From positions 669,706 through 733,705 of the forward strand of contig JAJLTO010000008.1 of assembly GCA_030568195.1 (NCBI GenBank): a stretch of DNA of 64,000 nucleotides, in the 5' to 3' direction. Shown piece after piece: positions 1-64,000 of this stretch; position 1 is the first letter of the stretch; the number at the start of each line of letters is the position of its first letter. The position numbers and the translations under genes are program-made. The notes below the pieces were generated by a model that saw only the letters and a program-made list of their open reading frames with translations, was not told the origin of the DNA and made no database searches. This DNA is from Dipodascopsis uninucleata var. uninucleata. Lineage: Eukaryota; Ascomycota; Lipomycetes; Lipomycetales; Lipomycetaceae.

Positions 1-1813
1 GATGAGCATTCACCATGAGATAAACTATCACGAAAAACAATGCCACTTGAGAGAATATAATAGGAAAGTCTGCAACCGTCTTAGCTAGAATATAAGCTGA
101 CTTTCGAAACATACCAAAACCAACATGTTTCGAGAGTAAAGGACGCTCAGAAATCGACTCTGCAGCAGCAACTTGTAAAATCCACGAAGTAAAACACATG
201 ATGAAGAAGAGAATACCGCCACGTGCATATGCACCAGATGTATTCAAATTGAGGTTGAAGAAAAGAGAGCCAAAAGTAAATGCCACTACAATAGCATTGA
301 TCACCTTAACTTTCAGTAATGCCTGGTCCTGCCACTGTAATTGCAGATCACGAACGACAATTTCCTTCACTTGCTTGAAAAATGATACCATGTACGGAGA
401 AGAGCGCCCAACAGTCTTAGACTTTTGTAATTGAACAGCCTGATGAAATTGGGCCACAGTTTCATGACCAGTATTCGCCAATTCAGTCTCGTACGATTCA
501 ACATCTGCTAAGGTCTGGGTATAGAACTTGGATGCCTTATAGGCAGCCTCCAAGTCTTCGGGTGTCTGCGGCGCCCGGCCTTCCCAGCCAGTCCTGATCT
601 TGCGCTCTGCAGGATGAGTAATCGAGGTCAAGAAATCCGCAGTAGTCATGAGCCGTTCTCGCTCGAAACCTAAACTTTCGAAATAAGCAGAGGCTTCTGA
701 CGCTGGACCAAAGAAAATTTGACGACCACTATCGATGAGACAAACTTTGTCAAACTCTTCATAAAGACTCTCACCAGCCTGATAGAGAGTAACAATAGTA
801 GTACAATATGTCAGATTTGTAAGAATTCTGAGGGATCTAATGTAGTCGACAGCAGTAGAGGAATCAAGACCTCGAGTAGAGTTGTCAAAAGCAACAATTG
901 CAGCTCTGTTGGCCAGTACCTCGGCAATAGAAACTCGCTTCTTTTCTCCACCAGATACGCCAGAGACCAACGTGTTCATAGTATGAGAAATACCAAACAT
1001 TTTTCCATAAAGATCAACTAGCTTGTTTACAAAGTCTTTGCTACTCTCGCCCATGGCACGAACCCTAGGCGTCTTCAGACTCAGCGCAAACTTCAATGTC
1101 TGTTTAACAGTAAGTGTTGAAATATGACGATCATCCTCCTCATTAAAAACTATTTCTCCCCTATATTTCTTCTTGGCAGTAATATGGTCTATGCCGTCAT
1201 ACAAAACTTCACCGTCAACAGACGCGTAACCTTCGCGCTGGTTTGTAAGCACTTTTAGGAGAGTCGTGGTTCCCGAGCCAGGCGATCCAAGCACGAGAAG
1301 CATTTCGCCCGAACGGACTAAACCATTAAAGTCATACAAAATTGTACGTATTGGCACTTCTGGTCGTAAACTGGGAATTTTACTCTTAACCCACTTAATT
1401 AGACTACCACCGACACCATCGACGACGGCATCCCAGACATTGGGAACAATGTTGGCACCAGAGTCGACACCGATGACAGAGAGATTCTTGAAACAGACAC
1501 CAATCTTCTTTAAACCAATGCCGCTCTGTGCACTCTTCTCAGTATCGTTCTTGATCCACTCAGCGAGATTGAAACCTTCAGTTTCTTGTTCAGTCTTGTC
1601 TTCGAAGCCAATGCTCTGCTCGTCATCTGCAGCAGAAGCTCGAGATCGAATATTCTGAACCTGAGACAACCTTGACAGCTCGCGCGTGAGCTCCTGGAAC
1701 TCATACTCGGCTTGTTCAATTTCCACGCCATCACCGCGGATATCCTCTCCCCAGCGGCCGCGCTCCTGATCAGTGATCACGACCTCGCTGGTAGGTTGCT
1801 CAATTTTCTCCAT
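1..1813 (-). CDS. PDR/CDR-type ABC transporter (ABCG), N-terminal 604 residues, cut by window edge
   Basis: Reading runs open from ATG at 1813 to base 2 and continues outside the window, so only the first half of a roughly 1,450-residue protein is seen. In order: an acidic N-terminus with the leader block about 80-160; NBD1 with the fungal PDR-type Walker A GSPGSGTT at 176-183; the signature VSGGEKKRVS near 286-295; Walker B AIVAFD ending at D310; and the first helices of TMD1 (about 430-604). The NBD-before-TMD order and the degenerate Walker A (T where most ABC proteins have K) are typical of Pdr5/Snq2/Cdr1 pleiotropic drug-efflux pumps of the plasma membrane. An in-frame stop lies upstream without another ATG between, which supports this start. 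The substrate cannot be told. The identity of the family is secure; the exact PDR subgroup is not. Confidence 0.93.
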   Translation of the reverse strand, partial: MEKIEQPTSEVVITDQERGRWGEDIRGDGVEIEQAEYEFQELTRELSRLSQVQNIRSRASAADDEQSIGFEDKTEQETEGFNLAEWIKNDTEKSAQSGIGLKKIGVCFKNLSVIGVDSGANIVPNVWDAVVDGVGGSLIKWVKSKIPSLRPEVPIRTILYDFNGLVRSGEMLLVLGSPGSGTTTLLKVLTNQREGYASVDGEVLYDGIDHITAKKKYRGEIVFNEEDDRHISTLTVKQTLKFALSLKTPRVRAMGESSKDFVNKLVDLYGKMFGISHTMNTLVSGVSGGEKKRVSIAEVLANRAAIVAFDNSTRGLDSSTAVDYIRSLRILTNLTYCTTIVTLYQAGESLYEEFDKVCLIDSGRQIFFGPASEASAYFESLGFERERLMTTADFLTSITHPAERKIRTGWEGRAPQTPEDLEAAYKASKFYTQTLADVESYETELANTGHETVAQFHQAVQLQKSKTVGRSSPYMVSFFKQVKEIVVRDLQLQWQDQALLKVKVINAIVVAFTFGSLFFNLNLNTSGAYARGGILFFIMCFTSWILQVAAAESISERPLLSKHVGFGMFRKSAYILAKTVADFPIIFSQVALFFVIVYLMVNAH

Positions 1814-3933
1814 TTTTGCTGCTGACTGATTTGACAGTTTCGCAGAACCAGTGGTACTCTTGGAGGCACTGTCAGACACTGTCAAGTCCGTATTATTCAG
1901 AAGGAGTGGTCAGCAGCAACAGGCAGCGAGGATAGATAGCTTGTGCCGCAGGACTGGAGCTGAGAGAGGAAGTTTGTAAAGACGCTGGTAAGAAGTTGAG
2001 ACGCCGAGTATAGAAGCTGATTGTGTTGCGACTCTCCCGGTGGACGTGGTAGCTATACCTTGTGCACAGCAGATTCGCGAGAAGAGAGCTGCAGAGAGTC
2101 AATTCTTTCTACTAGTTCCGTCCTATGGGCGAAGAGCAGCGTAGCCGGTAGAACAGCAGCGTGTTTGCAGAGATAAAACAGAAATACGACCGAGAAAATT
2201 TAAGTGGTCGACTCGAGTTAAAAAAAAAAGAAAAATCAGAATTAGACTGAGATGGAAAAAAACAACAAGCGATTAGCGCCAAGTAGAGTGCTGTTACGCA
2301 TATACTAGGTAAAGTTTAAGATAAGAGACTGGCGAACAGATGTATAAGCGGTGGAGTAAATCTCACGTTTTCTCTTGGTTGGGACGGTGAAAACCGCGTG
2401 TATATCTACAGAAAGACCTGTTCACCTCTTGTGTTGAAAACCAACTAGGCGCGAGATGCCCAGCGGCAGGCGGCCAGCCTTTATATATGTGTGCGGGTCC
2501 AGGGAAGAATGCTGTCGAAATCGCAAACTGAATTTCACCGCATCTCACACTTTCCCTAACAGTATGCATTGTTCCACAGATTGATTAATCATTCTACGCT
2601 AGTTTAAGCTTTTGATTAAGTCTTTGTCTCGGATTAGTAATAAGCTGTTCCTAATCGCTTGCCAAATAGACAGCTTGGGACATTATATAAGCTCCGGAAC
2701 TTCAGAACCCCGGCAACGTACGTCCTGATGGCCGGCCAGGTTGGCGGACGATGCAGCAAGGATCTGACCATGGCGGCAGTGTTTGTACTGGCGGATTACA
2801 GATGTGGCTAGCTGGAAGGAATGGCGGGAATGGAGCGCGGAAATGTGTGCGGAAGCACCACCACGATAGGAAAGTAATCCTGAGAGCGACAGCGATAGCA
2901 CGATCAGAATGGGAGGTGCAGCTGATTCCGCGCTGCTGATCGTGCTGCGTATCTAAGTGCTCTAGGCCATGGTCACAAGCGCAGTAAGGTGTAAAGGAGG
3001 GGAAATTGCGAGCTGGAGAATACGTGATAGAAGCTGTGTCAGAGAGAGCATCTGCATGTCTACATTGGGAAGCAAATATCAGCTTACATATCTATACTGC
3101 AGATATATAAGCAGTTAGGGCTGCCATGCTTAGCTTGCAGAGTTCGGACATATTGAAGTAAAACGGACTACGCGAACCTTCATTCGACCTGTGGGCTAGA
3201 TATAGTGCGATATGTGGCAAGCCTTCAAGCCCTCAACCGCCCTACATGGCGAAAGCCCTAGAATGCCGAATACCCGTGCCCTGCCGTAGTAGTGCCACTG
3301 CTGTGAGAGTTTTGGCACTTGCGTTTCCTCCATACAGGGCGCTACGACGAGCAGCGCCCTCGTATCTGGGCTGTGTGCTGGGCTGTGTGCTCGTATGCGT
3401 GCTCGTATGCGTGGCCCATTGCAGGGCATAGACCTAGATAGCGGAATGTGCCCAGATGTGCCGGCGCAATACGAGCTCATATTTCAGCACGCATGGCTAG
3501 GATGACATAATGCATTACGTGTGACAGCGCGCTGCGTGCTCGTATCGCTGTGATAGCTAGCCGGAGTGAGCGGAGTTTATTTGGTTCTGAGATGTCCAGG
3601 ACACCTCTTGAGAGCATTTTAGTTCTCTATTTCAGGTTCTCTACGCGTGGAAAGCTTCACGTATCTAGCCTGTCGGAGTCTACCCCGTGTCAGGCAATAC
3701 TGAGGTACCAATTATAGTTGGAACTATTCATTCAGTCACACTGCACTTACAAACATGTCGTACTAGAGCTTGCGGGCCTAAATACTAGACAACCGCGCTA
3801 CGTCAGAATACAGGTCGTCAACGCCGAATGTGCGCAGCGCAGTCAGATGAAACGTGTAGATATATTAATAATCAGTTTTCTGTAATACTAAGCAGGGCTC
3901 TGGCTCCGCGGCGACAAGCAGGAGCACATGCGC
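1814..3933. promoter_or_regulatory. 2.1-kb gene-free stretch: ABC transporter 5' region
   Basis: I see no gene here. The part next to 1813 is the promoter and leader of the ABC transporter, which is read leftward. On that strand there is a poly(T) tract (about 2221-2232) and a TATA-like element near 2480-2488. The middle (about 2.4-3.5 kb) is richer in G+C than most of the window and carries short tandem repeats, for example GGGCTGTGTGCT twice and CGTATGCGTG twice at about 3367-3412. Open frames across this part are short and have no recognisable protein features. Confidence 0.4.
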
Positions 3934-5088
3934 CTACCACTCTCTGATGCCACCGTCGGGGCCGAAAAACACGCCGGACCGCCAAGATGCTGCACCTTGC
4001 GAGAGCTCGCGCACTCTTGCTTCGTCTACTTGGATGCCTAGCCCAGGCCCATCGTGCACGCTGACATGGCCGTCATGCACGTCGAAGACAGAAGAGTCTG
4101 CTACGTAGGTGTTGATGTCGTAGCCGCCAGCTTCAATGTTGTAGTGGATGCCCAGCGACATCTCCTGTATCGTGTGGTTAGGAGTGCAGGCTGCGATCTG
4201 CAGGCACGCTGCCAGCGCGATAGGTCCTAGCGGGCAGTGGGGGGCGATTGCAACGTCATAGGCTTCGCACATCGTCGCGATCTTCTTGAGTTCGGATATG
4301 CCGCCTACATGTGCAATGTCGGGTTGCAGGATGTCCACGATCGTCGCTGGACTGAGAAACTTCTTCACGTCCCAGCGACTGTACAGGCGTTCGCCCAGCG
4401 CGATTGGCGCAGTGGTCAGTCCTGCGAGCTCTGCTATGCCCTCATAGTTCTCTGACAGCAGCGGCTCTTCGATGAACATTGGTCGAAGCGGCTCAAGCAG
4501 CTTAGCCAGCTGCTTGGCCATCGGCTTGTGGATTCGACCGTGGAAGTCCACGCCGACGTCCATCCCCAGTGCCTTGACGGTACGCACGCGGTCCGCTGCG
4601 GAGTCGAGGATGCTAGGGCTGTCCAGCCAGTTTACGTCTGCAGTAGCGTTCATTTTAACCGCCGAGAAGCCCTGTTCCTTTCGCGCAAGCGCCTGCAGCT
4701 GGACGTCGTCTGGACGATCTCCTCCTATCCATGCGTAGACCTTGACCTTATTGCGTACTTTTCCTCCTAGCAGCTCATATATCGGTAAATTCATCCTTCG
4801 AGCCTTCAAGTCCCACAGTGCGATGTCCAGGCCCGAGAGCGCTGATTGCATGACAGGGCCACCACGGTAGAAGGAATGGCGCCAGACGGCCTGCCAGATG
4901 TTCTCTATATCGTTTGCCTCGACACCTGTGAACCGAGCTTTGAATGCTTCTAGCATTCCTTCGACTGCCTCGCTGTTGCCTTCCAGTGATGCCTCGCCCC
5001 AGCCAGTCTCGCCCTCTTGATCCGTTATTTTGACAAATATCCAGCGGGGCGGCACACGAAAATACTCGATACTTTTGATCTTAGGCAT
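3934..5088 (-). CDS. dgoD: D-galactonate dehydratase-like enolase-superfamily enzyme, paralogue 1
   Basis: 384 residues, the usual length of bacterial DgoD (about 382), with no intron. It should dehydrate a six-carbon aldonate (D-galactonate in the characterised family) to a 2-keto-3-deoxy acid. Landmarks of the mandelate racemase/GalD group are all present: capping-domain RVPPRW at 11-16 and GWGEASLEG at 29-37; the SFYRGG block at 72-77; the D181-F-H183 pair; metal ligands E207 (FIEEPLL) and E233 (LGERLYSR); catalytic H284 in APHCPLGP; and E309. It is divergent from the aldolase gene at 6104 across a 1-kb promoter. Its codons are clearly richer in G/C third positions than those of the paralogue at 7393-8781, so it may have a different history. 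L-rhamnonate, L-fuconate or another aldonate remain possible substrates. Confidence 0.9.
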   Translation of the reverse strand: MPKIKSIEYFRVPPRWIFVKITDQEGETGWGEASLEGNSEAVEGMLEAFKARFTGVEANDIENIWQAVWRHSFYRGGPVMQSALSGLDIALWDLKARRMNLPIYELLGGKVRNKVKVYAWIGGDRPDDVQLQALARKEQGFSAVKMNATADVNWLDSPSILDSAADRVRTVKALGMDVGVDFHGRIHKPMAKQLAKLLEPLRPMFIEEPLLSENYEGIAELAGLTTAPIALGERLYSRWDVKKFLSPATIVDILQPDIAHVGGISELKKIATMCEAYDVAIAPHCPLGPIALAACLQIAACTPNHTIQEMSLGIHYNIEAGGYDINTYVADSSVFDVHDGHVSVHDGPGLGIQVDEARVRELSQGAASWRSGVFFGPDGGIREW

Positions 5089-6103
5089 TGTTGGCTGTTT
5101 CTACTCTTTAATAGCGACAACTGGCTACACCTATGCGTAGATGCTTAGCGTAATATTCTTGGCCTATATATTTACGTCTATGTATATATATATATATATA
5201 TATACTTTTCGCCGATATGATTTGACTATCCGGTGTACAGTGTATATAGTGTGAAAGCGATGTCTACATACATATGTTGCGTACGTATGTACATATATAT
5301 ATATATATACGCATACAGAGCATATACAGGAATATAGGCGCCTTGCTGCCTACTTACAGGCTTTTCTGTGGAGTCATATAGCTATGGGCTCCTGCATTCT
5401 CGGAGAATGACACGAGAGTCCCGGAGACCATGGCGAGTTTGCCAACAAAGATAATGAGAAACCCGCACAACGAATAGTTTCCTTGGCTACGGGATTTTTT
5501 GATCTCAACTCTCACCAGAACAGCAGCTCTTGTACCTCAGCCCATTCAGCTATTTTCTGCGAGTTTACCCCGCCCCGCTCATATCAAATATATTTCATGT
5601 CAAAATACAGTACTACGGCTACGTTGCCCTGAAGCACGGATAAAGTTCAACGCAAGTGTCTCCGAAACATAATGTTAAGCCGCACGCGGATAAGTATCCG
5701 CAAATCCCCTAATTGGTTTTACAATTTGTACATTTTTGAGCTACAGTCGCCCAGACGTTCGGCAGAGATAGTCACCACAATTTGACGACCAATGTTTCTG
5801 ATTCAATTACAGAATATCACTGTATCCCACAAAACAAAAACAAACGGGAGATAACTGCAGGATAATGGCGATAGCTGCGTGTAGTAGAGAAAATTATATG
5901 GGGATGCTTCCCCGCATCCATGACTCTGTAGGCTGTGTTGCCAGCAGTATATAGAGCTACTATTTAACAGTAAGATACCTGAAAAGGAGAAGAAGAAAGA
6001 GCGAATCATCGCTTTGTGAAGAAATATAGAAGTTGTAGACGACAAGAAATAAGTGTCTGGAGAAGTATTTAAGACCTCAAGAATATAGTCTGCTATCTAC
6101 ACC
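5089..6103. promoter_or_regulatory. Divergent promoter between dehydratase 1 and aldolase, with TA microsatellites
   Basis: One kilobase lies between the ATGs of the two divergent sugar-acid genes. It holds (TA)n tracts at 5183-5204 and 5293-5309, a CGG-N8-CCG inverted repeat at 5686-5701 (listed separately), and TATA-like sequence close to each gene (for example TATTTAAG near 6066 before the aldolase). The arrangement suits co-regulation of the two enzymes by a Zn2Cys6 activator. No gene is seen. Confidence 0.5.
5686..5701. promoter_or_regulatory. Perfect inverted repeat with CGG-N8-CCG core
   Basis: GCGGATAAGTATCCGC is a 7-bp perfect inverted repeat around a 2-bp centre. Terminal CGG/CCG triplets in inverted orientation are the classic half-sites of dimeric Zn2Cys6 regulators, and one such regulator is encoded at 13022-15588. 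It lies about 600 bp before the dehydratase start and 400 bp before the aldolase start. Its role as an operator is inference. Confidence 0.4.
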
Positions 6104-7081
6104 ATGACTGGATCAAGACCTCCTCCATCTGGAATCTACGTCCCGGCACCAACATTCTTTGTTGGAAAGCAGGCTTCCACATATTCAATTTACAACCCTC
6201 CGCTTGATTGCGAAACACAGCTTCAGCACACTCTTTTTCTCGCAAAAAATGGTATTCGTGGAGTAGTGCTGCTTGGATCAACCGGTGAAGCAGTCCATTT
6301 GTCTAATGACGAGCGCTCGCAAGTCCTCTCTTTCGTCCGCAAGGGCTTGGACGACGCTGGCTATACACAGTTTCCAATCATCGCAGGGACTGCTGCAAAT
6401 TCTGCAGTAGAGACAGTACAGCAGCTTGAGGATGCCAAAGCCTGCGGCAGTGAGTATGGTATGGTGCTCGCTCCATCTTACTTTGCGTCTGCAGTTACTC
6501 AACAGGGCCTTATTGAATGGTATACAGAAGTAGCTAATAGATCACCCATCCCTATCTTGATTTACTACTATCCTGGTGTATCAAATGACATTGTGATCAA
6601 GATCTCGACTTTCGAGCAGCTTGCTAAGCATCCTAACATTGTTGGCTGCAAGCTGTCACATGGTAACATCTCTCACCATATACTCTTGGCACAATCGCCT
6701 GTGATCTTGGAAAATAATTTCTCTGTCTTTAGCGGAATGAGCCGCCAACTACTTCCTGTAGTCGCTATTGGAGGAGCTGGTGCGATCGATGGCTTGGCAG
6801 GTATATTTCCCAAGTCAATAGTGCATTTGTTTAACCTGTCGCAGGCAGGAAAGATTGCTGAGGCTCGCAAAGTTCAGTATGCTGCCTCACGTGCAGAGGA
6901 GGCTTTTGCTAGCCTCGGAATTATTGGTGTCAAGGAAGCTGCCAGTAGGTTCCTTGGCTTGGGAGAACGTGATGGGGGACGTATTCCTCTGCGTGGAGGA
7001 CTCGAAGGCGGAGAAGCTGTCTGGCAGGAAAAATATGAGCCTTTATTCAAGGACATTGCCGCCCTCGAGGCTACTTTGTAA
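6104..7081 (+). CDS. 2-keto-3-deoxyhexonate aldolase-like protein (DHDPS/NAL family, fungal LGA1/GaaC type)
   Basis: 325 residues, a single-domain (beta/alpha)8 class I aldolase. The Schiff-base lysine is K183 in GCKLSHG, the active-site tyrosine sits in IYYYPG (about Y154), and GSTGE at 58-62 is the carboxylate-binding loop. The wording around these motifs (PPPSGIYVPAPTFFV at the start, GIRGVVLLGSTGEAVHL, PILIYYYPG, GAIDGLAG) is that of fungal L-threo-3-deoxy-hexulosonate aldolase, the last enzyme of D-galacturonate breakdown. By family it would split a 2-keto-3-deoxy acid into pyruvate plus glyceraldehyde in the cytosol. Placed between two galactonate-dehydratase-like genes, its likely substrate is 2-keto-3-deoxygalactonate or the gluconate epimer. 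It is divergent from dehydratase 1 and convergent with dehydratase 2. ATG 6104 is the first in frame and fits the family N-terminus. Confidence 0.88.
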   Translation: MTGSRPPPSGIYVPAPTFFVGKQASTYSIYNPPLDCETQLQHTLFLAKNGIRGVVLLGSTGEAVHLSNDERSQVLSFVRKGLDDAGYTQFPIIAGTAANSAVETVQQLEDAKACGSEYGMVLAPSYFASAVTQQGLIEWYTEVANRSPIPILIYYYPGVSNDIVIKISTFEQLAKHPNIVGCKLSHGNISHHILLAQSPVILENNFSVFSGMSRQLLPVVAIGGAGAIDGLAGIFPKSIVHLFNLSQAGKIAEARKVQYAASRAEEAFASLGIIGVKEAASRFLGLGERDGGRIPLRGGLEGGEAVWQEKYEPLFKDIAALEATL

Positions 7082-7392
7082 ACAATATCGTACTACTGTT
7101 CTAGGTTACTTATGTATTCCATAGTTTAATAATAAATAAAGCGCCTACTTTAGAATCGATAACAATAGTACACTATATTTTACGTATCTTAACCTTACTA
7201 GAAAAAGAAGTATATCACAGTAAATATTAACACGAAAGGATCTTAAATGACAATCACATGTATTAACAGCTATCATTTTATAATAATCAAATGTCTACAA
7301 AAGAAAAAGCATTATACAGATACCTCACAACAAAAAGTGCAAAACTGAACCATATAACAAAAAGAATAACGAACATGCTGCATCAAGACCTT

Positions 7393-8781
7393 TTACCATT
7401 CACGAATACCTCCATCAGGTCCACGCCAGACAGGATTACGCCATGAAAAGTCCTTGAATTCCTCAGCAGCCTTGCGGACGAGATCTTCGTTAATTTCGAT
7501 ACCAAGACCTGGACCACCAAGGGCATTGACAAAACCACGCTCGACAGCAAAGACCTCAGGGTTGGTCATGTAGGTGAAGAGATCATAATCAGAAGCAGCA
7601 TTATAGTGCATCTTCCATGACATTTCACAAATAACAAAGTTAGGAGTAGAAATGGCGATCTGCAAAGAGGCAGCGAAGGCTATAGGACCAAGAGGACAAT
7701 GTGGAGCGACACCAATATCATAAGTCTCAGCCATTGATGCAATACGTTTGGTCTCAGAAATACCACCAGAGTGAGAAATATCTGGTTGGATAATGTCGAT
7801 GCAGCCAGACTCAAAGTATGGCCTGCACATCTGACGTGTGTAAAGACGCTCACCAAGAGCCACTGGGATAGTGGTCTGCTCATACAATTTTTTGAGCTCA
7901 TCGACATGGCCGGGAAGAAGAGGTTCCTCGATGAAAAGAGGAGAGTATGGCTCCAAGGCACGGGCAAGTTGCTTGGCCATAGTCTTGTGAAGACGACCGT
8001 GGAAATCAAGACCAACATCAATACCAATTGAACGAACGTCTTTGATACGCTCGACAGTTGCCTTAAGGTCATCTGGAGAGGCTAACCACGCCAAAGACTC
8101 GACAGCATTCATCTTAACAGCCGTGAAACCCTGGTCTTTTCTGTCCTGGGCTTGTTTAAGAACGTCCTTAGGTCTGTCGCCGCCAATCCAACCGTAGACT
8201 GCAACCTTGTCACGTACCTTACCACCTAGAAGTTGCCAAACTGGAACACCGAGGGTCTTACCCTTTATGTCCCACAAGGCAATATCAAAACCAGCAATGG
8301 CCGACATCAGTACCTCGCCTCCGCGGTAGAATCTGTGTCTGTACGCAGACTGATCTGTGAGATGAGTTAGCAATCGATGTGCTAGCATTCTAGACCCTTG
8401 CGTTTCGGCCGTCGCGCCACAGACGGCTTAAACATAACGCCTCCCCCTGAACTTATCCCGCACGCAAACTGCAATGACGCATGCCATTAGCAGCACCAAG
8501 CAAAGAAAAGATCAGTTAGCTTACTTACAGATATCCTCGATGTTTGCAGCCTCCCAACCGATAAATCGCTCTTTGAAGTCTTCGAAAGCACCTTCAACAG
8601 CCTCAGAATGACCCTCAAGGGTGGCCTCACCCCATCCGACAATTCCATTTTCAGTCTCAACGCGGACAAACAACCATCTGGGAGGCACGCGGAAAGTCTC
8701 AATGCTCTTTATTTTGTCTGATGAAGCCGCAGTGACGGCTGGAAGGCCTTTGCGCTCGTCAGTTTCAAGTGGAGAAGGCAT
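7393..8781 (-). CDS. dgoD: D-galactonate dehydratase-like enzyme, paralogue 2, one intron
   Basis: Two exons, complement(7393..8354,8529..8781), encode 404 residues. The intron 8355-8528 has donor GTAAGT, branch site TGCTAAC and acceptor CACAG. Splicing joins IEDI to YQSAYRHRFYRGG, exactly the block seen in paralogue 1 and bacterial DgoD. Catalytic and metal residues are present: D201/H203, E227, E253, and H303 in APHCPLGP. Compared with paralogue 1 it has about 20 extra N-terminal residues with no clear targeting signal, an intron, and codon use like the neighbouring genes. The C-termini of both paralogues end GPDGGIREW. It is convergent with the aldolase and divergent from the KduD-like gene. 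It may act on the same aldonate as paralogue 1 or on an epimer; the sequence does not decide this. Confidence 0.9.
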
Positions 8782-9610
8782 GTTGTATGAACTATATGTA
8801 CTGCAGAGCTAGACTTTGTTAAATTCAGATCCGCAACAGCCTAAAAACAACCAAATCACTCTCAAATATATGCGTATATACATATGTGTAGAATCTGCAT
8901 GCGCACAGCTACAATATATATGTCTATATCATAAGATCATGAAGGCGATTGAATCTTGTACTTACCTGGGGAACTTTTTTAGTCTGTCTGATCGGCCACG
9001 AAAAGATGAATAACTGAAGATGTAGGGACACTACCTATATAAATAGGTGGTTTGGGCGACAACATGTTTTGAACGGGAAATATAACAGCAGAATTGGGAT
9101 AGTTGATCAACCCGCAAGCCTAGTAAGAAGACTTTCTTGAGCTACCATACACTCTACCTTCTTAGTAGTGCTCCCCAAAATTTCTTGCATATACAAGCAT
9201 TATGAGAACTCTATATTCAGCGTAGTCTGCAGCTGCTAGTCCGATATTGCACTAGTGTCAGCCGAATGTCAAAATTCAAGTGTGGCGTTACCCGGACTAA
9301 TCTCATTTAACTGTGGGATTATCCCGCGCGATCGTTTTTCTTCCTTTTCAGGCATTTAGTGCGTGGCAATCTCGGTTACCATCGATAGCCGGAACAGTTG
9401 TGCGACCACGAAAGAATGCACTCCCACGCGTCGACGCGCCCACACGGCACATTGCAACCCTTTTGTAAGCCCATGATAGACCTTAATGGCTATTTTCTAT
9501 ATCTGGTAAGGGTATACCCCACGCTCTTATTTTCGGTTCAATTGACAATATTTTTTTGTATGCACAATTCTGCAGCTAAAAAGGAGTGCAGTAGAGTTTA
9601 GTGTGTTAGT

Positions 9611-9626
9611 GTGTCACAAGTGACAC
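9611..9626. promoter_or_regulatory. 16-bp near-perfect palindrome upstream of the KduD-like gene
   Basis: GTGTCACAAGTGACAC has 7-bp arms with a 2-bp centre, and sits about 320 bp before ATG 9942. It is not a CGG/CCG type, so a bZIP-like or other dimeric factor would be a candidate. Function is not shown. Confidence 0.35.
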
Positions 9627-9658
9627 AGGCTACTAGAACAATCGGGAAATCTGGCTAT

Positions 9659-9749
9659 CCATCCGAGAAGAGAAGGTCAGTTTCCGCGTCATTATTCCAC
9701 GTATATATGCTATAGCTTAGGACTTTTTCGAAAAGTAGTGCTCGGATGG
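9659..9749. promoter_or_regulatory. Spaced 9-bp inverted repeat CCATCCGAG / CTCGGATGG
   Basis: The arms at 9659-9667 and 9741-9749 are exact reverse complements, 73 bp apart. Each contains a CGG/CCG half-site in the same ATCCGAG context. They sit 190-285 bp before the KduD-like gene, a usual distance for an upstream activating sequence. The role is inferred. Confidence 0.35.
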
Positions 9750-9941
9750 TCTAAGGTAATAATTGTTAGGATTGACAGTTTTTTGACTGGCGAACAATAA
9801 GCGATTACTAAAGATTCTGTAAGCCTGCAGAAAGCGATCGCAGGTAAAAATAAATTAGATATTCTGATTATTTAGTGATTGATCTCTAGCGGAGGAAAAA
9901 AAGAACCGATATCATACAAAAAAAGGAGAGAAAAAATAAAA

Positions 9942-10827
9942 ATGGGCGTATCAGAAAATCTCTTGAAGATGTTCTCTTTGGAGGGCAAGACTGCACTGGT
10001 AACGTATGTACCTGAATAAGATCTTCAGATAGATATAGTGACTGGTCAAGTAATAGTAAATCGCTGACAAAATATTTTATAATAGTGGAGGTACGCGTGG
10101 TATTGGTGCGGCCATAGCTATCAGTTTCGCAGAGGCGGGTGCCAACGTTATCTTACTACAGCGAGATACATCGAAGACAGATACGAGGGATAAAATCAAT
10201 TCTCTTGACACAGGTGCTAAGGCAACTATTGTACAGTGTGATCTCTCCGATGCAGCACAGGTGAAGGGCATTGTTTCCCACATCACCAATGATCTTGGAA
10301 TGATAATTGATATTCTTGTCAATTGTGGAGGTATTCAGCGACGCCATCCCGCAGAGATTTTTCCAGATTCCGACTGGGATGAGGTGCTCCAGGTCAATCT
10401 GAACACTTGCTTTACCCTTGCTCGTGATTGTGGAAAGCATATGCTCGAATCTTATGAGAAGGATCCCTCGTATAACCGTAAGATCATTAATATTGCGTCT
10501 CTAGTCTCTTACCAGGGTGGTGTCACTGTACCAGCTTACACTGCTGCCAAGCATGGTATCCTTGGCGTGACCAAGGCATTGTCCAACGAGTGGATCTCCA
10601 AGGGTATCAATGTTAACGCTGTCGCTCCGGGATACATTGCAACTGAGATGAATACTGCTTTAATTAATAATCCAACTCGATCTCGTCAGATTATGGAGCG
10701 CATTCCAGCAGGTCGCTGGGGTACGCCTGATGATTTTAAGGGAGCCCTTGTGTTTCTTGCATCTCCCGGCTCCAACTACGTTTCTGGAGAATGTATTGTT
10801 GTTGACGGCGGATGGATGGGACGATAA
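9942..10827 (+). CDS. kduD: KduD-like short-chain dehydrogenase (2-dehydro-3-deoxy-gluconate 5-dehydrogenase family), one intron
   Basis: Exons 9942..10003 and 10086..10827 give 267 residues. The 82-nt intron has donor GTATGT, branch-like GCTGAC and acceptor AATAG, and it splits the Rossmann motif TGGTRGIG (21-28). The classical SDR catalytic set S159, Y172, K176 is present. Sequence blocks [37 protein letters not shown] and VDGGWMGR match bacterial KduD and 2-deoxy-D-gluconate 3-dehydrogenase closely. The usual NNAG is NCGG (100-103), an unusual variant. KduD interconverts 3-deoxy-hexo-2,5-diulosonate and 2-keto-3-deoxygluconate with NAD(P)H, which would feed the aldolase at 6104. It could instead oxidise another keto-deoxy acid or an aldose. 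It lies divergent from dehydratase 2 and next to the regulator at 13022. Confidence 0.85.
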
Positions 10828-11087
10828 ATTATAGATGAATTGAATGCTACAAATGTTTTATGAAGAGCCTTTTGCAAAGAGAAGAGTAGAAGCTTTGAAT
10901 ATGAATAATTATGTTTACATTAATAGGATCAAGCTGTTCCCTGTACAATTCGAACCAAATGAACATTTGATTACCATAGGACGTCGCTACCACGTAAATG
11001 CAAATATATCAAACATAAATGCATCTCTGACTTACCGCCACTATTTTGAACTAACGTATTTGAATTGAGGATACGGATCCTCCGTCT

Positions 11088-11623
11088 TCATAGCTTGATA
11101 ATCTGAGAAAGAGAGAGTCTGACTGCAACTCTCTTATCTCCAGCTGCAGCAAAGATTTTATCTACGATTTCTAACAGGATCCTTGCGCGGTTCTCAATAG
11201 ATCCACCGTACTCATCTTCTCTGATTCGAAACATCTTGCAAGAATTGGTCCAAGAGAAAACCATTGGCCGCGTGTATTTCAACACCGTCGAAGCCAGCTT
11301 CCTGAGAATCAAGAGCCGTAGTGACAAAATTTCTTCAATCTTCTTTATTTCCTCAATAGTCAGAGCATGCGGAACGTCCTGATCTTCGCATGGAATTGCA
11401 CTAGCTGCAAGCCTTTCTACTGGATTAGCACTATGGTTTACTCGTCCTAGGCCAACAATTTGAGTAAAGATAAAGCTCTTTTTATCATGCGCTGTGTTGG
11501 TTACCTTTTTCCATTCTATAACTTGCTTGTCTGTAAAGGGACCTAGGGCGTTGTCGCGTCCTGGATTCTTGTCGAGACTTCAAGATCTCCTACTTTAATT
11601 CGAGTAAATAGAGGATCTGCCAT
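11088..11623 (-). pseudogene. Old Yellow Enzyme (NADPH:flavin oxidoreductase) relic
   Basis: Starting at an ATG at 11623, the reverse strand shows MADPLFTRIKVGDLEVS (OYE N-terminus), then IFTQIVGLGRVNH (usually QLWHLGRV), PHALTIEEIKKIEE, AGFDGVEIHAANGFLLDQFL and finally DEYGGSIENRARILLEIVD. These are the ordered core motifs of the FMN barrel. They do not lie in one frame: about 40 residues are missing after the first block, one shift occurs before the GFDGVEIHAANG block and another before DEYGGS, and the reading stops at 11088 well short of the usual ~380-400 residues. It is therefore a decayed, truncated gene. It does not appear to be explained by introns, because donor and acceptor signals are lacking at the breaks. 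Confidence 0.82.
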
Positions 11624-13021
11624 TGTGAGATACTAAATAATTCTATATAATAAGAGCTAATATACAGAAAAACAGTAGAATGATCAATAGTCCAATTGCT
11701 AATCTGTTTATGTCTCTCTAAACAAATAACGGAATTATCAGGACCTTAAATATGCTATTTTATGCATATGAAATGAAACTAGGTGCTCAAAGGCACAAGA
11801 TTTTCTAAATCAACGACGTAGTGGTATACTTTGTAATACATCTGCTTGGAAGTGCTCATAGAAAACTTAGATGAGCTTACCAACCTCAGCTAAATCGGTA
11901 CGCTCCGTAATAATCCAATTCATGATCTAATAAGATTAATTTGGCCGATATATTGGTATCTGCACCGAGAGGAAACGGAGTTTCTCTTAAATAGTTATAA
12001 TTTTAACACCGACAACCAGCTTCACGAATTATTAGTAAATGTATTGTTCACTGAGTTAATAGCCCTAACTGCTGGCCGATTGTTTGTTTGCCCTAAGTGG
12101 TATGTAAACCGGCTTTATGAACGATCCGCGTATGCACAAAACCCGCACATACAAGTACATATTTTTATAGGCCCGGCTCGTAAACATCCCAGAGAGCTCT
12201 CCTCTTCAGCGATCTCTGCCGACATTCGCGGTCGTATATTTTACTGAATAGATATACTGCCATGTGAATGCAGATTTGCCGTTTCTATGATAGCTGTAGT
12301 ATCGTTTTGTATTATTGGTAGATCATATAGCTAATTAGAATATCGATTCCTGCTTAACGAGAGCGAAAGAAATAGTTAGAATCAAGCTTCAGTTAAAGCC
12401 TTAGAGCTAGGAGAATCGTCATTTTTTCCTCACCAATTACTTTCGTCAAAGACGTACACAGAGGCAGTAAATAGATTTCTACTTTTACCGGCATCATTAG
12501 TAACATACAATAGACTTCAAACCATTATAAGCTACGAATGATAGTGAAATGGCTAATAGCACTATGTACTGTCTGTGGGTAGTGGGACTGACCAGAGAGC
12601 GGAAATCCTACTGACATATAAGTGCGGTGATATTTATGTAATGATATTTATGTAATATGGACTACAAACTTAGTCATCAGTGCCCCGCCTTTTTTCTGTG
12701 GCAGGTAGTGAGTGCGTTAAATGGAACTACTTCGCTAACCCATTTAAACATCACCTTATTGCAGTTCCGTGCACACGAAATCCTGGACAACATCCAATGA
12801 TATATACTCTTTAGATACAAAGCATCGTGATATAGAGGCATTAAGCTTAATTAGGTTGGAATTTACTCCAGTTTCAAAACCTTTCGAACTTAGATGAACA
12901 GGCGTTTAGAGGTGGAGACCCCAGACTCCGGTAATTGACTCAAGTAGCCGGGTTGCCGCATTCTTAATTTTTGTTTTTTTAATAAAATACAAAAAGAAAT
13001 CAATTCGAGACCCTGCGGAGA
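11624..13021. other. 1.4-kb intergenic stretch before the Zn2Cys6 regulator
   Basis: No gene is seen. Short open frames (for example about 12044-12247) show no family features. The last 150 bp before 13022 contain a CCGG...CCGG pair (about 12930-12953) and a poly(T)/poly(A) stretch at about 12964-12996 immediately upstream of the regulator's ATG, compatible with its promoter and leader. Confidence 0.4.
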
Positions 13022-15588
13022 ATGGATATCAGTCTTATTACTGCTGCTAGCGAACGAGCAAGTCAGCAAAATGCAGATACCGTGCAGTTGGTGGATGTCG
13101 ACAATTCTAGCGACGTGGACTCGCAGGTCATGGAGAGCTCAAATCACAGCATGCAAAGCATGCGAGACGCCCTATTGCCGAAAGGAAGAACTGACAAGTC
13201 CAAAAGAAAGCGCGCCTACAAAGCCTGTCTGAACTGCAGAAAGCGCAAGGTATGATTGCCGTTAATTACATCACTCTAAGGCTATTGGTCTTGTACTAAT
13301 AATATATTTTCGTGTTACAGGCAAAATGTATCTTCCCTCCTGATATGGCCTTCATCCCACCATGTATCCGCTGTCAGCGAGAAGGCTGCGAGTGTAGATT
13401 TGTTCCTTCTCGTAGAGGAGGGCGCAGAGTGAAGAAGTCATCTACAGAAGAGGCTCGTGACCCTAGGGAGCCAGCACAAATAGAGTCCAATAACCCAGAA
13501 AACGAGAATAACTTAACGGCAAGTGATTCCAGACTGGCAGATAAAGAAGCGAATGTCAACAACGGCGACCAATTTGAATATCATGAGAATATTCATGGTC
13601 ACCAGACACAAGAAAAGAAGATAGATGCACACGAAAGCACCCAAGTAGATACGGAAACTCTTGCATTCTCCATGATGAGAAATCCTTCCGACGCGATAAG
13701 CCTTTTAACTCAGGCATCGCTGTATTCGAGCAAAAAGAATGGTTATTACACCCAAGACGACGAAGATGACGAGGAAGAGTCCAGTGCACACTCGGATGAC
13801 GACTCAGCAGAAAAATCTGTAATGGGAGACGGCTTAGACGATGCGCAGATAAGATCAAGAGCCCGACTTTCTGTGTATCCATCAAAAAAGCTGAAAAGGA
13901 CACCTCTGGAGAAAATAGCTGCTTTCCCGCTTATAAAGAAGGGTTATATAAATCCTACTCAACTGAGAACTTATGTGTCGATATACTTTACAAGACACAA
14001 TCATTATCTACCTCTTATGCCATTGGCTCACATTCCCAAGAATGACGAGATGCTGAGTGATTTCGCAGAGCGAGAACCATTTCTTCTTATAGCGATGATA
14101 ATTGTTGCGTCTCGCTTCGAAAATTGCGCTGTTCATGAAGCATGTTGGAAATACATGCAAACGATAATCAGCGATTTAATGTTTGGAACTGAGCCCACTG
14201 TCGGTGCTGTAGAAGCGTTGATGCTTCTCTCTGAAAATATCCCTAGATTTCCGCATGTCGAGCAATCACAAATACACTATTACGAAGAACGGACGATGTG
14301 GAATTTAATAGGTCTTGCAATCAGAATAAGCTACTATCTGGGTCTCGATCAAAAGGGTCTAGGAACTTTAGATAGTAGTTCACACTATAATAGGCATCGT
14401 GAGAGACTTGTGTGGACTCACTGTTATATACTGGACAGGCAGGCTTCCATTCGTGTTGGGAAAGCCTTCTGGAGTAGAGGACCAAGTCTTTGCTTCCAAA
14501 ATCCTTCTCGCGGTGCATCGGCTTTAAATTTCCCTACGTTAGTTCCTAAAAATATTGGCGATGAGGACTATGCGTCATTCATGCAAGCTCAGATAGAATT
14601 GACCCAGATTCTCACTAATATCCATGATACATTGTATCCTAGTCGCGACCGGACACTTCAACTAGTACAAGGTGGCGAATATCCTAGGATTTTGGATGAA
14701 TATTCACTCACGTTTGCTTCACACAAGATGGCTTGGCAGCAAGTGACATGGAAAACTTTTCCACTTAATGAAATTGTATGGCTATCATATCATTATGCCT
14801 GCCTGTATGCTTATGGATTTTCGTTTCAATCTCATTTACGACGTTGCACCGCCAAATATAAAGAAATGCAGCAAATGCCATCAGAAGACAGAATGTCCCT
14901 AGCCGAGATAGTGTTTCCGCGAGGAATGGCTGGGTCTCCTGACGCACGTTATATTATTGAATTCAAGAAAGCTGCTATGGATTTACTTACAATATGTGTT
15001 GACCAGCTACATGCAGGTGGTGCGCTGGCGTATCTGCCAGCTCGATTCTATGGCTACATATCATACGCGATTATGTGTCTTATCAAAGTGGTCTTCACAG
15101 GAGCTGTACTTCCAAATGAGCAGAATGTCATTCTGAGTTTGATCAACCGTGTCACTACCGCAATTTTTTCTCTGGAGGCAAGTGTCGACAATCAGAATCC
15201 ACTCCTCAGACGTATTTCACAATTGAAGTTTTTGATAAAGACTCTCTGGAATGCTGAAGGAGGAATTATTACTTCACAGAGACAATTAGATACCACTAAT
15301 ATTAATATTATTAGTGAGCCGAAGACAGATTCTCGAACTGTTAATGTTTCAAGCAGTAAAGTCGATCCACATGACTTAGCAGCCAGTGCCTGGCAGGCTA
15401 ATAATTCTCTTCAATCTAATGGATTTAATACCGAGATCCAGGAAGTATTTCCTTTTACTGATATTGAAACTGGCAACAGTGACTTGGCTGATGCCGGTTT
15501 AGCATCTATGTTATCGTTTGATCTTGACTCTGAGATTTGGCTGTCGTATTTCTACAATCAAGACTCCTATCCCATGGTTGGAGAATAA
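13022..15588 (+). CDS. Zn2Cys6 fungal transcription factor, 831 residues, one intron
   Basis: Exons 13022..13249 and 13321..15588. The 71-nt intron (donor GTATGA, branch TACTAAT, acceptor TTACAG) falls inside the zinc cluster, a common position in this family. Splicing gives CLNCRKRKAKC followed by CIRCQREGCEC, the six-cysteine binuclear zinc DNA-binding domain at about residues 69-106, preceded by a basic stretch (KSKRKR). After an acidic low-complexity linker (DDEDDEEESS and similar, about 200-225) comes the fungal-specific middle homology domain (about 270-560), including HYLPLMPLAHIP and YYLGLDQKG. The C-terminus is acidic and aromatic, as in activation domains. It is tandem after the KduD-like gene and the nearest regulator to the sugar-acid module, so it is the prime candidate for its control (inference). 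CGG/CCG inverted repeats at 5686 and 9659/9741 are possible targets. Confidence 0.93.
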
Positions 15589-15835
15589 ATTTGTTTATAT
15601 GTGAATTTTTTTTGGGTATGTCATATCTGAGGAGATGCATTACCGGAAGTTGAGATTTTCGCTATACTTTTCTCTACCTTGTAAAACAATGCTGCTTGGA
15701 CAAAAATTTGGGTTAATACAATGGAATATTACTTGTTCATGATGCCATGTACTACTAGTTCATTATGTAGACTACGTAACTATATCAAAGAAGTCCAGTT
15801 AGTGCCATTCAAAGTGTCATTCAAAGTGACGTAAG

Positions 15836-18800
15836 TTAAACAAACACCGATTTCTTCAGAACTTTAACTACAGCGTTTGCTAAAGAATGTAGATCTGATG
15901 AGACATCAAGAGGAATGATATCATCCTCATATAAATCTGGTGGATCTGCAATTGACAGTGTCGGTGACTCGCAGATGAGAATTGCTAACTTCCCTCCGAA
16001 TTGGCTAACGCTATCACGGTATAACTTTCGCTGACTCTTAGCTACAGGAACATCATACAGAACAGCCGTTGATGAAGACTTGACAATGCTGTTGATATGC
16101 GCAATTGCGTTATCGAAAGAATTTTCTGCAGAAACAGACGGAATGCCATTTCCAAGAATCAATGCAATATTTTGGCCAAGGTCCGATGACTCTTTATGAA
16201 TTCCAGTGCCAATCAAAATAATATTTGCTGATTTCTTTGCTGTTTTATTCCACGAATTTTCCAGCCAGTAATTTATAAACCGCTTGATAAGATCGGCCGA
16301 TATCATAGGTCTGTTGGCAAGCGAAAGAGATTTCTTAACAGTATTTTCAGTTTCATAGTTCATACCAGATGGTTCTCGAGGTGTCTCTTTATCATATTTG
16401 GAAGCAAAAAATTCAAGTAACTTGAATGGGGGATTGAGGACTGGATGCGTGTTTGATGTTCTAAGACGTTGAATCCACTCTTGCTGAGGCAAGACATCAA
16501 ATGTCAAGTTCGCTTCTTTCATCATCGGAATCAAGTCGCGAGACCAGTGGAATGTCGTTGGATTAACAACATTAAACACCTGATCACGCCTAACGTCTTT
16601 GTCTTCATCTGAGAGAAGCGTCAAGTCCACTACAGTATGCGCAACAATATCTACTGGAAGCCACCTGCAGTTTTCATTAAGCTCAGGTACAGCACCTATA
16701 GTAACCGCAGACTGAAAGATCAGCGAAATTGCTTCTGTGGCATTCCATACTCCATAAACAGTGTCACCACATATTTGACCAACCCGAAGAACTCTTGCAA
16801 TTGCGCCATAGTTTCTAGATGCTAGCGAACATAGATTTTCAGTCACAATCTTTGATCTAGCATAGCCCATATTTTGGGCATGAGTAAAGTCGCTGTCAAT
16901 TTCTTCTCTTGCGTAGCTATTAGGAGAAAACGTCACAGCAGACACAGACGACACAAAAAAGAAAGCTGCTGGGATTGAGCGCCGCGAGTCTAAGCACAAT
17001 TGAATTAGATTATGGGCCCCTTTGATATTGTCCTCAAATGACTGAAACGACATATTGAAGTTGACGGACCATGCTGGGTGGATAACTTTGGTTATACACT
17101 TGAGAATATCTTCATGCATTGCCGGAGAAAGACCAAGGTCTGGCTTGCTAAGGTCTGAAGGAATCGAAACGATCTTTTGACGATCAGTCAAGCTCATGCT
17201 ATGGTAAATTTTTCTTTCAATAAGAGATGATACAACGCGGACTTCCGCATCTGCTGTAGATGCAGCACGTACCAAAGCATATACCTTTTTGACAGCGGGA
17301 AGCCTAACTAAAACAGACAGTATATGCGCCCCAAGTGAACCAGTGGCACCGGTTACGAGTATGTACTCTCCTGAAAGACTAGAGTCCACTGGTTGGTGTG
17401 GTTCAAATCTAGAGTATTTCTCGAGAGTTGCTTTCATCGAGTCATATACGCTCACGTCTCCCTCAGCGCCCGCGCTTCTCATGGTGAATAGCTTATGTGC
17501 TAGTTGATTGATGTTTGGATTCTCAAAGACGATATTAAATCCAACTTTACCAGAACCAGTATTTATAGACTTAATGATTTGTGTACGAACATTAGTCGAT
17601 TGAAGAGAGTCCATTCCAAAGCTGAAGAAGTCGGTATCGTACATAAGAATATCTGGATCTTCAATACCAAGTGTTCTCACAATCAACTCATGCAGATATG
17701 GCTTGAGTTCCTCTTCCGTCAACGAAAGGCCATTCTCTCCCGCACTTTCGTCGGTAGACTTGTAAAGTTCCTCGATCTCTGAACTCAACTGACGAGAAAA
17801 GGCCGCGCGAATAATGGTGCCCTTATCAGTTCTGGGATATTCTGTAGTCGGAGGAAGAACATGAATCATATCTTTACTAATACGTGCAAAATCATCTTGT
17901 TGCGTGTTAGCCCTTTCCACCTCAGGCCAAATTGTGTTGATTATATCACTGCTAGAGAGACCTTCAGTAGCCTCAGATGCAACTACAAGCATGGCTAACT
18001 GTGGTTTGCCAGCACCCACTACCATAACTTCCTTTACAAAGGAATGTCTTCTGATAGCGTGCTCCATTGGAATTGGATTAGCCTTTTCACCGTTAACGAG
18101 AACAATTGTATCGTCAATACGTGCGAAATATTTCCATAAGCCAGGCCTTGTTGGATGAGGTGTAAATGTGTCTTTTGTAGCATATGATCCATCTGGCCTA
18201 TTAGATGCTACCTTAGAGGGCCAACCCTCTTTAATGACGACTTCATATAAACCAGAACTTCCTACTTTCTCAAAAAGGATGTGAGGCTCCAATTTTTTAG
18301 GAACCCGCAAGTAATTCCAGTCGAAATCAGTCTTCGAGTCACGCAGAGACATCATTAGTTGACCTGTCTCAGTCGATCCATAATGGGAAACCAAATTGAC
18401 ACCTCGACGAACAAGTATATCACCAAGCTCATCAGGACAAGAGGAGCCACCAAAAGTAACCATTTTAAGCTTCTGAAGAATATTAATACCTTCTTCTGTC
18501 TCACAGAGGAGTTTCAACGCGTACGGCACTCCATAGAAGACTTCGAACTGGTGCTCTGACATAATCTTAATGATATTTGGACTTGTCAAAGGAAGATTTG
18601 CAGAATACATATAAAGCTCTTTGCAGCATGATACTCCACGGAAAAAACTAGCAATACCATGAGAGTGGAACAGTGGAAGAGTAATAAATCCCCGCATATT
18701 CATATTATTGGTGTAGTTCTGAAGAGAGGCCCTCTGAGTCTGAGGAATTGATTTCGGCACTCCTGTTGAACCAGAAGAGTGAATGATCCAACATACTCGA

Positions 18801-19348
18801 GAATTCTCAATTGTATGATCAATATGATGATCCAGACGTGTATCAGAAACCTTAGATGCCTCAAGGATTCTCTCCGAATCGCGAAAATAGGTCTGAGAAA
18901 CGATTTCTGTCGCTCTCATATTAGGCATGGATTTCTTGAGCTTGTTAACCATTGGCTCAAATGACGGGTGGAAAAATATCATTTTCACATTGTTATTCTT
19001 TAATAACGACAAGTAGGCTGCCTCTGATATTCTAGTCGATAGATACAATATAGAATGATCTAGCTTTGTAAGAGCCAGTATTGAAATCAGATAGTCGAGG
19101 TTAGATGGTCCCAGAAGAGCGACTGTAACATTTGGATGCTCAGTTTTTTCTCTTACAGGCAAGATCTCATTGTACTGCCTTGCCGCAATGTAGGCAAACG
19201 TGTCAAGTTCTTTGAAAGTGAACTCCTCGTAGTCCATGTCATGCTTTGGATAGGCAAAAATAACTTTGTCCGGTAAACGATTAGCACGATCTCTCATGAG
19301 TTCGTCTATCGTGAGATGATTCTCGTCAATACTATTATCGAAAGTCAT
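15836..19348 (-). CDS. Adenylate-forming reductase (A-T-R, NRPS-like) with C-terminal extension
   Basis: 1,170 residues from ATG 19348 (an upstream in-frame TTG at 19426 is not a likely start). The adenylation domain holds SSGSTGVPKS at 191-200, HYGSTETGQ at 322-330 and a C-terminal YFARIDDTIVLVNGEK block. The thiolation domain has FFSFGMDSL with the phosphopantetheine serine S581. The NAD(P)-binding thioester reductase begins TGATGSLG (666-673) and has the YxxxK pair Y829/K833. Such enzymes activate a carboxylic acid with ATP, tether it and release it as aldehyde or alcohol. Lys2 shares the layout, but this protein is shorter and has the fungal aryl/keto acid-reductase type, so the substrate is unknown. 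About 130 extra residues (1037-1170) follow the reductase, unlike the usual ending. No tailoring cluster is evident, though a mutarotase-like gene lies just upstream. Confidence 0.9.
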   Translation of the reverse strand: MTFDNSIDENHLTIDELMRDRANRLPDKVIFAYPKHDMDYEEFTFKELDTFAYIAARQYNEILPVREKTEHPNVTVALLGPSNLDYLISILALTKLDHSILYLSTRISEAAYLSLLKNNNVKMIFFHPSFEPMVNKLKKSMPNMRATEIVSQTYFRDSERILEASKVSDTRLDHHIDHTIENSRVCWIIHSSGSTGVPKSIPQTQRASLQNYTNNMNMRGFITLPLFHSHGIASFFRGVSCCKELYMYSANLPLTSPNIIKIMSEHQFEVFYGVPYALKLLCETEEGINILQKLKMVTFGGSSCPDELGDILVRRGVNLVSHYGSTETGQLMMSLRDSKTDFDWNYLRVPKKLEPHILFEKVGSSGLYEVVIKEGWPSKVASNRPDGSYATKDTFTPHPTRPGLWKYFARIDDTIVLVNGEKANPIPMEHAIRRHSFVKEVMVVGAGKPQLAMLVVASEATEGLSSSDIINTIWPEVERANTQQDDFARISKDMIHVLPPTTEYPRTDKGTIIRAAFSRQLSSEIEELYKSTDESAGENGLSLTEEELKPYLHELIVRTLGIEDPDILMYDTDFFSFGMDSLQSTNVRTQIIKSINTGSGKVGFNIVFENPNINQLAHKLFTMRSAGAEGDVSVYDSMKATLEKYSRFEPHQPVDSSLSGEYILVTGATGSLGAHILSVLVRLPAVKKVYALVRAASTADAEVRVVSSLIERKIYHSMSLTDRQKIVSIPSDLSKPDLGLSPAMHEDILKCITKVIHPAWSVNFNMSFQSFEDNIKGAHNLIQLCLDSRRSIPAAFFFVSSVSAVTFSPNSYAREEIDSDFTHAQNMGYARSKIVTENLCSLASRNYGAIARVLRVGQICGDTVYGVWNATEAISLIFQSAVTIGAVPELNENCRWLPVDIVAHTVVDLTLLSDEDKDVRRDQVFNVVNPTTFHWSRDLIPMMKEANLTFDVLPQQEWIQRLRTSNTHPVLNPPFKLLEFFASKYDKETPREPSGMNYETENTVKKSLSLANRPMISADLIKRFINYWLENSWNKTAKKSANIILIGTGIHKESSDLGQNIALILGNGIPSVSAENSFDNAIAHINSIVKSSSTAVLYDVPVAKSQRKLYRDSVSQFGGKLAILICESPTLSIADPPDLYEDDIIPLDVSSDLHSLANAVVKVLKKSVFV

Positions 19349-20380
19349 TATATCTTTTCCTTTAATATAGAGCCACTTATGATTGGCGACTGTCGGTAGG
19401 TATTTATGTAATTTTCTATAAGACAAATCCTATATCAATTCATTTAAGTGACCGAACTGAGAAGTGAAGGATATAGCCGTTATTAATATATCTATAAGTA
19501 TCTCCTCCATCTTCGAAATACTCCACTTGCATACTCGACATTGCTGTTGAAACCTCTATAATAATAAAGATGTCACTTTCCAAATAATATGCTTTAATAT
19601 TGATATTTCCGAGCTGCTCTCGGAGAAGAAGCTTTTGGCAAGATTTGAAGATGAAGCACCTGACAGTAACAAAACAATGGAGTAGTCGACACGGAAATGA
19701 TCGGAAATATTAACCATCAGCGAGCTGATATGTTTCATGACTAAATCAACGGAACTTTGAAGCCACATAGGGAATACAGACCTGTGCTATATTGTAGATA
19801 TCTGTCAGCTAAGAACGCTTATTATCTGTCTGTTGCCAAAGAATTGTTTTTCTTATAGGGAAATTATCAGATACTGTGCTGGAAGAAACTCCGCAGCTGG
19901 CTTGCTTTTTCGTATGTAAAGGCGGAGAAAAAGCCAGGATATCATCGGTTTAGGGTTTATACTGCGAGCGTCTCATCGATTATTAATTGCTAAGTAAATA
20001 TGAAAGAAATATTACGTATACTTGTTGAGTAATAGTAGGAACAATATTAGTAATTGATGTGGTACCTTTTCGACCCGCTCTCATTTGCAGCATGCGTGAA
20101 AATATTTCATGCCTATGTGCTCAATTGAGGAAGAAAGAGTAGGATTATAGAGAACTACGTATAGATAGCCTTTCTATCCATAGATAAATACCAAGATGCC
20201 TTTAAACTCGTATATTTTAGCCTTAAATAAATACACTGCTTACTTCCACTAGAAAGCTCTCCGCATGTCGACCTTGTTGTGTAGATGTTTCGAGCTACGA
20301 ACAAGGAGTAGTGAATAAATATTAAATTATAGTAACTCAGTTTCATGCGCGCTTCATTAAGAATAGAAGGTGGTTCCAGG
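19349..20380. other. 1-kb intergenic region between A-T-R gene and mutarotase gene
   Basis: This is the promoter of the A-T-R gene (read leftward) and the 3' flank of the mutarotase gene. It is AT-rich. An open frame at 19556-19768 on the reverse strand has no recognisable family and is not called. I see no symmetric CGG/CCG site. Confidence 0.35.
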
Positions 20381-20752
20381 TTATGCATCGAACCTGAATA
20401 CTTCTTCCAAGTTGTACCACCATCCTTTGGGATCAGTACTTCCGGTACTACCTTCAACGAGAGTCTCTTGCATGCTGTCGGTCAATTTCCACCATCGTCG
20501 GGTTGGTTCATTCAATGACCCTTTTTTGGAATCAGTTTCCCAGTCGTTCCCAATATACTTGAAAGTTGCGATTAGAAGCGAGTGAATTGGATCATAATGG
20601 ATTGAATAGTCGACAATATTTTGATCTTTAAGGCTCTCGAGGACTTCGGGCCAAACATTCTTGTGAATATCCTTATACTCCTGAAGAGCTTCTGACTTGA
20701 CCTTGATGATCTGGCATATACGCTTTCCTGGATAATTTGATGTTGTTGACAT
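20381..20752 (-). CDS. rhaM: L-rhamnose mutarotase-family protein (RhaM/YiiL, COG3254)
   Basis: 123 residues, slightly longer than bacterial RhaM (about 104). The dimeric alpha/beta-barrel family interconverts the alpha and beta anomers of L-rhamnose, and some relatives act on L-fucose. Seen here: EYKDIHKNVWPEV (catalytic-type Y26 and H30, then WPE), DYSIHYD at 49-54, the paired tryptophans RRWWKLTD (W87, W88) and the C-terminal LEEVFRFD. A small insertion around 95-112 accounts for the extra length. ATG 20752 gives an N-terminus without targeting signal, so it is probably cytosolic. Presence next to sugar-acid genes suggests use of L-rhamnose or L-fucose, but no rhamnonate-specific lactonase is nearby. 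It is read in the same direction as the A-T-R gene, which may be coincidental. Confidence 0.88.
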   Translation of the reverse strand: MSTTSNYPGKRICQIIKVKSEALQEYKDIHKNVWPEVLESLKDQNIVDYSIHYDPIHSLLIATFKYIGNDWETDSKKGSLNEPTRRWWKLTDSMQETLVEGSTGSTDPKGWWYNLEEVFRFDA

Positions 20753-22406
20753 ATTGGCCTATTGAGAGCGTGCCTTATTTTAGTTCGAGAAGAATTCCTA
20801 GGCTTCATGTAGATGCATGAAATATACACTAATTGAAGCAACTTCTCCACATCATAGAAATATATTCGGTACTTTGAAGTGCCGAGATGTCAAAAATTCA
20901 TCAATGAGCAAAAAATTCCCCACCCAGCTTTCTACTTTTTGCTATTAAATCTAGCGTCGGTATAGCCTATTGTCATATAGCTGCCTATATCACGAGATTT
21001 ACGACTAAGTGTGACGATTTTAACTAGTATGTGAAGACATACTACAGTTTATTAGTTGCATTTTGCTCCCTAGTAACATCAGGCTAGGCAGCCGAAAGAT
21101 AGCATGCTGTCATAGTCTTCCTGCTCTTACACAAGACCACTGTATTATCTGGAGTGAAGGGGCGCTTTTATACATTGTTAAATCATTAACTACTAAATAT
21201 ACACTCTCATTCGACTCTATGAGCCTTAAAATCGATTACCACACTCTTCAGCTGCATATTTGTCGTGATATCTGCTCTCTTCTCTTCGCTACCTAGACTC
21301 TACGTTATATTAAAGCTTGTAGACACAGCTTTGGGCATATCTGTAAAAACACAAGCCTTTGTATTTCCTCTAATACAAATAAAGTACAATGTTAAACTTA
21401 ATTTACATATATGAAACTCAAATTGTACTGTTCTTCATAATATAACGTTTTACTAATGCACGTAACCAACCTTATTTGTATTTGATGTTCGAACGTTTTA
21501 AAATCGCTGTAAAAAGATTATGATAGCAAGAAGAGCTTCTTGCATCGAATATGAGCTTGTGCATTCTGTAAATATAAAAATTATTTCTTTTAGATGATAG
21601 TCACTGGAAGAATCTAGAAATGCAACTTTGCTTACGAGCTCGAAACGTTGACCTCGGCGATGAGAGCAACTCAAAGTTTTCTAACACTTACAGGCGGTAG
21701 ATTCGATACTGTATTAAATATAAAAGCTTGCGTCCTGAGATACGAAAAATGTTCTTAACAAGTATTGAATAGGTACCTGTAGTACTTCAATTTTTCTATA
21801 TAGAAGTATGTCGATAAATGTAACTGATGAGAAAGTGACTCAATAGGCCATTTGTTCCTGTTCGCTTTGGGCTGATGATACGCGGAATTCAAACTGGCAT
21901 CATCATATAAGAGCATTTATAGTGCAAGTTTTAACCTATACGATATATTATGATATTCTATACATAAAGCTGAATACTTCCTTTGAATTACACATAGTGG
22001 TTTAGCTATCTGTATATAGTGCATATACGTGTTTTCACGACTATTTGTATCTACGACGGCTCGATTCTCTGTTATAATAATTTCATCTATTACTTCCTTG
22101 TGAATCTAAAATATTTCTGGCACCTCAGATATAGCAGAAAAATATGCATAGCTACGATTCATTGTAGCTCGTTGAATCTGTTGGTGCTCCACGCCGCTCT
22201 CGCTATGGCTCGTTGCCTTTCGCTGTCTCGCGTTTAAATGACTATATATTACGAAACCCTAGTATATCTCCTTATCTACAGCCGCCATTCTCAGCCTTCC
22301 AATCTCGCCATTAGCAATAATCGTGAAATAAAGGTGAGAGCTCATACAAGTTCTACCAGTTCTGTGTCGATTGAAGCTTGGTGCCAGCAATAAGATCTTG
22401 GTAAGG
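20753..22406. other. 1.65-kb gene-free stretch
   Basis: AT-rich, with only short open frames lacking protein features. It holds the promoters of the mutarotase (left end) and of the M28 peptidase (right end). No tRNA or repeat array is seen. Confidence 0.35.
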
Positions 22407-23984
22407 ATGAAGTCTACGAGTCTTTTGCGAGTCTTGGGCGTTATTGGCTCTTTGAGCTCAGCTTTGGCATCCCCAGTGCTGAACAACCAGATCACTTTTC
22501 AATCCGATAACGAGAATGAGAGTCCGATCACTGAGGAACAGATGATGTCGGTTCCTTACGTCGATACTGAGGTTCTGCAGAGCATGATAAAGTTGGAAGA
22601 GCTTGAAGAACGTGCTAAACATTTGTTCTCGTTGGCTGAGCGCTCTATTCCTGACTATGGTCATCCTACTCGTGTGATCGGTAGCAAAGGTCACGAAGGA
22701 ACTATTGAGTATATCGTTAGCGAAATGAAGTCTTATGGCTACGATGTTCATACTCAGGCTTTCCAAGCGGTTAATGGTCGTATTAACTCTTTTAATTTGA
22801 CGATCACCAAGCCTGATTCCGGCCTAGTGTTTGACACTTCATCGGCTGAGACCCTGAGTTTGTCACCATCCACAAAGGATAAGCAACTTGTTACCGGACA
22901 GCTCAAGCTTGTCAAGAACCAGGGTTGCTTTATTGAGGATTACTCTGATGTATCAGCTGGCGATATTGCTTTCATCATCAGAGGAACTTGTACTTTCGGT
23001 CAGAAGAGTTTGTTGGCAGGAAAGGTCAACGCGTCCGCTGCTCTTATTTATAACAGTGAGCACAACGACGACGGTCTCCATGGAACTCTGGGCGAGCCTT
23101 CTGATGATGCTATTGCCAGTCTTGGTATATCGTACAATCAAGCTGCTGTTATTATTGAAGCGATGGCTTCTTCAAAGATTATTGCATCTGCTATTGTCGA
23201 CTCTGACGTTGGTTATATTACCACCCGAAACGTCATTGCTGATACTACCCTTGATGTCTGCGACGACGAATCTTTCGTGGTTATGCTTGGTGCACATACT
23301 GACAGTGTATTCGAGGGACCCGGTATCAACGATGATGGTAGCGGCACTATATCATTGCTTACTGTTGCTAAGGCACTTTCCGAAATTAAGTCTAAACTCA
23401 AACACTGTGTGAGATTTGGTTTCTGGGCGGCAGAAGAAGAAGGTCTTTTGGGATCTAACTTCTATGCTTTCAATCTTACCCAGGAAGAGAAGGATAAGAT
23501 AGCTCTCTTTATGGACTATGACATGATGGCAAGTCCAAATTTTGCCTATCAAGTTTATGATGCCAACAACTTCGACCATCCAATAGGTAGTCAAGAGATT
23601 AAGGATCTTTACATCGATTGGTATACTTCCCACAATCTTTCTTATACCTTAGAGCCATTTGACGGACGTTCTGACTATGATGGATTTGTTAGAGTTGGAA
23701 TTGCTGCTGGTGGTATTGCTACCGGCGCGGAAAAGCTTAAGACCCAGAAAGAAGTTGAGATGTTTGGTGGTGAAGTTGGAGTTGCCTATGACAAGTGTTA
23801 CCATCAGTTATGTGATGATCTCTCGAACCCCAATTACAAGTCGTGGATTGATAGCACGCAATTGATTGCTCACAGTGTTGCCATCTTCGCAGATGACCTT
23901 TCACCGTTCAAGAAACAGCAAGCTACGTTGTCGACATACTCATATGTCCCCAGTCTCTACAAAGGACCGCACTTGCAGATGTAA
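22407..23984 (+). CDS. Secreted/vacuolar M28 aminopeptidase (aminopeptidase Y-like, PA domain)
   Basis: 525 residues from ATG 22407, which begins a clear signal peptide (MKSTSLLRVLGVIGSLSSALA then SP). An earlier in-frame TTG at 22371 is not a likely start and would bury the signal. A PA (protease-associated) insert occupies about 140-245 (GDIAFIIRGTCTFGQKSLLAGK). The M28 di-zinc site follows: GAHTDSV (H, D), GINDDGSG (D), AAEEEGLLGS (E) and DYDM (D), with a late histidine near KCYHQLCDD. Length and motifs match S. cerevisiae APE3 (537). It removes N-terminal residues from peptides in the vacuole or outside the cell. Codons are strongly biased to T/C endings (GGT, GCT), suggesting good expression. 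It stands alone with no evident tie to the sugar genes. Confidence 0.93.
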   Translation: MKSTSLLRVLGVIGSLSSALASPVLNNQITFQSDNENESPITEEQMMSVPYVDTEVLQSMIKLEELEERAKHLFSLAERSIPDYGHPTRVIGSKGHEGTIEYIVSEMKSYGYDVHTQAFQAVNGRINSFNLTITKPDSGLVFDTSSAETLSLSPSTKDKQLVTGQLKLVKNQGCFIEDYSDVSAGDIAFIIRGTCTFGQKSLLAGKVNASAALIYNSEHNDDGLHGTLGEPSDDAIASLGISYNQAAVIIEAMASSKIIASAIVDSDVGYITTRNVIADTTLDVCDDESFVVMLGAHTDSVFEGPGINDDGSGTISLLTVAKALSEIKSKLKHCVRFGFWAAEEEGLLGSNFYAFNLTQEEKDKIALFMDYDMMASPNFAYQVYDANNFDHPIGSQEIKDLYIDWYTSHNLSYTLEPFDGRSDYDGFVRVGIAAGGIATGAEKLKTQKEVEMFGGEVGVAYDKCYHQLCDDLSNPNYKSWIDSTQLIAHSVAIFADDLSPFKKQQATLSTYSYVPSLYKGPHLQM

Positions 23985-24179
23985 AGGATGCGATTCATAT
24001 TTTTATTCTTATTATAGTTACAGTGGTTTCATAGAAGTTGTGTTTGTTTAGAAATAGAATAACTATGGTGCTGAGCACGCAACGTTTTATTCGTTGGCTA
24101 TTCGTGCAGTATTTAATATTATAACATCTTTCACAAGGGTAATTACTTAAAGAGCTCATTTGCTGCTACCACGATGAAA

Positions 24180-25781
24180 TCAAGCTGCGAGAAACATCTT
24201 TAAAATATCACTAAATTCCGATTGGGTTCCTGGTGATGAAGCTTCTCCAAATGGGACTTTCGTAGCGTATACTTTTCCTAGTATCATACTTTCGTGATGG
24301 CAGTCACTGCTGGAAAGCTTCAGTTGAATAGCAGATCCAAGTTCACAAAGCTCTGGCTGATATTTCCATATCTTTTCGAAAATAATTGATAATTTACGCT
24401 GATATCTCTCGGACTTGTACGCAGCGAGGCATATTGTCGCAGTTAATATACCCTGAATGAAGAACCAGAATCTCAGGAAAGATTGATCTAGCTGGTCGAT
24501 TTTACTGTCTAGAATATCAATGATGTCCTTGGAGAGCGAAACGCATGCCTTTCGCGATTCGATGAATTTGTTACCCTTGAGAGAAGCCAAGAAATATGGT
24601 CTATGAACTGCATATAGTGTCAAGTTCACCATTAATAGTAAAGAGACAGATGCAACTGGCTCAAATCCTTGCGGCAGTCTTGACTTAAAGTTGTGGATAT
24701 CTCTGTCAATTTTGAGTAACTCCTCATATCCGGATATATTGTCAACGGACTGCCATATGCGCATCAGTTTTTCTAAGAAGCATATTAATGTAGTTGACAT
24801 ATAGACTCCAGTTGGTTCGCCTGGTAATGGGTATGAAGTTACATTTACTGTATTTATATCAACCTCGGCGTCATCACAATGGTATAGGAGACTTGTTTCT
24901 GGTATATCAAAAGGTCTGCAAAAGCAAGGTCGCCCAAGAAATGAGCTTGCATACCGCTCTAGTAAAATTATATTCCACCATAATCTCTTCCGCAAAACGA
25001 TGTTTAACCCACTTAGATTCCAGTCGGGGTCTTCTTTATTAATACCCATTCCTATTGCCAGCCGATATGCAAGGCCAATCATGGACCAGCCTGCGTACCA
25101 GTTAGTCGAGCTAGGAGAGCAGAAGAGGTAGAAAGATGACATTACCACTACTGACAAGCTCTGCAAACCGCATCGAGACATGTAATTAGATAGCTGCAAG
25201 CACATTTGACTAGCACTATAATATTCCTGATGATTGGAACCACCTTCAAAAAAGTCGCCGATAGCAAGAATAATATATATTTTGGATAATTTTTCCATGT
25301 CACCACTATTAAATACTGTCTGTCGCTCAAAAGTGTCCATCATTTTAGAAGCCGCCTCTCTAGTGATTTCAGAGTGAACGAAATGAAATATTGTTTGCAC
25401 TTTACAAAGAAATACTTCGATAAGATGCATTCTAGACTCCTTTGATGGCAATATACTGACCACGTAATCTGCATATTCCAGTCGAGTCTTCTGAGGAGGC
25501 GCGAACTCACCAATGGTAAAAGGACCAACAGCAACAGATGATCCGTCGTCATCGAAATGCAGTTTCGTACGTACACTATCATGTTTCTGTACTTCCATCT
25601 TACATCGAGAGATACAACCCCGTCTCACACATGAATTGCATGGCTTTTGTCTGTCACATTTGATCTTAAGACGATGGCATTCTGAGCAAGACTTCTGTGG
25701 TCTATTTCTCTTTCGCATCACCTTAGGAAACCGGAGTTCCATAGATATTTCTGAGTTGTCATCGGCTAATCTCCGTGACAT
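24180..25781 (-). CDS. Zn2Cys6 fungal transcription factor, 533 residues
   Basis: Single exon. The zinc cluster is near the N-terminus: CSECHRLKIKC then CNSCVRRGCISRC (about 33-61), with basic residues MRKRNRPQK just before it. A fungal-specific middle domain follows (about 115-420), including GWSMIGLAYRLAIGMGINKED, a hallmark stretch of the fungal_trans domain, and RLWWNIILLERYASSFLGRP. There is no obvious acidic C-terminal tail. It is divergent from the SDR gene at 26200 with 418 bp between the two ATGs, which holds a perfect inverted repeat with CGG (25931-25951), so it probably regulates that SDR and itself (inference). Confidence 0.92.
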   Translation of the reverse strand: MSRRLADDNSEISMELRFPKVMRKRNRPQKSCSECHRLKIKCDRQKPCNSCVRRGCISRCKMEVQKHDSVRTKLHFDDDGSSVAVGPFTIGEFAPPQKTRLEYADYVVSILPSKESRMHLIEVFLCKVQTIFHFVHSEITREAASKMMDTFERQTVFNSGDMEKLSKIYIILAIGDFFEGGSNHQEYYSASQMCLQLSNYMSRCGLQSLSVVVMSSFYLFCSPSSTNWYAGWSMIGLAYRLAIGMGINKEDPDWNLSGLNIVLRKRLWWNIILLERYASSFLGRPCFCRPFDIPETSLLYHCDDAEVDINTVNVTSYPLPGEPTGVYMSTTLICFLEKLMRIWQSVDNISGYEELLKIDRDIHNFKSRLPQGFEPVASVSLLLMVNLTLYAVHRPYFLASLKGNKFIESRKACVSLSKDIIDILDSKIDQLDQSFLRFWFFIQGILTATICLAAYKSERYQRKLSIIFEKIWKYQPELCELGSAIQLKLSSSDCHHESMILGKVYATKVPFGEASSPGTQSEFSDILKMFLAA

Positions 25782-25930
25782 TTAGATTCTCTTAATTTCA
25801 GGGAGCGCATCTATAGCCGATTAAGCCCTTAATATATGTGAGATCAAGTCAGTTAAAAAAATACAAGCGGAAAAATATATCTCCAGATCGACGATGACGA
25901 ACGATTATGTGCGGCTCATAGTGATTATCG

Positions 25931-25951
25931 GCCTTTATCGGTCATAAAGGC
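25931..25951. promoter_or_regulatory. Inverted repeat with tandem TTATCGG half-sites in divergent promoter
   Basis: GCCTTTAT and ATAAAGGC are perfect 8-bp arms around CGGTC. The sequence also reads as two direct TTATCGG units (about 25924-25941) with CGG spaced by 7 bp. It lies midway between the Zn2Cys6 gene (start 25781) and the SDR (start 26200), a good position for an autoregulated operator (inference). Confidence 0.45.
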
Positions 25952-26199
25952 TATCGTGAACATGCAAGGTACTAGATAAAATACTGATAGTTATCTAAAA
26001 ATCGGACTCGAACGGCGTTTAAACATAAAACCTAAGCAAACGGCTTAGAGAATAGATTAAGGAGGAAAGGAAGTCAATAGAAAGAAAGATATTCGACTGT
26101 CTAAATTATAAATAGAAGACAGTATATCTACAGTAGGTTACTCGAATCAACAGAGAGCAATTCTTTTTTGGAGCAGCGCTAACAACTGAACCAGTATAT

Positions 26200-26934
26200 A
26201 TGAAAATGACATTGACCGATAAAACTGTTATGATCCTGGGAGGAACCGGCGGCATTGGCAAGGCGGTTGCAATTGCTTCCCTCAAAGATGGTGCTAATAT
26301 TATTATTGTTTCCAAGAGTCCGCAGAATAATTCAAAGACGGTCAAGGAATTGTCAGAGCAGTTTCCTTCTCAGAAGGTTACCGGTGCTCTTGTTGATACG
26401 CTGGAGCTAGCGAAGGACGAGAGCTTATACGAAGCTGCAGTCCCAAACGTAAGGGTCGACCACTTAGTGGTCGCTTCAACCCCGGGTCTGATCATGGGAG
26501 CAATTGAGGATATTTCACTCGAAAATGCTCATGATTGTACCAATAACTTCTTGGGTCAATTCATATTTGTTAAGCAAGCTCTCAAAAGGGGTCAGATTCC
26601 TTCGAATGGATCAATCGTGTTAACGTCAGGAACAACTATCTACAGGCCACAAAAGCACTGGACTATTGTTACGGCAATGGGTTCTGCAGTAACAGGATTT
26701 GCTAAGGCTCTGGCAGTGGAAATTGCTCCTATCAGAGTGAACACAATCGTTCCTGGTCTTCTAGACACAAATCTCTGGAAAGAAGGTCGAGAGCAGATTC
26801 GAGCTCTTGGCGATACGCTTCCACTGAAGCATATTGGTACCCCCGAGGAGATTGCTGAGACCTATCTTACAGTCATGAAGAACACGTTTATGACTGCCAG
26901 TGAAATCATGATGGATGGCGGCGGTACTATGTGA
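26200..26934 (+). CDS. Atypical short-chain dehydrogenase lacking the YxxxK pair
   Basis: 244 residues. The Rossmann motif GGTGGIG (14-20) and a C-terminal MMDGGG, typical of SDRs, are present, as are S143 in LTSG and RVNTIVPG near 179-186. Where classical enzymes have YSASK, this protein has V157-T-A-M-G161, so both catalytic Tyr and Lys are missing. A group of bacterial and fungal SDR-like proteins shows the same change, so it need not be dead; it may bind the nucleotide and act in another way. It is divergent from the regulator at 24180-25781. Its substrate cannot be guessed. ATG 26200 is followed closely by an in-frame ATG 26206; either could serve. Confidence 0.85.
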   Translation: MKMTLTDKTVMILGGTGGIGKAVAIASLKDGANIIIVSKSPQNNSKTVKELSEQFPSQKVTGALVDTLELAKDESLYEAAVPNVRVDHLVVASTPGLIMGAIEDISLENAHDCTNNFLGQFIFVKQALKRGQIPSNGSIVLTSGTTIYRPQKHWTIVTAMGSAVTGFAKALAVEIAPIRVNTIVPGLLDTNLWKEGREQIRALGDTLPLKHIGTPEEIAETYLTVMKNTFMTASEIMMDGGGTM

Positions 26935-29792
26935 TTTCAGAGAGGATAGATTAAGTAGAAATATTTGCTGACAGATAATTACTTTTTCAATTGATAGGGT
27001 CAGCAGTCTATGTAATTTGCGATAGACTTATAGTGGACTTCAGATATATGGCATCGCAACAAATATAATAATTTAAAATACGAGACTATTACCCGTAGTT
27101 CCTTCTCATTTTTGATATTAACCCAACAATCAGTCACCACCGCTCTAGTCTCTACAGCACAAGACATATTGATAATACTCCATTAGCTTATATAGATACG
27201 TTATTTCGTAGTCACTACCGCACATGTAGACTCTAGCTGCGGCAAAAGTCGGTCGGAGACAGTTTCAGCATAGGCGGAGGTAGGTTTCTGTAGTATTTGT
27301 ACTAGTGCTTACGACGAGCAGACTCTGCTTGGAAATTGTCCCATCTTATTTTATAAGACACTATTGAAAGCAATTATATTGCCATATTATTACAAGTGCT
27401 GAAAGAAACGCTGCCTAGGCAGCTACAGCAAGGCAACGTTTTCAAGTTATATTCGGTTTTCGCGGCTTTGTTTCTGGGAGAAGCGAGGTAGAGCTTGTTG
27501 ACAAGGACTGTTTAGGAACGCAGTATAGCAGAAATAATCTAATCTATTTTCACGGATAAGATATTTAGTACTAATCTCCTATCTATGATTCGCTTATGTG
27601 AACATCTTTATGTTGGTCTACATAGAAGATCTCGGCTCAAAAGCTCAAATTGCATATAAGGCCAGAGCATTGGTGACAAGGATGAGTAGTTGTGGAAGAT
27701 CACTGGAGAAGCCACTCTACACGACCGATTTTATTTAGTGCTTTTATAGCGCAACGTAGAGCAATTCACTAGTCTCTGCTGGTCAGGTACAGAGGCTAGC
27801 TTATCGAGCCGCTTTCTTCGCAGCCTTCTTAGGGCAGACAAACCGAGGTATGCGCTCCCAGCCGCGAGGCAGCAGTGTGGAAAACGAGCGAAGAATAGAG
27901 CATGATTTTTATCAGAGGTCCAGAACTCTATGACGATATACAATATAAATATCTGATGTTTTAAATTGAGCTTTACGTGCAGATGCTCTCAAGAACACAT
28001 AGAGAAGATCAGCCAAGCAACTACGTAATAATGGTCATTATTGTTTATATTATGTAACAATGTGAGTGAACGGGTAGGCGAAGTAGGACCGACAGAGACC
28101 GAGGAGGGGTATATAGAAGAATTATGAAGCACTATTAAAGTGGCACGTCCACTAATTACTGTTAACTAACAAGTCATATTAGACTAATCTGGTAGGGGTA
28201 CTTATCGTTTCAAGAGCTAGCGATTCGAACTAGCGCAAAAAGGTATCTCAAATTATACTTTTTGCCGCAAAACCCAACTAGGCAACCCCCACATACTAAA
28301 TTAATTCACAATAGTTAGTTGCTACTATAAATTCTCAGTCTCGGATGATACGTCTATCCGGCGGAACGCACCAGTCTTAAATAGCATTTGGTGTAGATAG
28401 ATACTGGTGGCAAGAGCCCCGCAACCTCAGTGAAATTGAATACTGTGACGGTAATCTCGGAAGGCTGACCACTGTGTAAATCGCTGACTATTGGCGCATC
28501 CGAGAGTTAAGGGATGCTAGCTGTGGCAACGCAATTGACGTCTGTTAGTAAATTGGCTCCCGATTATGGAGTTTGGTTTTGCTTATATAGATTTCCCCCG
28601 CTTGTGGACGTATAATCACTATGATAGCGGGGTTAGTGTCTCCGTAAGTGAAGAGAGACCCTAAAATATGAGGGAGCGGCTATAGTCGACTCCGTAATCT
28701 TATGTACACTCTTCCTTAGATAGTTGCCGGTAGTTCTGTCCAAGGCCATATCAAGTGCTCGCTCCTGCTTTCTATGACTGCTGCGCGCACCAATGCGCAA
28801 CTCGAAGTCAGCCTGTAGTATTATGTAAATGGGCACAAATGACCTCAACATCTTGATGCTCTCTTTGCTAATACTGTATGTATTGTATTGTACTATGGCG
28901 ACAGGGCAGTCTTGTGGCACTGCCTCAGTTTTCTGCAGCACGTGACCTACAAAATTTTCCCTTCTAACCGTACGTTCTATTTATTCCCATGTTATTTAGT
29001 AGCGGTTGGTGGCATGGTGGGGAAAATAGTCAAATAGGCTATCAGGAATCGCCATCTAGTAAAGTTTAACAGAACGTAAGTTGGGCTCACAAAGTTGATA
29101 TCTTGCGTGTTACTACAGTATACAACGGAATCTATAAGATACATCTCGTAATAGCGATTTTATAGGCTACCATACCAGGCCAACGAATTCTAAGTCCAGT
29201 TTCCGGCGGCTCAATGTGATAAAGATGAGAGTATGGAAAATGAGGGCCAAAGAAATTCTTTGGCATTAGCGAGAGTTCGATCGAAGAGACTTGCAGTGCT
29301 AAACTATAATAATGTGAGCTAAACCACATACGGATGGTGCATGGAAGGGTTGCACTGAACGAAGGAAAAGTTAATTTAAATAAGGTTGGGCGCCGCTTGT
29401 GGAAACGCAATGAAAAAATATTTCCCTTTCGGGACAAGTATGCATTACCTACTTGCATACTAGAAATATAGCACGAGTCGAATAGCGTCGCGTGATGCCC
29501 CGCAGTAACTCCGCGGTTACATCGAAGACACACCGCATGCGGGGTCAGGCAAAACATGGTTAGCGCAGGTAGAGCAGAGATTTTATAGTTTAGCTAACGG
29601 TAAGTCACCAGAGCCGATACTTTTTCCTCAACATAATTTATAAGGGACAGCTTCATCCGTGATCTGTCTATACTATACATCCGGCATATATAACTATCTA
29701 CTTTGTTCGTATATATAGGAGTTGCGTTCAGCGGGAAATATTTGCATAGACGAGCATTATTCTATCGTTGGTCAATTAATAGTTCATAGAAA
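26935..29792. other. 2.9-kb gene-poor stretch with a tRNA-like element
   Basis: No convincing protein gene. Open frames at about 27731-27943, 28633-28941 and 29132-29557 have no family features and biased residue content. A tRNA-like box pair lies at 28195-28292 (listed separately). The last 150 bp hold the transporter promoter, with GTATATATAGGA (about 29709-29720) as a TATA element some 75-80 bp before ATG 29793. Confidence 0.4.
28195..28292 (-). other. Degenerate tRNA-like / Pol III A-box and B-box element
   Basis: On the reverse strand, TTGCCTAGTTGGG (28285-28273) is a good A-box and D-arm sequence, and GTTCGAATC (28230-28222) is a good B-box, about 45 nt apart as in tRNA genes. The anticodon and T arms do not fold correctly: the T stem fails to pair, and an 8-11 bp hairpin replaces the anticodon arm. 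There is no T-run terminator nearby. I read it as a decayed tRNA or tRNA-derived element, not a working tRNA. Confidence 0.3.
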
Positions 29793-31379
29793 ATGAAGTT
29801 ATTTACAAAGACTGACGATACGCCTGGAAAGGCTTGGGTTGCGATTGTTATTGGTTTTTTCGTCGCCTTCGGTGGTGTGCTATTCGGATATGATACTGGT
29901 ACTATCAGTGGTATTCTTGCCATGACCTACTGGAAGGATCTGTTCTCCACAGGATACAGAGACTCGACTGGTGCTTTGGCTATTACATCTTCTGAGCAGT
30001 CGGAGATTGTTTCAGTCCTTTCTGCCGGTACCTTTTTCGGCTCTCTCTTAGCTGCCCCACTAGGCGATAGTATTGGTCGCCGACTCGGCCTTGTTTTTTC
30101 ATGCTTTGTCTTCATCGGTGGTGTTATCATGCAGGTCGCTGCTACTGCTATCCCTCTCTTTGTCGCTGGTCGATTTTTCGCAGGATTGGGTGTTGGTCTT
30201 CTTTCTGCTCTCGTCCCTTTGTATCAGTCAGAGACTGCTCCAAAGTGGATTCGTGGCGCTATTGTTGGTTCTTACCAGTTTGCTATTACCATTGGTCTTC
30301 TTTTGGCTTCAATTGTTGATAATAGTACCAAGGATCGTCAGGACACTGGTTCCTATAGAATTCCAATTTCTATCCAGTTCTTGTGGGCTATCATCCTTAT
30401 CGTTGGTATGCTAATTCTTCCTGAAACTCCAAGATTCATGATTAAGAAGGACAAACACGAGAAGGCTCTGCAGTCGCTTTCTAGAATTCGAAGGCTGCCA
30501 ACTGATCATCCTGTTCTTGCTGAAGAGCTCGCTGAGATTCAGGCTAATCATCAGTTTGAGATGAGCTTGGGAAAAGCTTCTTATAGAGACTTGCTCAGGG
30601 GTGATATGCTTAAGCGTATTCTTACTGGATGTGGTATTCAGGCTCTCCAGCAGTTGGCTGGTATCAACTTCATCTTCTATTATGGTACGCAGTTCTTTAA
30701 GAATTCTGGTTTCAAAAACTCTTTCATCATTTCCTTGATTACCAATTGTGTAAATGTTGGTTCTACTCTTCCTGGTCTCGTTGCTATCGACAAGTGGGGA
30801 CGTCGACCTGTGTTGTTGACTGGTTCCATCGGAATGTTCTTTTCTCAGTTGATCGTCGCTATTACAGGTACTGCTACTACCTCGCAGGATGCTAATGGAA
30901 ACATCATTGTCAACAATGAGCCTGCTCAGAAGGCTGCCGTTGCTTTTATTTGTATTTTCATCTTCTTCTTTGCTGCTTCATGGGGTCCAGTTGCTTGGGT
31001 TGTCACTGGTGAGATTTTCCCTTTGAAAGTCCGTGCCAAAGCTCTTTCAATCACTACTGCTACTAACTGGCTTTTCAACTGGGCTATTGCCTATTCTACG
31101 CCATATCTCGTTGATTGGGGTAAAGGTAACGCAAACTTGCAGTCTAAGATTTTCTTCATCTGGTGTGGCTTCTGTTTCTTGTCTATTATTTTCGTTTACT
31201 TTATGGTGTACGAGACTAAGGGACTGACCCTTGAGCAAGTTGATGAACTTTATAGTGAGGTTTCTGTCGCGTACAAGTCTGTTGGCTGGAAGCCTTCTAT
31301 CAATTATACTGATGTGCGTGATGCTGCTATTGGTGAGAAGCCTACCAGTAAAGAAGCAGAACATATGGAAACTGCGTAA
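29793..31379 (+). CDS. MFS sugar transporter (HXT/hexose-permease type)
   Basis: 528 residues, 12 membrane segments in the order usual for the sugar porter family. Seen: FGYDTGTISGI in TM1, GRRLGL after TM2, VPLYQSETAPKWIRGAIVGSYQ (TM4-5), LPETPRFMIKK before the central loop, QQLAGINFIFYYGTQFF in TM7, DKWGRRPVLL after TM8, and the sugar-porter ending VYETKGLTLEQVDELY. Codon use is highly biased (GCT, GGT, TCT, AAG), as for strongly expressed yeast genes. It would carry a hexose or pentose across the plasma membrane. Proximity to galactose-type genes suggests a role in supplying them, but substrate specificity cannot be read from the sequence. Confidence 0.95.
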   Translation: MKLFTKTDDTPGKAWVAIVIGFFVAFGGVLFGYDTGTISGILAMTYWKDLFSTGYRDSTGALAITSSEQSEIVSVLSAGTFFGSLLAAPLGDSIGRRLGLVFSCFVFIGGVIMQVAATAIPLFVAGRFFAGLGVGLLSALVPLYQSETAPKWIRGAIVGSYQFAITIGLLLASIVDNSTKDRQDTGSYRIPISIQFLWAIILIVGMLILPETPRFMIKKDKHEKALQSLSRIRRLPTDHPVLAEELAEIQANHQFEMSLGKASYRDLLRGDMLKRILTGCGIQALQQLAGINFIFYYGTQFFKNSGFKNSFIISLITNCVNVGSTLPGLVAIDKWGRRPVLLTGSIGMFFSQLIVAITGTATTSQDANGNIIVNNEPAQKAAVAFICIFIFFFAASWGPVAWVVTGEIFPLKVRAKALSITTATNWLFNWAIAYSTPYLVDWGKGNANLQSKIFFIWCGFCFLSIIFVYFMVYETKGLTLEQVDELYSEVSVAYKSVGWKPSINYTDVRDAAIGEKPTSKEAEHMETA

Positions 31380-32590
31380 GACTGAAAAGTCATCATTTCG
31401 TATCATGATTTGAATTTCATTACGTTAAGGGTGTTTATGTTGAGTGTTGAATTTTTTGTATGATATAGAGTTATAAGCAATGCGGATATTTGGTACTATG
31501 AGTAGCATTTAATTATGTTTTAATTCCGTTAATTCGTAGGTCTGACTGATTGATGCCTGAAATGTTTAAGTTTGAACTATGTGATAGGGATATCTCGTAA
31601 GCTGTACTAGTTAAAGCGGGGGAGGGGTACTTGCATTTTCCATAAGTTTGTTGCAGCTCTCGCAAGTATGAGTATTATTGAAGAAGTTGTAGTCTACGTG
31701 TGAAATAATCATTGCAATGCTATAAAAAGAGCAGTAGGTGTTAAGATATATGATGTAGAATATGGTGCTGCTTTTTCTTTCGGTTGCTGAAGCTATCGGG
31801 CCAATAGTGGTCGGCTATGAATTTATAGCAGTAGCATACATTTATAAAGTCTAGATCAACACATTAATTCTGAATAGAAGCACTGTGATTTATCTCTGAA
31901 GGTACACTGTAATAGAGTAAGTTGTGGCGTAGTGGCAAATAAGTCATCGGAAACAGTCAACTGAATCTATTGAGCTCGTTGATCTAAATATAGGTAACAG
32001 CAGCTAAGCGATCCATCATATACTGGATATATCTTCTGCTTACCACCGATAAATGGACATATGGTACCGAGTAATGGTTGCTACTAGTTAATTTAAGTCG
32101 TGATGTTTTCTAATATGGCGAGTGAGAACTTTTGAGTGATTCCCAAAACTATAATATATTGAAAACAGGTCACAGAGTTCCAACTTCCAAAACACTTAAC
32201 GTGCCAACAGGCAATCAATTGTCGGCAGTTCCGTAGAGTGATACTGCCAATTGCATTTGGAGCACATTATAGTGATACTTATTTTTCCCGAACAGCAGTA
32301 CTGTATTCATGTCGTATGAGGTATATACTTCAAGCTATTTTACTTTTAAGACAATACGACATGTCAGTTCCTGGCTATAGCAATAGCGACAACACCATAG
32401 TCAACAATATCTTGCTACAAAACTAAAAGATCATAGTACTGATAGTCAATGAACGTCTACGAAATATCGGTGCTTTTAGAAATTGATTTTATAATGCATT
32501 TATGATGTGATGTTAAAAAATGTAATATATTCTGTAGAGTTTAATAATATTTACGTCGCTCTGAACATAGATGCAAGCATTCTGATACAC
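31380..32590. other. 1.2-kb intergenic stretch (3' flanks of two convergent genes)
   Basis: This lies between the transporter and the monooxygenase, which point at each other. It is AT-rich with no gene or repeat that I can support. Confidence 0.35.
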
Positions 32591-33841
32591 CTACTTAGAT
32601 GTTTTATCAGGAGAATTTGAGAAGAGCGATTTCTCTCTAGCATCAAGGACCTTTCGCATGTGCTTGACTCGTTGATCAATGCCATCAGCACTAAAATGAA
32701 GATTGAGACCGACCATTGTTTTTTCCATATATATTTTCGCTCGCTCAAACATGGGCTCCTCGTACTCCCTTATGGCCATATCAATGTACTCAAACTGGCC
32801 GCGTGAGAGCTCAATATTCCACTTCAATAAAGCTTTTGCTAGACACATTGCATCAGTAAGCGCGACATTCACACCAACACCTGCAAAAGGCGTCATAAGA
32901 TGCGCGGCATCTCCTAGGAGCGTCACACCATGGTGTGCTTCCCACTTAAAGCCAACTGGAAGCATATATAGCTTTCTAAGAGTGAGATCATCAGTTGACT
33001 CGGCAATTGCGCGCTTGAAATTTTCATGGCAATCTGCAAAGTAATTGAGATTTAGTGATTCTCGAACACTTTCATGATCTGTCCAGTCAATTCCGCTATC
33101 CGTAGACCAAGACTCTGGTTTTCTCAGTCCTACATATATGCGAATGCTGTCATTACCATTCTTCTGCAGACTGAGAAATCGACCCTGATCAAACATAAAA
33201 AGCGTTCCTTCACCAACAAAATCGGAGAGCCAGGGCCGGCTAATGCTCACATCATCTGCTCTCATTTCAACGACAGTAATACCGGAATAGTAAGGCTGCT
33301 CATCGGTAATAATAGAACGTACTCTCGACCATGCACCGTCAGCACCGATAACAATGTCAAATTCCTTCCGATCTCCGTCTGAAAATACGAGCGTGTGCTT
33401 GTTGTTCTCGCTTTCGACAAGCTTTACAACTTTTTTGTTCCACTGAATTACGCCCGGTTTAAGCGAATCAATAAGAATATCTCGCAATACAGCACGATCA
33501 ATCTCAGGTCTATTTCTCAAGTGCTTTCCATATCTCTCCTGAAAAGTGAGATCATTCTCATCCCAGACCACTCTACCATCAAACTTTACTAGCTTCATAG
33601 CTTCTGCATCTTGACGACAATGTTTTTCAAACTCGTCAAACAGACAAGCTTCACGAAGGGCAAGCTGACCACTGTCCTCATGAAGGTCCAGCATACCACC
33701 TTGGGTACGAGAGCTTCTTGTTTCATCGGGATCAAATACAACGCATTCTACAGCATTGATCTGAAGTATGCGTGCCAAAGTAAGGCCCGCCGGACCAGCA
33801 CCAACGATTGCAATACTAGGAAATGACATTATTTCCGTCAT
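32591..33841 (-). CDS. FAD-dependent monooxygenase (TetX / aromatic hydroxylase type)
   Basis: 416 residues. The FAD dinucleotide fold IAIVGAGPAGLTLA starts at about residue 10. GGMLDLHEDSGQLAL (48-62) and RPEIDRAVLRDIL (about 112-124) are the TetX-like signature, VIGADGAWSRVR is the DG motif (NADPH/FAD), and GDAAHLMTPFAGVGVNVAL is the GD motif of class A flavoprotein monooxygenases. There is no membrane segment or signal peptide. Such proteins hydroxylate aromatic or polyketide-like compounds; the true substrate is open. The gene is tandem behind a damaged Zn2Cys6 regulator, and a CGG-N3-CCG palindrome lies 142 bp before its start. ATG 33841 and 33829 (MSFPS) are both possible starts. Confidence 0.9.
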   Translation of the reverse strand: MTEIMSFPSIAIVGAGPAGLTLARILQINAVECVVFDPDETRSSRTQGGMLDLHEDSGQLALREACLFDEFEKHCRQDAEAMKLVKFDGRVVWDENDLTFQERYGKHLRNRPEIDRAVLRDILIDSLKPGVIQWNKKVVKLVESENNKHTLVFSDGDRKEFDIVIGADGAWSRVRSIITDEQPYYSGITVVEMRADDVSISRPWLSDFVGEGTLFMFDQGRFLSLQKNGNDSIRIYVGLRKPESWSTDSGIDWTDHESVRESLNLNYFADCHENFKRAIAESTDDLTLRKLYMLPVGFKWEAHHGVTLLGDAAHLMTPFAGVGVNVALTDAMCLAKALLKWNIELSRGQFEYIDMAIREYEEPMFERAKIYMEKTMVGLNLHFSADGIDQRVKHMRKVLDAREKSLFSNSPDKTSK

Positions 33842-33982
33842 GAGATAGCTATTTCTAAAGAAGCCAATATATTATAGAATACAATTAATCATAAACACTG
33901 ACACTCTTTAGATATATCTGCCATCATGGAGTTGGTCATCTTTTTATAATTGAAGGTAGTTTGGTTATGCACATTAAAGTAT

Positions 33983-33995
33983 CTCGGACTCCGAG
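33983..33995. promoter_or_regulatory. CGG-N3-CCG palindrome before the monooxygenase gene
   Basis: CTCGGACTCCGAG is a perfect 6-bp inverted repeat with a one-base centre, a standard dimeric Zn2Cys6 site form. It is located 142 bp upstream of ATG 33841 and just past the 3' end of the adjacent regulator. Two CGGGA direct repeats follow at about 34020-34033. Use as an operator is inferred. Confidence 0.45.
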
Positions 33996-34064
33996 GCCCT
34001 CTCCTTAACCCTAAACTATTCGGGATTTCGGGACCGAGACTACTGAATTTCCGAAAACTCCTTT

Positions 34065-36284
34065 CTAAAGGAATTCCGTATATTCAGAATATTGAAATTC
34101 ATGACTTTCAAGCTGATTAATCCAAAAATCCCAGTCTATTGAGTCATTCATAGTTTGACCTAGTGGATCGCTTTTAGAAAGTGGTTCGGTATTATTTTCC
34201 GAGTTGGACTGCAGGCTCAAATTTCTAGCCTTAATCGATGCTTCAGACGGTGCTGATAAACCTCTTTGAGCGCGGAACTTAGAAATAAAACCGGGTTCGA
34301 GAGGCAGCTGTTGAGTTTTGACTACAAGCTCAACTTCTCGCTTCTCCCAAACACGAAGTGTAAGGTCACCAATTGCTCGATAGAGAGTACTCGAGTCTTC
34401 AGTGAGTTCAGGATGTATAGAGTATACTTCTTCCACTGCTTTCCAACTAGATTCAAAAAAAGCGTCACTGACACTACTTTGTAGCTCGCTGATGAGCAAA
34501 ACGAATACATCTAACTGAAAATGAGATATTAGGTGCCACGTGAATCTTTTCATAGACTCTCTATGACGACCTTCGATATAAATCTTAATGATTTTCAGCG
34601 CCATTTCCAAAAGTTCGCCTCTCTGATCTGAAGGTATGCTTGCCCATCCCTGGGCGTAATGTCGCGGATGATGGAGCAATAAACGCATTTTTAGTACCAT
34701 ACAGGTTCCCAATTTAGCGGCTAAAGCATGCAGAGGAATAGACTGATCGCAATATCTAAGAAACTCATTCTCAATAGTCTTTTGCAGTCTATCAAGTAGT
34801 GCTTGCTTTTCCTCTATGGAGACTGATGGATCTGTTAGTCTATCTAGGTTCGTGATTGATTTATTATTATCTGAACTCGACTTCAAAAAGTGCCCGATTT
34901 TATATCGAGTTAGACAAAAAACCATTTCAGTCACTCCCTTATGCTCCTTCGGCAGCTCTGTCATTTCGAGATAGATCTCGCTATCATTGAGATTGGAGGG
35001 CATATTTTTGATACACATACTATCAGGCATTGCAACTGCAAAACCTGTGAGCTGAGAGCTTCGACCATCAAGAACTCGGATCTGCCACCAAATTCGTCGG
35101 CGCATTTCATTCTCATATATAGCAGATCCATTGTTATTTGACGATAGATCTTTCCTGATGTTAACATGTTCTGCCAAACGCGCCGCTACCCCCGTAAGTA
35201 TCCAATATGCTCGTCGATTGTAATACTGTCGAACAGCAAGCTACAAAGATGTTAAATTTTATGTCAAAAAAGGGCTTATTTCTGTTATCACTTACCAGAT
35301 ATAAAATGTACGCTTGTAAAATATCCATATCCGTAGATACGAGAAAATTTGCACGAAGTAAAGCCATCTTCGCACTATTAGCATATTTAGTCAACATAGC
35401 TCGCTTCGACTGTTCAAATACTCTGGAACAAAATTCGTCATCAGCCGATTCTACAGCGACAGCATATATCGCAAATAGCAAAGCATTTGTTCCAAGAGAA
35501 ACTTTTTCTGGACTACTGCAAGCCTCAACGACAAGACATTGCACAGTAGGGGTATGTAAAACTTTTGTCAATGGGTTAACATTGTCTAGAAAAAGTTGCC
35601 ATAGTTGAAATACCTGAACTGGGCTCGGATGCAAATCCGAGAAGTTAGCTTTCCTAGAAACAGGCATCAGCAGAAAATCGCTCTCATTCATTCCAATGTT
35701 TAGTGCGGTTCCATTCGAATCGTTTATATGGTGCAATTGATTTGCAGCATGTTGGTCATATGTTAACTAAAAAATATTAGATGAGAGATCTATTTACTAA
35801 ATAATCTATACTGATAACTCACACCTTCACCGAGACCCTTCATAAGATTGCTATGAATAATATTTTCTATTAGCCACGTACCACTATGGAATGGGCCACA
35901 TAATACATACTAATCCAATACTTTTGACTGCCCTAAGGAATCTGTTTCTGGTGTACCGGAGTTTCGTAGATTACCAGCTCCAGCACTCGACTCAGAGGTA
36001 TTTTCGACATCCTCATTAACGGATTCATCTCTGTGGAATTCTATAGTCTCTTTCGACTTAGTCATCGGTTTATTTTCAAGTGATTTAAGCTTTCTCCTAT
36101 ATTCTTCGATCTGCTCTTGCAATGCCTCGACTTCATTTGCCTCACTCTTGCGCTTTCGGACAGATTTAGATATGTAAACACATTCAACTTTATGCTTCAA
36201 GCAATTAGAGCAGGGATTCTCTCTATTACACTTGACTTTACGCTGAGCGCAAGTAGAGCATGATGGCATGCGCTGTTGACTCAT
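34065..36284 (-). CDS. Zn2Cys6 transcription factor, three exons, interrupted by an in-frame TAG
   Basis: Exons complement(34065..35240, 35296..35766, 35823..36284). Introns 35241-35295 (GTAAGT...TTTGTAG) and 35767-35822 (GTGAGT...TTTTTTAG) restore one frame of 702 codons. Exon 1 has the zinc cluster CSTCAQRKVKC / CSNCLKHKVEC (about 9-36) and a coiled-coil region (EVEALQEQIEEYRRKLKSLE). The middle domain reads DILQAYILYLLAVRQYYNRR and WILTGVAARLAEH across the second junction, as expected. A TAG at 35912-35910 (codon 125) lies in frame, between the coiled coil and YVLCGPFHSGTW. I found no splice pair that removes it and keeps frame with a plausible intron. It is thus either a recent nonsense mutation, a read-through stop or a sequence error. 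It is tandem upstream of the FAD monooxygenase, its presumed target. Confidence 0.75.
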
Positions 36285-39200
36285 TCTCTCTGGCTGCAGC
36301 TGTAGTTCTCATGACGACATGACTATTTAATTGACTTGATGGGAAGTCGCTGGGACAAAAATTAAACGAGCTAGTTTCATGAAATTGAAAATGATTATTA
36401 CATATAATATTCGCTCGATATGGAATAAGATATGAATCTGTGTCAAGATTTCAATAAAGCCAGTTCTGATATATCAAAGAATAAAATAAAAGTATAGGGT
36501 AATTAAACAGGGAATCTATTATACAAGAAAAGCTATTTTATTTTGTATAACATATCACACTACTGCTAGCAGGCGCAATAACTCTATGGCGACAAACAGC
36601 ATAGCAATAACATTAATCTTCTTTAATATATTTCTTGGACCTGTGCCGGCTTCTCATAACATCACCAGTCTTCGCACTAATCTTCAAGCCATATTCAGCA
36701 TTGTACGCGCCACTTCAGCCTTGATACCGCAAAACACGTCTATAGACAATGCCATCCTCTTCTCTAGTAATGGATTGAGAGATTAGAATTATAAGTATAA
36801 ATTGGCACATACAGCGTATAAATCATTTTTGAGTTTTGATGCACCCTCAGTTTGCAAGGTAATCAACATAAGAATGTAACTCGATGCCTCTCCGAGCACA
36901 TTTAGCTGGCAATTGAAGACAGCTCGTGCTTCGAGATCATAAGTTCAGTTTGAAGTAGCCTAGTTCAAGAGAAAAGGCGAGGCATCATGCAAGATGCTTC
37001 TACTAGGAAGCAGAGGAGTCTGTACTGTTGCTTTCCAAAAAAAGGGATATATTTGCAATCACAGTTATAATATCACCAAAGAGGACAGACTTCGTAAGAT
37101 ACTGTTGAATGTCATTATAGTATCCAACGCTATAATAAAACCAAGCCTAAAACCTCAGCTAGTAACGTTCATTGATCTTAGCAGTATTAGCAGGATACTT
37201 ATTTTTGAGTCAAGGTGTAAAAGGAGTACATCCGAAAATCAAATTATCACCGAAGCAGGAACGAATGCGTACATTTGCCATCTCTCAGTGCTTAAAAGAC
37301 TTTGCTTAATCCAGGCGCTGGTTGATGGCTATCAGCAATGAGAAGCTTAATTGCCAATATTCTCTGCATCATTGAACCGGGAGAGGAGCACTTTTGTAAA
37401 ATATCAGGAGGAAAAATAAAACAGGAATAATACCACGAACGACCGATGATTATAGATTACAAAGAGCTATCTCCAACCAGCAAATCTCCAAACTATCGAA
37501 AATGAGTGTAAACACCAGTCTAAATGAAGCGAACATTATAGCTGCAGCATGAGTTGAAAAGTAACGCGTCTTCTCTCAAGCTCAAACTCAATGTACCATG
37601 AATTCACAATATGAGCTAAGCCGGTTTAGCAAGATAACATCTCAATACCAACAGGAAACTAGTTTCAAGAGGTTTGTTCATGGGTCTTAATGAAAACGGT
37701 TTCAATAATGAACAGATCCCAGAAAACTTCCATTGCAGAAATATGGTAGTGCACCCCTTGTTATGTCATTATTAGTAGCTATCAATTCACGAAGTACAGT
37801 GTACAATCCTTGGATACTATGTTTTATGATGATATGACTTGGAATTTGGAAAATCCAGTACTCAACCTCATTTTAGAAATTTGTTAGCCTGAAGCGAAAT
37901 CACCAAATTGTTACTTGATATGATGATACTTAAAAACTACAATGGCATAGCTCAAGCGATATATAAATTGAGATGTTCATTCATATCAGATACAGAAGCA
38001 TTTTGAGAGCGGACGCGACCAGATACCTGGTAAACACGTGCGACACGCAAAAGAGAAAATAAGAAGTCGAATTTTTGATATAAACTTCTTGTCCTCGAGA
38101 GACATTCCTGTAGGATACCAAGAGAGAACCTCTGGTGACAGTTATATCAGACCACGGACTTATGCAGAAAAACAGGCTCTGTTCAACAGATAGGATTGTT
38201 GAGACTGTCCTCTAGTAAAGGAATTTTTCAATCTGGACACTTCATACTTGGATCGTCCCGAGATATCAAACTATACTTAGCGCATCAAACTGACAGTATA
38301 TGAGTCGCAAGAGCGATATTTCTGCTTCTCATCCGTGCTGACGAGTTATTTCAAGACAAGTACATGATTGCAGCTAATACAAGTAAATTCGAGATTCGAA
38401 CCTTTCCGAGTGCTAGCAGCACTCTAGGACTCTGTATATGTGAACTATTTGAACTTGCGTGAGAATTGATAGAGTTAAGCTTTCTCAGAAGTTGCTTGGG
38501 ACACTAGATGAGAAAGCTTAGTATACCAACTTCGTATGTCAAATACAAGAACGATCTCACCGTTTATAGCACGTGAATACATAACAGGACTCTCTATCGG
38601 ATATTAAAGACTCTCAAATTTTCTTCCTTGCTTGAATGAGTCGCGCTGCTTAATATGCACTTTGTTAACCGTTATAAAGCGCTTTATGGGTAGTTATATC
38701 ATACAAATCTATCGGATCATTCGCACAATCCTCTAATGCAAACCCAAATGTACTGCTCAATTAGTCTGCTCGTCTATACATAAGCATCAACTAGTATTAG
38801 ATCAGACAAATGGAGAAGCTGAGTAGGGATACGTCGATAGATCATCTGACTAAAGTGTTTGTTCGAGTGTCACTTGCGGTGTTGAGTGCTACGCTATTTG
38901 TACCTTGAACGCCAAGACAATCAATTGTCGGATGACAGCAGCTGCTTCATGTACGGGAAAGCCAATGTATGTAATCCGATTACTTTTGTAGATGCACGAG
39001 GTTGATTGAGCAGACTATTTACGAGCATAAACGCCACATCAGGTCCTATCAAAGTACAGAGAAACAATATATAAGAAAGCTAAGCATATATCCCAACACA
39101 GCCAAGTACCATGGCTAATATTTCCGATACCAACAGCCAAAAAATCTAATGAAATCTACAAGTCAACTAGCCAGATCTTTTGCTTCATGTCCAAGAAGAC

Positions 39201-40258
39201 AGCCAAGAAAGCTAGAGTAGTTCAGTATTTATCTCTCTATACGATACTGAACGCTGACTATAATAGTCCCCTAATAGACATGTAAACATAGTATTAATAT
39301 ATAGCCATACAAACATACATTTATCTATATTAAGCAAGCATGCAATAACCAGCAGACGGCGCAGAAGTAGTGAAAACTCTCACCTGAGCCTAGTTGTTCG
39401 GCAGCAGAGAAAAACTCACGAGAGTACTCTACGCTTCATTCATATATATTGATCGTTGAATTGTCAATTGGGTATTGCAGCCATCGCCAGAGCTTGATGC
39501 ATAGGCAGCAGTACACAGTCTGACTAGATCAGCTCTTAATACCCGTGTTATAATACCAGTAAGTGTTGGATAATGTGTAGGACTTACCATGTCTATGTCT
39601 CTATAGCAAAGTGATTTGGATTTGATATTTATGTATTGCCTCGCAGGAAGCTGTGCTGCTTTCTGAGGGCCTTATGCAGAGAATAATGCTATATCTTCTT
39701 GCAATAGGCTAGTTTGCTAACAACCTATCAGCAGTTTCATGCAAAGGAAGTACGCCATGTCCCACTTTTGATTGGTGCACAAATTAACTATTACATGACT
39801 ACAGTAGTATTTTCTAAATCTCTCCTATATAATCTAGAGTATGCGCATTCTCGCTTCGCATAATGTGGCTGTGAGTTATTGAAGTAAATAGTAATTTTTA
39901 ATGTTTGCCTGTTTGTCATGTTCACCGCATTTGTTGCATGGAAAGTGCCCACCAAATATGCAAGTACAACTTACGCTAAGTCAGCCTCCTTATTCGAAAG
40001 TGCTATTCTTTGCAAAAATCATCTTACGTTAGTTTGATAGAGTCTTCACAATTACCATTGTGAATAAACAGCTATAAATGTTCATATCTTATCTCATAAA
40101 AACGAAATACATAATAGAGGCTTAGTGGGCTATATGTTCTTTAGCTGTACTGATCTTGCTGCACGACTAGCAAACGGCGGGGAGCAGACTTTAAGAACAA
40201 GCATATCCACGCAAATATATCAAACACAAAATCAAATTCATTAAGGCCTAGAATAAAG
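36285..40258. other. 4-kb gene-poor, AT-rich stretch
   Basis: Six frames give only short open stretches (for example 36586-36786 and 36994-37341) without family motifs. A reverse-strand stretch at about 38920-39050 stays open for about 40 codons and looks protein-like, but I cannot place it. A tRNA-like relic is listed at 38385-38460. This is probably decayed subtelomeric DNA. Confidence 0.4.
38385..38460 (-). other. tRNA-Ser(GCT)-like relic
   Basis: On the reverse strand, GAGTG-CTGCTAG-CACTC forms a perfect 5-bp anticodon stem with a 7-nt loop and anticodon GCT. It is followed at normal distance by the B-box GGTTCGAATC. The D arm has no A-box, the T stem does not pair and the acceptor ends match only in part. 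I regard it as a decayed tRNA or chance similarity, not a functional gene. Confidence 0.25.
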
Positions 40259-41377
40259 ATGAAAGTCTTCAGCTCGCTCTGCAGCACATGGGCTTTTGGT
40301 ATAGCGCTGTTAGGTAGCATTTTACTGAAGCAGGTGTGTGCGGAGACAAGGTGCCCCATATCAAACATTGAGTACTCTGTGTTTTCCGCCGATGCTGATA
40401 CCGAAATTTTTCTGACTTCGTGCAAAGAGGGTGCGGACGGTCCAAAGACTACTCCTATCAACGAAACTAGTTACGATTGGTGGTATTTTGACGTGGTCAG
40501 TCCAGACGCAAAGAATGGAATTGTGGTTGTTTTTATGGTGTCTTCTCCCGAAGCATTCGCACCGACTAGTTTTGCCGATAATACGGCCGCATACATTTTT
40601 CTAACAGTAAATGGAACGACTACAGTAGATCTCTTACCAGCACTAGGAGCATCGGTTGTCACGAACGGAAACGGCGCTTCCGGCAATTGGACTATTACAG
40701 GCATTGACTTTATTGGTAATGAAGATGCTACTGAGTATACCATTACGATTGATAATAAACTTGTAGCACTAAATGGAATAGTAACGTTTAAGTCAGTTGC
40801 TCCTGGCCATTATCCATGCAATGCATTGGTGGGTGGAGTGTCAGAGTCAGTAGCTGCTCATATTGGCTGGGTCAATGTTATACCTGATGCGAACTCTACT
40901 GTAGAGCTTACTCAGAATGGTACTGATATCGCTTTCACTGGTTACGGTTATCACGATAAGAATTGGAGTGATATGCCATTTGTAAGTGCTGTATCCTCAT
41001 GGTATTGGGGCCATGGACGCCTTGGTCCATACTCCTTGGTATATTTTGATACACTTGGGACAGATGGAAAGGAATATTTGAGCGGATATCTGGCATTGGA
41101 CGGTAAAATCGTCTCCTCGAAGTGCTCAGGAGTAAAAGTGCGTCCAATCGGCTCGCCATATCCACCAACGGTTACCGACGATCCTCCTGAGGGCTTAACT
41201 CTGCTATATGAATTTGAGACAGGGAAATATGTCAATGTCACTATTACCCCAGAATCTGTCAGTTATAACGGTGTTGGTTCTCAGCGTTGGTTGGCAACGA
41301 TGAAAGGTACTGTAGATGACAGTGCGGAGATTCTTACTGGTAGTCTTTACTTAGAGATGCTCGTTACTGCTATCTAA
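40259..41377 (+). CDS. Secreted AttH/CrtC-like (lipocalin-fold) protein
   Basis: 372 residues with an N-terminal signal peptide (hydrophobic 10-24, probable cleavage after VCA-E near 28) and several N-x-S/T sequons, so it is probably secreted and glycosylated. The motifs YDWWYFDVV (about 76-84) and GYGYHDKNWSD ... WYWGHGRLGPYSLVYFD (about 233-265) are those of the AttH/hydroxyneurosporene synthase (CrtC)-like family. In fungi this includes secreted hydratases of the kievitone hydratase type and, more remotely, Diels-Alderase-like cyclases. By family it may hydrate or cyclise a hydrophobic plant or fungal metabolite. No partner genes for a biosynthetic pathway adjoin it. ATG 40259 gives a good signal peptide. 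Confidence 0.75.
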   Translation: MKVFSSLCSTWAFGIALLGSILLKQVCAETRCPISNIEYSVFSADADTEIFLTSCKEGADGPKTTPINETSYDWWYFDVVSPDAKNGIVVVFMVSSPEAFAPTSFADNTAAYIFLTVNGTTTVDLLPALGASVVTNGNGASGNWTITGIDFIGNEDATEYTITIDNKLVALNGIVTFKSVAPGHYPCNALVGGVSESVAAHIGWVNVIPDANSTVELTQNGTDIAFTGYGYHDKNWSDMPFVSAVSSWYWGHGRLGPYSLVYFDTLGTDGKEYLSGYLALDGKIVSSKCSGVKVRPIGSPYPPTVTDDPPEGLTLLYEFETGKYVNVTITPESVSYNGVGSQRWLATMKGTVDDSAEILTGSLYLEMLVTAI

Positions 41378-42103
41378 ATATGAAGACTTGAGTCTTTGTA
41401 TCAATCGATAACTTTGTTTACTTAAGATAGCTAGTATCTTACAGAAGTTTTTTGCTTAAATTTATTCATTTTTCAATTATTAGGCGTGGCACTGTCATTT
41501 CGCTTTCAATTATAACAGACAATATGGTAACGCATAACTTAATAAGCAAAGCTCTTCAAATCTAGTGAATACCCAATCTATACCGTACTGCTATCTAGTT
41601 TCTCAGAGTAAAAGCTAGTTTGGTTAATGCGCTATCGCTCATGGATAATATGAACGAAACAAGGCCGCTGTTTAGTATTTGGTCCCGGGTATCCTGAGAT
41701 ATTGAATCAATGACGGCAGATAACCATGAAAATATATAAAAGCCCGATCAGTGTCATCTAAACTATACTGTATATCTCTCAGTGTTGATTATACTATAAT
41801 ATTTTGAATACCATAGTTCACACACGCGATCATGGTAGTAATCGCGAACCGCAAGTCATGCTGAGTAAAGTTTAGTCGGGGAATGATCTAGTTAGAAATA
41901 AGGTTTACTGCGGCTAGCGCAATTCTGTATATTTTAGCATAATATGATTTTGTGTTAATCCATAAGATCTAAAGGAAATATAATAAAACCAATGACATTT
42001 CAAGTTAAGAATTCCTTAAAAGCGAATTCAAGCATCTTAGCTATTTAGATGTAGACAAGGCTATTATGTAAGTGACCATAATTGCTGGAAATTGGGATCA
42101 TAA

Positions 42104-42180
42104 TGGTTCTATAACTCGCACTTCCCAGCGGTTCTATAATTCGTACTTCTCAGCGATGACTTTGCGCACTTCTCTGCGAA
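42104..42180. repeat. Imperfect tandem repeat upstream of phosphonoacetate hydrolase
   Basis: Two copies of a 25-26 bp unit beginning GGTTCTATAA and ending CACTTCCCAGC / TACTTCTCAGC are followed by a third, diverged half unit (GCGCACTTCTCTGCG). It lies 75-150 bp upstream of the first ATG of the gene, in the promoter. Confidence 0.6.
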
Positions 42181-42251
42181 ATCGGGCAACATGATTGACA
42201 GCTAGCGAACTTCTAACAAAAAAAATATATATATTCCATACTTTTTCCTCT

Positions 42252-42344
42252 ATGCAATGCATATTTCATCTCTCATTCATCCTTTTAAGACCGCTCAATT
42301 ACGTACAATTGTTAGTGATATTTTTTCACCTATTGCAATCATGA
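42252..42344 (+). promoter_or_regulatory. Upstream ORF of 30 codons whose stop overlaps the probable phnA start (ATGA)
   Basis: ATG 42252 opens a 30-codon frame that ends in TGA at 42342-42344. This TGA shares bases with the ATG at 42341, the start that matches bacterial PhnA. A second ATG at 42257, in the main frame, would add 28 residues. The layout could tune translation of the enzyme by reinitiation or leaky scanning. This is a sequence observation; function is inferred. Confidence 0.4.
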
Positions 42345-43600
42345 CAATAATCACTAGAGATACAGATGATATAGTAGTACTTCACGGACGAGTATATAAA
42401 TTGCCCAGGCAACCAACTGTAGTGATCTGTGTGGATGGGTTTGATCCTGAGTATCTTGATCAAGGCTTTGAAGATGGCATTATTCCAAATTTAGCGAAGT
42501 GCTTGCGATCCGGGTTCCATGCAACGGCGAAGTGCTCCATGCCTTCCGTAACCAATGTGAATAACGTGTCGATTATTACTGGAGCGCCTACAGCTATTCA
42601 CGGAATTGCTGGAAATTTTTATCTTGACAGATTTACGAAAGAAGAGCATATGGTTTTGGATGATACTCTGTTGCGAGGATCTACTATATTGGAACAATTG
42701 GCTAATAAAGGTGTTCGTGTTGCGGCAATAACAGCGAAAGATAAACTAAGGAGGATCATCAGTCATGGTCTTTCTCCAGAAAAGGGTTCCATTTGCTTCT
42801 CTTCGCAGTTTGCAAAATCTGCAACATTGGATATTAATGGTATCGACAATGTGGAGGAGATGGTTGGTCGCCCGAGTCCTGATAAGTACTCGGCAGATCT
42901 TTCCATGTATGTACTAGATGCTGGCTTGAAGCTTCTTGAGCTAAACAAAGCTGATCTATTTTATCTCACTTTATCTGATTATATCCAACATAAAAATGCA
43001 CCTGGATCCCCAGCTGCCAATGAGTTTATGAAATCACTAGATGAGCGGGTCGGAAAGTTTATGGCATTGGGTGCAGTCGTAGCTGTGACTGGCGACCACG
43101 GAATGAGCAATAAAACTGATCTCGATGGGAAGCCGAATATTTTGTTTTTGGAAGATGAACTAAATAAGAGATGGCCAACATTACGCGCTCGAGTAATTTG
43201 TCCTATCATTGATCCATATGTAAGACACCACGGTGCCCTCGGATCGTTCGTTAGAGTCCATTTGCTTGGAGAAGTTGATAACATCAACAGCTATATAGAA
43301 TTTTGCCAGTCCTTCCCGCAGGTATTGTGCGTTCATAAAGGTGACGAGGCGGCTGCGCTATACGAAACCCCTCCAGAAGTTGAAGGCGATATAGTTGTTA
43401 TCGCACAAAAAAATGCTGTTATTGGAAGCAGAAAGCAAGAGCACGATCTCTCTAATCTTGCTGATGCTAACTTGAGATCTCACGGTGGACTATCTGAGCA
43501 GTCCATTCCTCTTATTAAGTCAACTCCGCTAAATGAAAAAGAGTTTAATGACAAGAAGATTTGGCGTAACTTTGATGTTTTTCAGATTGCATTGAACTAA
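42341..43600 (+). CDS. phnA: Phosphonoacetate hydrolase (PhnA, alkaline phosphatase superfamily)
   Basis: 419 residues from ATG 42341; the same frame extends to ATG 42257, adding 28 residues that could be a targeting peptide. The enzyme cleaves phosphonoacetate to acetate and phosphate using two zincs. Present are CVDGFDPEY with metal ligand D32, the nucleophile block MPSVTNVNNVS (T71), SDYIQHK (D...H pair), TGDHGM (DH pair) and the late SHGGLSEQ histidine. All are diagnostic for PhnA within the nucleotide pyrophosphatase/phosphodiesterase fold. Length matches bacterial PhnA (about 407-420). A phosphonate-degrading enzyme in a yeast subtelomere suggests transfer from bacteria or another fungus. 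No transporter or other phosphonate gene is visible beside it. It is convergent with the regulator at 43800-45825. Confidence 0.92.
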   Translation: MTIITRDTDDIVVLHGRVYKLPRQPTVVICVDGFDPEYLDQGFEDGIIPNLAKCLRSGFHATAKCSMPSVTNVNNVSIITGAPTAIHGIAGNFYLDRFTKEEHMVLDDTLLRGSTILEQLANKGVRVAAITAKDKLRRIISHGLSPEKGSICFSSQFAKSATLDINGIDNVEEMVGRPSPDKYSADLSMYVLDAGLKLLELNKADLFYLTLSDYIQHKNAPGSPAANEFMKSLDERVGKFMALGAVVAVTGDHGMSNKTDLDGKPNILFLEDELNKRWPTLRARVICPIIDPYVRHHGALGSFVRVHLLGEVDNINSYIEFCQSFPQVLCVHKGDEAAALYETPPEVEGDIVVIAQKNAVIGSRKQEHDLSNLADANLRSHGGLSEQSIPLIKSTPLNEKEFNDKKIWRNFDVFQIALN

Positions 43601-43799
43601 ATCTACTACTATAATATGCTTAGACGTTCAATAATTGCTATTACTTACTATATAACTTATTTTATAAATGGCACTCTTCATTATTCTAGGAAAATCAATA
43701 ACGTGGTTAACAGCCAAATCTCCGATTTATCTATTTTCTCCAAAGTCTTTAATATAGACTTAATGAACCATAAAACTAACTTTCTACTAATACTTCTAT

Positions 43800-45825
43800 T
43801 CAGGTATTTAGAAGACCAGAAAAATCAAAACTAAATCCACTAGAATAGGTGAACATAGTGTCATGCCCTACCGGACAATTTCCAGTACTTGAGAAATTGT
43901 CCTCAATTATAGAGTCGAACATAGAACTTTGCATTGAGTCTGGGCTGTATGTAAGACTGCCCGTACTGCTCATGTATTGACTCACCGCAATTCGTAAACT
44001 TCGTCCAACACTTAGTAAGGGATGCTTGGGATGGAATTTCGGGGAAATCGTTTGTAGTACCTCTACTAAACGGGTCAGAGTATCTGGAATATCTAGCACG
44101 TCTGAACCTGAAATATTGGGTTGAAGCCGCCAAGCTTTAATTAAAGATACAGATGCGAACGCAACCATGGTAGAAAAATAAGACGGAAGAGCTTGTAAGC
44201 AGTTATTTATCCGATCGTCGGTAACGGTATTAATTATGGCCAAAGCACTTTCCAAAGCAAGTCTCTGGAATTTAACATTGCCGTTATTTGAATTTGTCGT
44301 TTGCGATGATTCTGAAGGGTTTCCCCTAAAGGTGTGCGAGAATAGGAAGAGTTTTGCACAGTGGGTGTGAAGCTCGAAAAATTCTCGCCCAGATGGATCA
44401 GACGTATCATCAATTCCCACTAAATCCAATTCTTTGCGCCAGTTATCGTATATCAACCCAAGTTTATCTAGCTCCTTAACGCTATGTTGATTTGCTATTG
44501 AAGTCCCTGTATCGGCACCAAAGGACTCAAAGACGCGACTACTGATAGACCATAATTCTAGTTCACTAATGAGTTTAACATCAGCTCCCTTACTAAACTC
44601 ACTCTGTAAGAAAAAATTAGGGATCCGCAGTGATCGAAATTCGCGGGTCATGGGTGGTTTTCCATAGGCAAGCGAACAATGATGGTCGCATATATAAACA
44701 ATAAAATACAATCTTGTACGCTCGTAGCACTCAATCTTTAGATGTGGCATTTTAGTGATGCATCTATGCAAATTTAACTCAGAAGCCATGCGGACAGCTA
44801 TATTAACTATTAGTATATTCCTAAAAAAATCACATAGCATTCGCATACCTAAAGCAGAGAGAGAAGAAGAGACTTTATTGAGCCAGAATGCACCAACACA
44901 TAGAGCTCGCACGTCGTCAAATTCAGGATTTCGTAAGAAGACTTTAGAGGATACTTCTTTAATATACGCATCATAGCACTTCTGATAGTCACCCGATGCA
45001 ACACAAAATGCTCCTACGGTACATACGGCAGCCGTCAGAAATGAAGATCTTGCGCGAATTTTGGCCAAGCAGTCATTTTCGTCTAATATCCTGTGAACAC
45101 AAGGATCCATGAATCGATGATAAGCAGCAAAATATCGCTCGGCAGCCTCCAGTGATATTAGACTGCACGAAATAAGATCTGGCATCTGGATAGCATATGA
45201 ATCTTGATCCGTTAGAGTAAATGTCACTATAGCCGAGCCGGGAAATGAGCCTAAGTTGCAAGAAAGATTCAGACTGACTTCACTACTTGTGTTAGCCGCT
45301 TGCGACGATGGCATATCATTAGTGACAATAACATCTGGCTTGCTTTCTACAGATGACAATGTTAGATTGTTCGCAACACCGATTTTTCAGGATTCAATAA
45401 TTGTAATTATGCGCCATTATACTTACTGAGGAAATCCTCGCAACTTTTAATTCTTCTTTCCATATCTTCTTTCCATCTGTATGCTAAAGCTGTGAGTTGA
45501 ACCACGACACTGATCTCAACCTTTGATATATTTACTCACCCTGCATCACTTTCGAGAATCATCTGTAGACTTCTATTGACTGTACATGGTAACCCACGAG
45601 ATTTACATCGAGCACACGGGGGATTTTCGTTGCTCATATGGCATTTGATCTATATGCGATAAGTTAATACGTCTGTTAGTGTTAAGAGCATCTTTCACAC
45701 TCCCTCAGTACTCTTACTTTTTGCTTTCGACAGGCAACGCATGCCCGTACTTTTCGAGATATCTCTGGTATTTTACGGTCACCGAAAGATTCTCGAAGAG
45801 CAGTAACGGACGATGGTGGTACCAT
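43800..45825 (-). CDS. Zn2Cys6 transcription factor, four exons, 604 residues
   Basis: Exons complement(43800..45346, 45427..45476, 45540..45649, 45718..45825). Introns of 80, 63 and 68 nt have donors GTAAGT, GTGAGT and GTAAGA; frames join without stops. Exons 1-2 build the zinc cluster CVACRKQKIKC / CARCKSRGLPC with the family follow-on NRSLQMILE, and the tiny exon 3 supplies GWKEDMERRIKSCEDF, a short coiled coil. The fungal-specific middle domain is in exon 4 (for example ERTRLYFIVYICDHHCSLAYGKPP, usual in fungal_trans proteins). It is divergent from the DUF1772 gene (297 bp between starts) and convergent with phnA, so either is a plausible target. The third-intron acceptor (CTGTAG at 45347) was chosen because it keeps the frame. 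Confidence 0.85.
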
Positions 45826-46122
45826 TTTACGCTCAGGTAGTTCAGATAGAAAGCGTGATCGTTGAGAGCGTCGGGATCTTGTAAGAGCAGCTTACATTAT
45901 ATATGTATATAGACTGCTGCGAAAATCGGACTTCTTCCCGGTGTCAGGGTTCGGAATATCATACTGTAATAGTATTCTATAATAAGCTCGCGATCTTGTA
46001 AACACGATTACATTATTTAACGCACCAGAGCATTTTAATTTACATTTACTGCTTTACGCTTAATCATTATAATTTAGTAAATAATCAGATCACATTATTT
46101 TCACTTCGAACTTGTTTTCAGT

Positions 46123-46575
46123 ATGAGCTCTTTATTGAATGGTCTTAATATTCTCTCAACCGCTCTAGCGGGATTTATTCCGTCCGCAATACTTGGATTA
46201 TCTGCGATGGCGATTCCTGCGATTTTGATCCTTCCCCAGCCAGAACAGTCCAAGGCATTTTCTGAAATCTACCGCCGTGGATCTATCATTATGCCATCAT
46301 TATCTGCAGTCACTGCTACTCTACTCGTCACTGTGCACTATGCCATACCATTGGAGAATCGTGCTGGGAGTCTTCGTTTATACACTGCCGCTAGCATGCT
46401 TGCCATCGTTCCATTCACAGCAATCTTCATGTTGAAAGTTGTCGACAAATCGAAAGCTGGAAATGAAGGATCGACGCGAGCAATCAGGCAATGGTCCGTT
46501 CTTAACGTTATCCGCGCACTTTTCCCGCTGACGGGATTCTTGTTGCATTTGATTCACTTCAAAGCACGCTTATAA
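46123..46575 (+). CDS. DUF1772 membrane protein (anthrone-oxygenase-like)
   Basis: 150 residues with four hydrophobic segments (about 10-35, 55-75, 82-105 and 128-146). The arrangement (small integral membrane protein, PFTAIFMLKVV, a linker with W, then LNVIRALFP) is the DUF1772 pattern. Members include cofactor-free anthrone oxygenases of aromatic polyketide pathways, but most are uncharacterised. No polyketide synthase is in the window, so the substrate is unknown. It is divergent from the four-exon Zn2Cys6 regulator, which probably controls it. Confidence 0.85.
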   Translation: MSSLLNGLNILSTALAGFIPSAILGLSAMAIPAILILPQPEQSKAFSEIYRRGSIIMPSLSAVTATLLVTVHYAIPLENRAGSLRLYTAASMLAIVPFTAIFMLKVVDKSKAGNEGSTRAIRQWSVLNVIRALFPLTGFLLHLIHFKARL

Positions 46576-47753
46576 GCTAGCTATCGCCCTCGCCATTAAG
46601 CATCTGCCTTACTAGTCTAAATTTTTCCTATGAATGGCCAATGACGGTTAATACTCAATGATTGCTCTTGTATTGCTTCCCAAAGTATTTTAATCAACTC
46701 TTTATATTCAATTAACTCGCTATTTTTTTTTACTGTGTCTTTGTGAATATATAGCTAGTGCGTTCTGCATCCCGAATTATTATTATTATATATATATATA
46801 TATATATTGCTGTACATTTCACCTTCCATTTTTCTCTTTTAACATGTCTACATTAAATGTAGGATCTTGAAAGGTAGCAAACTCATTGCAGATTTATGAC
46901 TTCTAATCGCTAATTATCGCAACATATCTACGTAATCTATGCATATATAGCTTATTATAGCGACAATGAAGTGTGGTGGGAGCGGCTAGGCTGTTTAAAG
47001 GCAGGAATTAGAGGAGCACCTAGCAGTTGAAATAGCCTACCCCTGAAACCTGTATATTTCTAGGTTTAGCATGGAATATGTGGGAGTAAATTTAAATATG
47101 CTATTTTAAGCATACTATATACTAGAAGAGATATTCTCTACGTTATATCTCTACGGACTCTTATTAAGCAGATAAAATTGTCTGCTGCAGAGAATGTTAG
47201 ATAAGTATGGAGTCTCTCAATCGCTTAAATTTGATAAATACTTATATATCGTGTATCTGATATAGATTAGCCGCACTTCACTCAAAAATTGTCTTTTTTT
47301 CCAGTGAAAGCTTCGTCCATTTGTTGTAATTAATATTCGCTTGTATTCTGGATATAATATCACTGAAATATAAGAAATTGGTAAATTTCAATAAGCTGTA
47401 GCTTATATTTTTGAAAGTTGGTAAAGCACCTTTAATCTGCGGATCATCGACCCGACTATTTATTTGATTGTGCCTGAGATATGTGACCAAGATTTTGAAT
47501 TCTGAAGCGCGATTATTTTATTCTTCATAAACAAGGCCATAACACTTATATCACGGAACACATAACATAATTCAAGTTATTCTACTTCATTTTACTCTAC
47601 GTGTATATGTTAACCTTGAAGTCATCGTAATGTGCTTAGGTAAAATAGGATACTTAATTATACAAAGCGTTATTAATATCAATTCTACAATATGCACATA
47701 TCTGAAATATAGTAAATTCAAAGCTTCCCCATTAAATATCCAAACTCTTCTGT
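46576..47753. other. 1.2-kb intergenic stretch with TAT/TA microsatellite
   Basis: A (TAT)n then (TA)n tract lies at 46776-46807. Otherwise this is AT-rich DNA with no gene; the 3' half is the downstream flank of the GH35 gene. An open frame at 47278-47490 has no family features. Confidence 0.4.
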
Positions 47754-49358
47754 CTAAATTTCGTAATTGTACAGAGAAGCCGTAGCAATTCTTGTTTCTG
47801 CACCAATAGTAATGGCAACAGGATAACCGGCGTAATCAGGATTCTTATTTGGCATCATTACACAATTGCCAGATTGCGTCTCATCTCCATTAAACCATCG
47901 TCTGGTCGTCAGAGAGCCATCAGGGAGTGCTACATTTTCTGCAACACGTAAAAAACCTACCTTTCTGCCTTCTTCGAGAGAAGAAAATCTCACTTGGAAT
48001 CCAGCGCCGATAAGTAAAAATTCATCGTCAGACAATTCGATAATCATACCATAGCCTGTGTCGGGTTTGCCAAAAACTCGTGATCTTTCAATTGTTGCCT
48101 TGTATTTAGTGGTAATAAATTCCTTAGTGGTAGTCTCCCCTTCAACATATTCGTCAAAATAAAATCCTGTAATTTTCTCAGGAGTTTGTTGCGCTTTCAA
48201 GATAAAGAACTCAACTTCTTGTATTAACTTTAGAAGATCTTGGTATTCATTTCCTTCTTCTAAAGTGTCAATTCCGAAAGGACAAGCTCCAAAGGCACAG
48301 TATTTTCCTAACATCAGCAAGACTCTTCTTGCACCAAAAGCATCTCTACGATGCTCGGGGACGAAATATGGCTGATTTCTATGAGAATACCATTGAGATC
48401 GCTCATCATAATCATTGAGATAGATATCGGGAGAAATAAACGACAAAGTAGGAGCAAACTTGATCCAAATATCCAGTACATTACCAACTGCACCACCACT
48501 AGGGTACTTTCCTGGCTTTCCACCTCCAGCCGCATCTGCAGAAGCAGCTTCATTCTGCCAGACGTTTGTAAAGATAGGTATATTATACTGTTGCTTACCG
48601 GCATAAGCAACATAATCTACATAACGTGCATAGTAATATGCCATGAATATCTCGTCTACTCTCTCTCCCAAGCCGAAGACCTCCTCCCACGTGCCTTTAA
48701 GCTTGTATGTGAACGATTCAATATTGTTTTTCAGAGTATAATGCATGTTGTGCCAATCAGATTTGAAGAACTCGAGCAAATCTTCTGGAACACTACTATT
48801 GAATGCTTCATTGGATAGATCTGAGAAATCTCTAGAATCACCTAAAAGACCAACTTCATTCTCACACTGCACCATGATAACTGTAAGATAGTCTTCATCA
48901 ACTTTACGAATATGCTTCATAAGTTCGGCAAATGCCTTGGCATCGGCCTCCTTGATCCTCTCATCGAAGATGGACAGAACTTCTACTGACTTTTTGGTGG
49001 TACCATCTCTTATTTTCATTCTTGGGAATCTCTTGGTATCCCTCCTGATCCAACCAGGGGCGTATGACGACATGCCATTCTTAAAGGCGCCGAACCATAA
49101 AAGAACCAATTTGAGCCCGTGTGATCTGGCATCGTAGATGCACTGTGTAAGCTCACTGAAGTCGAAATGGCCCTCCTCAGGCTCTACTTGGTCCCATGTA
49201 ACAGGTCCCAAGACAGTATTTAAATTAAATGATTTTAATTTTTCCCACCGGCTTCTCATATACTCTCCTGAGCTCATTGATGAGTTTTGGAGCTCCCCGC
49301 CTCTGATTAGAAACGGGGCGTCATTTACATAGAGCTGCCTATTTTTGATATATGACAT
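47754..49358 (-). CDS. GH35 beta-galactosidase-like glycoside hydrolase (DUF5597 type), copy A
   Basis: 534 residues, no signal peptide, so probably intracellular. A (beta/alpha)8 barrel carries GGELQNSS at 20-27, TWDQVEPEEGHFDF (54-67), LKLVLLWFGAFKNG, the acid/base site QCENEVG (E168) and the nucleophile site FVPEHRRD (E335). A C-terminal beta region (about 400-534) matches the DUF5597 extension of bacterial GH35 enzymes such as Cellvibrio Bgl35A. It would remove terminal beta-galactosyl units from small oligosaccharides. Lack of a secretion signal implies that the substrate is imported. It forms a head-to-head pair with a paralogue at 49877, sharing a 518-bp promoter. Confidence 0.92.
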   Translation of the reverse strand: MSYIKNRQLYVNDAPFLIRGGELQNSSMSSGEYMRSRWEKLKSFNLNTVLGPVTWDQVEPEEGHFDFSELTQCIYDARSHGLKLVLLWFGAFKNGMSSYAPGWIRRDTKRFPRMKIRDGTTKKSVEVLSIFDERIKEADAKAFAELMKHIRKVDEDYLTVIMVQCENEVGLLGDSRDFSDLSNEAFNSSVPEDLLEFFKSDWHNMHYTLKNNIESFTYKLKGTWEEVFGLGERVDEIFMAYYYARYVDYVAYAGKQQYNIPIFTNVWQNEAASADAAGGGKPGKYPSGGAVGNVLDIWIKFAPTLSFISPDIYLNDYDERSQWYSHRNQPYFVPEHRRDAFGARRVLLMLGKYCAFGACPFGIDTLEEGNEYQDLLKLIQEVEFFILKAQQTPEKITGFYFDEYVEGETTTKEFITTKYKATIERSRVFGKPDTGYGMIIELSDDEFLLIGAGFQVRFSSLEEGRKVGFLRVAENVALPDGSLTTRRWFNGDETQSGNCVMMPNKNPDYAGYPVAITIGAETRIATASLYNYEI

Positions 49359-49876
49359 TTTTGAGTATCTCTATTATATCTTGAGATTTCTTTTTGCTTT
49401 TCTCGTCTGTAATATTCAGTGAATCAACGACTATACCGAACCGAGGACTTTATAATAAGCATTGTGACATAATAATATAAATCTTAAGTTATTATTTTGC
49501 CTATTTCAAGTCCTGTTCTATTAGAGTTGATTAATTTGAGTTAAGAATTTTGCCGACCAAGAAGATTAGCCGCACAGAAACGAAAAACCAATTTATGATG
49601 GTTAGGCGCCTAAGAACCCGAAGAGCTGCTTTTAGGCTTTTGTCGGCATCCAAAAAGAGCAGTTTATGGATTTTTTGCGGGGTAGAAAAGGCTTATCCAA
49701 ATAATTTCTTTCAGCTTTACAATAAAAAATAGCAATATTGGCAGCTTTCGGGGGGCCATTGCCCTCTCCCGCCGCCTAGTAAAATTTAATATGAAGCAAT
49801 ATATAGCTGAGGATCCAACCATAGTAATTGTTGGAGAATTCTCTGATAATCTGAGATAGTCAGACAAGCTATTAAA
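49359..49876. promoter_or_regulatory. Shared divergent promoter of the two GH35 genes
   Basis: 518 bp lie between the two ATGs. It contains several CGG/CCG triplets (for example CCGAACCGAGG near 49438 and CTTTCGGGGGGCC near 49746) but no perfect palindrome that I can find. The layout favours joint induction of both enzymes. Confidence 0.45.
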
Positions 49877-51493
49877 ATGGTTTCAGAGCTAGTTGATATC
49901 GGCGACTCAAAACAGCTATACGTCAATGGCAAGCCATTTCTTGTCTTGGGCGCTGAGTTACATAACTCATCTGCATCTACAATAGATTGGCTGAGACCTA
50001 TTCTTCCTAAGCTGGTAGATTATAACATTAACACAGTCTTTCTGCCTATCAGTTGGGAAGTCATAGAGCCTGAAGAAGACGTCTTTGATTTTACTCTCCT
50101 CGACGATATAATTGCCGGCTGCAGAGAGCATAAACTTCATATTGGTTTGCTATGGTTTGGTTCGTTCAAGAATGGAGAGTCAGGATATATACCGGCGTGG
50201 ATGAAAAAGCAGCCTGATAGATTTCCAAGATCCAAGACCATGAAAGATGGAAAGCTTATGGTGACAAAGACGCTTTCTGTTTTCGAGGAGGTGAATGTGC
50301 AGGCGGATATTAAGGCCTTCAAGAGACTAATGTTGCATCTTAAGGAAGCCGATTTTGATTCTACGGTTGTAATGGTTCAGGTGCAAAATGAGTCCGGCGT
50401 TCTGTGGGATTCTCGTGATCGATCTGAAGTTGCCAACAAGCACTATCGGCAGCCAGTACCTGCGCAGCTTATGAGCTATCTTAAATCAAATAAACTTGCA
50501 AAGCAGTTCACGACGAAATTCTCGGTCTTGGGCGAATTCGGATCATGGGCTGAAGTTTTCGGCGATAGCGAATTCACAGAAGAGATATTCATGTGCTGGA
50601 ATTATGCATGCTATATTGAGAAAGTTGCCGCTGCCGGTAAGGAAGTTTATTCAATTCCTTTATTTATTAACGCAGCCTTAAATATACCTGATTCAGCGCC
50701 AGTGAAGATCCACAAGCGTCCAGGACAATATCCTTCTGGTGGTGTACTACCCCATAGTATGGATATCTATCGTGCAGCTGGCACAAATATCGATATATAT
50801 AGTCCTGATATTTATGCAGATGAGTTTGAAGAATTCTGCGACGCTTATAGACATAATGGCAATCCTCTGTTGATCCCAGAGACACGCCGTGACTACTATT
50901 CTGCCGAGCGTATGTTTTATGCCTATGGGACATGCAAAGCAATTGGCGTGTCGCCTTTCGGAATTGATAGTGTTTGGGAAGAAAGTGTACTCTTCAAATC
51001 TCACTACAGCATTCTCAAGCAGGTATCTTCTTATGTTTTGGAGGCTCAAAAGAATGATAATATCTTCGGCTTTCATTTCAGAGACGATGTGAAAGTTTCC
51101 AGCCCGATTGAGCACAAATTTGGGAAAATTACAGCTCATATCGATCGTTCTCACAGTTATGGTAAAAATCAGAGTGGGTTTGGCATGATTATGAGGACTA
51201 ACGCTGACGAGTTTTTGGGCGTGGGATTCGGATTCAATGTGTCATTTTCCACTGATTCTGGTCGGAGAATTGAGATCCTTTCGATTCACGAAGGTCACTT
51301 CCTTGATGAAGGAAAATTCAAAGAAACTCGAAGACTCAATGGAGATGAGACTGCTTCGATGTCTAGATGGAATTTTGCTGTGGTAAATCCAGATTATGGC
51401 GACTACCATGTACCTATCTGTTATCCAGCCACTACTGCCATATCATTTTGTAAAATTTTTGAACATGAGTCAATTTACGGCCGCTTTCCTTAG
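49877..51493 (+). CDS. GH35 beta-galactosidase-like glycoside hydrolase (DUF5597 type), copy B
   Basis: 538 residues, clearly paralogous to copy A over its whole length, but diverged. LGAELHNSS (24-32), SWEVIEPEEDVFDF, LLWFGSFKNGESGY, acid/base E172 in VQVQNESG, and nucleophile E335 in LLIPETRRD are present. Where GH35 usually reads QxENE it has QVQNE: the first Glu of the motif is Gln, while the catalytic second Glu is kept. Copy A has the normal motif. The change could alter substrate choice or rate. There is no signal peptide. The divergence suggests the two copies have separate specificities rather than being a dosage pair. Confidence 0.92.
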   Translation: MVSELVDIGDSKQLYVNGKPFLVLGAELHNSSASTIDWLRPILPKLVDYNINTVFLPISWEVIEPEEDVFDFTLLDDIIAGCREHKLHIGLLWFGSFKNGESGYIPAWMKKQPDRFPRSKTMKDGKLMVTKTLSVFEEVNVQADIKAFKRLMLHLKEADFDSTVVMVQVQNESGVLWDSRDRSEVANKHYRQPVPAQLMSYLKSNKLAKQFTTKFSVLGEFGSWAEVFGDSEFTEEIFMCWNYACYIEKVAAAGKEVYSIPLFINAALNIPDSAPVKIHKRPGQYPSGGVLPHSMDIYRAAGTNIDIYSPDIYADEFEEFCDAYRHNGNPLLIPETRRDYYSAERMFYAYGTCKAIGVSPFGIDSVWEESVLFKSHYSILKQVSSYVLEAQKNDNIFGFHFRDDVKVSSPIEHKFGKITAHIDRSHSYGKNQSGFGMIMRTNADEFLGVGFGFNVSFSTDSGRRIEILSIHEGHFLDEGKFKETRRLNGDETASMSRWNFAVVNPDYGDYHVPICYPATTAISFCKIFEHESIYGRFP

Positions 51494-54400
51494 ATGTCTA
51501 CCTTCCGATGACTTATCAGAATAACGTGATAATAAGCACGTGCCTTGTTATTAGTTTAGAATTTTAATATATATTATTCCGGTGTTAATGTGAATAATCG
51601 GTTGCAGTTGTAAAGTCTAGAACATAAATAGAATAACAGCAATAATAACAGTTGTAAAAGATTGAAGTTGGCGTTAAGAGAACTAATTATTTAGCATCTC
51701 CAACAAAGGAGCTTTATTCTCCGTGGGTAATATGACGGTGTGAGAAAAAGATTATAACGGAAGATGAAAATTAAGCCTCTCGTTTTCCAGCAATCAACAG
51801 AGAACATTACCGACCTTATAGACTTATACGTTATAAAATTAAAGAAATAGGCTCCTGTATGATATTCAAGATCTAAAACATCAATTGGATTTCTATCTAT
51901 AAGCATATTGTAGAGCTCAAATATGAATTCAATATAGGGATATTGGCGAAACTGACCTTGTTTTATTTATTATCCTAATCTGAGCCACATGGTAAGAATA
52001 CTCGAGTTCCGAGTTGACATTAATCGAGTTCATAAGCTTTTAATTATTAGTAACAGCAGACTCTTGGCGACCTTAAATTATAAAATGCACCATCGATTCT
52101 CTTTTGATATCCGTAAATTTACTTATAAGTTCGATAGAAGCGATGGTCACTGAGAGAGGATACGATAATTATTACTGTACGGGCGACGGCTCTACTGGCG
52201 GGTATGTCACAGAATGCCAAGAACGGCATACACTACTTAGTTTGTTACAGAATGTCCATATGGATAAGAGAAAGAGTTAAGAACTATCATTTAGGAAAAT
52301 AATTTCCAGAAAGCGTACTATCGACCTGAGACATCATCAAGTTATACGCATCAGAGTAAGACGCAGTGATCAGGTTGAATTGGACGTATGTCAATCTCAA
52401 TCTAGCTGGCAGCTACTTGATGAACCATGAGCTTGTTTAAGAGCTGTAAGTCATCAAGTATCAAAAGGCTTCAAAACCAACTAATCGTATATGACTTGTC
52501 AAAATAGCTGTAGCTTTGAAGCTTAATCCACTAATTCTTACAGATGCCACCATGCTTTCGAAGAGACATAATTTGGTAGTCCTATCATGGATGAGGATTT
52601 CCTTCTACTTATAATGGTGATTCACTATCAGTTGAAATTAAAGTCCAGACTCTGAATGCCTCAAAAGTTTAAAAACTCTTCACGTGTCGTCATTCTCTTA
52701 AAAAAGCAGTTGTCATGATATTTTAAAATAAATAGTGATGCAAGACTTCAAATATTTTAGCTTGAATATTGGCAAGTAAAATACTTTTCTCTTTGAGTCG
52801 CAGCAGTTGATTGTGCTCATTATGAGTTACTCATGAATCCAAACTATCAATAGAAATACGCATCAGTTTAAAGCTATACACGTAGATGTTGTATAGTTAC
52901 CGCAGTGAGTGCTTTATGAACACGGAATTGTAGTTTTTAGATTAGGTAGTCTTCAATGCTTTTAGACTAACAAAATATCGACTATTTCAAGTTATTCATT
53001 CACATTTAGCCAAACGCACAATTTACGAGAATTCTGTTCCAAAAAGAATAAGAATCTAAATAGTTTGCTTCTTACCATGTTTATAAAACTGTGTCTATCG
53101 CTGCAAAGTGTATCTGTTGTTCCGTTCTTATAAAGTTGTCTCACAGAGATGTCATTTTGGTAGTAGTATGTTCATCGTAGGAGGAATTGACAGAACATAC
53201 ATACCCTCGCCAGTACTACTCGTTGCAATAGTAGTATTTGCAGTATTTATTAGGAAATCTGACTTTATTGTTCTGAAAAGTCATGAATAGCGCTGATCTC
53301 GAGAGCGTTGCGGGCGATTACTTGAAGCATCAAGGTGAGTATTGATTCATATTGTCCTCAAAATATTCCAGCCCTGAATATCACTCATGGCGATTGGAGC
53401 TTCGTAAGGTATATTTACAATTCTACAACGATCACATCTTTCAGTAACGATGGCCCATGTTAAAAATAAAGCGGAGTCGACAGTAATACACTACGGCCAC
53501 TGGTAAATAGAGTTCTGTTATAACTATGAAAACAAACGTATTTCAGTAACTCGTACGTTGCGGAATGAATATAAAATTGGACATATTGTATTCTTATGAG
53601 GGTTCCTGCACAGATGAACAGAATGTTAAGAATACTCTCTCCTTAGTCTCAGATACTAGTTAACCAAATCGATTTTTTGGTGGAACTGATGCCGCATTTG
53701 GTAAGATATATTTTCTGTCAACATTGAGAGCTTTACACTCGCTAACAATATGATCACGCAGCTCTTATGACCGACTGATAAAGGGGATGTGCGTGGTTTG
53801 TTAACATACTTTCCATATCATTTATAGCATAAAAAGGGTTACAGGATCGATAGTAAAGCAGTATCAATAAAAGTAGTATCAATGTAAGCAATAGACTTCC
53901 TCGATTATATAGAGATGGGCTATTATTACAAGGAGATTCCTTTATTTTACTCGTTAACTATTCATATTCTAAAAGGACTTTACGTGTTTCGAAGTGAGCA
54001 TTTGACGCTGCTAGGTACTTTAGAAATCTGCGAATAATACGTCATATATATCCGGACTATTCTAAAAATAAAATTATGTTACATATGTATCTGGAAGTTT
54101 GGTGACGGTCGCAAGGAATTTGTTCTTACTTTCGGCACTGTAAGAAAGACGACCTGAAGGATGTTGAATGACTTTTCAAACTGTTGCTGGCTCTTGGGGA
54201 GGTATGAATCCATCTGTCTCGCTGCTACAATGATGTTTTCGACTCTAAATATACATAGCGGAATCTCATTATCAATCGATTCTTTCACCTCGAACGATCA
54301 GAATCATGTACGAAAGAATGTTGTCCATTGTTTAGTTGAGCGATGGCGGATACACTGATGAGTGTAGCAAAGTTTATAATCTAATCAGTGGCACCTCAAT

Positions 54401-57140
54401 GAAACGTCAAAGATAGATTCTATTGAAGATGATTTCTGGGAGGCGCTGCACTGCGGGTCTCTTCCGCCTCTATGAAATCTGAGGTGATCTTCACAACTGC
54501 TCTTTCCCGAGTGAAAAAAAGGAAATTCTAGTGAATTTTTCAACAGAAGTGACTCTCATGGAGAGATGTATGCTATTATTTTCCAAGCTATGGTACTTAT
54601 TGCTCATTAAGTGGTCCACTACTCTTCCTGATCGTGTAAATATGAAGTAAAGAATGTTGGTTGCACGTCGACTATTTTCTACTGAGGCAATTATGGCTGT
54701 CGGAAGTAGTCATGGTTTGAAATCTGTGATATTCCGTATCATCTCAAGAACCATCTCAAGAAGAGCTAGTTCCTTTCAATTAAGCAACTCTTGATATTAT
54801 ACAGCGAGTGCTTTGACGCGTGATTTTAAGATGACCAGAGAATCTTGTATGTAGAACCAATTAAAAAAGGAATCTGCAGCTACTCTAAGACAGGAAATGG
54901 ACACCTTTAATCATCTTGTATAGGCACAAGCTGGCGAAATCGGATCAGGGTCGACTGAGTTCTAGAGTTATAAGAGCCAGGCAGAGTGCGAATTATATGG
55001 GCTACACCTACGGCTATAACGGAGAAGATTGGTTATAGAAATGAAAAGAGTTTTAAATTACGAGCTTAACATAAATAAGAGTTAATTAATTCATAACGGC
55101 TTAGTGGAGAGTTTAAAAACTATAAGAATTTTTCAGCATAAGAATAGCAGACCGTAGCTAAAATACAAGCAAAGATTTTTGTATTGAATCTGCCAATCGC
55201 AACTATCCATGGCCCACCTAGAAATTGCCACTAGAGTTATGTAAGCTGATCGGTTGGCAAGGGCATTAATACAGTCCATAAATAATAGATAATAATATAG
55301 CATATAATCAGAAGTGATCAATTATTAAAACATACTAACAGATTCTTTATGACTAATAATACTATCCTAAGAAAACATACTATTAGTAGAATAAGAATGC
55401 AGCAGTATATTTAATATCTAAGATGTCCTCGGTAGAATATTAAGCTCGTTTATGACCGTTCTCACATATATTTTGCTCCGTTAGAGACACCGAACCATAG
55501 AGCTTATGACCAGCCTCGACACATGGCAGAGTAATATCTAAGCTTAAGATCCAAGAGACTCAGGGTCGCCAATAGAATGGAGAGCTTGATTCTACATAAA
55601 GATAAGTTTTTCCTTTTGTTTTATGGCGTGAGCGAATTGCGCCGTAAAGCTATCTCCCGTTAATTACCGCCTTTATATGATATTTGTATAGTAGATTATC
55701 TGCTGAAACCATGTTTCTACTTAAGAACATGCTAGTGACTCACATCTTGATTAGATCCGTTAGATACTAGTTCTGCTTTGATAAAATCTCTGATAGTTGT
55801 GAGACGATTGTAGGCTCTGCTAATCTGAGGTCTAGAAAACGGTGTACCCTACAACATTTTATAGACCGCTCAGCATTAATTACTTTTAGCTTATGTAGCT
55901 AGTTGTCTCGAAATTGATATTACCGATATGACCCGCCGAGTTTGTTGAGCTGAAAGGTTTAAATCCAGTTTAGTGAGCACATAATGTCCTGGAGAGATGT
56001 CAAAAGTATAGATTATCAGCCATGCAGATGATAAAATCAGATAACTTTAGACGATGCGAGATTGCTGCATGGCATTTTTAGTAAAACTTAGATCTTTGAG
56101 ACAACGCAATTAAGCAACAGCCATAAGCAGGAACACAGCCTAGCAGGTCTAACTAAATTACTTTCTTATGCACTATAAATTAAAATTTAGATTGAACAAT
56201 AAATATCTCAACCATTTGGTTAACCTTTTTTGATATTAGTACATAGGGATAGGCACGCCCTATTTTCTTATTAGCACCCTTCTTAATCTATACTCTTTGC
56301 AGCAACAGTTGCCAAGCAATCTTAGCATGCTTGGTATGAAGCAATTAATGTAGAAGGCGGAGCCAAGGCAATATGAAGGTAGAATGGCTTTCGGATACTA
56401 GAATATAGGGTCCCGTAGCATAAGAGATAGATCAGTTTAAAATCAGGGATTGTCAGTCTAAAAATCCTTCGTCGCTGAAAGAGCATCATGATAGTAGTAT
56501 GACTTTCTGTTGATATCGTTACTGCACTGGAGCACTATTTCGGAATTAAATGCCAATAGCGTACGTACTGTCGCCTGGCCGGATAGAACGGCAGAGTTCT
56601 CTGGATTCCAAAGTTGGCCTCGATTTTTTGGATTCTTTTGCTAAGTATGAAATTTTGTATACTTAAAATTTTGTTCTAACCTTATCGTATGTAGTGGTTG
56701 TTCAAAAAATAGGTTTCTTTTTGCGACACCATTTGGTGTTTACAAAGGATGGAAATGTGAATATCGAGACAATAGCACAATTTTTAGATCTGATATATAA
56801 ACAATGGTCTAGATTCTTGAAGATTACCAGTAGATATTAGTTCTACTATAACTTTTAAAGCCTTGCTCGCGGCATGCAGACTAAGTCAATATTTCGTGAA
56901 AAAGTCAAACCAATCCAGTCAAGAATAATCTCACGAGATCAGTTCTTGAGAAAGTACAGCCATAAATTCATAGATATAAATAAACCATGTATTTTCTTTA
57001 ATCTGCCATTAAATTGAATCTGCTATATAAGGTCTTTCCAAATAATTAGACTATAGAAATTGTATTATCTTGAACTAGAAAGCGCTGGAGACAGGCATTT
57101 ATACATTTCTAGTAGAGTACATGTACAGTAGCGTATAGTA
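51494..57140. other. 5.6-kb gene desert
   Basis: The longest gene-free stretch. It is AT-rich, with open frames up to about 70 codons only. One on the reverse strand (54079-54288) looks protein-like (IIVAARQMDSYLPKSQ...) but matches nothing I know. No transposon ends, LTRs or tRNAs are evident. A TATA element CTATATAAGG at 57022-57031 near the right end suits the ferric reductase promoter. The stretch is probably decayed subtelomeric DNA. Confidence 0.45.
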
Positions 57141-59374
57141 ATGACTCCATTTATTACTCTATTATGTGTCATATTGACATTGACAGGGCGTCGTAGGTAT
57201 ACCGAAAGATGGATGTCAAGATAATTGCTTCGATGCTGCATATGATATTTCTACTGAAATTTGTCCGGATGGATCCTTTGACGAGGAGGCTGACTACTAC
57301 TCTGGATATAGGCTCTTTGCTCAATGTGCCTGTCCAGATCCTATCTATTCGGAGACTTTTGCAATGTGCGTTCAATATTGCGATCCATCAGTACAAGGGC
57401 AGAGTTGGGATTATTGGACTAGATTATGTTCCATCCAGGGCGGAGCAAGTCTTGATAAAAGTTACTCCGAATATCTAGCAGAAGGAATGGTTTCCTATAT
57501 CTGTGAACAAAACTATACTGACGGAGCAAACACTTCTGTTCCTGTTCTTCAGAATAAGACCGACCTTCTCTTAGATATACATGCAGAGAATGCATCAGAC
57601 AGAAACTTCTACTTATCACAATATTTTGGCAATATCTATTTGGTTTATTGGGGTATCTTTTTGATAATTTCTTTTATTAGAAATATACACGTCAGATTCA
57701 TCAAAAAGAGAGGAGGCAGTAATCGTGTAAATAAACTGTGGGGTTTGATCAAGCGCTATTTCATTGTTTCTTCATTATTCAATGGCCGGCATTTGACAAA
57801 GATTAAACTTGGTAGTATAGCTATAGGTGTCATGCCTCTCAGATGGCAAACCATTATGGCTTGGGGATTCTGTTCTCTCAGTGTTATATTCTTGTTTTCT
57901 GGAAATGACTACTTCGTTGGTGACCCTTATTTTAAGAATGTCAATAGACAGCACGTTGGATACGCTGATTCACGAGGTGGCTATTTCGCAAATATAATAT
58001 TACCCCAGATATACTTTTTCGGATCAAGAAATAACATTTTGATGGTATTATGCAACTGGTCCTTCGATACATTCAATATTCTTCATAGATGGACTGGCCG
58101 ATGGTTTATCATATATGTTGCAATCCATGGATGGCTGCTTTCAATGGTAACGTTGAGAAATGCTGGTCATGCAGATTATATTTCGTACTATTGGCACACA
58201 CCTGAAATTGATTATGGCATTGGGGTTAGTATAAATATTTTTAAAACCATAGAATTCTTATCTGATTTTAATAAAATTTTCCCACTAGGCCGCATTTGTC
58301 ACTGGATTTATGATTTTGAGTGGTATATACTCATTCAGGCACTATTTCTACGAAATATTTTTATGGTTCCATATTGCGGGATCAATAACAATATTACCTC
58401 TGATTTACTATCATATTCAGTGGGGTGGAGGAGATGTTCACTATATCTGGGCTACCATCGCACTTTGGGGCTTTGATCGTGTTGTTAGAGTGTGCAGAAT
58501 TCTTTATTTCGGTGTAAGCATGAAAGCGGATGCCAAAGTTGTGGGGGATGCAACTTATCTAGAAGTTAATCTCTCGCGGAAATACAAGCCACAGCCAGGT
58601 CAGTATGCATTTTTGTATGTGATGCGCCATAACTTTTGGGAATCACATCCATTTAGTGTGATGGCGGAGCGAGATGGCAAATATATATTTGTTGCCAAGA
58701 GACATCACGGTATGACTGGTAAGCTTCATTCGAGAATTTCAAATGCATCGGAGAAGTCGGATAAGGTCAGTGTATGGATTGAAGGATGGTATGGTCAGCC
58801 ATATCCTTTAGATAAATATGACACTATATTACTCGTTGCTGGAGGAATAGGAATAACAGCAATGTGGTTCGCATGCTCAACTCTAAAGGCGAAAAATATC
58901 AGTGGTCAGCGAATAATTCTTTACTGGGTTGTTCGATCTGGTGAGTCACTTAAATGGGCCGAAGAAGAACTTAAAGAGCTCTCTAGAATGGGGGGAAGTG
59001 CTATCGATATAAATATCTACGTGACATCGCAAAACTACACTGTCAAGGATATAAGTGCAGATCCAGATTTAAATAGCGATCAAGATGCTGAGAACAGCTT
59101 GAATTTCGATATAGAGGAGGGAAAGAGCAAAGATGTTTTAGATACTATTGGCCAAGTGAATGAATCAAAGGAAAAAGACAAAATTTCAATCTATTATGGT
59201 GAAAAACCTCACATCCAGCATGTTATTCATGATACAGCTTCAAATGCTCCTAGTTCAGTTGCTGTATTTGCTTGTGGCCCTGGATCTCTTGCAGATGCTT
59301 GTCGTCATGCTGTTACGGAGGTCAGTGATACGTACAACATAGATTACTATGAAGATTCTTTTTCATGGGCATAA
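57141..59374 (+). CDS. Ferric/cupric reductase (FRE type), one intron, probable frameshift after the signal peptide
   Basis: ATG 57141 starts a good signal peptide (MTPFITLLCVILTLTG), but the rest of the protein, from VVGIPKDGCQDNCF on (57190 onward), is in the next frame. A single-base change at the GGG of 57186-57188 explains it; an acceptor ACAG at 57183-57186 with an unseen upstream exon is the alternative. An intron at 58225-58288 (GTTAGT...ACTAG) joins PEIDYGIG to AAFVTGFMILSGIYS. Then come the cysteine-rich luminal domain, ferric-reductase helices with two bis-histidine haem sites (NILHRWTGRW...AIHGW; WFHI...YYH), the FAD site HPFSV, NADPH site AGGIGIT and CGPGSLADACR. It reduces Fe3+ or Cu2+ at the plasma membrane. 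Everything past residue 17 is intact, so loss, if real, is recent. Confidence 0.85.
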
Positions 59375-59977
59375 ACACAGGCTGCTACCATTTTCGTTTG
59401 ATATAATATGTCTAGGTTATTAGCGATTTATGATGCTGTGATTCTTATTATCATATATAGACCATGTATCTTGCTAGGTTCTATTTAGCTATTTTTAATT
59501 CAGCAAGTTTGATAATGCTAAGAAATGTTTTATATAAGTAGAACTTAAGTTGATTTAAGAAGAGGCATCTAATCTTGTATCCAGCGAACTTGAGCGTATA
59601 AGGGCCAGAATAGGATGGATATCAGAAAATGTTTCAGTAAGCATGAGAGTCCTATATTGTAGCTTCTTGATCCCATAATATTCTTAACTATGTAGGAGCT
59701 TACCTAAAAAAATTCAATAAAAAGAAAGCATTCGAAGAAAAAAGTATGTTATAAAGGTCTAATTGATATCCAATTATATTTTTCGTTCTCTAAGAGGCAG
59801 AGACCCGTATTATAGTAATTGAGACGAATAAGAATTGAATGTATGGCTAGGATTGTAAAGGAGCAGGAGCAGCAATTAGCCTTCGAAAGTTTCCTGCAAA
59901 GAGGAGAGAAGTATATGTTAAACCAAATAGAGATTTGTTTTTGAGTTGGAGGGTCGTAGCTGTGGTATGATCAGTCT

Positions 59978-60007
59978 TAGGGCTACATAGGGCTATATAG
60001 GATAATT
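59978..60007 (+). repeat. Degenerate interstitial telomere-like repeat
   Basis: TAGGGCTACA, TAGGGCTATA and TAGGATAATT run head to tail. They have the same 10-bp period and orientation as the terminal repeat TAGGGTTACA, with one, two and four or more mismatches. They look like a remnant of an old chromosome end or a fill-in during break repair. Confidence 0.6.
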
Positions 60008-60748
60008 TAAGTTCACAGTATAGAAGATGATTCAGAAAGCGGGTAGAGTAAGCTAAAAATTTGTGTATTTATTAAATTAGCTAGAGTATTCTTTCACTCG
60101 ATGGGAAGCAAGACGCGCGCAATAATTGGCTTTCGTTTGTTCTCATCAGGCGTTGAGGAAAGATAAAGAAGAGCAAATGAAGGTGTTTTGAATATATCAT
60201 TTAGAAACTTAAGGGTGATGTAGAGATAGCATGAATTGCAGTTTTTATTCTACTAGAGCTTGTATTTTTAGATGTAAAAATGTTATCTCATGTAAAATGC
60301 TGAAGTGCATCATGGTGAACAGATGCATATAAATTCCGTGATTACTTTAGGAAACAATAACACCATTACTCAGAGTTCCCATGCTCATCGCGAGCCATTA
60401 CGTCTAGTAGACTTAATAGCATTGATGGCTAACTGGCAATTTTACTGCATCTTCATCTTTCAAACCTCACATCCGAAGCGAGTTTATTTTCAGCCACTTT
60501 CTAATATGAGTGCTTTAAGAGAGGGTACTAGTTGGAGATCCGGGAGATGCTAGATATCGTAAAGTTCTTGTAGCTTCGCTATTATATTACTTTGAATAAT
60601 CATGACCTGCATTATTTCAGTGTCTGCACTTTTTGTTTTAGACTTGAGTATAGCAGATAGCTACCAGTAGAGAAGAAATTACCGGAATTTTCTCTTGTGA
60701 TATATATCTGTTTTAAATATCAAATAATTGAATAAGCATTTTGCAGTG

Positions 60749-60750
<2 letters not shown>

Positions 60751-60782
<32 letters not shown>
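60751..60782. repeat. (AT)16 dinucleotide microsatellite
   Basis: Sixteen perfect AT units, the longest of several in the window (others at 5183-5204, 5293-5309 and 46788-46807). Confidence 0.95.
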
Positions 60783-60784
<2 letters not shown>

Positions 60785-60929
60785 GGTTGGGAATTTGACG
60801 TTAGGTGATTGCCGGGAATAGCATCCTTGTGAATATTTCGATTATATAGCACAGTCTTATTCAATATTATACAGATAGAAATGATGATAATATCGGTTGC
60901 TAAACCATCAAATAAGAAATTCTGTAAAC

Positions 60930-61350
60930 TATTCCTCTATTCATTTTTTTGAAATAGGGCCAAGTCCGGGTAATGTAGTCAGCGCATCCAAGTCCATAAT
61001 TTGCTAACCTGCGAGATGCATCATGATTACCTATCGTAGCATGCAATAATATGGTATCCACGCTACCAAAATCTGCCGATATATAGCTATCTCTTTTATT
61101 ATACGGAGCGCTGGGCGTTAAGTCGAAAACTTGTATACTTATCAGGTACAAAGCATGGTTGAGATATGCCAAATTTAGTCGGCTCATAGAGAAATGCAAG
61201 AGATGCAACAATCATAGTAGCAGATATATCTCTTACGGCTGGCTTAGGAGTATCAAATGCAAAAAAAAAAAAAGGTACTCCATCTGCATGAAGATTTCGA
61301 AAGAATATTCTGCACTTTGTGAAGTCTGGAATTTGAAATTTGAAATTTTT
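60930..61350 (-). pseudogene. Relic of GH88-type unsaturated glucuronyl hydrolase
   Basis: Reverse-strand reading gives ADGVP...FDTPKPAVRDISATMIVAS (family: DGxPYWDFDxP...RDTSAAxIxAS), then in the next frame FGSVDTILLHATIGNHDASRRLANYGLGCADY (family: T-ILxHATxxNHxxxxRxxxHGLVYADYY). These are consecutive C-terminal blocks of fungal GH88 proteins, which remove unsaturated uronic acids left by lyases. A 12-T run replaces the Tyr-Trp of the first block, a frameshift separates the two, and the N-terminal 250 or so residues are missing. It is therefore a dead fragment. Its past function fits the KduD-like SDR at 9942. Confidence 0.55.
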
Positions 61351-62134
61351 TTTTTTCGCCAATTGAACACAGGTTTAAAGTCAGTAAATAGCCCAGGTCT
61401 GTCCTCTACTCTAGGTTCTAGTATCGTCGCATCCTTGGTTCGTAAACTTCTCTTTCACAGAACTTGTTATTGGATCATAATTTATGACGCGAAAAGAGAC
61501 TGTTATTGGGTGTCATATATAATGTTTCCGCGCGAGAGACCACATAGACATGTATCACACTAGTTTTCGAGACTATATAAAATAGTGAATCATGGTCCAT
61601 AATCAAGGAGTAATTCGGCATTAATATTATTGAATAAAATCAACTTTTACGTTAGTTACTCATCATATTGTCAATGATAATAACAACGACGCCCGTTTCC
61701 TCGGAGGGAAAGCTGTGGCGCTTTGTAAAAGCAAGCATCCCAATTTCTTATTGTACGAACGAACTATCTAGCTGAATCTTAACGCCAGAGTATTCGCTGC
61801 CACAACAAGCGACTTGAAACACGCTTATTTTTTGTCGATCCATACGAACCGGAGTCCAATAATAAAGTCCAGAGCGCGAATGTCAGCACGATTGGTTTGT
61901 AAATAAAGAAAACCCGGATCACCATTGATCGGCCAATCGAAGCAGCTCTCTGCTTAGAGTGGGTATGACAATTCATTTTGCATCTTCGATTAATTGTCTA
62001 ATTGATCATGAATATGTATTGTAGAGCAAGTTTCTCGGTTCATTAGGCGTTGGCTATGAGGATACTTCCGATTCCGGTATTAACCGATCTGAAGTAGCCT
62101 TAGCGGTATCAAAGTCTAAATATAAGCAATGCTT

Positions 62135-62294
62135 ATTGCTGACAGAAGCGATAGACTTCCAGATTTTGAATGCTGTTTGTAGATTTAGGAAAATAAGCAA
62201 TAAATAAGCAATAAATAAGCATTGCTGACAGAAGCGATAGAAAGCGGTTAATTTACTTCCAAATTTTGAATCTTATTTGTAGATCTAGGAAAAA
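62135..62294. repeat. Direct duplication with (AATAAGCA)n spacer
   Basis: A 55-60 bp segment starting ATTGCTGACAGAAGCGATAG and ending TGTAGAT(T/C)TAGGAAAA occurs twice (62135-62192 and 62221-62294; the second has about 12 extra bases). They are separated by three AATAAGCA-like units. This points to replication slippage near the chromosome end. Confidence 0.8.
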
Positions 62295-62623
62295 CAACCA
62301 TAGAAAATCTTGAACTTAGCTCTATGATGTCAGACAACAGTAGGAAAGATAAATTAGAACGAAAATCAGAATAACAGATAGACTCTAGAAGGAAGTTTAC
62401 TATACGGAGATAAGAAAATTCTGGTGGGATGTTTGCAAAGAATATAGCATTGAAAGATAATTGTAATTATGAGCGGAGATAGAATTCGCAAATGCATTGG
62501 GCAAGTGTTTTTGAGAAATATATATAAACCATGGAATGTAGCTATCCTGTATAGAGAATGATCAGTACAATCAATACAATTGAAGTGAAGCAAGAGATTT
62601 AATTTCAAGAACTATATAGCGTA

Positions 62624-63631
62624 ATGACTTCGAAGAGCGAGTTCAATTCACAGACCACCGGATTGGAGGTATGCAAAACGTTCCCGGGATCGATCAAAGA
62701 TCGGGTGTTCCTCATCACTGGATGCAGTCCTAATGGTTTGGGATTAATGACCGCGAAGTCGATTGCATCTCAAAAGCCAAAATTGATAATCATTGCCGCT
62801 AGATCAGGAGCAAAGCTCGAGAAATCAAAGGCAGAACTTGAGAAGGCTTATCCAGGGATCTCAGTTAGAATTCTTATAATGGATTTATCTTCACCGACGT
62901 CAGTGAGGAAAGCTTCAGATGAAGTGGTTGCTTATCCCGAGGATATTGATGTATTGATCAACAATGCTGGTGTTATGATGTGTCCGAAACGAACGTTGAG
63001 TGAGTTTGGTGTTGAGATGCAACTTGGAACAAATCATATTGGGCACTTCTTATTTACAAATCTGATTCTGGATAAGCTGCTTGCGTCTGCAAAGACAAAC
63101 GGAAAGTCAGGGATGACAAGAATAATTAATTTATCGTCTTCGGCGCATATGTCTAGTCCATTTAGATTTTCAGACTATAACTTTGAGAAGGAGGCAGCTA
63201 ATAGTAATTTTGGTTTCAAATCAAAGGATGGCGATGAGTCAGAGGGTGTATATGATGCAATTGCCGCGTATGGACAGTCCAAAACGGCCAATATCCTTTT
63301 CACTTTATATTTGCAGAAACATTTAGCGGACAAGGGCATTGTAAGCTATGCGGTTCACCCTGGTGTTATTAGTACAGAGCTGGGTCGGTACTGTGATGAC
63401 CAATGGTTGAGCAAGATGATCGAAAAGACGAATCTTAAATATAAGACACAAGAGGAAGGTGTAAGCACTACTCTGGTTGCAGGTCTCGATCCCGCGCTTT
63501 GCAAGATTGAAGGGCTCTATTTGAGCGACTGTCAGTTTAGTACAGCAGCGGAATGGGCAAGCAATGATGAGTTTGCTAATGAGCTCTGGAATATTTCAGA
63601 GGAGATAGTTGGTCAGAAGTTCTCGATGTAA
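62624..63631 (+). CDS. Short-chain dehydrogenase (retinol dehydrogenase / WW-oxidoreductase-like)
   Basis: 335 residues. The cofactor motif TGCSPNGLG (about 33-41), NNAGVM (about 112-117), an LSSSAHMSS serine block, the YGQSK catalytic pair (Y, K spaced by 4, about 214-218) and VHPGVISTELG are typical of the large RDH/TIC32-like SDR group. The spacing NHIGHFLFTNL is also characteristic. The substrate may be an aldehyde, ketone or steroid-like molecule; the sequence does not say. A TATA element sits about 100 bp before ATG 62624. It is the last gene before the telomere, 240 bp from the repeats, so it may be subject to telomere position silencing. Confidence 0.9.
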   Translation: MTSKSEFNSQTTGLEVCKTFPGSIKDRVFLITGCSPNGLGLMTAKSIASQKPKLIIIAARSGAKLEKSKAELEKAYPGISVRILIMDLSSPTSVRKASDEVVAYPEDIDVLINNAGVMMCPKRTLSEFGVEMQLGTNHIGHFLFTNLILDKLLASAKTNGKSGMTRIINLSSSAHMSSPFRFSDYNFEKEAANSNFGFKSKDGDESEGVYDAIAAYGQSKTANILFTLYLQKHLADKGIVSYAVHPGVISTELGRYCDDQWLSKMIEKTNLKYKTQEEGVSTTLVAGLDPALCKIEGLYLSDCQFSTAAEWASNDEFANELWNISEEIVGQKFSM

Positions 63632-63870
63632 TTTTTTCTATTTTATTTGTTTAGGTGAATATTAGATTTAGTATTTATGAGTGGAATAATTTGAAATTGC
63701 TTGAGATTTGTTTTCTTAAAAGGGTTCATTATATCTAGGTTTGGTAAAAGGTAAAAACAAGCCGTTAAAAGCCACACTTGATATTTAAGATTAGGCCAGA
63801 AGTTTCTCAAGGAATAAATAATGATTCGGTGCGATAGACATGGGATGTAGTAAAAGTTAAGATTTCAAGT

Positions 63871-64000
63871 AAGGGTTACATAGGGTTACATAGGGTTACA
63901 TAGGGTTACATAGGGTTACATAGGGTTACATAGGGTTACATAGGGTTACATAGGGTTACATAGGGTTACATAGGGTTACATAGGGTTACATAGGGTTACA
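63871..64000 (+). repeat. Telomere: 10-bp repeat TAGGGTTACA, about 13 units
   Basis: From about 63873 to the window end, GGGTTACATA is repeated head to tail without variation (12.8 units). The G-rich strand runs 5' to 3' towards the end, the orientation of a telomere's 3' overhang strand, so the sequence reaches a chromosome end. The unit shares the GGGTTA core with the TTAGGG type but is 10 bp long and homogeneous. The reading as a telomere is strong; the array continues past the window or is where the assembly stops. Confidence 0.95.

What the first reader, a model, noticed from the sequence alone, without database searches (positions are those of the whole stretch)
3934..10827. Compact aldonate-catabolism module: two DgoD-like dehydratases, a keto-deoxy-acid aldolase and a KduD-like SDR in a yeast
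Seen: four enzymes, all intact in active-site residues, in divergent and convergent order with shared promoters. Known: DgoD makes 2-keto-3-deoxygalactonate; LGA1-type aldolases cleave 2-keto-3-deoxyhexonates to pyruvate and glyceraldehyde. Inference: this is a non-phosphorylative De Ley-Doudoroff-type route, in contrast to the Leloir pathway used by most yeasts. With the GH35 pair, hexose transporter and Zn2Cys6 regulator in the same 50 kb, it may be a complete galactoside-use island apart from the sugar dehydrogenase and lactonase.
Basis: partly seen in the sequence, partly recalled or inferred. Interest (0 to 1): 0.8.

Follow-up and report, generated by a model that had tools for sequence, protein, structure and literature searches.

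The report
Yeast gene cluster for galactonate breakdown
Four neighbouring genes in a fungal genome look like a short route that turns a galactose-derived acid into pyruvate without phosphorylating it, and one of them is a testable candidate for a fungal enzyme whose gene is not firmly assigned.

Summary
Two galactonate-dehydratase (DgoD) genes, one DHDPS-family aldolase gene and one KduD-like SDR gene lie in the order D1(-) ALD(+) D2(-) SDR(+), with two divergent promoter regions and the catalytic residues kept. D1 and D2 score 503 and 520 bits against NCBIfam's galactonate dehydratase model (cut-off 311), so that name passes; "KduD" does not (297 of 339 bits). No DgoK or DgoA homologue was seen in the window, so the best reading is a non-phosphorylative D-galactonate route: D-galactonate to D-KDGal to pyruvate plus D-glyceraldehyde. 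In the bacterial loci closest to D1/D2, a LacZ-type beta-galactosidase lies within 3.5 kb of dgoD in 3 of 8. The "galactoside island" is weak: the GH35 pair lies 37 kb away behind unrelated genes. An unreported L-fucose/rhamnose-mutarotase-type gene (20.4-20.75 kb) keeps a deoxysugar rival alive. The SDR's step is not settled. The pathway itself is known in Aspergillus. The useful part is a physically linked candidate D-KDGal aldolase; one 2022 paper calls that fungal gene elusive, another used an A. niger gene under that name. The host genome and other fungal genomes could not be searched.

The parts
3934..5088 (-). D1: galactonate-dehydratase (DgoD) family, intronless, GC3 0.655 (20 other ORFs measured in the window: 0.335-0.445)
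   Evidence: NF010624 503 bits vs cut-off 311; catalytic residues; GC3
5089..6103 (.). shared divergent promoter region of D1 and ALD; contains GCGGATAAGTATCCGC (5686-5701), a CGG-N8-CCG palindrome of the kind Zn2Cys6 proteins bind (recalled)
   Evidence: no CGG/CCG pair of the kinds scanned in the D2/SDR region
6104..7081 (+). ALD: DHDPS-family class I aldolase, candidate 2-keto-3-deoxy-D-galactonate aldolase
   Evidence: PF00701 116 bits; dapA equivalog not met (127 of 206 bits); Lys183, Tyr154
7393..8354 (-). D2 exon 2: galactonate-dehydratase family
   Evidence: spliced protein NF010624 520 bits vs cut-off 311
8529..8781 (-). D2 exon 1
   Evidence: splice model
8782..9941 (.). shared divergent promoter region of D2 and SDR
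9942..10003 (+). SDR exon 1
   Evidence: splice model
10086..10827 (+). SDR exon 2: KduD-like short-chain dehydrogenase
   Evidence: TIGR01832 297 bits, below cut-off 339; S159/Y172/K176/N125
13022..15588 (+). nearest Zn2Cys6 / Fungal_trans regulator (exons 13022-13249 and 13321-15588); link to the module is proximity only
   Evidence: PF04082 33 bits; Zn2Cys6 motif read by eye in the translation
   Evidence: PF05336 98 bits; best PDB match L-fucose mutarotase 7byw, 64 bits

Best explanation
The four genes form a fungal non-phosphorylative D-galactonate (De Ley-Doudoroff-type) catabolic cluster. D1 and/or D2 dehydrate D-galactonate to 2-keto-3-deoxy-D-galactonate. ALD forms a Schiff base through Lys183 and cleaves it to pyruvate and D-glyceraldehyde. 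The KduD-like SDR performs a redox step on a neighbouring intermediate: either it makes the aldonate from the sugar, or it is a hexonate C5 dehydrogenase feeding the same pool. Shown: gene models, families, catalytic residues, linkage, no DgoK/DgoA-like match in the window. Inferred: substrate, direction, co-regulation and the SDR step.
For: Both dehydratases pass the curated galactonate dehydratase model with wide margins; the other 12 (D1) and 13 (D2) NCBIfam models listed, among them gluconate/galactonate, mannonate, arabinonate, talarate/galactarate and rhamnonate dehydratases, are all below their cut-offs. E. coli DgoD is 45-47% identical with all seven catalytic residues kept. A fungal D-galactonate dehydratase works in vivo: the A. 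niger gene made an engineered M. thermophila accumulate KDGal (PMC8113861, section 20 read). A. terreus is reported to cleave D-KDGal without phosphorylation (PMC11219438, passages). In the bacterial subclade that groups with D1/D2 (100/100), a LacZ-type beta-galactosidase lies within 3.5 kb of dgoD in 3 of 8 loci, which come from two closely related groups. KduD-like SDRs without a KduI neighbour had an enolase-superfamily dehydratase nearby in 3 of 6 Bacillota loci, one of them a true DgoD, against 0 of 14 with KduI. Of 1695 bacterial ORFs from 110 loci (108 with dgoD), which included all 49 DgoA-like and 18 DgoK-like ORFs found, matches in the window fell only on D1, D2, ALD, SDR, two other SDRs, the sugar porter and the ABC transporter.
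Against: No activity data. Fungal DGD-type genes are often multi-copy (seven in P. subrubescens, eight in T. reesei; PMC9781776, passages), so single copies may have other substrates. ALD has no close characterised relative found: its best solved match is an unassigned DHDPS-family protein (3qfe, 155 bits; fungal, recalled), and the 15 plasmid matches listed of 640 are at 31% identity or less. No regulatory motif is shared by the two promoter regions beyond TA-rich repeats and one 11-mer. None of the 30 window ORFs put to Pfam is a lactonase or a recognised sugar dehydrogenase other than SDRs of unknown substrate; one search listed 60 ORFs and spliced genes could be missed. ALD-like genes were near only 2 of 110 bacterial loci. 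The mutarotase gene points to 6-deoxysugars. Expressing an A. niger KDGal aldolase without a kinase abolished growth on galactose in M. thermophila, perhaps by glyceraldehyde toxicity, so a kinase-free route needs a way to handle glyceraldehyde (PMC8113861, section 20). Conservation of the cluster in other fungi is untested.
Confidence: 0.6

Rival explanations
1. The module serves a deoxyhexose or pentose acid (L- or D-fuconate, L-rhamnonate, arabinonate) rather than D-galactonate; the mutarotase-family gene and an SDR sugar dehydrogenase belong to it, and ALD makes pyruvate plus lactaldehyde or glycolaldehyde.
For: Gene 20381-20752 matches L-fucose mutarotase best (7byw 63.9 bits against 37.5 for the best L-rhamnose mutarotase). 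In fungi LGD1/LGA1 are proposed to be shared between L-galactonate and L-fuconate, with LGA1 reported more active on the L-fuconate product (PMC12370193, passages).
Against: D1/D2 are DgoD-type, and the L-rhamnonate (109 and 121 of 393 bits) and arabinonate (129 and 126 of 650 bits) models are not met. The mutarotase lies 9.6 kb from the SDR, behind a regulator and an NRPS-like reductase.
Confidence: 0.17
2. A hexonate/uronate route: the SDR is a C5 dehydrogenase (KduD- or gluconate-5-dehydrogenase-like) that epimerises or recycles a hexonate, and D1 and D2 handle two different hexonates that converge on one aldolase.
For: KduD is the best family, gluconate 5-dehydrogenase next. Two loci, one of an unnamed Bacillota genome (L136) and one of a Clostridia MAG (L081), join a KduD-like SDR, an alcohol-dehydrogenase-like ORF, transporter-like ORFs and a true DgoD (dehydrogenase and transporters named by eye). 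In L163 a KduD, a second SDR and a D2-type DgoD are adjacent. Two paralogs only 57-58% identical are kept side by side.
Against: No KduI or second dehydrogenase recognised in the module; KduD cut-off not met.
Confidence: 0.15
3. The linkage is partly accidental: ALD is an LGA1-type L-KDGal aldolase or a 4-hydroxy-2-oxoglutarate aldolase, and the SDR belongs to something else.
For: HOGA is among ALD's best solved matches (93 bits); SDRs are common (two more in this window).
Against: ALD lies between two DgoD genes and shares a divergent promoter region with one of them.
Confidence: 0.08

Closest known systems
Fungal D-galactonate pathway (Aspergillus terreus biochemistry; A. niger D-galactonate dehydratase)
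   Same: D-galactonate dehydratase, then non-phosphorylative aldolase cleavage to pyruvate and D-glyceraldehyde (PMC11219438, passages)
   Different: Known from enzyme assays and single genes. The aldolase gene is called elusive in PMC9781776 (passages), though PMC8113861 (section 20) expressed an A. niger gene as KDG aldolase, AnKdg. Here a candidate aldolase is linked to two dehydratases; its relation to AnKdg could not be tested
Bacterial De Ley-Doudoroff operon dgoRKADT (E. coli)
   Same: DgoD family dehydratase, 45-47% identical
   Different: E. coli phosphorylates KDGal (DgoK) and uses DgoA; neither is seen here; a DHDPS-family aldolase takes that place
Fungal D-galacturonate pathway GaaA-D / LGD1-LGA1
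   Same: dehydratase plus aldolase logic
   Different: L-series substrates; LGA1 acts only on the L enantiomer of KDGal (PMC11219438, passages). That LGA1 is a DHDPS-family protein, and that LGD1 is a different dehydratase subgroup, is recalled
Yeast and fungal L-rhamnose cluster LRA1-4
   Same: clustered non-phosphorylative route in yeasts (PMC5674754, abstract start only); enolase-superfamily dehydratase recalled
   Different: L-rhamnonate dehydratase model not met; LRA4 aldolase of another family (recalled)
Alternative yeast galactose pathway of Harrison et al. 2024
   Same: galactose use without GAL genes
   Different: Paper not read; seen only as cited in PMC12715865 (passage); recalled to run through galactitol, not galactonate

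Membership tests
D-galactonate dehydratase (DgoD, NF010624) | curated whole-protein score cut-off 311 bits | tested here: met
   D1 503.4, D2 520.1
D-galactonate dehydratase (DgoD, NF010624) | metal ligands and His general base/acid (D183, H185, E209, E235, D258, H285, E310 of E. coli; roles recalled) | tested here: met
D-galactonate dehydratase (DgoD, NF010624) | activity on D-galactonate | not testable with these tools
   no assay
Bacterial phosphorylative De Ley-Doudoroff pathway | KDGal kinase and KDPGal aldolase | tested here: not met
   in the window only: no match to 49 DgoA-like and 18 DgoK-like bacterial ORFs; rest of the genome not held
Fungal non-phosphorylative D-galactonate pathway | dehydratase plus class I aldolase acting on D-KDGal | tested here: inconclusive
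   genes and Lys/Tyr present; stereospecificity unknown
4-hydroxy-tetrahydrodipicolinate synthase (dapA, TIGR00674) | cut-off 206 bits and the Arg after the YxxPG motif (Arg role recalled) | tested here: not met
   127.3 bits; residues after PG are V-S, not R
KduD (TIGR01832) | cut-off 338.85 bits | tested here: not met
   296.9 bits; 42% identity to E. coli KduD
L-rhamnonate dehydratase / LRA3 | NF011968 cut-off 393 bits | tested here: not met
   108.7 and 121.4 bits
LGA1/GaaC L-KDGal aldolase | orthology to LGA1 and activity on L-KDGal | not testable with these tools
   no LGA1 sequence reached
L-rhamnose/L-fucose mutarotase (gene at 20381-20752) | PF05336 cut-off 23.4 bits; TIGR02625 cut-off 99.6 bits | tested here: inconclusive
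   PF05336 98.1 met; TIGR02625 41.9 not met

The most novel reading that the evidence does not exclude
ALD is a genuine fungal 2-keto-3-deoxy-D-galactonate aldolase (EC 4.1.2.51), and this fungus uses a complete, clustered, phosphate-free galactose-to-pyruvate route, with D1 acquired or re-acquired from a GC-richer source and D2 the resident paralog.
Probability: 0.3. Interest if true: 0.57.

Novelty: new member of a known kind. Interest (0 to 1): 0.4.

Why it matters
The fungal D-galactonate route is known from enzyme work, but PMC9781776 (passages) calls the enzymes of the aldolase step elusive across the six fungi it compared; PMC8113861 (section 20) used an A. niger gene as KDG aldolase, so the assignment is not settled. 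A DHDPS-family gene lying between two D-galactonate dehydratase genes is a concrete, cheap-to-test candidate, and a D-specific KDGal aldolase would also be useful for enzymatic synthesis.

Tried and rejected
Viral contigs gave no relative of the dehydratases (one of 8 scans used). The first Pseudomonadota sample (398 genomes, 40 with a match at E 1e-100 or better) held no member of the D1/D2 subclade (best 53% identity). Members turned up after sampling the class of a genome picked by a GcrA family search, taken to be Alphaproteobacteria: 4 of 385 genomes at E 1e-120 or better, 2 of them at 60% identity, then 6 of 82 in the order of one of these (the two included). GcrA as a marker of that class is recalled, and the control also rang in Sulfolobus.

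HGT of D1 was considered: GC3 is 0.655 against 0.335-0.445 for 20 other ORFs measured, and the 3' flank (2401-3933) is 0.485-0.52 GC against 0.28-0.46 in the other non-coding stretches measured. But D1 and D2 are equally close to the bacterial subclade (62-63% to Asticcacaulis), and the trees do not settle whether they are sisters (92/50; 43% of bootstraps and AU p 0.466). The GC anomaly is unexplained.

A shared regulatory site in the two divergent promoter regions was sought and not found. The AlphaFold model of ALD, folded alone, was useless (mean pLDDT 37) and no fold search was made. The ABC transporter's GC3 and its row were computed one base out of frame; one search gives the right value (0.427). 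The wrong row was also in the pooled reference, whose per-codon figures are therefore not relied on. In one search, 20 of the 27 KduD-like places were used; 7 were dropped (further copies in genomes already used, and the places of G486, G630 and G654), and three of the 20 stretches (L136, L142, L145) were shorter than the rest. The 3-of-6 against 0-of-14 contrast was noticed after the fact (one-sided exact p 0.018).

Literature searches for a yeast or Saccharomycotina D-galactonate cluster listed none in their titles and abstract starts; the library lacks most subscription papers. Harrison et al. 2024 and Motter et al. 2014 were not read.

Other mends were counts and wording.
Full report
Observation. 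The four genes are real. Six-frame reading plus two canonical introns gives D1 3934-5088(-), ALD 6104-7081(+), D2 8781-8529 and 8354-7393(-), SDR 9942-10003 and 10086-10827(+). Pfam assigns MR_MLE_N/C to both dehydratases, DHDPS to ALD and adh_short_C2 to SDR. NCBIfam's galactonate dehydratase equivalog (cut-off 311 bits) is passed by D1 (503) and D2 (520); the other 12 and 13 models listed for them are below their cut-offs. The seven catalytic positions of E. coli DgoD are identical in D1 and D2 (roles recalled). In D1, 14 of 18 CTG codons fall on columns of Leu or other hydrophobic residues, several of them all Leu, so CTG is read as Leu there; D2 has only one CTG.

Closest relatives. D1 and D2 are 57-58% identical. 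Each is 62-63% identical to a DgoD on an Asticcacaulis plasmid and 60% to one of Niveispirillum, against 45-47% to E. coli DgoD. In two trees D1 and D2 fall with these bacterial proteins (100/100) apart from the E. coli type; whether D1 and D2 are sisters is not resolved. The subclade is rare in the samples: no match above 53% identity in 398 Pseudomonadota genomes, 2 of 385 genomes of a class taken to be Alphaproteobacteria at 60%, 6 of 82 genomes in one order. No fungal genome collection was available, so the fungal side of the tree is only these two proteins.

Context as a guide to substrate. In 8 loci of the bacterial subclade (L082-L084, L160-L164), a LacZ-type beta-galactosidase lies within 3.5 kb of dgoD in 3 (L083, L160, L162; two related groups, not three independent cases), an SDR directly follows dgoD in 2 (L082, L163), and dgoK/dgoA are present in 1 (L084). 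L164 holds only 7.2 kb. L083's enzyme scores best against LacZ-type beta-galactosidase (905 bits, below the 999 cut-off). Glycerol kinase is annotated beside dgoD in L083 and seen by eye in L160 and L164, which would suit a glyceraldehyde product, but this is speculation. In the wider set of 110 loci (108 with a DgoD above 200 bits), DgoA-like genes were near 49, DgoK-like near 18 and DgoT-like near 28 (many loci are short, so these are lower bounds), whereas ALD-like genes were near 2. In the window no match to the DgoA- or DgoK-like ORFs was found; ALD stands in their place.

Aldolase. ALD keeps the Schiff-base Lys183 and Tyr154 and lacks the Arg that follows the YxxPG motif in DHDPS (roles recalled). 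It fails the dapA model (127 of 206 bits). Its best solved relative is an unassigned DHDPS-family protein, 3qfe. Of the two KDGal enantiomers LGA1 is reported to act exclusively on L-KDGal (PMC11219438, passages), while DgoD enzymes yield D-KDGal; if ALD serves D1/D2 it must have the opposite stereospecificity. [quoted passage not shown] Against a plain 'missing gene' reading, PMC8113861 expressed an A. niger gene, AnKdg, as KDG aldolase in M. thermophila: alone it abolished growth on galactose, and with a bacterial KDG kinase galactose use rose by 57% (section 20 read). Whether ALD is related to AnKdg could not be tested.

SDR. It is KduD-like (297 bits) but below the KduD cut-off (339), 42% identical to E. 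coli KduD. Among 20 Bacillota loci of its relatives, 14 have KduI nearby and none of these an enolase-superfamily dehydratase; of the 6 without KduI, 3 have one, in L136 a true DgoD (546 bits to E. coli DgoD). L081 and L163 also place a KduD-like SDR near a DgoD. This supports a working link between this SDR type and sugar-acid dehydratases but does not tell which step it performs.

Surroundings. The nearest regulator is a Zn2Cys6/Fungal_trans protein at 13022-15588. Between it and SDR lies a broken old-yellow-enzyme remnant. Further on come an AMP-binding/thioester-reductase protein, a mutarotase-family gene at 20381-20752, an M28 peptidase, a sugar porter at 29793-31379, an FAD monooxygenase, more regulators, a Diels-Alderase-like protein, an anthrone-oxygenase-like protein and the GH35 pair at 47754-51493. 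This is not the layout of a single galactoside locus. The two divergent promoter regions share no convincing site; a CGG-N8-CCG palindrome occurs only in the D1/ALD one.

Known background. A. niger D-galactonate dehydratase has been used in engineering (PMC8113861, section 20). A. terreus splits D-KDGal without phosphorylation (PMC11219438, passages). D-galactonate is among the growth tests used for yeasts (PMC4381509, methods passage). Fungal L-fucose use is proposed to share LGD1/LGA1 with the galacturonate path (PMC12370193, passages). Yeast-forming lineages are said to have lost most fucose-related genes (PMC10481521, passages).

Verdict. A real, coherent sugar-acid module, most likely for D-galactonate without phosphorylation (confidence 0.6). 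The pathway kind is known; the linked aldolase candidate and the clustered, duplicated dehydratases are the useful part. The complete-island claim is not supported by distance or gene content.

Noticed in passing
   Followed up: partly
window 2401-5088: D1 and its 3' flank are GC-rich (GC3 0.655; flank 0.485-0.52) against GC3 0.335-0.445 in 20 other ORFs and 0.28-0.46 in other non-coding stretches measured; origin unexplained
   Followed up: partly
window 11088-11640 (-): broken remnant of an old-yellow-enzyme (Oxidored_FMN) gene split over reading frames
   Followed up: no
window 15836-46575: secondary-metabolism-like genes in a fungus taken for a yeast: AMP-binding/PP/thioester-reductase protein (15836-19348), FAD monooxygenase (32591-33841), Diels-Alderase-like protein (40259-41377), anthrone-oxygenase-like protein (46123-46575), several regulators
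   Followed up: no
L163 (G1112): DgoD of the D1/D2 type directly beside an SDR and a divergent KduD
   Followed up: partly
L083, L160, L164: glycerol kinase gene next to the D1/D2-type dgoD (L160 and L164 by eye)
   Followed up: no
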